NCBI GenBank assembly: GCA_947447625.1
Contig: CANFKS010000043.1
Location: forward strand, 1-33,560
From: Rhodospirillales bacterium
GTDB lineage: Bacteria; Pseudomonadota; Alphaproteobacteria; Acetobacterales; Acetobacteraceae
Direction: 5' to 3'
Length of the DNA: 33,560 nucleotides
The position numbers and the translations under genes are program-made. Shown one piece after another: positions 1-33,560 of the stretch; the stretch's first letter is position 1, and each line of letters opens with the position of its first letter. Below the pieces are notes generated by a model. That model ran no database searches and was not told the DNA's origin. It saw only the letters and a list, made by a program, of their open reading frames with translations.

Positions 1-15
1 AAACAGAAGTGATAC

Positions 16-1269
16 ATGAATATATTGCGGCGATCAATCAACAAGAGCTTGATGGTAATCCCGTTCTTAGGATCAAAAGTCGCGAATAGCGCAACGCGAC
101 CTCACTTTTACGCTGGCTGTTTTTATGATACGGCAGCACACCCCGAATCAACTCTGATGAAGCATCTTGTGACGCCGGAGAAGGTCTCCCGGCGCCTCGA
201 CGCGCAATCTGGAGGATCGGAACTGGGCCCACGTGCCCGCGAGGTCGTACAGAACCGACGAGACTTCCTCGAACGCGGCAATATCTCTCTCGCACAATCC
301 AAAGGCAACGCGGTAGTCCTTGGCGTCCAGCGCGCCCAGCATGAGACCATAACCATCAAGACTGCAGGCACACCTGACGAGTATGTCACCGTCGTCAGTG
401 TCACTGTCTCTCTTGATGTTATGACCGACCAGGCGGCTTTTCGAAACACCAACCGATTTGAATCCCTGTTCTCCACGATGCTCGTTGTTAACCAAGTCAT
501 ACAGGAGCGACAGCCGCCAACCGATGCAGCGCTGAACGTCCATTACGCGCGCGTGTTCTCCGAAGCCATCAACTCCATCCTCGATTCAACGGATGTTTTC
601 GTCGACAGCCGCGACCGAGCAAACGCCGTCTTCCAGATCAAGAACATGGTTCTGCCTGATCCGCTCACGCCAGAACTCGATCAGCTTGTCGTTTCGGCCC
701 TCAAAGCTGACGGCGACAACAGCGCTGATTCCCGGCGAGGCGAACTACGCAAATTGTCCCGCGAGTTTCAGCACATCTATAATCTTATGTTGCTCGATAG
801 TCTTAAGAAGGCCGGTGCGGCGCAAATCACTCTCCTGCCCCCCTCCTCACCCTGGTCGGAGGGGCGAGTTCTGCGTCAACTTCAACAACGCCTCGGCGTC
901 AGCGCGGAAATTCTTTCTGAGCCAGACCCTAACCGCATGAACGGATATGAGATCCGTGCTGGCATCACAGCCACAAATACGATCGGCCACGCAGGCAATA
1001 ATGTTGGCCGTACGATGCAATCCAACATCAGCCTTGCGTCGCGGATCGTACGAAACAAAGAGGGTACTCTCATTCACGTTCCCATAGGCATTAATACCGT
1101 GAACGAAAAAGTTGCTGTCGGCGTTGGCTTTGACACTTTCTCCGAAATCGCAGGATTGAGCCGTTCGGCGACGCGTGACGTCGTGATGCGCGCCTTTCGC
1201 AAGGGTGCTGCCGAAGTCGCAAACAGGATGGTTCCGCTGATTCTCAAGGTTGCGTCGGAAATCCACTAA
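16..1269 (+). CDS. Unknown envelope-associated protein, first gene of the eight-gene cluster
   Basis: I do not recognise this 417-residue protein. An in-frame TGA lies at 10-12, so the start cannot be upstream of this ATG. A modest AGAAG Shine-Dalgarno-like stretch precedes it. The N-terminus is basic (RRS..K) followed by a short hydrophobic run (LMVIPFLG), a weaker export signal than in the seven genes behind it. An ATG at 52 is an alternative start. Residues about 100-190 look beta-rich. The C-terminal 60 residues form an amphipathic helix (KGAAEVANRM) of the kind seen at the end of CsgG/LPP20-type domains, but I cannot assign a family. The next gene starts 16 bases after the stop, so the two are probably cotranscribed. 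The promoter, and any earlier genes, lie outside the window. Confidence 0.75.
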   Translation: MNILRRSINKSLMVIPFLGSKVANSATRPHFYAGCFYDTAAHPESTLMKHLVTPEKVSRRLDAQSGGSELGPRAREVVQNRRDFLERGNISLAQSKGNAVVLGVQRAQHETITIKTAGTPDEYVTVVSVTVSLDVMTDQAAFRNTNRFESLFSTMLVVNQVIQERQPPTDAALNVHYARVFSEAINSILDSTDVFVDSRDRANAVFQIKNMVLPDPLTPELDQLVVSALKADGDNSADSRRGELRKLSREFQHIYNLMLLDSLKKAGAAQITLLPPSSPWSEGRVLRQLQQRLGVSAEILSEPDPNRMNGYEIRAGITATNTIGHAGNNVGRTMQSNISLASRIVRNKEGTLIHVPIGINTVNEKVAVGVGFDTFSEIAGLSRSATRDVVMRAFRKGAAEVANRMVPLILKVASEIH

Positions 1270-1285
1270 CTCCTTGGAGACATCT

Positions 1286-2413
1286 ATGGGCCGGACTTCA
1301 ACATTCCTTTATACCGCGCTTTCAGTCGCCCTCGTTTCGAGTCCAGCACTGGCGCAGGACGAACGCGCTTTCCGCGCCGCGGGCGTCGCGACGACGTCCC
1401 AGAGTGCGATCGTCGAAGCCTACTATCAAGGCCTGGCGCGGGAACTCGCGCGCTTCGCCGGCGCCCAGGCCGAGGGAGACGTCGGGAAGCAATTCCGCCG
1501 TGACTTCGAACGGGACTTCGCAACGTTCAAGCAACGCTATTTTACACCTGACACCGATCACCGCTGCGTCGCCCGCGAAACGCGGTTTTCCTGCGAAGTG
1601 GAGGGGGCCATCAAGGTTCTTGCTGTCCAGACCGATTTCAACAAAATCATGAAAACAACGGAGCGGACGCTATCCAACTCCCTGACCTTCGTGGTCAGCG
1701 CCGCCGAGAGCAAGGATCGTAACTCGCCTCTCGTGGTCGAGAAGCTCACCGGAAGCTTCATCGAAAGTGGCTACAAGGTTCTATCAGGATCCGCCGTCAA
1801 CGCCGCGATCACGAATGGTTCTGTGGACTTCTCTCTCGGAATCCTCGGCCTGGAATTCTCCCCCGTTCAATTCGACGCTGGAGAGCAGCGGGCTTCGGGC
1901 TCGCTCACCGTCCGGTTCCGCGTCAACGACATCAAGGGCAAGACACAGGTCGCGTCCGTCCCGGTCACAGTCTCCGATACCGTCGCTGGCCCCAGTCTTT
2001 CAGTCACTCAGGCCGACCTCACGGCCAAACTCGCCGGTAAAGCCGCAGTGGAGATCAGTCGCAAGGTAAACGCCTCGCTCGTGTCGTTCCAGGTAGACAA
2101 AGGCGATGCCGCCGCAGCCCAGCAGAGGATGACTTCCGGACAGAAGCTTTACCTGATCAGGCTGGAGGGCGTGGCCCAGAAAGATCGTGAAAAAATCAAG
2201 CTCGTTCGCGACCTCGTTGCCAGTCAAGTGCGCGGGGCTACTGCCCAGGTCGATCCCTCCCAGTCGAACGCGACCCGCGTGACATTGAGTTTTGGCGTCA
2301 CGGGCACTTTAGATACTGAAAACCTGATCGACGCGCTTTATGCGCAGCACAAACACATTCCGTCTTTTGAGGCGACATACGCAGGAAACAATGAATTCAT
2401 TGTCCACTATTAA
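1286..2413 (+). CDS. Exported protein with FlgT/LPP20-like architecture
   Basis: The ATG at 1286 is chosen because GGAGA lies 5 bases upstream and it gives a clean type I signal peptide ending SSPALAQ, cleaved around residue 24. A start at 1250 would bury that signal. The mature protein (about 350 residues) opens with a helical stretch holding two cysteines (HRC..., FSC), then an alpha/beta region, and ends in a domain (about 290-375) that alternates strands with a long helix, as in FlgT or CsgG-like periplasmic proteins. That resemblance is structural inference, not a recognised motif. The coding sequence overlaps the next gene by 23 bases, which suggests translational coupling. A role as a periplasmic part of the cluster's assembly is likely; the specific function is unknown. 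Confidence 0.8.
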   Translation: MGRTSTFLYTALSVALVSSPALAQDERAFRAAGVATTSQSAIVEAYYQGLARELARFAGAQAEGDVGKQFRRDFERDFATFKQRYFTPDTDHRCVARETRFSCEVEGAIKVLAVQTDFNKIMKTTERTLSNSLTFVVSAAESKDRNSPLVVEKLTGSFIESGYKVLSGSAVNAAITNGSVDFSLGILGLEFSPVQFDAGEQRASGSLTVRFRVNDIKGKTQVASVPVTVSDTVAGPSLSVTQADLTAKLAGKAAVEISRKVNASLVSFQVDKGDAAAAQQRMTSGQKLYLIRLEGVAQKDREKIKLVRDLVASQVRGATAQVDPSQSNATRVTLSFGVTGTLDTENLIDALYAQHKHIPSFEATYAGNNEFIVHY

Positions 2414-2804
2414 GGTCTCGGCTGTTTTTCTCTTGTGCGTCAGCGTGCTGTGCGCTTGTGCACAAGAATTTCAGCCGCCGCAAATCGTCGTCGAAAAAAG
2501 GGTTGATGATCTTATCACCGTCAACGTCACTCATATAGGCGGGGTTCGCGTCGTTAATTCGTCCGTCTACCGCGTGAATGGGGCAACGCACGCGGATATC
2601 ACGATCTCGATCAATCCCAATGTGGCGCCAGCCAATTACGCGGCTCGGAGCACGTGGTTCAACGAGAAGGGAGAGATCATCCCTCAGGCGACAGACTTTG
2701 TGCAGATCGGGGATTTTCTGAATTTCACGATGAAGACGCTCACATGGAGGGCTCCTAATCCCCATGGGCATCATGTCGTGATCGACTTCTCGACTACCAA
2801 TTAA
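2391..2804 (+). CDS. YcfL-like (DUF1425) small exported protein
   Basis: The protein has 137 residues. The ATG at 2391 is preceded by AGGAAA and lies inside the end of the previous gene. The N-terminus is a signal sequence ending LCVSVLCACAQ. It could be processed as a lipoprotein at the last Cys (LCAC, an imperfect lipobox) or by signal peptidase I after ACA. The mature part is one beta-sandwich-sized domain with a central YAARSTWFNEKGE segment followed by a hydrophobic strand run. This closely resembles the pattern of E. coli YcfL, a periplasmic lipoprotein of about 125 residues encoded next to lpoB. A CsgG/LpoB-like gene in the same cluster (5709-6617) strengthens the assignment. The role of YcfL is not established, so none is claimed. 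Confidence 0.78.
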   Translation: MNSLSTIKVSAVFLLCVSVLCACAQEFQPPQIVVEKRVDDLITVNVTHIGGVRVVNSSVYRVNGATHADITISINPNVAPANYAARSTWFNEKGEIIPQATDFVQIGDFLNFTMKTLTWRAPNPHGHHVVIDFSTTN

Positions 2805-2836
2805 CCTCAATGCCAATCAGTGGCCGGAACAATAAA

Positions 2837-4186
2837 ATGAAGTCCCTTGCAAGATCAAGCATGAGCACCGCTAGCCTGGTATTCCTTGGGTTCGGCATGG
2901 TGGTGGCCAACTCTACGGACGCCGGCGCGCAAGGAGCACAAACCCCCGGCATGAACACCAGGGAGGTCGCGGCAGCGACGAGTTCCGCGCCCACAGCTCC
3001 CTCTAGAGCGACAAGCGTCCAAGCACGATGGACGGAGTGGCTTAAAACGACCGATCCACGAGCGCCGTTTATGGAAGGCTTCAACAATCGCTCTGACCTC
3101 GGTCGAGATCGGGTCTTCATTACCAGCGGGTTTGCGACCATCAGCGCAGACCCCGGCGATGATAAGTGGATCGCCGCGCGAAACTCCGCCTTCCAGCAGG
3201 CTGAGCTCGCTGCGAAGGCCAATCTGGCTAAAGCCGTAAAGCAATACGTTACGTCGCAGCGCAAAGTAGCCACCGACTCCGTAACCGGCCTGACGCAGGC
3301 CCAGACAGATGCAAAGACTGGTACCACCACTCCCGGACAGGCCACTCAAATCGATGTCGTCTCGACGACCGACAGTTCCGTCATCAAGGCGTCCCTGTTT
3401 GCCAGCGGCGCGTTTGTTGTCGCGGAATATCTGGGAAAGGATCAAGCGACCGGCAGACAAGCCGTGCTGATTGGCCTCATGACATCCCCCAAGCTGGAAA
3501 AGATCGCTGAATCCATCCTCAATCCGAGTCTGAAGCTGCCTGAAGCAGCACCAGCAGCCACACTCAGTGATCAGATCAGCGCGCTGGACACCGCAGATCC
3601 TTTCTGGCTCGCCAATACCAATGGCGTCCGCGTTTGGACTGACGAACTAGGGCAAAAAATCGTTATCGGATTTGGCCATGCACGGATCTCTTCAGGAATT
3701 TCTCAGGCGTATAAAGGCATCGCAGAACAGGCCGCTACGGTCGCGATCCAACGCTTCGTCGGCGAGATGACCACCACTGAATCTGAGAGTGAATCGTTGT
3801 TTTTAGCAACGTCGCAGGACGGAAAGGAAGAATCCTTTGAGAGCAATAAGTATAAGTCAATGGTTGAAGCCAAATCAAAGACGATGGTATTAAATGGGAT
3901 CGCGCCGCTGCACTCCTGGGCTGGCGAGCATCCTGAAGGTAGGGTCCGGTTCTACTCGGCGGCGATGGCATGGACGCCAAGTGGCGCGGCTGCAGCGCGC
4001 GCTGCCGATTCGAGTGCTCAAAGCCAGCAACAGAAGCTCAACGCGCTGAGCGATGGAACGCCCCAGCAGACGCAGCCTGGTGCCAACCCAGCCGCCGTGC
4101 TGCCACGCAGCAATAGCGGCACTGGCGCCGGTCCGTCCAGCGCCCCTATTCGCGGCGGTGCGACCAGCAATCCGACGCAGTTCTAA
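2837..4186 (+). CDS. Exported protein with two probable LPP20-like domains and a low-complexity tail
   Basis: The ATG at 2837 is preferred to 2810 because it has a GGA-type ribosome site 8 bases upstream and begins at the signal peptide (MKSLARSSM... to DAGAQ). The 449-residue product has a first domain at about 95-215 with the order strand (FITSGFATISA), then WIAARNSAFQQAELAAKANL, the 'ar..A...A...akanla' helix typical of LPP20/FlgT_N-type domains. A second segment at about 255-380 repeats the order: strand (IVIGFGHARIS) then a helix (IAEQAATVAIQRFVGEM). The last 70 residues are a Gln/Ser/Pro/Gly/Ala-rich disordered tail. I infer an internally duplicated periplasmic scaffold protein. DUF6844 is another possible family label but cannot be confirmed here. 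Confidence 0.8.
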   Translation: MKSLARSSMSTASLVFLGFGMVVANSTDAGAQGAQTPGMNTREVAAATSSAPTAPSRATSVQARWTEWLKTTDPRAPFMEGFNNRSDLGRDRVFITSGFATISADPGDDKWIAARNSAFQQAELAAKANLAKAVKQYVTSQRKVATDSVTGLTQAQTDAKTGTTTPGQATQIDVVSTTDSSVIKASLFASGAFVVAEYLGKDQATGRQAVLIGLMTSPKLEKIAESILNPSLKLPEAAPAATLSDQISALDTADPFWLANTNGVRVWTDELGQKIVIGFGHARISSGISQAYKGIAEQAATVAIQRFVGEMTTTESESESLFLATSQDGKEESFESNKYKSMVEAKSKTMVLNGIAPLHSWAGEHPEGRVRFYSAAMAWTPSGAAAARAADSSAQSQQQKLNALSDGTPQQTQPGANPAAVLPRSNSGTGAGPSSAPIRGGATSNPTQF

Positions 4187-4190
4187 CTCT

Positions 4191-4781
4191 ATGAAAACCG
4201 CCCGAACCAGAACGTTAACCGTCCTCGTTCGGGCGGCGCTCACCTGCGCGATTGGTCTTTGCTCATCCGCTGACAGCCCGGCGAATGAAGTTGACCAAAT
4301 AGTTCCATTTCTGACGCAAATATCGGGCGCAACCAGCATCCGCTATCCGGAAGGAACGATCGCAATCGCCTTCCAAGATATCCAGGCAGGCGGCAATCCC
4401 GCGACGGACGAACAACGCGCGGCCCATCTCTCCACGACAAAACTTACTGTCTTCTTGACACAACAACAGAATTTCAAGAACGCAGCCCTGAGTAGCGCGT
4501 ACCCGATCTGGACTAAGCGATTCTCCGTTGACGGCGCAACATATATACGAGTCGTCGTCGCATGTTGCGAACTGCTGTCACTCCATCAATCCGCAACTAT
4601 CGCAATGCTTGAAGCTCGATGGCCCGAGGCAGAGCGAAACTTCGGTTCTCGCCTCACACGTGCCTATCCACAGGGGGGCTCTCCACAGTCAGTGACGCCA
4701 TCGCTGATTGCGCCGTTCATGGCGGTCCCATCCATGGATGCACTCCTTGCTCCCTCAAAACCGACAGGCGCCGATCGATGA
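4191..4781 (+). CDS. Unknown exported protein, 196 residues
   Basis: I do not recognise this gene. The ATG at 4191 lies 5 bases after the previous stop and gives a signal peptide (MKTARTRTLTVLVRAALTCAIG, cleaved near SPA-NE). No good Shine-Dalgarno is visible, so translation may depend on coupling to the upstream gene. The mature protein is about 165 residues, with a mixed alpha/beta core, a hydrophobic strand followed by a Cys pair (VVVACCELL), and a Pro/Ser-rich C-terminus. The stop overlaps the next start in ATGA. Its position between two LPP20-like genes suggests it belongs to the same envelope assembly, which is contextual inference only. Confidence 0.72.
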   Translation: MKTARTRTLTVLVRAALTCAIGLCSSADSPANEVDQIVPFLTQISGATSIRYPEGTIAIAFQDIQAGGNPATDEQRAAHLSTTKLTVFLTQQQNFKNAALSSAYPIWTKRFSVDGATYIRVVVACCELLSLHQSATIAMLEARWPEAERNFGSRLTRAYPQGGSPQSVTPSLIAPFMAVPSMDALLAPSKPTGADR

Positions 4782-5698
4782 CTCGCTCTTTGATTCTTCT
4801 GCTCAGCCTAGCGCTGGCGACACCCCATTTGGCTTTTGCCTTCAGCGATAGCGATTGTTCGGCGGTTCTCCAGACAACAGTCCAGGTCAAGGAAGAATTC
4901 CAGACCGGCGAGACAATCGTGACCGTTCGGCTCCGCGCGCTTGATCGTGCATCCCAACTCGCTGTAGCAGAAAAAGTCGGCGTAACAATGCGGTCTCAGC
5001 GCTCCAGTGATGTCACGTCGGACAACAACGGGGATGCCCTGAAGTTTCGAGACCGCGCCATGGCGCAGTCAAAAGGCTTGGTCCGCTACAGAATTATAGA
5101 TGAATCGACCATCGACGCAGGGACTGCAAAGCAAATCATTTTATCAATTGACGCCAATGTCTGCATCCCGAAATCCCCGGACATCCTGAAACCTGTAATC
5201 ATGTTCGGAGACACATTATCCAGCCGCGGTCAGGAACTTCCTCTCTTCCGCGAGATACTAACGTCGATTTTTTCGAGCACTCAAAATTTCATTATCGCCG
5301 GGTCCGATCAGATCTTTCGCGACGCGGTCATAACCGGCCGGATCAATACCGTCGAGATCAAGACCGTCGAGAACGGGCCAAACCCAAGCTTGTCAGGCAA
5401 ACCGAGCGTGATCGGTGGCAAGGATCCTACCGCTTACCAAAAATTGACCGCCAGCATCACGTTGCAGGCCGCTTACGAGGACGGGGCGATTATCAGCACG
5501 ACGACGTTCGACACCGCGAATATTGCGATTAATGCCGACCCCGCTGACGCGATCACCAAGCGTATGCCTGAGTTTTTGAAGAAGGCTTCCCTTGAGCTTA
5601 TGGCGAAGATGGAGGCCAACAAAGCGAGTCAATTGGGTGGCAGTAACACCATTAAATCGACGCCTGCCGGCCCCAAATCCAACAAACCCACCTGGTGA
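4778..5698 (+). CDS. Exported LPP20/FlgT_N-like protein
   Basis: The ATG at 4778 overlaps the preceding TGA by four bases and starts a textbook signal peptide (MTRSLILLLSLALATPHLAFA). An upstream in-frame ATG at 4619 would destroy it. The 306-residue product has an N-terminal domain at about 30-135 that closely follows the FlgT_N/LPP20 layout: strand, helix with ASQLAVAEKVG, a charged loop (RSSDVTSDN), then paired strands (GLVRYRIIDE, QIILSIDANVCIP). A second alpha/beta region at about 140-280 includes a helix and strand (LFREILTSIF, FIIAG) and ends in an amphipathic helix (FLKKASLELMAKM), as in CsgG-like proteins. It is predicted to act in the periplasm, probably in a multimeric complex with its neighbours. 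No enzymatic motif is visible. Confidence 0.8.
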   Translation: MTRSLILLLSLALATPHLAFAFSDSDCSAVLQTTVQVKEEFQTGETIVTVRLRALDRASQLAVAEKVGVTMRSQRSSDVTSDNNGDALKFRDRAMAQSKGLVRYRIIDESTIDAGTAKQIILSIDANVCIPKSPDILKPVIMFGDTLSSRGQELPLFREILTSIFSSTQNFIIAGSDQIFRDAVITGRINTVEIKTVENGPNPSLSGKPSVIGGKDPTAYQKLTASITLQAAYEDGAIISTTTFDTANIAINADPADAITKRMPEFLKKASLELMAKMEANKASQLGGSNTIKSTPAGPKSNKPTW

Positions 5699-5708
5699 AG
5701 GATCATCC

Positions 5709-6617
5709 ATGCACTTCGTTAGATTACTCCTCGCCGGATCGAAAGCGGCGCTCATCGCTTCTCTTCTGATTGCCACGCACAATCCGAGCGCAGCCCAAAA
5801 CGACGACCGGCCCAGCGTTGCCGTCTATCCGACGATCGTGATCGACCAGTCGAAGGATGTCGTGTCGAAACTGAACGTCGATATCCAGGAGGTCACCCGT
5901 CAACTCGAGGAAGGGCTTCGCGCGACGCGTCGCTTCAAGATGTTCGAACGATCCTCGACCGTCATGGAGGCTTCTGTACTGAAAGAACAGGACTTTGCCA
6001 CTAATTCTCGCGCGCTTGGCGACGCCGCAGAATTTGGGAAGCTCAACAACGTAGGGCTCCTAGTGCAGCCAATCATCACTGGCTACAGCGTCCAGGGGGG
6101 TTCCAGGGAACTCCCAGACTTCCCCGGTAAATACGTCTCCAACCACAAAGCCATGCTCAGCGTCACTGTCAAAGTGCTCGACACAACGTCGGGTGAAATC
6201 AAATTTCAGACGACACAAACAGGCGATTTCTCCACTTCGTCAGGCGTTTCGGACGGACGCATGGGGCCACCGAGCAAGGATGCTTGGAACGGTATTGCCA
6301 AGACGGCTTCCCTCAAGATCACAAATGCCATCATCGGCTACATCTTCCCCGTGCTTGTGATCAAAGTTAATCCGAAAGATATATTTGTAAACCGCGGCGA
6401 GGGCGGCGGGATCGCCGTCGGGGAAGCTTACGACATCTTTTCAGCTGGGGAGGATATGATCGATCCAGTCACAAAAGAGAACCTCGGTTCCGCCGAGACA
6501 CTACTCGGGCGCGTGAAGGTGGAACGCGTGAACCCGAAATTCAGCGTTGTATCGATCGTTGGAAAACTCTCCGAAACGCCGAAAATTGGCGACATCCTCC
6601 GCAAACCATCAAAGTAA
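5709..6617 (+). CDS. CsgG/LpoB-like periplasmic protein with C-terminal FlgT_C-like domain
   Basis: The ATG at 5709 has an AAGGA ribosome site 7 bases upstream and a signal peptide ending NPSAAQ. There is no lipobox Cys, unlike E. coli CsgG and LpoB, so the mature 270-residue protein should be soluble in the periplasm. Residues about 35-215 match the CsgG/LpoB fold: a first strand VAVYPTIVID, the helix VTRQLEEGLRATRRFKMFERS, the strand VGLLVQPIITGY, and VKVLDTTSGEIKFQT. This is the standard 'v.v..vDt.tGei' signature. Residues about 220-302 carry a FlgT_C-like beta domain: VIKVNPKDIFVNRGEGGGIAVGE, a DPVTKENLGSAE turn, then VKVERVNPKFSVVSIV. Family members build outer-membrane pores (CsgG), activate PBP1b (LpoB) or form flagellar H-ring parts (FlgT). 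Which applies here is unknown. Confidence 0.85.
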   Translation: MHFVRLLLAGSKAALIASLLIATHNPSAAQNDDRPSVAVYPTIVIDQSKDVVSKLNVDIQEVTRQLEEGLRATRRFKMFERSSTVMEASVLKEQDFATNSRALGDAAEFGKLNNVGLLVQPIITGYSVQGGSRELPDFPGKYVSNHKAMLSVTVKVLDTTSGEIKFQTTQTGDFSTSSGVSDGRMGPPSKDAWNGIAKTASLKITNAIIGYIFPVLVIKVNPKDIFVNRGEGGGIAVGEAYDIFSAGEDMIDPVTKENLGSAETLLGRVKVERVNPKFSVVSIVGKLSETPKIGDILRKPSK

Positions 6618-6626
6618 GGTCTAACA

Positions 6627-7304
6627 ATGAACATCTTAAAATCTCTCGCCATAGCGGGACTCACGACGCTCATTTCCTTTTCCGCGCAGGCTCAGTTTGG
6701 TGGCTTCACCATCCCTGGCGTAGGCGGTGGATCCGGCGGTTCTTTTGGAGCGACTGCTAAGATATATTCGGTAAACGTAGTCACCGGGATGTTGAACACG
6801 GTGCGCGGCGTCGAGTTCGCACAACGCGCGTCTGGGAAAAAGGCAGAGGCAGACAAGCTTGGCGCAATCGCTAAGGAAATCGAAGGGATGAAGGAGCCGA
6901 AGGCCGACATTCTCGAGAAATCGATGAAGGCGGTTGAAGCCAACCCGGTTGATCGAAGCGCAATCGCTGCTGTGAAATCGGCCGAAGGCAAGGCTATGCT
7001 CACAGTCGCCACCAAACACATGATCGTCGCCGGCGTTTACGTTCAAATGGCGGTTGCTAACGCCAGTTCACTCGCAGGCATGAAGCCTGGGCCCATGGAC
7101 GTCTTGTCCGCACCTAGAATTATAGAAGCGGTGAGCATCACCGCTCAACATGGCCCCACCATCGTCAGCAACGGCGGCGAATACCTCTCCGTGCTGACGT
7201 CTTATCTGTCTAGCAATGGCATGCAGAAGCCCTCGACTGCGGACTGTGTCGCCGTTGCCAAGCAAACCGACCCTGACGCGGCCAGCAAAGGCGCCAGCTT
7301 CTAA
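6627..7304 (+). CDS. Unknown exported helical protein, last gene of the cluster
   Basis: The 225-residue protein starts 9 bases after the previous stop and has a clear signal peptide (MNILKSLAIAGLTTLISFSAQAQ). A Gly-rich linker (about 25-40) follows, then an almost entirely helical body rich in Ala, Lys, Glu and Met, with a charged helix around KKAEADKLGAIAKEIEGMKE and later hydrophobic helices (MIVAGVYVQMAVANASSL). One Cys lies near the C-terminus. No family is recognised. A strong hairpin terminator follows 11 bases after the stop, which makes this the last gene of the transcript. A role as an adaptor or filler subunit of the complex would be speculation. Confidence 0.78.
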   Translation: MNILKSLAIAGLTTLISFSAQAQFGGFTIPGVGGGSGGSFGATAKIYSVNVVTGMLNTVRGVEFAQRASGKKAEADKLGAIAKEIEGMKEPKADILEKSMKAVEANPVDRSAIAAVKSAEGKAMLTVATKHMIVAGVYVQMAVANASSLAGMKPGPMDVLSAPRIIEAVSITAQHGPTIVSNGGEYLSVLTSYLSSNGMQKPSTADCVAVAKQTDPDAASKGASF

Positions 7305-7315
7305 CTTACGAAAAG

Positions 7316-7348
7316 GCCCTCGCCTGGTGTGAGCCAGGTGAGGGCTTT
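7316..7348 (+). terminator. Rho-independent terminator of the eight-gene cluster
   Basis: A 12-bp stem (GCCCTCGCCTGG at 7316-7327 with CCAGGTGAGGGC at 7334-7345, one G-T pair) with a 6-base loop is followed by TTT. An AAAA run at 7311-7314 on the other side would give a T-run in the opposite direction, so it may work both ways. Confidence 0.85.
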
Positions 7349-7369
7349 CGATAGATACTTGATTCTTTC

Positions 7370-7547
7370 CCGCCGCCTTACGAGCCGATCGCCAGTTGTA
7401 AAGCAGGATCTCCGAAATCCCGAGTCGTCGCGCCACCAACCGAACCTTGCCGCCTTCGGCATCGATCTCCGCCAGAAACGCCGCCGTCTCCCGTGCACTC
7501 CATATCCGACGCCGATCCGAAGGTGCCAGAATTTCTACTTCCGTCAA
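7370..7547 (-). pseudogene. IS66 tnpA fragment (N-terminal about 59 residues)
   Basis: The fragment encodes an N-terminal helix-turn-helix region. Key motifs are RRRIWSARETAAFLAEI, VARRLGISEILLYNW and then RSARKAA, matching IS66 TnpA, where LYNWRSAWKAAA is common. Beyond KAAG the frame runs into unrelated DNA including the terminator. An AGGAGG-type ribosome site precedes the ATG on the minus strand. It is a non-functional remnant. Confidence 0.75.
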
Positions 7548-7643
7548 ACATACCTCCTTCGGGAGTCAAGAGAGGCGTTCCAGAGATCAGCAAAATCGCA
7601 GGGTTTCGCATGCTTCGCTACACGGCGAAGACCAGACGCTTAC
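7370..7643 (-). mobile_element. Truncated IS66-family element (left end only)
   Basis: Read on the minus strand, the terminus starts at 7643 with GTAAGCGTCTGGT, the conserved IS66-family inverted-repeat start. After about 95 bases comes the 5' part of tnpA. Homology stops near 7370, so the rest of tnpA, tnpB, tnpC and the other end are missing. The break lies about 25 bases from the cluster terminator, suggesting that a deletion joined this IS fragment to the eight-gene locus. The terminus lies inside a short reading frame that starts at 7684. Confidence 0.75.
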
Positions 7644-7684
7644 AGCGGGATGACCACCGTCAGCGTTTGACCGTCGGCGCTCAT
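7644..7684 (-). pseudogene. Start of a small gene behind the recombinase, interrupted by the IS66 end
   Basis: The ATG at 7684 overlaps the TGA of the recombinase remnant (ATGA), a usual arrangement for the short gene that follows large serine recombinases in alphaproteobacterial elements. Only 13-14 codons (MSADGQTLTVVIPL) remain before the IS66 terminus. The product is unknown. Confidence 0.45.
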
Positions 7685-8016
7685 GCCGCCACCCTCTCGG
7701 TGCCGGTATTTCGCGCCTCAAGGTCGCGCACCAGACTGCCGAGCCCGTCCAGTCGCAGCGGCACCGCGGCGCCGTCGGCGCGCACGTCGACACGGTCGAC
7801 CAGTAACCGGACGATCCGCGCCTTCTCGGCATAGAACAACTCGTCCCACAGCGGCTCGATCCGCTCCAGCGCCCGCAGCACCTTGTGCTCGGTGACGTCC
7901 GACGCCGCCGTCCGCGCCGCTCGCCAGGTGCAGACCACCACCTCGGGCTGCCGCAGCAGCGCGCCGACCTGCGCCACGACTGCCGTCTCGATCTCCCCGG
8001 CAGCCGTTGTCCGTCC
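7681..8016 (-). pseudogene. C-terminal remnant of a large serine recombinase
   Basis: About 110 codons remain open from 8016 to the stop at 7681. Characteristic tail motifs of resolvase-type integrases are visible: an [17 protein letters not shown] segment, then PEVVVCTWRAAR, LERIEPLWDELF, AEKARIVRLLVDRVDV and LRLDGLGSLVRDLEA. The catalytic N-terminal resolvase domain and the zinc-ribbon region are absent. The 5' side is replaced by an IS630 fragment at about 8020. Such recombinases mobilise prophages and integrative elements, so this is a trace of a former mobile element, not an active gene. Confidence 0.78.
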
Positions 8017-8021
8017 CCTTC

Positions 8022-8216
8022 AGCACGGCCTGGCTGCCCAAATACGCGCCGGGGTTAAACGACATCGAAACCGTTTGTCGCGACCTTAAAGCCCATCACC
8101 TCGCTCACCAAACCTTCGCCAACGCCGACGCCCTTGACCAAGCCATCCATAAAGCCCTCCACGCGCTCAATTCAGAGCGCATGCCCGTTCCGTTCGACGG
8201 GCTGCGAAGCTCTGCT
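8022..8216 (+). pseudogene. IS630-family transposase C-terminal fragment, copy 1
   Basis: The frame encodes the last part of a DDE transposase: WLPKYAPGLNDIETV (with the terminal catalytic Glu), CRDLKAHHLAHQTFANA, ALDQAIHKALHALNSERMPVP. The upstream two-thirds are missing. Bases 8031-8216 match 10637-10822 without gaps over 186 bases and with high identity (about 85% by eye). The shared homology stops at the same point in both copies, which probably marks the right end of the original element. Here a TA dinucleotide (8218 region) follows, as expected for an IS630 target, although the second copy lacks it. Confidence 0.72.
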
Positions 8217-8217
8217 T

Positions 8218-8605
8218 ACCGCAGCGGAAACCCTGGAAAAGCTAAAGGCATTGATCCGCAGCCTCGACGAGAAGCAGGGGCGTCCGGCGTGGGAAGGGTA
8301 GGACCAAGGACCAGCTGACGATCTGCGATCCACCGACCCGGCCGGAGCTGACGAAGGCGCAGGACCAGGACGTCAAAAAGATCGCCCGCGCGCTCCTCCA
8401 ACGCCGTCACGAAAAGGTTGCCGTGTTCGAGTGGCACAAGCGGCGACAGACGCGGGACGACGTTCGCTGCGCCATCGAAGAGGTGCTGAACGGGCTCCCA
8501 CAGGAGCCCTATCCCGACGATCTATGGAAGGCGAAGGTGGAGGCGACCTGGGACTTCGTGTTCGCCAATTCACAATGGCGACCGGGCGCCATGTCAGCTG
8601 GTTGA
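8218..8605 (+). pseudogene. C-terminal remnant of a type I restriction endonuclease subunit (HsdR)
   Basis: The conserved HsdR tail is readable from about 8300 to the stop at 8605: LTKAQDQDVKKIARALL, a KVAVFEWHKRRQTRDDVR segment, AIEEVLNGLP and YPDDLWKAKVEATWDFVF. This matches the usual '..kLvldWr.kqqtra.Vr.aIe.vLd..Lp..Y....y..K' end of the R subunit. The preceding stretch (8218-8300) continues the family's helix (AAETLEKLKALIRSL) in another frame, so a frameshift lies near 8290. The motor and nuclease domains are gone, and an IS630 fragment abuts the 5' side. No hsdM or hsdS is present, so this is a dead remnant. Confidence 0.6.
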
Positions 8606-8786
8606 TCTTGCTCGGCCAGAAAAAATTCTGAAATTTCCGCGGGGGTGTGTCTTCGAACCCCCACCCCCCCGTTCGCGGCTATGGGCAGGGGGGGAGGCCC
8701 AGCTGCCGCGGAGCCGGCGGAGCCGTGGCGCGATGTCCTGGACGATGGACGATGACAGGATATGCTCGCCACGGGAGGGACAGGGC
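8606..8786. other. Short gap without a gene
   Basis: This stretch contains C and G homopolymers and a small hairpin (GGGGGT at 8641-8646 with ACCCCC at 8657-8662), but no supportable coding sequence. Confidence 0.5.
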
Positions 8787-9451
8787 ATGTGTGGCAAGTT
8801 CACTCAGATGGCCTCATGGGCCACGGTTCACGCCTTCAGCCAGCAACTCGATGCCGCGCCGGCCGGAGCCGCAGACGGGAGAAACGACACCGAGGAAACT
8901 GTCACGCCGATGCGCTGGGCTCACACCTTGCGTCTGGACGAAGACGGGCTGCTGGCAGTTTGCCGATGCGCTGGGGTTGGCCGGACCTTTGGCGAGGCGG
9001 CCCTGCAAACCGGCCGAAGCACATGCACGCCAAGGCCGAGACGATTGACCGCCTCCCTACATTCACCTCGAGCTTCCATGCCGGGCGCCGCGGTATCCTC
9101 CCGATGCGCATTTTCAATGTTGGAGAGGAGATCGGCCGCAAAGTCGTGCAGCACACGCTGACGCCACGAGACGGCGTGATCCTCGGGGGCGCATGCATCT
9201 TCGACCTGGTGCCCGAGTCAGATGGCTCGATGGCTCTGGCGTTCGTGATGGTCACCACGGCACCAAACCCGCTCATCGCCACCGTCACCGACCGTATGCC
9301 GGCGCTGCTGCGTCCGGAGGATTGGGGGATCTGGCTAGGTGAGGACGGTGCGACTGCGAGAAATGCCAAGGCTATCCTGCGACCCTATGCCGGCGAACTC
9401 GACATGGTGCTTCAACCCAAGCCACCACCACAAAATCGACTGACGTTCTAA
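8787..9451 (+). pseudogene. SRAP (SOS-response-associated peptidase, YedK/HMCES-like) gene with a frameshift
   Basis: The ATG at 8787 gives MCGKFTQM, the family's start in which Cys2 becomes the N-terminal nucleophile that crosslinks abasic DNA. The frame breaks near 8960: the first 57 codons continue into SLPMRWGWPDLW only after a -1 shift. Later parts read AKAETIDRLPTF, the strand ILGGACIFDLV, and FVMVTTAPNPLIATVTDRMPALL, as in SRAP proteins. Two usual active-site residues are altered: the Asn of NARAET is His (HAKAET), and the His before RMP is replaced (TDRMP). It may be a decayed gene, a divergent SRAP subgroup, or a sequencing error. It sits alone among mobile remnants. Confidence 0.7.
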
Positions 9452-9830
<379 letters not shown>

Positions 9831-9847
9831 AGTGGCGCCGGCGCCGC

Positions 9848-9876
9848 GTTATAGGGACTGTGGGAAATCGCCGCAA
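9848..9876 (-). promoter_or_regulatory. Sigma-70-type promoter for tRNA-Ser
   Basis: On the minus strand TTGCGG (9871-9876), a 17-base spacer and TATAAC (9848-9853) lie 17 bases upstream of the mature tRNA 5' end at 9830. Box match and spacing are good. Confidence 0.65.
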
Positions 9877-9949
9877 TGCCTGTTCGTCGTCGCATGGCGA
9901 GAATCAGCATGCCCCCCATAGGCGTGGGGCCACCCATGACAGATCGGGG

Positions 9950-9978
9950 TTGCATGACGAAGCGCAAATCGGTAGGAC
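9950..9978 (+). promoter_or_regulatory. Possible promoter for tRNA-Thr
   Basis: TTGCAT (9950-9955), a 17-base spacer and TAGGAC (9973-9978) lie 22 bases before the tRNA 5' end. The -10 box is imperfect. Confidence 0.4.
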
Positions 9979-10000
9979 GGGCTTGCCGCGTATGGCGCTC

Positions 10001-10075
<75 letters not shown>

Positions 10076-10225
10076 TTTTCCATTACGAATATCGCAGTTT
10101 TCGCGCCTTACGATGGGAAGCTTTGTGTCTACCCGGTGTGATGTGGCATGAACGGGACGCGAACGCTATCGAATGACTGGTAAATCCCCTCTTTCGGCAC
10201 CCCCGGGACAGCAATCTGAATTGGC

Positions 10226-10822
10226 ATGGCGGGCTGGACGAGCGGGCGGATTGCCGAGCCGTTTGGCTTTCGGGAAGATGCGGTTCGGCTCTGGCGCAGC
10301 GATTTCATGATGGGCGGCGTCGAGGTGTTGAAGGCCGTTTTCGCCCCCGGTCCTGCGCCGGCGAAGAGCGAAGCGGCGCTTCGGGTGGCCATGCCGTTGC
10401 TGGCCGCCCCCGTCGACGACCGGCCGAACCGGACCATTCCGCGCCTGCGCGCCGAGATCGAAGCGCGCGGAGGCGTGAGCATCAGCCGCTCGCAACTCTC
10501 CAAGGTGCTACGAAAAAAAACCTCCGCTGGCGGCGTCCGCGGCACACGCTGAAGGGGCGCCAGATCGCCGCCGAAGTCGAAAGGGTCGGTCTGCGCCTTC
10601 GCAAATGCTGCGCGCGCTCACTGGCTCATCGTCGAATGGCTGCCTAAATGCGCGTCGGAGCTGAACGACATCGAAACCGTTTGGCGCGACCTCACAGCCC
10701 ATCCCCTCGCTCACCAAACGTTCTCCAACGCCGATGCGCTCGACCAAGCCATCTATAAAGCCTTCCACACTCTCAATTCAGAGCGCATGCCCGTTCCGTT
10801 GGACGGGCAGCGAAGCTCTGCT
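10226..10822 (+). pseudogene. IS630-family transposase remnant, copy 2, frameshifted and internally deleted
   Basis: The N-terminal helix-turn-helix region is present (AGWTSGRIAEPFGFREDAV, RLWRSDFMMGGVE, TIPRLRAEIEARGG, ISRSQLSKVLRKK). At an A8 run (10513-10520) the frame breaks. A -1 shift continues as NLRWRRPRHTLKGRQIAAEV, so this may be either a relic of programmed frameshifting or a lost A. Near 10605-10620 the sequence jumps out of frame straight to the C-terminal part (AHWLIVEWLPKCASELNDIE), deleting the first catalytic Asp residues. Bases 10637-10822 are the counterpart of 8031-8216. It cannot encode an active transposase. An in-frame TGA at 10217 limits the N-terminus. Confidence 0.78.
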
Positions 10823-10823
10823 G

Positions 10824-10925
10824 AGAGCCTGATGCTTTTTGGCGGAATCGGCAAAAAGCATCAGGCTCTCAAACAAACAGTTAGAGCCGGGTGCCCCAGG
10901 TGCTGCAAATGAAGGCACCCATGCT
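10824..10925. repeat. Two-hairpin palindromic repeat, copy 1
   Basis: Hairpin A has perfect 18-bp arms (10824-10841 and 10852-10869, starting AGAGCCTGATGC) and a 10-base loop. A linker CAAACAAACAGTT follows, then hairpin B with arms AGAGCCGGGTGCC (10883-10895) and GGCACCCATGCT (10914-10925), which pair with mismatches. The layout and much of the sequence recur at 31290-31387. Hairpin B touches the stop codon of the minus-strand peptidase gene, so the element could also end that transcript. It begins immediately after the IS630 remnant. Confidence 0.8.
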
Positions 10926-12262
10926 CATTGCGCAGCGATCGCAGGCGTGCAGGTCAAGGACGCCCCGGCCAGCCGGTCATGCCGCCGCCAGGCCCCGAGA
11001 TAGGACTGCCGAGGCCTCGCCCGCCCAACGATGCGGCCGAGCCACCCGGCCTCGGCCTCGGCCGCCTCCGCCCAGCAGGCTGCCACGGCTGCGCGGCGCT
11101 CCGCCCCCGGCGCCGCGATCAGCGGCTCTACGCGCGCGATGAAGCGCGCCTCAAGCGCATCGCGTTCCGGCCCGATGTCGGCCATGGCGGCGGGATAGTC
11201 GGTCAGCAGCGCGCGATGCAGCACCTCGTGGCGCCACCACAGCGTCTCGCCATCGAATGCATCGCCCGGAATGGCGCCCTGGTCCGGCAATCCATCGGCG
11301 ACGAACACCGGCTTGAACACTGACGTACACGGGGCCGATGTCCCGGTCACCCAATGCAGCGCCCCCGCGCCGCGGAGGTCACTGACTATCGAGCCGACAG
11401 ACTGGCCACGCCGGGTCCCGTCGGCGGCATGCATGCAGATCGTAGCCCCGACAATATCGGCAGGGTGAAAGCCGGGCCCGTCGAGCCCGCCATGATCGCG
11501 CAGATAGGACATCATCGACGCCGGCGTGATCTTCCCGGCATCTGCGCCCAGCCGCAGCGTCGCCCGCGCACACCGCGCCTGCGCAACCGGCAGGCCCGGA
11601 TTGTCGGGGTTGGTGACGGCGCCGGCGAAGTCAAACGCATTGCCACCACACCAGCCCTGGGCACGCGCGAAAGCCTCCAGATCAGCGCTCGCCGATGTTG
11701 GCGTCGTGATGGTGTAGGTATTGGAAATCGCCCGCGTCGTCCCGGCCCGCTCCACCGCCCAGCGCCGGCCGATCGTCTCCAGCACAAACACCTCGTCACG
11801 GTCTGCGATGATGAACGAATTGTCGTAGAACCGCGTCGCCATATGCCCACAACTGCCACCCTGACCATGCGCCTCGAGCAGCCCGGTGATCACATCGACC
11901 GCCTGCGCCGCCGTCGCTCCGCGTTCAAGCCCGAGCCGCAGCAGGTCCATGCCGATCAGCGCCCGCTGGCGCTGAGGCAGCGCGCGGGGATGGACCGCTT
12001 CATTGCCGATCACCACGCCATGCTCGTTGGCCCCCATCTCGGCGCCCCAGATCCAGAACGGCCGGCTGAGCAGCACCGCATGGGTGCGTGCGGCTTGCGG
12101 GATCGCGATGTAGGTACACCGAACCACCGCGCCCCGCCCATAGGACTGCGCCGGCAGCAGTTGCAGATACTGAGCCTCGTTGCGCTCGCGATCGCTGTTC
12201 TTGGCAAACAGCGTGCCGCCCGTGCTGGTCGCCACGCCACGGGCCGCCATGGTGTCGCACAT
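10925..12262 (-). CDS. C69-family peptidase, secernin-like
   Basis: The 445-residue protein begins MCDTMAARG and continues GGTLFAKNSDRERNEAQ, the hallmark of C69 (Ntn-hydrolase) dipeptidases and secernins. Removal of Met would expose Cys2 as the N-terminal nucleophile. Further family features include the FWIWGAEMGANEHGVVIGNE region and SNTYTI. A strong GGGAGG ribosome site lies before the ATG. No signal peptide is present, so it is presumably cytoplasmic. Family members hydrolyse dipeptides, but substrates of secernin-type bacterial members are mostly unknown. It is transcribed away from the decarboxylase gene, across a gap of about 495 bases, and ends at the palindromic repeat. Confidence 0.88.
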   Translation of the reverse strand: MCDTMAARGVATSTGGTLFAKNSDRERNEAQYLQLLPAQSYGRGAVVRCTYIAIPQAARTHAVLLSRPFWIWGAEMGANEHGVVIGNEAVHPRALPQRQRALIGMDLLRLGLERGATAAQAVDVITGLLEAHGQGGSCGHMATRFYDNSFIIADRDEVFVLETIGRRWAVERAGTTRAISNTYTITTPTSASADLEAFARAQGWCGGNAFDFAGAVTNPDNPGLPVAQARCARATLRLGADAGKITPASMMSYLRDHGGLDGPGFHPADIVGATICMHAADGTRRGQSVGSIVSDLRGAGALHWVTGTSAPCTSVFKPVFVADGLPDQGAIPGDAFDGETLWWRHEVLHRALLTDYPAAMADIGPERDALEARFIARVEPLIAAPGAERRAAVAACWAEAAEAEAGWLGRIVGRARPRQSYLGAWRRHDRLAGASLTCTPAIAAQ

Positions 12263-12757
12263 GCTGGAACCTCCCCGGATAAGACCGCGATTGGGCTATG
12301 GATCAGCCGTCGTGGCAAGCCTCCGCCTGCGTCTCCAACTGGGCGCTGACCTCTGACCCCACCGCCACCGCGTAACGCGACAGCCAAAACCAAGCCGTCG
12401 CGCCCGCCCCCGCGGCCTGGCCGCGATGCGGTGCGCACCGATTCGATCGAACACCTGCAAAATCGAGCGCCCTGAGGAGGCAGACGCACGTGTCATATCT
12501 CGTATTTCTGCCCCCATGCGGCGCAAGCAGACCAGAATTTCGCCCTCCAATAAAAAACGGACAAAAAATCGCTTGCGTGGGGGGGGGGAGGGTCCTATGT
12601 CGGCCTCCACGCAGCAACGCACGTGCCTCTGCCCCCCGGGGTTACGCAACGACGTCAAGCGTTCTGGCAATCGTCTGGTCGCTGGTTCGTTCGACCGTTT
12701 CGCAATCATCGCGCGCCGCCTCGGTTTGGGCGCGATTTATAGGGGAGTACACGTGCG
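12263..12757. other. Divergent intergenic region with a G10 tract
   Basis: About 495 bases separate the divergent peptidase and decarboxylase genes and should contain both promoters, though none is convincing. One plus-strand frame starts with GTG at 12490 behind a good AGGAGG (12475-12480), crosses a run of ten G (12579-12588) and ends at 12789 inside the decarboxylase gene. It would encode 99 residues without recognisable features. It is low-confidence as a gene but might be a leader frame. Confidence 0.35.
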
Positions 12758-13888
12758 ATGACACCCAAGATCGCCCGTTACCTGGCTGATAACCGTCCGG
12801 CAACGCCGTGTCTGGTTCTGGATGTGGATCGTGTGGAAGAAAACTTCCGCGCCATTCGCGATGCGCTGCCTTTGGCGCGCGTCTACTATGCAGTGAAGGC
12901 CAATCCGGCCCGCCCGATTCTGGAGCGTCTTGTGAAGCTCGAGTCCAGTTTCGATGCGGCCAGCTTCGAGGAAATTGCCGCCTGCATGGCCGCCGGCGCC
13001 ACCCCCTCCGCGATCAGCTACGGCAACACCGTCAAAAAGGTCTCGGCGATTCGTGCCGCCCATCAAGCCGGCGTCACGATGTTCGCCTTCGATTCGGCCG
13101 AGGAGCTTGAAAAACTGGCCGCCAATGCCCCTGGTGCGCGCGTCTATTGCCGTATCCTGGTCGGCAACGAGGGCGCGGACTGGCCGCTGTCGCGCAAATT
13201 CGGCACCACCGTCGAACTCGCGCGGGACCTGATGCTTCGCGCAGCCGACATGGGCCTTGACCCGTACGGCCTCTCCTTCCATGTCGGCAGCCAGCAGACC
13301 TCGACTGCCTCCTACGAAGCGGCGATCGGCAAGGTCGGCATGCTGTTCACCGACCTCAAGGACGCTGGCGTCAACGTCCGCATGGTCAATCTCGGCGGCG
13401 GCTTCCCCATCCGCTATCGCGACGAGGTCCCCGGCATCGATGCTTTCGGCAACGCCATCATGCACGCCATGATAGACTGCTTCGGCAACGCGCTGCCTGA
13501 AATGGTGATCGAGCCCGGCCGTGCCGTGGTTGGCAGTGCCGGCCAGGTGCAAGCCGAAGTGGTGCTGGTCAGCCAGCGCGACCCGGCCGATCCCGTCCGC
13601 TGGGTCTATCTCGATATTGGTCGCTTCGGCGGTCTGGCCGAAACCGAGGGCGAATCGATCAAATACCAGTTCGCCACCCCGCATGACGGCACCCCGATGG
13701 GTCCTGTCGCTCTCGCCGGCCCCACCTGCGATGGCGCCGATATCCTCTACGAGCGCAGCAACTACCGCCTGCCCCTCGCCCTGAAGTCGGGCGACGAGAT
13801 TTCGATCCTCTCGACCGGCGCCTATGTCACAACCTACGCCAGCCAGAGCTTCAACGGTTTTGCTCCCCTGGCTGAACACTACATCTGA
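12758..13888 (+). CDS. Ornithine-type decarboxylase, fold III PLP-dependent
   Basis: The 376-residue protein has the alanine-racemase-fold decarboxylase layout. The PLP lysine is in YYAVKANP (Lys47), SFHVGSQ has the ring-stacking His (about 175), GGGFP (213-217) binds the phosphate, and E252 in EPGRA contacts the pyridine nitrogen. C324-D325 in GPTCDGAD is the catalytic and substrate-selective loop from the partner subunit. The Cys-Asp-Gly and Asp pattern fits ornithine decarboxylase, giving putrescine from ornithine. Some close relatives also accept lysine, so substrate is not certain. Length matches the short alphaproteobacterial/eukaryotic class and not the 700-residue fold-I enzymes. GGGGAG lies 10 bases before the ATG. 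Confidence 0.9.
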   Translation: MTPKIARYLADNRPATPCLVLDVDRVEENFRAIRDALPLARVYYAVKANPARPILERLVKLESSFDAASFEEIAACMAAGATPSAISYGNTVKKVSAIRAAHQAGVTMFAFDSAEELEKLAANAPGARVYCRILVGNEGADWPLSRKFGTTVELARDLMLRAADMGLDPYGLSFHVGSQQTSTASYEAAIGKVGMLFTDLKDAGVNVRMVNLGGGFPIRYRDEVPGIDAFGNAIMHAMIDCFGNALPEMVIEPGRAVVGSAGQVQAEVVLVSQRDPADPVRWVYLDIGRFGGLAETEGESIKYQFATPHDGTPMGPVALAGPTCDGADILYERSNYRLPLALKSGDEISILSTGAYVTTYASQSFNGFAPLAEHYI

Positions 13889-14000
13889 CGCGCACCGTGC
13901 CGCCGGCCCTCTGGCCTGCGGCACGGATGCCGCTATGCTGACCCCACCAGCCCCAAGGCCACAGAGCCTCGGCTGAATGACGGTCGCAAGGATATTTCCA

Positions 14001-15251
14001 ATGAACGAAGCTGCTTCCGCCCCCCAGGGTAAGGGCCTCGCCAAGTCGGCGGGCGCACTCGCCGGGATCAAGGTGGTGGACCTCACCCGCGTGCTCGGCG
14101 GGCCATACTGCACCATGGTGCTTTCCGATCACGGCGCCGAGGTGATCAAGATCGAGCCCCCCCAGGGCGACGAGGTCCGTGATTGGGGCCCCCCCTTCAT
14201 CACCCATTCCGACACCGAGGCCGATGCCAGCTACTTCATCGGCGTCAATCGCAACAAGCGCTCGATGGGCCTCGATCTCGGCAAGCCCGAGGGCAAGGCC
14301 GTGTTGCTGAAACTGCTCGAAGGCGCCGACGTGCTGGTCGAGAACTTCAAGCCCGGCTCCATGGAAAAATGGGGCCTCGGCTACGAGAAGGACCTCGCAC
14401 CGAAATTCCCAGGCCTCATCCATTGCCGCGTCTCCGGCTTCGGCGCCCACGGCCCTCTCGGCGGCCTGCCCGGCTATGACGCCATCCTTCAGGCAATGAC
14501 CGGTCTGATGTCCATCAACGGGGACCCCACCACCGGCCCGATGCGCATGGGCACCCCCATCGTCGATATCGGCACCGGCCTCTACTCGGTGATCGCCATC
14601 CTGATGGCGCTGCACGAGCGTTCGAAATCCGGCCTGGGCCAGTATTGCGACATGACGCTGCATGACTGCGGCATGGCTTTGCTCCACCCGCAAGCCGCCA
14701 ACTTCTTCCTCAACGGCAAGCGCCCGATGCCGATGGGCAACCCCCACCCCAACCTGGCGCCCTACGAGAAATACGCCACCCGCACCGGCGAGATCTTCAT
14801 CGCCTCGGGCAATAACGGCCAGTGGAAGAAGCTGTGCGAGGCGCTCGGCAAGCCCGAACTCGGGCTTGACCCTCGCTTCGTCGACAACGCCGACAGGCTC
14901 GTGAACCGCGCAGCCATGATCGCCGAACTCGCGGCCCTGCTGGCCGACAAGGACGGGCATGCATTCTGCCTGAGCCTGCTGCGCCAGGGCCTGCCCGCGG
15001 GGCCCGTCCTTCCGATCGACGTCTCGATGGCAGCCGAACACACCGCAGCCCGCGAAATGGTGACCGAACTCGACGGCTACCGCGGCCTCGGGACGCCGAT
15101 CAAGCTGTCGCGCACCCCAGGCGGCACCCGCCGCAAGCCGCCGCGCTATGGCGAACACGGCGAGGAAGTCCTGCGCGAACACGGCTTCTCCACCGAGGAC
15201 ATCGCCAAGCTGAAATCAGGTGGGGTGCTCTACACCACCCGCCGGAGATAA
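14001..15251 (+). CDS. Class III (CaiB/BaiF) CoA-transferase
   Basis: The ATG at 14001 is preferred to 13977 because AAGGA lies 8 bases upstream. The 416-residue product opens with GIKVVDLTRVLGGPYCTMVL and GAEVIKIEPP, standard for formyl-CoA transferase-like enzymes. It keeps VNRNKRSMGLDL and the catalytic Asp of the GYD motif (D160, followed by AILQAMTGLM), on which the aspartyl-CoA thioester forms. The enzyme transfers CoA between acyl groups in the cytoplasm. The acids concerned cannot be read from the sequence. It is a single gene following the decarboxylase by 112 bases and ends with a duplicated stop region and a hairpin. Confidence 0.9.
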   Translation: MNEAASAPQGKGLAKSAGALAGIKVVDLTRVLGGPYCTMVLSDHGAEVIKIEPPQGDEVRDWGPPFITHSDTEADASYFIGVNRNKRSMGLDLGKPEGKAVLLKLLEGADVLVENFKPGSMEKWGLGYEKDLAPKFPGLIHCRVSGFGAHGPLGGLPGYDAILQAMTGLMSINGDPTTGPMRMGTPIVDIGTGLYSVIAILMALHERSKSGLGQYCDMTLHDCGMALLHPQAANFFLNGKRPMPMGNPHPNLAPYEKYATRTGEIFIASGNNGQWKKLCEALGKPELGLDPRFVDNADRLVNRAAMIAELAALLADKDGHAFCLSLLRQGLPAGPVLPIDVSMAAEHTAAREMVTELDGYRGLGTPIKLSRTPGGTRRKPPRYGEHGEEVLREHGFSTEDIAKLKSGGVLYTTRRR

Positions 15252-15266
15252 CCGCCGGAGATAACC
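15241..15266. repeat. 13-bp perfect tandem duplication over a stop codon
   Basis: GCCGGAGATAACC occurs twice in direct succession (15241-15253 and 15254-15266). The first copy contains the TAA stop of the CoA-transferase. Confidence 0.9.
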
Positions 15267-15274
15267 GCCTGAAC

Positions 15275-15299
15275 CCCCGGGAGGATCACCCTCCCGGGG
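15275..15299 (+). terminator. Probable terminator of the CoA-transferase gene
   Basis: A perfect 10-bp stem (CCCCGGGAGG with CCTCCCGGGG) and a 5-base loop lie 23 bases after the stop. There is no T-run, so termination may be weak or need Rho. Confidence 0.5.
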
Positions 15300-15336
15300 C
15301 GCTGCGCAGAGAGAGGTGGCCCTCTTCGTCTGAACG

Positions 15337-15357
15337 GTGTGATGATCGCCATCACAC
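15337..15357 (-). terminator. Possible terminator behind infC
   Basis: A perfect 8-bp stem (GTGTGATG and CATCACAC) with a 5-base loop lies about 45 bases downstream of the infC stop on the minus strand. No U-tract follows. Confidence 0.35.
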
Positions 15358-15402
15358 GGGTTAACAGCCTCAGCGTAAGATACGCGCTGCCGAGGATTTC
15401 GA

Positions 15403-15939
15403 TCAGCGCGGGCTCAGCACCATCACCATCTGGCGATTTTCCATCCGCGGCATCTGCTCGACCTTGGTTGCCGTATCCATATCCGCGCGGATCCGTTCGA
15501 GCACCTTCACGCCAAGTTCCTGATGGGCCATTTCACGACCACGGAAGCGAAGCGTCACCTTCACCTTGTCGCCCTCGTCGATAAACGTCTTCATCGCACG
15601 CAGCTTAACCTGGTAGTCGTTCTCATCGATATTCGGGCGCACCTTGATCTCTTTGATCTCGATGACCTTTTGCTTCTTCTTGGCCTCATTCTTCTTTTTC
15701 TGAAGCTCGTACTTGTACTTCCCGAAATCGAGAATCTTGACCACCGGTGGCTCAGCGTTCGGGCTGATCTCAAGCAGATCGAGGCCGACGGCATAAGCGC
15801 GCTGGAGAGCTTCACGGGCGGTCATCACGCCCTGCATTTCGCCGTCCTGGTCGATCAGACGAACCTGGGGAAGGCGGATGTCTTCGTTGACACGTGGCCC
15901 GTCGCGGGTCGGGGGCGCGGGCAGAGGGGGTCTGGCTAT
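15403..15939 (-). CDS. infC: Translation initiation factor IF-3, apparently starting at AUA
   Basis: IF-3 binds the 30S subunit, prevents 50S joining and checks the start codon. The N-domain has GPRVNEDIR and [20 protein letters not shown]; the linker is [18 protein letters not shown]; the C-domain has [16 protein letters not shown] and [18 protein letters not shown]. The first ATG (15837) would remove about 34 residues, including the RVNE.IR segment always present in IF-3. Upstream of it the frame stays open to a TAA at 15958-15960 and contains no ATG, GTG or TTG in the right place. An AGGAGA ribosome site sits 6 bases before an ATA at 15937-15939. Starting there gives 178 residues beginning [10 protein letters not shown], the family's normal length. 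Rare start codons in infC support autoregulation in E. coli (AUU). Confidence 0.92.
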
Positions 15940-16082
15940 CTTGGTCTCCTGTGGTCGTTAACGGACGGGCGCGCGCCAGCCAAGCAAGCCAAGCGCGCAT
16001 CCGACTCTAGTCTTGCTCAAACCGGGGGTCAGTTTCAAGCCATCAGCGCAAGCACGCCACGCGTGCGTGCCCCGCGCTGAAC

Positions 16083-16114
16083 CAAGGTGACCGCTCAAAA
16101 CGGCGTCACCCTTG
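16083..16114 (-). terminator. Possible terminator or attenuator between thrS and infC
   Basis: An imperfect hairpin (CAAGGTGAC at 16083-16091 with GTCACCCTTG at 16105-16114, one bulge) sits in the 246-base gap between the thrS stop and infC start. There is no U-tract. No other feature was found in this gap; infC may have its own promoter there. Confidence 0.3.
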
Positions 16115-16185
16115 TCCAACCCTTTGTCTTCCAACGCGAAACAAGCACCTTGAGGCTTCACCGGTCACCCCCGGGCGAAGCCCAG

Positions 16186-18120
16186 CTAATGGGACTGGCG
16201 CGCGATATCAGGCGGCATCGCCTCGGACCGCAGCCGCGCAATCGCCTCGGCCAGCGGCAACACCTCCTGTGCATCGCCACCAAGACGCCGCAATGCCACC
16301 GTCCGGTTCTCCGCCTCTTTGCGGCCGAGCACCGCAATCACCGGCACATGCTGGATCGAATGCGTCCGCACCTTGGCGTTGATCTTCTGGTTCGACAGAT
16401 CGAGCACCACCTGCAACCCCGCCGCACGCAACGCATCAGCCACCTCGCGGGCGTACTCATCGGCATCCGACACGATTGTCGCCACTGCCACCTGCTGCGG
16501 CGACATCCACATCGGAAACCGCCCGGCATATTGCTCGATCGTGATGCCCAAGAACCGCTCGAAACTACCCAGGATCGCCCGATGCAGCATCACCGGCCGA
16601 TGCCGCGCCCCGTCCTCACCGACATATTCCGCGTCCAACCGCTCGGGCAGCACGAAATCGACCTGCAGCGTGCCGCACTGCCAATCCCGCCCAATCGCGT
16701 CGCGCAGCACGAACTCGAGCTTTGGCCCGTAGAACGCACCCTCCCCCGGATTGATGGTGTATTCCACATTGGCATCCGCGCACGCCTTCTCCAGCGCGCT
16801 CTCCGCCTTGTCCCACACCGCGTCCGACCCGGCCCTTACATCCGGCCGAGTCGAGAACTTCACCCTGAACTCCGGGAACCCGAAATCCTGGTAGATCGAC
16901 GACAGCAACGCAACAAACCGTACCGTCTCGGCGCCGATCTGGTCCTCGGTGCAAAAGATATGCGCGTCGTCCTGCTGGAACGCCCGCACCCGCATGATGC
17001 CATGCAGCGCGCCCGACGGCTCGTAACGATGATCCTGCCCGAACTCCGCCAGCCGCATCGGCAGATCGCGATACGACCGCAACCCCTGCCCAAACACCAT
17101 CACCGCACCCGGACAATTCATCGGCTTCAACGCCAGCGTCTTCTCGTCCTCGTCCACCCGGACCAGGAACATATTGGCGCGATAATTGTCCCAGTGTCCG
17201 GATTTCTCCCACAACACCCGGTCCACCAGCTGCGGCGTCTTGATTTCCTCATAGCCCGCCGCATCCAGCCGCCGGCGCATATAGCGCTCGGCCGTCTGAT
17301 ACAGGCGCCAGCCCTTGGGATGCCAGAAGATCGACCCGGTGGCCTCCTCCTGCAAATGGAACAGCTGCATGTCCTTGCCGATGCGGCGATGATCGCGCTT
17401 CTCCGCCTCGTCCAGCATATGCAGATGCGCATCGAGTTCCTTCTGATCGCGCCATGCCGTGCCATAGATGCGGCTCAACATGGTGTTGCGATGATCGCCC
17501 CGCCAATATGCGCCGGCCACCTTCATCAGCTTGAACGCCAGGCCCACATCCGCCGTCGAGCGCATATGCGGGCCACGGCACAGATCGATCCACTCACCCT
17601 GCGAATACAGCGTGATCGTCTCCGTCCCCGGCAAATCCTGGATCAGTTCGGCCTTGTACTTCTCGCCCTTTTCCTGGAAAAACGCGATCGCTGCCTCGCG
17701 CTCCACAACCGAGCGCACAAACGGCGCGCCGCGCTGCACAATCTCGCGCATCTTGGCCTCGATCGCCGGAAAATCGTCCGTCGTGAACGGTGTCTCCCGC
17801 GCGAAATCATAATAGAACCCGTTCTCGATCGACGGCCCGATCGTCACCTGCGTGCCCGGAAACAGCTCCTGCACCGCCTGGGCCAACACATGGGCGGAGT
17901 CATGCCGGATCATCTCCAGCGCAACCTCGTCCTTGCGCGTGACAAATACGACCGACGCATCCTCGGCGATTTCCCGCGACAAATCGCTCAATACGCCATT
18001 CACCTTCATGGCGAGCGCGGCGCGAGCCAGACCAGGCCCAATCGCCGCGGCGATCGTAGTGCCCGTCACCGTCGCGTCGAAACTGCGCACGGAACCATCG
18101 GGCAAAGTGATCGCAGGCAT
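16186..18120 (-). CDS. thrS: Threonyl-tRNA synthetase
   Basis: The 644 residues match the normal length (E. coli 642). The order is a TGS domain (1-60), then the editing domain with HDSAH (His73, His77) and CRGPH (Cys181, His185), which removes Ser wrongly attached to tRNA-Thr. The class II catalytic core follows, with Cys336 in MNCPGA as a zinc ligand and motif 2 in [17 protein letters not shown] followed by DDAHIFC. The C-terminal anticodon-binding domain ends the protein. All key residues are present. infC follows on the same strand, a pairing conserved in many bacteria. The start ATG has a GGAG site about 8 bases upstream. Confidence 0.98.
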
Positions 18121-18445
18121 GAGAACAACTCCGGTTTGTGAACAGCCCCCATCTCATGCCGCCCCAGCGCGGCAATCGCAACCCCGCGATGCACAACGCT
18201 GCGGCGCAGGCGGCGCGAAGAGAGCGTGATCGTCCGAGGTGGAACCGCTCCCGCCGCGTCACCGTGCCGGCCCCGCTTTGGCCTCGGCGGTGATAACGGA
18301 GTCCTCAAATGGAACCATACGCATCGTCGATCCCGTGGCATCAAAACGCCTGGGGAGATGCGCCATCGGATTTGGAATACCGGGGAATCCGGGCCACACT
18401 CCCTCGGCCAGCCCTGCACGGGCAAAAGATGGAGGGAGTGCGCTC
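18121..18445. other. Divergent intergenic region between thrS and the MDR gene
   Basis: These 325 bases hold the presumed promoters of both genes. For thrS a minus-strand TTGCGA...17 bases...CATGAG pair is possible but weak. Otherwise I see nothing I can support. Confidence 0.4.
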
Positions 18446-19435
18446 ATGAAACGTGTCGATATCCGCGCCTATGGTGTACCCGAGGACGTCGCCTCCTGCG
18501 TCGAGGCGCCCGATGTCGGCATGCCCGGCCCCGGTCAGGTTGTGTTCGATGTCCTCGCCTTCCCCATCAACCCCGCCGACATCGGCTTCTGCCGCGGCGG
18601 CTACCGCCTGCGCCCGCCGCTGCCCGCCACCCCCGGCGCCGAATGCGTCGGCCGCGTGACCGCCATCGGCAGAGGCGTCGATCACGTTGCGCCCGGGGAT
18701 CTCGTCATCAACCTCCAGCGCGAAAACTGGGCCCAGCGCCGCCGCGTCCGCGCCGAGGACGCCATCCCCCTTCCCCCCGGGATGGACCTCAAGCAGGCCG
18801 CCATGGTCCGCATCAATCCGCCCACCGCGCTCCTCCTGCTCGCTGATTTCGTCACCCTCAAGCCCGGCGAATGGGTGATCCAGAATGTCGCCAACTCCGC
18901 TGTCGGCCGCCTCGTCATCATGCTCGCCCGCCGCCAGGGCCTGCGCACCCTCAATGTCGTCCGCCGCGATTCTCTCTTCGCTGAACTCGAAGCCCTCGGC
19001 GCCGATGCCTGCCTTGTCGACGGCCCCGACCTCGCCGCCCGCGCCACCGCCGCCGTCGGCGGGGCCTCCATCCGCCTCGGCCTCGATGCCGTTTCCGGCG
19101 CCGCCACCGGCCGCATCGCCGCCTGCATCGCCGACGAAGGCAGCGTCGTCACCTACGGCTCGATGTCGGGCGAAGACCCCAATGTCGACCGCAGCCATTT
19201 CGTCTACCGCGGCGTCAACCTCGGCGGCTTCATGCTCGGCCGCCACCTCGCCCGCCGCGATGACGCGGCCATCCGCGAAATCTACGCCGAACTCGGTGCC
19301 GCCATCGCCGACGGCTCCCTGCACGCGCCGATCGACCGCATCTACCCCATCGAAGACATCCGCGCCGCCCTCGCCCACGCCCAGCAAGGCGGCCGCAACG
19401 GCAAGATCCTGGTGACACCGAACGGCCCGATCTGA
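18446..19435 (+). CDS. Zinc-independent MDR oxidoreductase, enoyl-thioester-reductase-like
   Basis: The ATG at 18446 is chosen because GGAGGGAG lies upstream and the protein then starts at the usual first strand of the GroES-like domain. The 329-residue product has INPADIGFCRGGY (Tyr53 at the position of the catalytic Tyr of MECR/Etr1) and TPGAECVGRV. The Rossmann motif is VIQNVANSAVGRLVIMLA followed by LRTLNVVRR, much closer to mitochondrial-type 2-enoyl thioester reductases than to ordinary quinone reductases (AAAGGVG). No zinc-binding cysteines are present. It probably reduces an enoyl-CoA or enoyl-ACP with NADPH, but other alkenal or quinone substrates are possible. It is followed after 9 bases by a metallo-hydrolase gene, so the two likely form an operon. 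Confidence 0.87.
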   Translation: MKRVDIRAYGVPEDVASCVEAPDVGMPGPGQVVFDVLAFPINPADIGFCRGGYRLRPPLPATPGAECVGRVTAIGRGVDHVAPGDLVINLQRENWAQRRRVRAEDAIPLPPGMDLKQAAMVRINPPTALLLLADFVTLKPGEWVIQNVANSAVGRLVIMLARRQGLRTLNVVRRDSLFAELEALGADACLVDGPDLAARATAAVGGASIRLGLDAVSGAATGRIAACIADEGSVVTYGSMSGEDPNVDRSHFVYRGVNLGGFMLGRHLARRDDAAIREIYAELGAAIADGSLHAPIDRIYPIEDIRAALAHAQQGGRNGKILVTPNGPI

Positions 19436-19444
19436 TATCGCCGG

Positions 19445-20119
19445 ATGATGACCGACATCAAAATTGCCCTCGTCCCCGTTACGGTTTTCCAGCAGAACTG
19501 CTCCCTCGTCTGGGAACCCGCGACCATGCGCGCCGCCGTGATCGACCCCGGCGGCGAACCCGGCAAAATTCTCGACGCCCTCACCCGGCTCGGCCTCCAG
19601 GTCGAGCTCATCCTGCTCACCCACGGGCATCTCGATCACGCCGGGGGTGCCAAGGCCCTCAAAGGCGAACTCGATGCCGCCCGCGCCGCCCACAACCTCC
19701 CCGCCGTCCCCATCGTCGGCCCCGACATCCGCGACACCTTCCTCCTCGACGGCATCGAGGAGGCGCAAAAGCAGTTCGGCATGAGCGGCATGCGCAACGT
19801 CACGCCAGACCGCTTCCTCACCGAAGGCGAAACCATCCCCCTCGGCACCCTCTCCTTCGAGGTGTTCCACGTCCCCGGCCACACGCCAGGCCATCTGGTG
19901 TTCTTCGAACGCGCGGCCCGCGTCGCCTTCTCCGGCGACACCGTGTTCCGTGGCTCCGTCGGCCGCACCGACTTCCCCTACGGCGACGGCGCGCAGCTCA
20001 TCGCTGGCATCAAAGCCAAACTCCTCCCCCTCGGCGACGACGTCACCTTCATCCCCGGCCACGGCCCCGCCTCCACGCTTGGCGCGGAGCGGGAGGACAA
20101 TCCGTTTCTTCAGGAATAA
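19445..20119 (+). CDS. Metallo-beta-lactamase-fold hydrolase, YcbL/glyoxalase II-like
   Basis: The 224-residue protein carries the metal site THGHLDHAGG (His60, His62, Asp64, His65), VPGHTPGH, the bridging Asp in FSGDTVF and the last His in IPGHGPAS. It lacks the C-terminal domain of classical glyoxalase II and has the single-domain length of E. coli YcbL, a type II glyoxalase relative that hydrolyses thioesters such as S-lactoylglutathione. No signal peptide is visible. Two ATGs in a row (19445, 19448) could start it. It ends 21 bases from the convergent RND pump gene. Confidence 0.9.
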   Translation: MMTDIKIALVPVTVFQQNCSLVWEPATMRAAVIDPGGEPGKILDALTRLGLQVELILLTHGHLDHAGGAKALKGELDAARAAHNLPAVPIVGPDIRDTFLLDGIEEAQKQFGMSGMRNVTPDRFLTEGETIPLGTLSFEVFHVPGHTPGHLVFFERAARVAFSGDTVFRGSVGRTDFPYGDGAQLIAGIKAKLLPLGDDVTFIPGHGPASTLGAEREDNPFLQE

Positions 20120-20140
20120 CAGCGAGAAAGCGCTTCCTTC

Positions 20141-23100
20141 CTAGTTTTTGCCTCCCCACTGCAACCGGTGCGCACGCTCACGAAGCGACTGGAACGTCAC
20201 ATACAGCATCGGGATCAGGAATATCCCGATCGCACTCGCCGCGATCATCCCCGCAAACACCGGCAGCCCGACTGACCGCCGCGACAGCATGGCCGCCCCC
20301 TGCGCCGTCACCAGCGGCACCAGTCCCAGCACGAACGCAATCGACGTCATCATCACCGCGCGAAACCGCATCTTCGCACCCGTCACCGCGGCCAGATGGA
20401 TCGCCATCCCCTCCTCGCGCCGCTCCTTGGCGAATTCCACAATCAGAATGCCGTTCTTCGCCGCCAGCGCGATCAGCACCACCAGCCCGATCTGCCCATA
20501 CAAATCGAGCGGCTTGCCCGTCAGCCACAGCCCGGCATACGACCCGAATACCCCCACCGTCACCGACAGCAGCACCGGCACAGGGATGATCCAGCTTTCG
20601 TACAACCCCACCAGGAACAGGTAGGCGAACAACACCGCCAGCGCCAAAATCGGCCCCGTCTGCCCCGCCGCAAGCTTTTCCTGGTAGGATGTGTCCGTCC
20701 ATTCGAAGTCATACCCCCCCGGCAACGCCGCAGCCGACACCTGCTCCATCGCCAGCAGCGCATCCCCCGAGGACATGCCCGGCTTGGGCGATCCCAGCAC
20801 CGTCATCGTCCGATAATTGTTGTAGCGCGAGATCGTCTGCGGCCCCAGCACGATCCGGATATCCGCGAACGCCCGCAACGGCACCATCGCCCCCTGCCGG
20901 TTGCGGACATGGATTTTCCACACCCCCTCGATATCAGACCGGTTTGACGCCTCGCCCTGCAGATTGACCTGCCACGTCCGCCCATAGAGATTGAAATCGT
21001 TGATATAAATTCCGCCTAGCGTCGATTGCAGCGCGTTGAACACATCGCTCATCGCCAACCCCAACACCTGCGCCTTGTCGCGATCGACATCGAGATACAG
21101 CATCGGCGTGGTCGCCGAGAACGTGGAGAACACCCGCGTCAACCGCGGATCCGAATTCGCCGCCCCCTGCAACCCGAGCAGCACCCCGCCCATCTCGGCC
21201 GGCTCCCGCCCTTCGAGATTCTGCAACTGGTAGGTGAACCCGCCCCCGGTCGACAACCCGATGATCGGCGGCAGATTGAGCGGAAATGCAATCGCCGAGC
21301 GCACCGCCTGCAACCCCCCAAACACGCGCCCGATCACCGCCTGCACACTATCCGCCGCAGCCACCCGATTGGCGAACGGCTTCAAGCCAACCACCATGAA
21401 CGCAGCGTTGGACTGCGCGGCATTGTCGAGAAACGAGAACCCGACAATCGCCAGCGTCTTCTCGACCTGCGGGATCGTCTTCAGCATCCCCTCGATCTGC
21501 GACACCACCGCCCGCGTCCGCGCCACCGAGGCCCCATCCGGCAACTGCACCGGAATAAAGAACGCCCCCTGGTCCTCCTCCGGCAGGAACCCCCCCGGCG
21601 TCATCAGCGACAACCCGTAGATCCCCCCGCCAAACGCCCCGATGATCACCACGCCAAGAACAGCCACCCGAACCAGCCGCCGCACCACCGCGGCATACCC
21701 GTCGCGCGCCCCATCGATCCCGCGCATCACCAGGCCCATCGCGCCGCGCTTCTTGCCGGTATGCCGCAAAAACACCCCGCACAGCGCCGGCGACAACGTC
21801 AACGCATTGATGGCCGAGATAATCATCGCCACCGAAATCGTCACCGCGAACTGCCGGAACAATTGCCCGGACAACCCGGGAATAAACCCGATCGGCACAA
21901 ACACCGACAGCAACACCAGCGAAATCGCGACGATCGGCCCGGTGATCTGCTTCATCGCCTTCTTCGTCGCGTCCTTCGGCGACAAATCCGGCTCATCCTC
22001 CAGCACCCGCTCGACATTCTCCACCACCACGATCGCGTCATCCACCACAATGCCGATCGCCAGCACCATCGCCAGCAGCGTCACCGTATTGGCGGTGAAC
22101 CCGATCACCAGCAGCACCGCGAACGTCCCCACCAGGCTCACCGGCACCGCCACGATCGGAATAATCGTCGCCCGCAGGTTCCCCAGGAACAGGAACACCA
22201 CAATCACCACCAGGATGAACGCCTCCCCCAGCGTCTTCACCACCTCGGCAATGGTGTCGGACACGAAGGTCGAACTGTCATAGAAGACGATCTTCTTCAT
22301 CCCGTCAGGAAAGCGCGGCGCCAGCTTGTCCAGCGTCGCCGCCACCCGGCGCGACGTATCGACCGCATTGGCACCCGGCGCGAGAAAAATGCCGATCGAA
22401 ATCGCCGGATTGCCGTTCAGCCGGCTTTCCGTGTCCTGCGTCGCCGCCCCAAGCTCCACCCGCGCCACATCGCGCACCCGCAGCAACGAGCCGTCCGGAT
22501 TGGCGCGCAGAATGATCGCCCCGAACTCCTCGCTCGACGACAACCGCCCCTTGGTCTGCAAATTGATCTGGATCTGCGTCGCCTCCGCCGTGGGCTTGGC
22601 CCCAAGCCGGCCCACCGCGGCCTGCACGTTCTGCGCCTGGATCGCCGCGATCACATCCGACGGCGCCAGCCCGAGCTGGATCATCCGCTCCGTCTCAAGC
22701 CATATGCGCATCGAATAATCGAGCGAGCCGAACATGAACGCCTGGCCCACGCCCGGCACGCGGGCGATCGCGTCCAGCACGTTGATCGTCACGTAGTTGC
22801 TGATGAACAGCGGATCTTGCTTGGGTTTCCCCGCCGCGTCAGCCTCGCTGTAGAACTGCAGGAACGAGAGAATCGCCGATGACCGCTTCTGCACAACCAC
22901 CCCGGCGCGCTGCACCTCGGGCGGCAACCGCGCCACCGCCGCCTGAACGCGGTTGTTGACGTTGACGGTCGCGATATCCGGGTTCGTGCCGGACTGGAAC
23001 GTCACCGTCAGCCCATAGCTGCCGTCGTTCGAACTGTTGGACTTCATGTAGAGCATCTGGTCGACGCCGTTGACCTGCGCCTCCAGCGGCTGCGCCACCG

Positions 23101-23281
23101 TCGCCTCCACCACCGCCGCCGCCGCGCCCGCATAGCGCGTGCTGACCTGAACCTGCGGCGGCACGATATCCGGAAACTGCGCCACCGGAATGCGCAGCAT
23201 CCCGATGATCCCGGCCATCGTGGTCACAATAGCAATAACGATCGCCAGCCGGGGCCGGTCGACGAAAATCGACGAAAACAT
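20141..23281 (-). CDS. RND multidrug efflux transporter (AcrB/MexB type, HAE1)
   Basis: The start is set at 23281, where [13 protein letters not shown] is the normal N-terminus; an in-frame extension to 23416 is Trp/Arg-rich and overlaps the partner gene. The 1046 residues match the family length. Twelve membrane segments and two large periplasmic loops are readable. The proton relay is intact: the Asp pair in [19 protein letters not shown] (TM4) and Lys in [18 protein letters not shown] (TM10). The transporter drives drug/proton antiport from the inner membrane and periplasm. The adaptor gene lies 4 bases upstream. No outer-membrane channel or repressor gene is nearby, so a TolC-type protein from elsewhere is presumably used. 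Confidence 0.95.
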
Positions 23282-23285
23282 GATC

Positions 23286-24449
23286 TCAGCCCGCCGGCTT
23301 GGCCGCAGGAGCACCAGCCGGCGCCCCGCCCGCCGGCGACGGCGCCACCACCACCCCGGGCCGCACCCGCTGCAACCCCTCGACAACCACCGTATCGCCC
23401 TCGGCCAACCCGCCACTCACCCCCACCAGCGCCCCTTGCGCCACCCCCAACTGCACCCGCCGCTGCTGCACCTTGTTCTCGCCATCGAGCGCATACACAA
23501 ACGCACCCTGCTGATCCTGCCCCACCGCCGACCGCGGTACTGCCAGCGCCTGGATCGGCTCCACCCCCTCCACCAGCACGCCGACAAACGCCCCGTCGAT
23601 CAGATCACGATTGCCCGGCTCCCCGCTCTTCGCCCCCGCTCGCAATGGGTTCGGCATCCGTGCCCGCAACATGATCGTGTCCGTACCCGCCGTCACCGAC
23701 GGGTCCGCATAGTCGATCACCCCCGAAACCTTATGGATCTGCCCATCCGGCAACCGCACCCTGATCGCCACCGCCGCAAACCCGCCCCGCGGCGCATACT
23801 TGTTGCGCAATTCCGCCACCGTCCGCGTCGGCACAGGAAACAACACAGACATCGGATCCTGGCTGACAATGCTCACCAACGCCCCCGACGACGGCGTCAC
23901 CAGATTGCCCACCGCCAGCGCCGACCGCCCGATCTTGCCGGCCACCGGCGCTCGTATTTCGGCATAGCCCAGGCTGATTTCCGCAATCCTCACCTGCGCC
24001 TGCGCCGCCTGAAGCTGCGCGGCGAGGCTGGCCTGCTGCGCCTGCGCATCATCAAAATGAGACCGCTGCCCCGCCGGCGTGCTGAGCAATGACTGTGCCC
24101 GCCCCGTCGTCAACATTGCGTTCTTCAACAGCGCCCCAACCTGCGCCACCGTCGCCTGCTTGCTCGCCAGGTCCGCCTCGAACGCCGCACGGTCCAGCCG
24201 ATACAGCAAATCCCCCTGCGCCACCTCGGCCCCTTCGACGAACCCGCGCTCGATAATCATCGCCGACAACCGCGCCACGATGTCGACCTTGTCCGTCGCC
24301 TGCACCCGGCCGACAAACTCCTGCACCTCCGTCACCGCCGCCTTCCTGACGAGCATCACCCCCACCGAAGGCGGCCCCCCGGGCCCGAACTGCGCGGCGG
24401 CGGGCGTGGCGATCAGAACGGCGAACAGCAACGGAACAAGACGACGCAT
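23286..24449 (-). CDS. RND efflux periplasmic adaptor (AcrA/MexA type)
   Basis: The ATG at 24449 starts a clear signal peptide ([20 protein letters not shown]) that lacks a lipobox, so this adaptor is not lipid-anchored as E. coli AcrA is. The 387-residue product has the lipoyl half-motif [18 protein letters not shown] and [18 protein letters not shown], an alpha-hairpin around 90-155, the second lipoyl half [14 protein letters not shown], and beta-barrel/membrane-proximal parts ending in a Pro/Ala-rich tail. It links the RND pump to an outer-membrane channel. It lies 115 bases behind rodA on the same strand and may have its own promoter in that gap. Confidence 0.93.
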
Positions 24450-24564
24450 CGGAAAACCCCGGCCAGAGTGTGATCGGCGGAGGCGAATGCCCCCTCCCGA
24501 AAAATGTTGCACTGCACATATGGCATCATCCGCCCGTCTGGCGAACCCCATTGCGGCCCCCCCC

Positions 24565-25719
24565 TCAGGGATCGTCCCGATGCTCTTCAAACTCCACATC
24601 GCGATGCACATGCACACTCATCAGCAGCCCCATCCCGATCATCACCATGATCATCGCGGACCCCCCATGCGACACCAGCGGCAACGGCACGCCTCCCACC
24701 GGGATTGACCCCGTCACCATCGCGATGTTGACGAACACATACATGAAGAAGTTCGTACTGATCCCCAGCGCCAAAAGCCGCCCATACTGATGCCGGCAGC
24801 GCACCCCGATGACGATCCCCCCCCCGATGATCGCAGCCAGCAACCCGATCAACGCCAACCCGCCAACCAGGCCGAATTCCTCCGCATAGATCGCGAAAAT
24901 AAAATCGGTCTGCTTCTCCGGCAGGAAATTCAGATGCCCCTGCGTCCCCTGCAGAAACCCCTTCCCCCACATCCCGCCCGACCCCAGCGCAATCCGGGAC
25001 TGGATGATATTATACCCCGTCCCGAGCGGATCGCGCTCCGGATACAGGAAGTTGTCGATCCGCGAGCGCTGGTAGTCATGCAGATGCTCATACGCGATCG
25101 GCGCCACCACCACGATCGCCCCCACCACAATCAACACCTTCCACCACCGCACCCCCGCCCCCAGAAACACCACGCCACCCACCACCGCGCAAATCACCGC
25201 AGTACCAAGATTAGGCTCCTTCAGAATCAACCCAACCGGCACCAGCAGCGCAATGATCGGCGGAAGCAGGAACAGCGGATTGCCCATCCGCTCCCACGAA
25301 GCCTTATGGAACCAGTGCGCCAGCGCCAGCACCAGCGCCAGCTTCATCCACTCGCTCGGCTGCCACAACGTGCCGCCGAAATCGATCCAGCGCTGTGCTC
25401 CCTTGCCGACATGGCCCATCCGCAACACCAGCACCAGCAGCGCCACCCCGCTCGCATAGGCCAGCCACGACATCTTGGCGATGATCCGGATATCGACCAT
25501 CGCAATCGCCACCATCAGCATCAGCCCAAACCCGAAGCGCAGGATGTGCTTCGCCGCATAGGGCTCCGCCGCCCCCCCAGCCGCGGAAAACAGCGCAACA
25601 TACCCCACGCCGGCAAGCATGCAGAGCAGCAGGATATAAACCCAACTCACCCGCCACAGCTTGGTCGCGATGCCGAAATCGGCCTCGGCCCGGATCAGCC
25701 GCCGCTCATTCAGCGCCAT
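24565..25719 (-). CDS. rodA: Rod-shape peptidoglycan polymerase RodA (SEDS family)
   Basis: RodA polymerises glycan strands from lipid II with PBP2 during lateral wall growth. The 384 residues contain about ten membrane segments. The extracellular loop before the later segments has YNIIQSRIALGSGGMWGKG and FLPEKQTDFIFAIYAEE, with the catalytic Asp in TDFIF. The C-terminal half includes SIPVGGVPLPLVSHGGSA, standard for SEDS proteins. The ATG at 25719 follows the mrdA stop by 78 bases. This is the last gene of the mreBCD-mrdA-rodA cluster. Confidence 0.96.
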   Translation of the reverse strand: MALNERRLIRAEADFGIATKLWRVSWVYILLLCMLAGVGYVALFSAAGGAAEPYAAKHILRFGFGLMLMVAIAMVDIRIIAKMSWLAYASGVALLVLVLRMGHVGKGAQRWIDFGGTLWQPSEWMKLALVLALAHWFHKASWERMGNPLFLLPPIIALLVPVGLILKEPNLGTAVICAVVGGVVFLGAGVRWWKVLIVVGAIVVVAPIAYEHLHDYQRSRIDNFLYPERDPLGTGYNIIQSRIALGSGGMWGKGFLQGTQGHLNFLPEKQTDFIFAIYAEEFGLVGGLALIGLLAAIIGGGIVIGVRCRHQYGRLLALGISTNFFMYVFVNIAMVTGSIPVGGVPLPLVSHGGSAMIMVMIGMGLLMSVHVHRDVEFEEHRDDP

Positions 25720-25797
25720 GGCCTAGCGCGCTCCCGTGACGGAGGCGAGGCCCCTGCGCAATCCGCCTTCCGCAAGCCCACGCGCGAAGATCATGCC

Positions 25798-27654
25798 CTA
25801 GCTCCGCCCCGCCACACGCGGCGGCGCCTCGTTGCGCCGTGCCGGATCGCGCCGCAGGACATCCTGCATGATATCCCGCGCAATCGGCGCCGCCGTGGCC
25901 GACCCCGCATTGCCATGCTCCACCACCAGCGCCAGCGCATAGCGTGGCGCATCATGCGGCGCAAACCCGACAAACAACGCGTGCGGCCGCAACTCCCACG
26001 GCAGGTTCTCGGACTTGAAGCCCTTCTCCCGCTGCTCGCGGGTCACGTTTCTGACCTGCACCGAGCCTGTCTTGCCCGACATCTGCACGCCCGGAATGTC
26101 GAGCCTGGCCACCGTTGCGGTGCCCTGCTGCTCATTGACCACCGCCCACATCCCGTCCCTGATCTGCGACAACAGCCGCTCCGGCAACCCGATCGAAGGC
26201 CAATCCTCCGCCCGCGCCCCCGCCCCCGCCATGCCCCCGATGGCGCGCGTCAAATGTGGCTCGACAGCCCGCCCCGTCGCCAGCCGCGCCGTCATTGTCG
26301 CCAGCGCCAGCGGGCTCAACTGGATGTAGCCCTGCCCAATCCCGCACACGATCGTATCGCCGATATTCCACGCCTTGCCCTGCGACGCCCGCCACGCCCG
26401 GGTCGGCACAAATCCCTGCCGAGTCCCCGGCAAATCCACCGCCAGTTTCGTGCCAAGCCCGAACCGGCTCGACATGGCCGCGATCTTGTCGATCCCCGTC
26501 CGCCGCGCAACCTCATAGAAATACACGTCGCAACTGTTCTTCAGCGCCCCCCGCAGGTCCACGTTGCCATGCCCGCCCTTGCTCCAGCAGTGATACCGCC
26601 GGTCTCCGAAATCCATGTAGCCCGGGCAATTCACCCGGTCATTGACCGTCACCGCCTTGGCTTCCAGCCCCGCCAGCGCCACCACCATCTTGAACGTGGA
26701 CCCCGGCGCATACAGCCCCGATGCCGCCTTGTTGATCAGCGGCGCCCGCCGGTTGTTCGTCCACTCCACCCATTGCGCCTGCGACACCCCCGAGTTGAAC
26801 AGGCTCGGATCGAATGACGGGTTGGTCGCCATGGCGAGCACCTCGCCGTTGCGCGCATCCAACACCACCGCCGACGCGCTCTCATCCCCCAGCCGCCCCA
26901 GCACGCTGGCCTGCAACTCCGCATCGATCGTCAGCGTCACATCCCGCCCCTGCGTTCCCTCCTGGCGATCCAACTCGCGGATCACCCGCCCCACCGCATT
27001 CACCTCAAGCTGTACCGCCCCCGCCCGGCCCCGCAACACCTCGTCATGCGTCCGCTCCATCCCCCCCCGGCCCACCCGCATGCCCGGCAGGGCCAGCATC
27101 GTATCCCCCGCCACATCCGCCTCGTTCGGCGGCGCCACATAGCCGATGATATGCGCCATCTGGGGCCCCAGCGGATACTGCCGCGTGGTCCCCACATCCA
27201 CCAGCACCCCCGGCAACTCCGGCGCATTGACCTCGATCCGCGCCATTTCCTCCCAGCTCAGAAACTCCCGCAACACCACGGGAATGAACCGCCGATGCCG
27301 CCGCAACTCCCGCTCGATCCGGTTGCGCTCCGCATCCGTCAGAGGGATGAACCGCGCGAACGCCTCCACCGACGCCGATGCATCCGCCGCCTGCTCCGCG
27401 ATCAACAAGGCCCGCCAGTTTTGCCGATTGCCTGCAATCACCGCGCCAAACCGGTCCAGCAGGCGCCCCCGCGGCGGTGCGATCAGCCGCGACGATATCC
27501 GGTTCGCCTCCGCCAACGTCGAATACCGCGCGCCCTCCTCGACCTGCACCTGATAAAGCCGGCTGCCCAGCCACCCCAGCCCCGCAAGCTGCGCCCCCCC
27601 GATCAGCAAAGCCCGCCGCGTAAAAACCCCGTTTCGCTTGCCCTCCCGCCTCAT
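25798..27654 (-). CDS. mrdA: Penicillin-binding protein 2 (elongation transpeptidase)
   Basis: The 618-residue protein has one N-terminal anchor (ALLIGGAQLAGLGWLG), a dimerisation/pedestal region with APPRGRLLDRFGAV, and a C-terminal transpeptidase domain. Active-site motifs are SxxK at Ser319-Lys322 (PGSTFKM), SCD at 374-376 and KTG at 528-530. PBP2 crosslinks new peptidoglycan made by RodA within the elongasome and is the target of mecillinam. The start overlaps the mreD stop by four bases (ATGA), so translation is likely coupled. Confidence 0.97.
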   Translation of the reverse strand: MRREGKRNGVFTRRALLIGGAQLAGLGWLGSRLYQVQVEEGARYSTLAEANRISSRLIAPPRGRLLDRFGAVIAGNRQNWRALLIAEQAADASASVEAFARFIPLTDAERNRIERELRRHRRFIPVVLREFLSWEEMARIEVNAPELPGVLVDVGTTRQYPLGPQMAHIIGYVAPPNEADVAGDTMLALPGMRVGRGGMERTHDEVLRGRAGAVQLEVNAVGRVIRELDRQEGTQGRDVTLTIDAELQASVLGRLGDESASAVVLDARNGEVLAMATNPSFDPSLFNSGVSQAQWVEWTNNRRAPLINKAASGLYAPGSTFKMVVALAGLEAKAVTVNDRVNCPGYMDFGDRRYHCWSKGGHGNVDLRGALKNSCDVYFYEVARRTGIDKIAAMSSRFGLGTKLAVDLPGTRQGFVPTRAWRASQGKAWNIGDTIVCGIGQGYIQLSPLALATMTARLATGRAVEPHLTRAIGGMAGAGARAEDWPSIGLPERLLSQIRDGMWAVVNEQQGTATVARLDIPGVQMSGKTGSVQVRNVTREQREKGFKSENLPWELRPHALFVGFAPHDAPRYALALVVEHGNAGSATAAPIARDIMQDVLRRDPARRNEAPPRVAGRS

Positions 27655-28199
27655 GTCCCATCAGCCTGGCCGAGCGACTGATGCGCCCGCGTCAGCAACA
27701 CCGCCAGCAGCGGATACAACCCGCCCGCCAGCGCCGCCTGGAACAGCACCGGCCACGGCGGCAACAGTGCCAACACCAACACGCAGGTCATCAGCCACTG
27801 CATCAGCGCCGCCCCCATCGCGACCACCACGAAGGCCAGCCAAACCAGGAAAAACCCCTGCCGCGTCAGAAACCGCCGCCACAGCATCGCCACCCCATGC
27901 GTCGACAGCAGGCTCAACACATTCACCCCGATCGGCGCAAACCCCAGCAGATCGACCAGCAGCCCGATCAAAAACACCTGCGGCGGCGCCATGCTCGATG
28001 GACGAAACAACGACCAGAAAAACACGCAGGCCAAGGACGTCGCCACCAGCAACTGCGCCTGCCCCGGCAACCCCAACGGCGCCGCCCCCAGCAACAGCAA
28101 CAAAACAGTCGCAGCGGCCGGGAAACTATACCGCGCGAACCCGTCCAACCGCAGCAAGATGTTCTGCCGCGGCCGGATCCCTGGCAGCCTGTCGCTCAT
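27651..28199 (-). CDS. mreD: Rod-shape-determining membrane protein MreD
   Basis: The 182-residue protein is very hydrophobic, with five to six membrane segments and an N-terminal cytoplasmic piece. It is recognised by size, membrane pattern and the central VFLIGLLVDLLGFAPIGVNVL segment with the conserved Gly-Leu-Asp spacing. MreD connects MreC with the RodA/PBP2 complex. Its ATG overlaps the mreC stop (TGATG) and its stop overlaps the mrdA start. Confidence 0.92.
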   Translation of the reverse strand: MSDRLPGIRPRQNILLRLDGFARYSFPAAATVLLLLLGAAPLGLPGQAQLLVATSLACVFFWSLFRPSSMAPPQVFLIGLLVDLLGFAPIGVNVLSLLSTHGVAMLWRRFLTRQGFFLVWLAFVVVAMGAALMQWLMTCVLVLALLPPWPVLFQAALAGGLYPLLAVLLTRAHQSLGQADGT

Positions 28200-29059
28200 C
28201 AGCGCCTGCGCTCGGCCGCCCGATTCGGCGACTCCGGCGCCAAGGCGCCCCGCAACCCGTAATCGAACAGCCGCACCACCTCCAACCGATCAAGCCGCGC
28301 CTCGGGCTGCACCTCCGGCACATTGCTCGCCGTGAACCGCACCGTCCCCACCGGCAGGCCAGCCGGAAACGCGTTGGCCTCCGCCGAGGTCACGATCCGC
28401 TCGCCCTCGGCCGGCTGCACGCCCTCGGGCCAATGCAGCAAGCGCGGCCGCGGCCCATTCGTCCCCACCAGCATCGCCCGCGCCCGGCTCTGCTCCATCA
28501 CCACCGGAATCCGGCTGTTGATATCCGTCAGCAGCAACACCCGCGCACTCCGCGTTCCCACCTCCGTCACCCGCCCGACCAGGCCACGATCATCCAGCGC
28601 AATCTGCCCCTTCATGATCCCATGGTTCGGCCCCAGCGACAGCAGCACCGCGCGCGCATAAACCCCGCCCGCATCCGCCACCACGCGCGATGTCACATAA
28701 CTCGGCGTCGGATCCGGCACCCAGCGCAAATTGGCCTTCAACAGCGCATTTTCGGCGTCCAGCGTCATCGCCACCGCCTGCCACTTGCGCAGCCGCTCGT
28801 TCTCCTCGCGCAATCGCGCATTGTCGGAAAACAACGTCAGCATGTGCTGCATGTTGTCGATCGTCGCGCGCACGCTCGACAGCGGCGCCGCCAGCACACC
28901 ATAAATCGGCGCCAGCGCATCCGACACCGCCATCCGCGCGCGCTCAGCCAGCAGCGCATCGGCCTTGCCGAGCAGCATCAATCCGAACGCCGCGGCCATC
29001 AGCACCGGAAGCGTGAGCTTCGAAAGTGCCTGCCGCACCGGGATGGACAGCCGAATCAC
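28199..29059 (-). CDS. mreC: Rod-shape-determining protein MreC
   Basis: The 286-residue protein has one membrane helix near the N-terminus (LTLPVLMAAAFGLMLL), a coiled coil at about 60-105 (NARLREENERLRKW), and a two-barrel periplasmic part with GPNHGIMKGQIAL, GLVGRVTEVG and LLTDINSRIPVV, which are standard MreC motifs. It organises the elongasome by binding PBP2 in the periplasm. The C-terminus ends in a short Arg/Glu-rich tail. It lies 82 bases behind mreB. Confidence 0.94.
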   Translation of the reverse strand: MIRLSIPVRQALSKLTLPVLMAAAFGLMLLGKADALLAERARMAVSDALAPIYGVLAAPLSSVRATIDNMQHMLTLFSDNARLREENERLRKWQAVAMTLDAENALLKANLRWVPDPTPSYVTSRVVADAGGVYARAVLLSLGPNHGIMKGQIALDDRGLVGRVTEVGTRSARVLLLTDINSRIPVVMEQSRARAMLVGTNGPRPRLLHWPEGVQPAEGERIVTSAEANAFPAGLPVGTVRFTASNVPEVQPEARLDRLEVVRLFDYGLRGALAPESPNRAAERRR

Positions 29060-29141
29060 GACCCGACCCTACCTCCGCCGCCAGATTGCCATTGGACGCA
29101 CATGCGCCCGATCACGCAAGTGTGCAGACGCCGCCCCGATA

Positions 29142-30239
<1,098 letters not shown>

Positions 30240-30261
30240 TTAACCCCGCCTGCCCCCGCGA

Positions 30262-30282
30262 GCAAGGGGCATCACCCCTTGC
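30262..30282 (-). terminator. Hairpin at the end of the DMT permease gene
   Basis: A perfect 8-bp stem (GCAAGGGG and CCCCTTGC) with a 5-base loop spans the stop codon of the permease gene. There is no U-tract, so it may only attenuate read-through into mreB. Confidence 0.35.
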
Positions 30283-31171
30283 GCAACACCATCGCCGCCG
30301 CTGCAAGCATGAGTGCCATGCCGCCAGCCTCCACCAGGTCCACCTGCTCCCCCAGTATCGCCATCCCCGCCGCGACCGATATCACTGGGGAAATAAAGGC
30401 ATAGGTCCCCGTCGTGCTCGCCCCCCAGTCGCGCACCAGAATAAAGTAGATCGTCGTCGCGCCGAGCGATCCGGCAAACACCATGAAGGTCCATGCGAGC
30501 CAGGCATGCAGCCCCCAATCGCCCGTCAACACCGGCCCCACCCCCGGCTCCACCGCAATCGAAATCACCAGCAGCGTCAGCCCCCCCATCAAATTCGTGC
30601 TCGCCGCCAACACCGCCGGCGGCACCGTCCGCATCAACGGCCGCGACAGCACCGAGCCCAGGCAATAGCTCAAATTGCCGATGATGATGCCCAGCGCCCC
30701 CAGCCCCTCCATCAGATCAAGCTTGTCCTGCGCGATCTTCGGCCCAAACAGCAACACCATCCCCGCCACACCCACCCCAATCGCCGCCCCCTGCCGCCGG
30801 TTGAACCGCTCCTGCCCCATCGCCACCGAAAACCCAAGCAACGCCAGCGGCGTCAACGCCGAACTCAACACCGATGCCAGGCCGCTGCTCACATAGCGCA
30901 ACCCGTACAACATAATGAAAACATTGATCGTGATCAGGATCTGCGACAACCAGAACAACCGCGGGATCAACCGCCACGCCACCCGCACCGGCTCTCCCGT
31001 AAAATACCGCCACAGCAAAAACGCCGCCCCCGCGAACGTCCACCGGGTCCCAGAAAAAAACCCGGGCGGCACATCCGTCACCCCGATCTTCATCGCAACC
31101 CAGTTCACGCCCCACACGAAGCACAAAAAGGCGAACAGCAAACGCTGTCGCGCGAGAACGGAAAGGGGCAT
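30272..31171 (-). CDS. DMT-superfamily permease (EamA type)
   Basis: The start at 31171 (MPLSVLARQRLLFAFLCFVWG) is the normal EamA N-terminus; a much longer in-frame opening to 32776 is antisense to the next gene and has no family support. The 299-residue protein has ten predicted membrane segments in two repeated EamA halves, with WGVNWVAMKIG in the first and AYAFISPV-like TYAFISPVISVAAGM near the end of the second. Such exporters move amino acids, metabolites or drugs; the substrate cannot be predicted. It is followed on the same strand by mreB. Confidence 0.9.
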   Translation of the reverse strand: MPLSVLARQRLLFAFLCFVWGVNWVAMKIGVTDVPPGFFSGTRWTFAGAAFLLWRYFTGEPVRVAWRLIPRLFWLSQILITINVFIMLYGLRYVSSGLASVLSSALTPLALLGFSVAMGQERFNRRQGAAIGVGVAGMVLLFGPKIAQDKLDLMEGLGALGIIIGNLSYCLGSVLSRPLMRTVPPAVLAASTNLMGGLTLLVISIAVEPGVGPVLTGDWGLHAWLAWTFMVFAGSLGATTIYFILVRDWGASTTGTYAFISPVISVAAGMAILGEQVDLVEAGGMALMLAAAAMVLRKG

Positions 31172-31289
31172 CGACCAGCCGAACGAGGTTGCACACCCAC
31201 CATACCCAGTCCCGCCCACCCTGTCCCAGCCACCGGCGCGTCCCAGCCCCGCATGCCCGGCGGCGAACCCCCTCTCGCCCCACCGCGCT

Positions 31290-31387
31290 AGAGCCTGATG
31301 ATTTTTGGTGGGATCACCAAAAATCATCAGGCGATCAAACAAAGAGTGAGAGCGGGATGCCTTCGCAATCAGAAGGCATCCCGCTCT
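31290..31387. repeat. Two-hairpin palindromic repeat, copy 2
   Basis: Hairpin A has perfect 18-bp arms (31293-31310 and 31315-31332) with a 4-base loop, preceded by AGA. A linker of 16 bases (GATCAAACAAAGAGTG) follows, then hairpin B with perfect 16-bp arms (31349-31364 and 31372-31387, AGAGCGGGATGCC...) and a 7-base loop. Layout and sequence match the copy at 10824-10925: both open AGAGCCTGATG, carry a CAAACAAA-type linker and then AGAGC.GGG.TGCC. It lies in the 318-base gap between the divergent permease and luciferase-like genes; the rest of that gap shows nothing else. Confidence 0.88.
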
Positions 31388-31489
31388 AAACCCGCGCAGC
31401 ACACCGCAAATCGCCCGACAAACCGTGAATCTTGCGCCGCAAATCAAAACCGGTATGCAGGTCTCCACCAGATACAGGAGATCTCCATC

Positions 31490-32560
31490 ATGCAATTCGG
31501 CATCGCCCTCGCCACCGACGCGGACGCCTGGAAAACCGTCGCCCGCGCCGAAACCCTCGGCTTCAGCCACGCCTGGTTCTACGACACCCAGATGCTGAGT
31601 GCGGACTGCTTCGTCGCCATGGGCGCCGCCGCCGTCAAAACCGGGCGAATCCGCCTCGGCACCGGCGTCCTCATCCCCTCCAACCGCATCGCCGCCGTCA
31701 CCGCCAACGCGTTCGTATCCCTCAATAAACTCGCCCCCGGCCGCATCGATTTCGGCGTCGGCACCGGCTTCACCGGCCGTCGCGCCATGGGCCTTGGCGC
31801 CATCAAGCTCGCCGCAATGAGCGAATACATCCGCGTCGTCACCGCCCTCATGCGCGGCGAAATGGTCGAAACCACCATCGAGGGCGAGCGCCGCAAAATC
31901 CGCTTCCTCAACCCCGAACTCGGCCTCATCAACACCACCGATCCCGTCGCCCTGCACGTCTCCGCCTACGGCCCCAAGGCCATGGCCCTCACCGCCCAAC
32001 TCGGCGCCGGTTGGATCAACTTCGTGGGCGACGAGGCCTCCGGCGCCCGCGCCATGTCCGCCATGCAATCCGCCTGGCAAACCGCCGGCCACGCCCCCGC
32101 CGCCCTCGGCGCCGTCGCCTTCGCCCTCGGCTGCGTTCTCCAGCCCGGCGAAGCCCTCGACTCGCCCCGCGCCATCGCCCAATCCGGCCCCCGCGCCGCC
32201 GTCCTGCTTCATCGCGCCGCCGACGAAGCCCTCTTCGGCCTGCCCAACACCTCCCCGATCCCCCCCGAACTCGCAGCCGAATGCGCCGGCTACGTCGAAC
32301 GCGCCCGCAGCTTCCAGCCCGCCGACGCCCCCTGGATCGAAAACCACCGCGGCCACCTCATGGTCGTCAAGGACGAGGAACGCCCCTTCATCACCCCCGA
32401 ACTCATCCGCCGCACCACCTTCACCGGCACCGCCGACGCCCTCCTCCCCCGCATCGCCGCCTTGCGCGACGCCGGCTACACCCAATTCACCATCCAACTC
32501 ACCCCCGGCCAGGAATCCGCCATCGAGGATTGGGCCGCCATCATGCGCGCCTTCAAATAA
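31490..32560 (+). CDS. Luciferase-like (LLM class) flavin- or F420-dependent oxidoreductase
   Basis: The ATG at 31490 has AGGAG 9 bases upstream. The 356-residue TIM-barrel protein shows family motifs: GFSHAWFYDTQML, IRLGTGVLIPSNRI, PGRIDFGVGTGFTGRRAMG and HVSAYGPKAMALTAQLGAGWI. Length and pattern match the LLM class, which uses F420 or reduced FMN. Whether this organism makes F420 cannot be judged here, so the cofactor is open. It is a single gene; the substrate is unknown. Confidence 0.88.
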   Translation: MQFGIALATDADAWKTVARAETLGFSHAWFYDTQMLSADCFVAMGAAAVKTGRIRLGTGVLIPSNRIAAVTANAFVSLNKLAPGRIDFGVGTGFTGRRAMGLGAIKLAAMSEYIRVVTALMRGEMVETTIEGERRKIRFLNPELGLINTTDPVALHVSAYGPKAMALTAQLGAGWINFVGDEASGARAMSAMQSAWQTAGHAPAALGAVAFALGCVLQPGEALDSPRAIAQSGPRAAVLLHRAADEALFGLPNTSPIPPELAAECAGYVERARSFQPADAPWIENHRGHLMVVKDEERPFITPELIRRTTFTGTADALLPRIAALRDAGYTQFTIQLTPGQESAIEDWAAIMRAFK

Positions 32561-32576
32561 GCGCCAACCGGCCGCC

Positions 32577-33248
32577 TCACTCCCGCCGCAACACCCGGTC
32601 ATGCAGAAACCCGCCAATCCCGCCCGACTTGAACCGGGCGGTGATTGCCTCCGCATCATACCCTGTCCGCACCCAGTCGAGGAATCCCATGCGTCCCTCG
32701 CCCTCGGTTTCAAACCGCAACAAAACCGCATCCAGCACCCCGGCCCGAGAGCCGCGCAGATGCCCATGCCGCACACTCAACTGACCCAGCGCCACCGCAA
32801 CCGCCGCCCCCTCCAGCAGCAAAAACACCGCCGCCGCAAACCCCGCCCGATCCGCGCCTGACTTGCAATGCACCAGCGCCGGCTTCGGCGCCGCCAGCAG
32901 CGCCGCCGCCAAGGCCAACACCGTCTCCCGCGCCGGCGCCCGCCCGCTCGACAGCGCCATATCGATGAACGCCATCCCCAGCCGCCCCGCCTGCTCGCGC
33001 GACAACGCGTCCGACCCGCTCCGCGTCGCCCCGCGCAGATTGATCACGCTCTTCAGCCCAACCCGCCGCCGCGCCCGCGCCAGCCGCCCCGGCGTCGGAT
33101 GGTTCGCCCGATACAGCACGCCCGGCACCACCACCCCCCAATTCCCCCACGCCAGACGCAACACCGCATGATCGACAAACAAACTATCGACCCACGCCAA
33201 CAACCGCCCATGCCGCGCCTTCAGATCACCGGGGAAGATCGACTCCAC
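32577..33248 (-). CDS. Tyrosine/dual-specificity protein phosphatase-like protein
   Basis: The 223-residue protein has the CX5R active site in VHCKSGADRAG (Cys128, Arg134), preceded by VINLRG and a DMALSSGRAP segment typical of bacterial tyrosine phosphatases of the DSP/Siw14-like type. The start is a GTG at 33248, 3 bases after the b561 stop at 33252; there is no in-frame ATG near the N-terminus, so coupled translation is likely. An upstream VLYRANHPTPGRL segment is typical of this group. Substrate is unknown and may be a phosphoprotein or an inositol-type phosphate. Confidence 0.85.
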   Translation of the reverse strand: MESIFPGDLKARHGRLLAWVDSLFVDHAVLRLAWGNWGVVVPGVLYRANHPTPGRLARARRRVGLKSVINLRGATRSGSDALSREQAGRLGMAFIDMALSSGRAPARETVLALAAALLAAPKPALVHCKSGADRAGFAAAVFLLLEGAAVAVALGQLSVRHGHLRGSRAGVLDAVLLRFETEGEGRMGFLDWVRTGYDAEAITARFKSGGIGGFLHDRVLRRE

Positions 33249-33251
33249 GGG

Positions 33252-33560
33252 TCAGCGCGCCGGCATCATGCGCCGCAACAGCCCGTCACGCAGCACATAC
33301 TGATGAAACAGCGCCATCGCCGCATGCCCCAACGCCACGACCAACACCGCATTGGCGGCCAATTCATGCACCGCGCCAATCGTCCGCCGCAGCGCCCGAT
33401 CCGCCGGCGCCAGCCCCGCCAGGCTGAAAAACCCGAACAGACCATCCCCTCGCACCCACGCATTGCTCATCCCCGCCAGGATCGCTGCGCCCATGAGCAC
33501 ATAAAGCCCCAGATGCCCGATCCGCGCCGCCCGATTCAGCCACCCCGCCCCCTCCGGCGG
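33252..33560 (-). CDS. Cytochrome b561 family protein, 5' part outside the window
   Basis: Only the last 102 codons are inside; the frame is open to the window end. Visible motifs are ARIGHLGLYVLMGAAILAGM, VHELAANAVLVVALGHAAMAL and FHQYVLRDGLLRRMMP, the C-terminal half of bacterial cytochrome b561 (COG3038). The His residues in HLGLY, VHE and GHAAMALFHQY are probable haem ligands. The family moves electrons across the inner membrane, for example from quinol to superoxide or to a partner. It overlaps or abuts the phosphatase gene. Confidence 0.85.
   Translation of the reverse strand, partial: PPEGAGWLNRAARIGHLGLYVLMGAAILAGMSNAWVRGDGLFGFFSLAGLAPADRALRRTIGAVHELAANAVLVVALGHAAMALFHQYVLRDGLLRRMMPAR

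Follow-up and report, generated by a model that had tools for sequence, protein, structure and literature searches.

An eight-gene cluster of exported proteins with FlgT-, CsgG- and LpoB-like features, a possible ring scaffold of the cell envelope, in a Rhodospirillales bacterium

The window analysed here, 33,560 nucleotides of a Rhodospirillales contig, carries on its + strand, between positions 16 and 7304, eight tightly packed open reading frames, designated P1 to P8; since the start of the window is also the edge of the contig, genes 5' of P1 are out of view. Successive genes are spaced by 16, -23, 32, 4, -4, 10 and 9 bases from P1 to P8, the P5 and P6 frames overlapping by 4 bases (the start codons of P2 to P7 are internal ATGs picked by the analyst), in agreement with the eight co-directional, closely packed genes, overlapping or at most 32 bases apart, of a first-pass annotation. 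That annotation had counted seven exported proteins; export-type N-termini are indeed present, but a simple hydrophobicity/AxA heuristic finds them in all eight, including P1, whose N-terminus is of the twin-arginine type, with a motif that is clearer in its three homologues. A hairpin 3' of P8 (7309-7350, + strand), with a folding energy of -32.3 kcal/mol (z -7.4) that none of 200 shuffles equalled, probably marks the end of transcription; its U-tract is short, however, and it is absent from the output of a consensus terminator scan. Homologues of five of the products (P1, P2, P4, P7 and P8) are 27-47% identical (E 1e-19 to 1e-124) and partly in conserved order, and the cluster is therefore more than a chance arrangement.

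The GC content of the block is 56% versus 66% from 10.9 kb on, and transposase remnants adjoin it at 7071-8318 (no strand assigned), with matches to HTH_Tnp_1 (34.5 bits, ORF 7071-7547, - strand) and DDE_3 (30.7 bits, 8007-8318, + strand); a 186-nt stretch there (8031-8216) is repeated at 10637-10822 (89%). Given these features, and given that P4 and P7 were not found in four congeners, the block was probably acquired horizontally. The same observations, together with the contig edge, would also be expected of an assembly chimera, or of a foreign island that is in decay and functionless here, which we nevertheless consider very unlikely, for the eight frames all stay open and are compactly arranged, five of them encode clearly conserved proteins, and an island origin is compatible with function. 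In the window and at the related loci L056 and L021, tRNA-Thr genes are found close to the block. Integration anchored at the tRNA was rejected: a 12-base word of the window's tRNA-Thr has a single second copy, at 9143, and since this lies between block and tRNA the block is left unbracketed. At L056, P1 is preceded by tRNA-Thr, and the 429 bases between them contain no ORF of at least 130 amino acids; a 113-aa ORF overlaps this tRNA gene.

A few distant bacteria carry a large part of the block with its gene order kept, which contradicts the possibility, raised by the first-pass annotation, that the order is conserved in no other genome. L054, L055 and L056 share the order P1-P2-(P3 slot)-P7-P8, followed by a FlgT-like gene, and their P1, P2 and P8 proteins are 58-79% identical to one another, so that these loci are not copies of one strain; none of the three showed P4, P5 or P6. 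At L021, in a Hyphomicrobiales MAG, the order is P2-caspase fold-P4-FlgT-like-P7. Because of this recurrence, the cluster is probably a real, uncharacterised part of the cell envelope. The FlgT-like proteins of the relatives match only P7 in the window, and a remnant of their gene was accordingly rejected. Caspase active sites are marked by SGH and DxC motifs, neither of which is present in the caspase-fold proteins of L021 and L052 or in two aligned plasmid relatives (of 222 found), so that an active caspase was discarded as well; the L052 protein drew nothing at E 0.1 in a sequence search of the PDB. Near the L055 cluster, one of the three, lies a Gly-rich ORF of 1026 aa with a signal-like start.

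No link to ring folds was found for four of the proteins. P1 (16-1269, 417 aa) has homologues in L054, L055 and L056 (42-47% identity, E 1e-113 to 1e-124), and its Cys35 is invariant across the four homologues; it matched nothing above curated cut-offs in Pfam or NCBIfam and nothing in PHROGs, PADLOC or the PDB, its AlphaFold model (pLDDT 35.4) is unusable as a fold, and looking for it in nine further genomes with P4-, P6- or P7-type genes gave nothing beyond one chance-level value of 0.325. P8 (6627-7304, 225 aa), in which a Gly-rich stretch precedes a conserved region, is 33-36% identical to its homologues in the same three loci (E 2e-29 to 2e-33) and has no family match in Pfam or NCBIfam; a likeness to the 457- and 479-aa proteins of L033 and L036, suspected by eye, was dropped when profile comparison did not confirm it. 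P5 (4191-4781, 196 aa) found no relative, with nothing above cut-off in Pfam or NCBIfam, nothing in PHROGs or PADLOC, and nothing convincing by hhalign or profile comparison. P3 (2391-2804, 137 aa), a small exported protein with a lipobox-like LCAC, occupies the same slot as the P3-type proteins of L054, L055 and L056. By phmmer, its counterparts score E 0.0017 (L055), 0.072 (L056) and 6.6 (L054, rank 15), the first two outscoring all 2100 shuffled controls and that of L054 failing to do so; of the three, two at most, and perhaps just one, are thus weakly tied to P3 by sequence. A likeness to YcfL was also suspected by eye, but the hhalign scores (2.9%, E 0.016 and collinear, to a DUF1425 protein; 0.35% to Escherichia coli YcfL; 0.9% by family profile) do not bear it out, and neither P3 nor its three counterparts match PF07233 (YcfL/DUF1425).

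P4 (2837-4186, 449 aa) is 30-32% identical to proteins of L019, L021, L022 and L023, and its profile matches, at 99.3%, that of a four-protein set made up of the DUF6844 proteins of L011 and L012 and the similar, unscanned proteins of L033 and L036; on this comparison and a match to PDB 4qvr (E 2.3e-7), P4 is distantly related to the DUF6844 proteins and to that solved structure. Neither P4 nor its L022 relative matches PF20891 (DUF6844) in Pfam, and P4 alone, as query against the genome contigs, returned no match. P4 contains no cysteine, and no protein of the window, P4 included, matches the LPP20 model of Pfam, which corrects the first-pass annotation on its LPP20-like part. The neighbours of P4/DUF6844-type genes are FlgT-like genes in L011, L012, L021, L033 and L036 and P6-type genes in L019, L022 and L023; in L011 and L012, two genomes of the same family, the DUF6844 protein is encoded between LpoB and a FlgT-like protein. 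P6 itself (4778-5698, 306 aa) is conserved only in its N-terminal ~120 residues, which it has in common with Methylobacterium-type proteins (phmmer 1e-12 to 1e-15, hhalign 97.2%) encoded directly 5' of a P4 homologue. It is present in 2 of 385 genomes of the class, its own included, and its profile match to the FlgT-like N-terminal domain (20.8%, E 0.0011) is not significant.

The CsgG-like part anticipated from the first reading was borne out in P7 (5709-6617, 302 aa), which combines a CsgG/FlgT_M-type domain scoring above the PF03783 cut-off (29.3 versus 20.8 bits, over profile positions 30-155 of 210) with a C-terminal domain of the FlgT_C/TsaP type (PDB TsaP 6ve2, E 1.5e-7). Five homologues are 28-44% identical; that of L055 falls just under the same cut-off (19.4), and those of L054 and L056 extend only to about residue 212 of P7, so that the C-terminal domain is missing. 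The P7 profile scores 99.5% against the FlgT-like profile and 63.9% against LpoB. A lipidation cysteine is a feature of CsgG; P7 has no cysteine at all, and hence no CsgG-type lipid anchor. Might P7 and its partners nonetheless form a pore or collar that secretes or anchors a surface protein, for which the Gly-rich P8 or a substrate encoded elsewhere might be a candidate? There is an alphaproteobacterial precedent in HfaB, a CsgG-like anchor on the periplasmic side (PMC6707917), and the Gly-rich ORF near the L055 cluster also speaks for it. We judge this unlikely, given the missing cysteine, the partial CsgG match, the occurrence of the Gly-rich ORF at only one of three clusters, and the lack of any curli subunit, CsgE/F or other curli-type family among the eight proteins (Pfam and NCBIfam). 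The organism's own genome has two further CsgG loci, and they score higher than P7, which also counts against it.

The first-pass annotation had recognised an LpoB layout too; no window protein matches PF13036 (LpoB) in Pfam. The P7-LpoB profile score, the LpoB genes beside DUF6844 and FlgT-like genes in L011 and L012, and, in G037, a cluster of DUF1425, LpoB and MltC-type genes that begins with a P7 homologue would fit a role in regulating peptidoglycan synthesis or the coupling of outer membrane and wall, akin to LpoB with YcfL, but with neither an LpoB match nor a wall enzyme in the block, and with the P3-YcfL likeness not significant, such a role seems quite unlikely.

P2 (1286-2413, 375 aa) occurs in seven genomes, its own included, and the seven sequences, when aligned, all keep C94 and C103. 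Its AlphaFold model (pLDDT 79.7, pTM 0.49) has the LPHT ring 8z5n (E 5.1e-8) and FlgT 3w1e (E 1.4e-7) as its top two PDB matches, which, with the C-terminal domain of P7, supports a FlgT-like part; against whole FlgT, however, the Foldseek TM is only 0.27-0.31, and its domains, taken singly, match LptE, PelC and others as well. The P2 profile scores 3.4% against both the FlgT-like and the P7 profile, neither of them significant, and an all-against-all phmmer comparison of the eight products matched no two different ones, so that the several related subunits proposed earlier are narrowed to P2 and P7, and to the level of fold. An accessory of the organism's own motor, an H-ring-type structure, comes to mind, as FlgT and FlgO build the Vibrio H ring (PMC6504787) and FlgI is present in three of the seven P2-bearing genomes (G000, G791 and G793). 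Yet FlgI went undetected in the other four (G763, G803, G806 and G809, completeness not stated), including G803 with its P1-P8-FlgT-like order, and no flagellar family scored above cut-off in the block (Pfam, NCBIfam) or among the other scanned cluster proteins, making this decidedly unlikely.

A phage or defence role finds no support. The P2 and P7 profiles turned up no confirmed relative in viral contigs, and PADLOC gave nothing at E 0.01; P7 weakly matches one PHROGs family of unknown function (E 0.0062), and two viral structures match the P2 model at E <=0.001, among them a phage protein that bears the name CsgG. Among plasmids, P7 had one weak Azospirillum match and P1, P2, P4, P8 and the L021 P2 protein none, and the P7 profile found nothing at 1e-12 in 347 genomes from the order to which G318 belongs.

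What might such a cluster build? We consider it nearly an even call that it encodes an undescribed periplasmic or outer-membrane ring scaffold of the FlgT-CsgG-LpoB kind, its job being inferred. Both the assembly and its place are conjectural: P2 and P7 would use their CsgG/LpoB-type middle domains to oligomerise, forming rings that are either stacked or concentric, joined in the relatives by the FlgT-like subunit, for which P6 perhaps stands in here; P4 would add a further layer, P3 might be a small anchor, P1 would arrive via Tat folded or loaded with a cofactor, and P8 would decorate the ring or be held by it. The ring would then hold in place or stabilise a structure that spans the envelope or lies at the surface, other than the flagellum in general and other than classical curli. 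This scaffold reading is supported by the conserved clusters in L054-L056 and L021, the top PDB ranks of the P2 model, the profile matches of P7 to FlgT-like proteins and LpoB, and the FlgT-like or P6-type neighbours of P4/DUF6844-type genes; its non-curli, non-flagellar side draws on the cysteine-free P7 and on the four P2 genomes with FlgI undetected. It is weakened by the low TM, the pTM and the promiscuous single domains of P2, by profiles that leave P2-FlgT, P2-P7 and P6-FlgT unlinked, by the shortened P7 of L054 and L056, by the lack of a fold for P1, P5 and P8, by the failure to see P4-P6 in L054-L056 or P1 in the nine P4-/P6-/P7-type genomes, and by the FlgI of three P2 genomes. Only tentatively, and with appreciably less than even confidence, do we suggest an undescribed, horizontally spread alphaproteobacterial machine, in which non-flagellar, non-curli outer-membrane rings of several FlgT/CsgG-fold subunits would act with the Tat-exported P1, the P8 of unknown fold and the relatives' inactive caspase-fold protein.

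Folds of the FlgT, CsgG and LpoB type belong to a few known machines. If the scaffold reading is true, ring modules also serve further envelope structures, encoded by a mobile operon with no adjacent flagellum, curli or wall enzyme. P1, P2 and P8 are new protein families, supplied together with linked genes, and DUF6844, a term absent, like COG3014, from the literature searched, gains a concrete genomic setting.

Among known systems, the cluster resembles the FlgT/LPHT ring (3w1e, 8z5n) in the overall fold of the P2 model and in the FlgT_C/TsaP-type end of P7, but differs in that no flagellar gene was recognised in the clusters, that P2 occurs where FlgI is undetected, and that P2 has no significant sequence-profile link. 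With the group of CsgG (curli export) and HfaB (holdfast anchor) it shares the P7 middle domain, scoring above the CsgG cut-off, whereas the match is partial, the cysteine is missing and no curli partner was recognised in the block. P4 is akin by profile to DUF6844 (PF20891) and to 4qvr, a Francisella hypothetical protein, although it does not itself match PF20891. Unlike the LpoB-YcfL locus of E. coli and the G037 cluster, the window has no LpoB or wall enzyme, and the P3-YcfL likeness is unproven; what they have in common is small exported proteins encoded beside LpoB/CsgG-fold proteins.

The eight forward-strand genes P1 to P8 span positions 16-7304, beginning 15 bases from the contig edge in an assembly of 4.28 Mb and 197 contigs (the window being the whole of contig 43), and are separated, from P1 to P8, by 16, -23, 32, 4, -4, 10 and 9 bases. 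By a simple heuristic all eight products carry an export-type N-terminus, that of P1 being of the twin-arginine type, which is more evident in its homologues. A hairpin 3' of P8 (-32.3 kcal/mol, z -7.4) has a short U-tract and is absent from the output of a consensus terminator scan. P1-P8 is a real, partly conserved operon whose products are exported, at least two of them being of FlgT/CsgG type. Only P7 exceeds a Pfam cut-off (CsgG, 29.3 bits); an NCBIfam scan of P1-P8 gave no match above any cut-off, a PADLOC search none at E 0.01, and PHROGs a single weak one, of P7 to a family of unknown role.

How much of the operon recurs elsewhere? Identities to homologues are 42-47% for P1 (three homologues), 40-43% for P2 (three, with 27-29% to three others), 30-32% for P4 (four), 28-44% for P7 (five) and 33-36% for P8 (three). 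Two positional counterparts of P3 (E 0.0017 and 0.072) outscore all 2100 shuffles and a third (E 6.6) fails to do so, while P5 gave no match in comparison with other loci. Scanning genome contigs with a P4 alignment returned three loci, L021 in a Hyphomicrobiales MAG and L022 and L023 in Methylobacterium. The first contains, in order, a P2 homologue (27% identity, E 1e-47), a caspase-fold gene, a P4 homologue (32%, E 2e-52), a FlgT-like gene and a P7 homologue (44%, E 2e-73); the two Methylobacterium loci, like G318, a genome with P6-type and P4-type genes, have a gene with a P6-type N-terminus immediately 5' of the P4 homologue. Three of the six P2-profile genomes (loci L054, L055 and L056) keep the window's order P1-P2-(P3 slot)-P7-P8, with a FlgT-like gene after P8; the P3-slot protein of L055 matches P3 weakly, and those of L054 and L056 can be aligned to it. 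As none of these three clusters showed P4, P5 or P6, the window block may consist of a core, P1-P2-P3-P7-P8, that carries P4-P5-P6 as an insert. Near the L055 cluster, in opposite orientation, a 1026-residue Gly-rich ORF (14318-17395) with a signal-like start encodes a possible surface substrate. Two more exported-protein clusters (L033, 7033-13822; L036, 4524-11010) combine FlgT-like and P4/DUF6844-like genes with proteins of 371/379 and 457/479 residues lacking a family assignment.

A PF00656 gene lies immediately 3' of P2 in L021 (60.5 bits) and in L052 (72.8 bits), a 4-kb contig; on the 3-kb contig L053 P2 alone is visible, and the window block has no caspase-fold gene. Caspases have catalytic His and Cys motifs. 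Caspase-fold proteins without these motifs are encoded at L021 7742-9853, L052 1749-3728, L064 5953-8310 and L065 5854-8187; because both motifs are absent from those of L021 and L052, as from two aligned proteins out of 222 plasmid records that hold relatives of the L021 domain, the protein is probably no active protease. Bacterial caspase homologues are treated in PMC3501461.

In the genome samples searched, P1, P2, P4, P6 and P7 are rare, all counts including the window's genome itself. P2 was found in one of 289 genomes and P4, by profile, in one of five within the genus, each time the window's own; the P4 profile detected 4/289 genomes at 1e-8, P6 was found in 2/385 class genomes, and the P7 profile detected 9/385 at 1e-10 and 0/347 of another order at 1e-12. 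A single-sequence P7 search found 6/60 relatives, the strong match being G037 (E 1e-38). Among ten genomes picked for holding P4-, P6- or P7-type genes, P1 was found in the window's genome, beside one chance-level match (E 0.325). Among 111 genomes related to that of L021 (which is counted too), the P2 profile was positive in 6, and the P1 profile, among 96 relatives of G793 (likewise counted), only in the genomes of L054-L056. GC content is 55.7% in the block versus 65.5% from 10.9 kb onward, and transposase remnants (7071-8318) and a diverged repeat (10637-10822) lie nearby. Horizontal gain is the simplest reading, and the operon is probably mobile; alternatively, the contig end carrying it may be a chimera. 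The L054, L055 and L056 clusters deviate by 0.2, 1.3 and 3.6 GC points from the whole stretches around them, clusters included. tRNA-Thr is close to clusters in three genomes (window 10001-10075, with tRNA-Ser at 9741-9830; L056 8008-8082; L021 14879-14954), where no bracketing repeats were found. Window positions 8762-27654 hold chromosomal genes for a SRAP peptidase, threonyl-tRNA synthetase, an RND efflux pump and RodA-type and PBP transpeptidase proteins.

Does the block belong to flagellum, curli or wall? FlgI occurs in 10 of 15 genomes examined and in three of the seven bearing P2 (G000, the window's own, G791 and G793); it was not found in G763, G803, G806 and G809, assemblies of unstated completeness. 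CsgG is lipidated; P7 has no cysteine, and CsgG-type lipidation is therefore impossible. The window's genome holds two further CsgG loci (L015, 15230-17259; L016, 8783-16799; C87 and C32), which lie next to ORFs for exported proteins that look curlin-like or repetitive by eye. A link to the wall is a live rival, because the P7 homologue of G037 stands first in a cluster (L010, 7031-12382) encoding this CsgG-like protein, a 560-residue lipoprotein-like ORF, DUF1425, LpoB, a 140-residue exported protein that by eye resembles LPP20, and a lytic transglycosylase of the MltC type, and because in G029 and G022 LpoB precedes DUF6844 and FlgT-like genes.

The reading favoured here, and the best supported, is that the operon builds an outer-membrane ring or scaffold, although its chances fall just short of even. 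Profile comparison of P7 gives 99.5% with FlgT-like proteins and 63.9% with LpoB; that of P4 gives 99.3% with a set made up of two DUF6844 proteins (G022, G029) and two from G139 and G248 judged similar outside the DUF6844 scan. Two findings weaken this reading: in two of the three clusters, L054 and L056, P7 is truncated and lacks its C-terminal domain, and neither the in-frame profile of P2 (3.4% over 223 columns) nor that of P6 (N-terminal part, 20.8%, E 0.0011) is significantly linked to FlgT-like proteins. The literature searched, mostly non-subscription, contained no mention of DUF6844 or COG3014, no paper naming three of LpoB, CsgG, FlgT and FlgO, and none naming TsaP together with FlgT, so the first-pass suggestion that the assembly may be undescribed holds within those limits.

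Among known systems, the Vibrio H ring is treated in PMC6504787 and HfaB in PMC6707917. The P4 profile also matches structure 4qvr, which is FTT_1539c; FTT1537c-FTT1540c form one operon by database prediction, according to PMC4696196. The C-terminal part of P7 matches TsaP chains 6ve2 and 3jc8. A structure model of P2 (seven sequences, pLDDT 79.7, pTM 0.49) ranks the LPHT ring (8z5n, E 5.1e-8) first and FlgT (3w1e, E 1.4e-7) second among PDB entries, above single-domain matches to LptE, PelC and CsgG chains. Given TM-scores of 0.27-0.31 to 8z5n and 3w1e and the non-significant profile match, we claim no common assembly: as modelled, P2 appears to resemble the LPHT ring and FlgT in fold.
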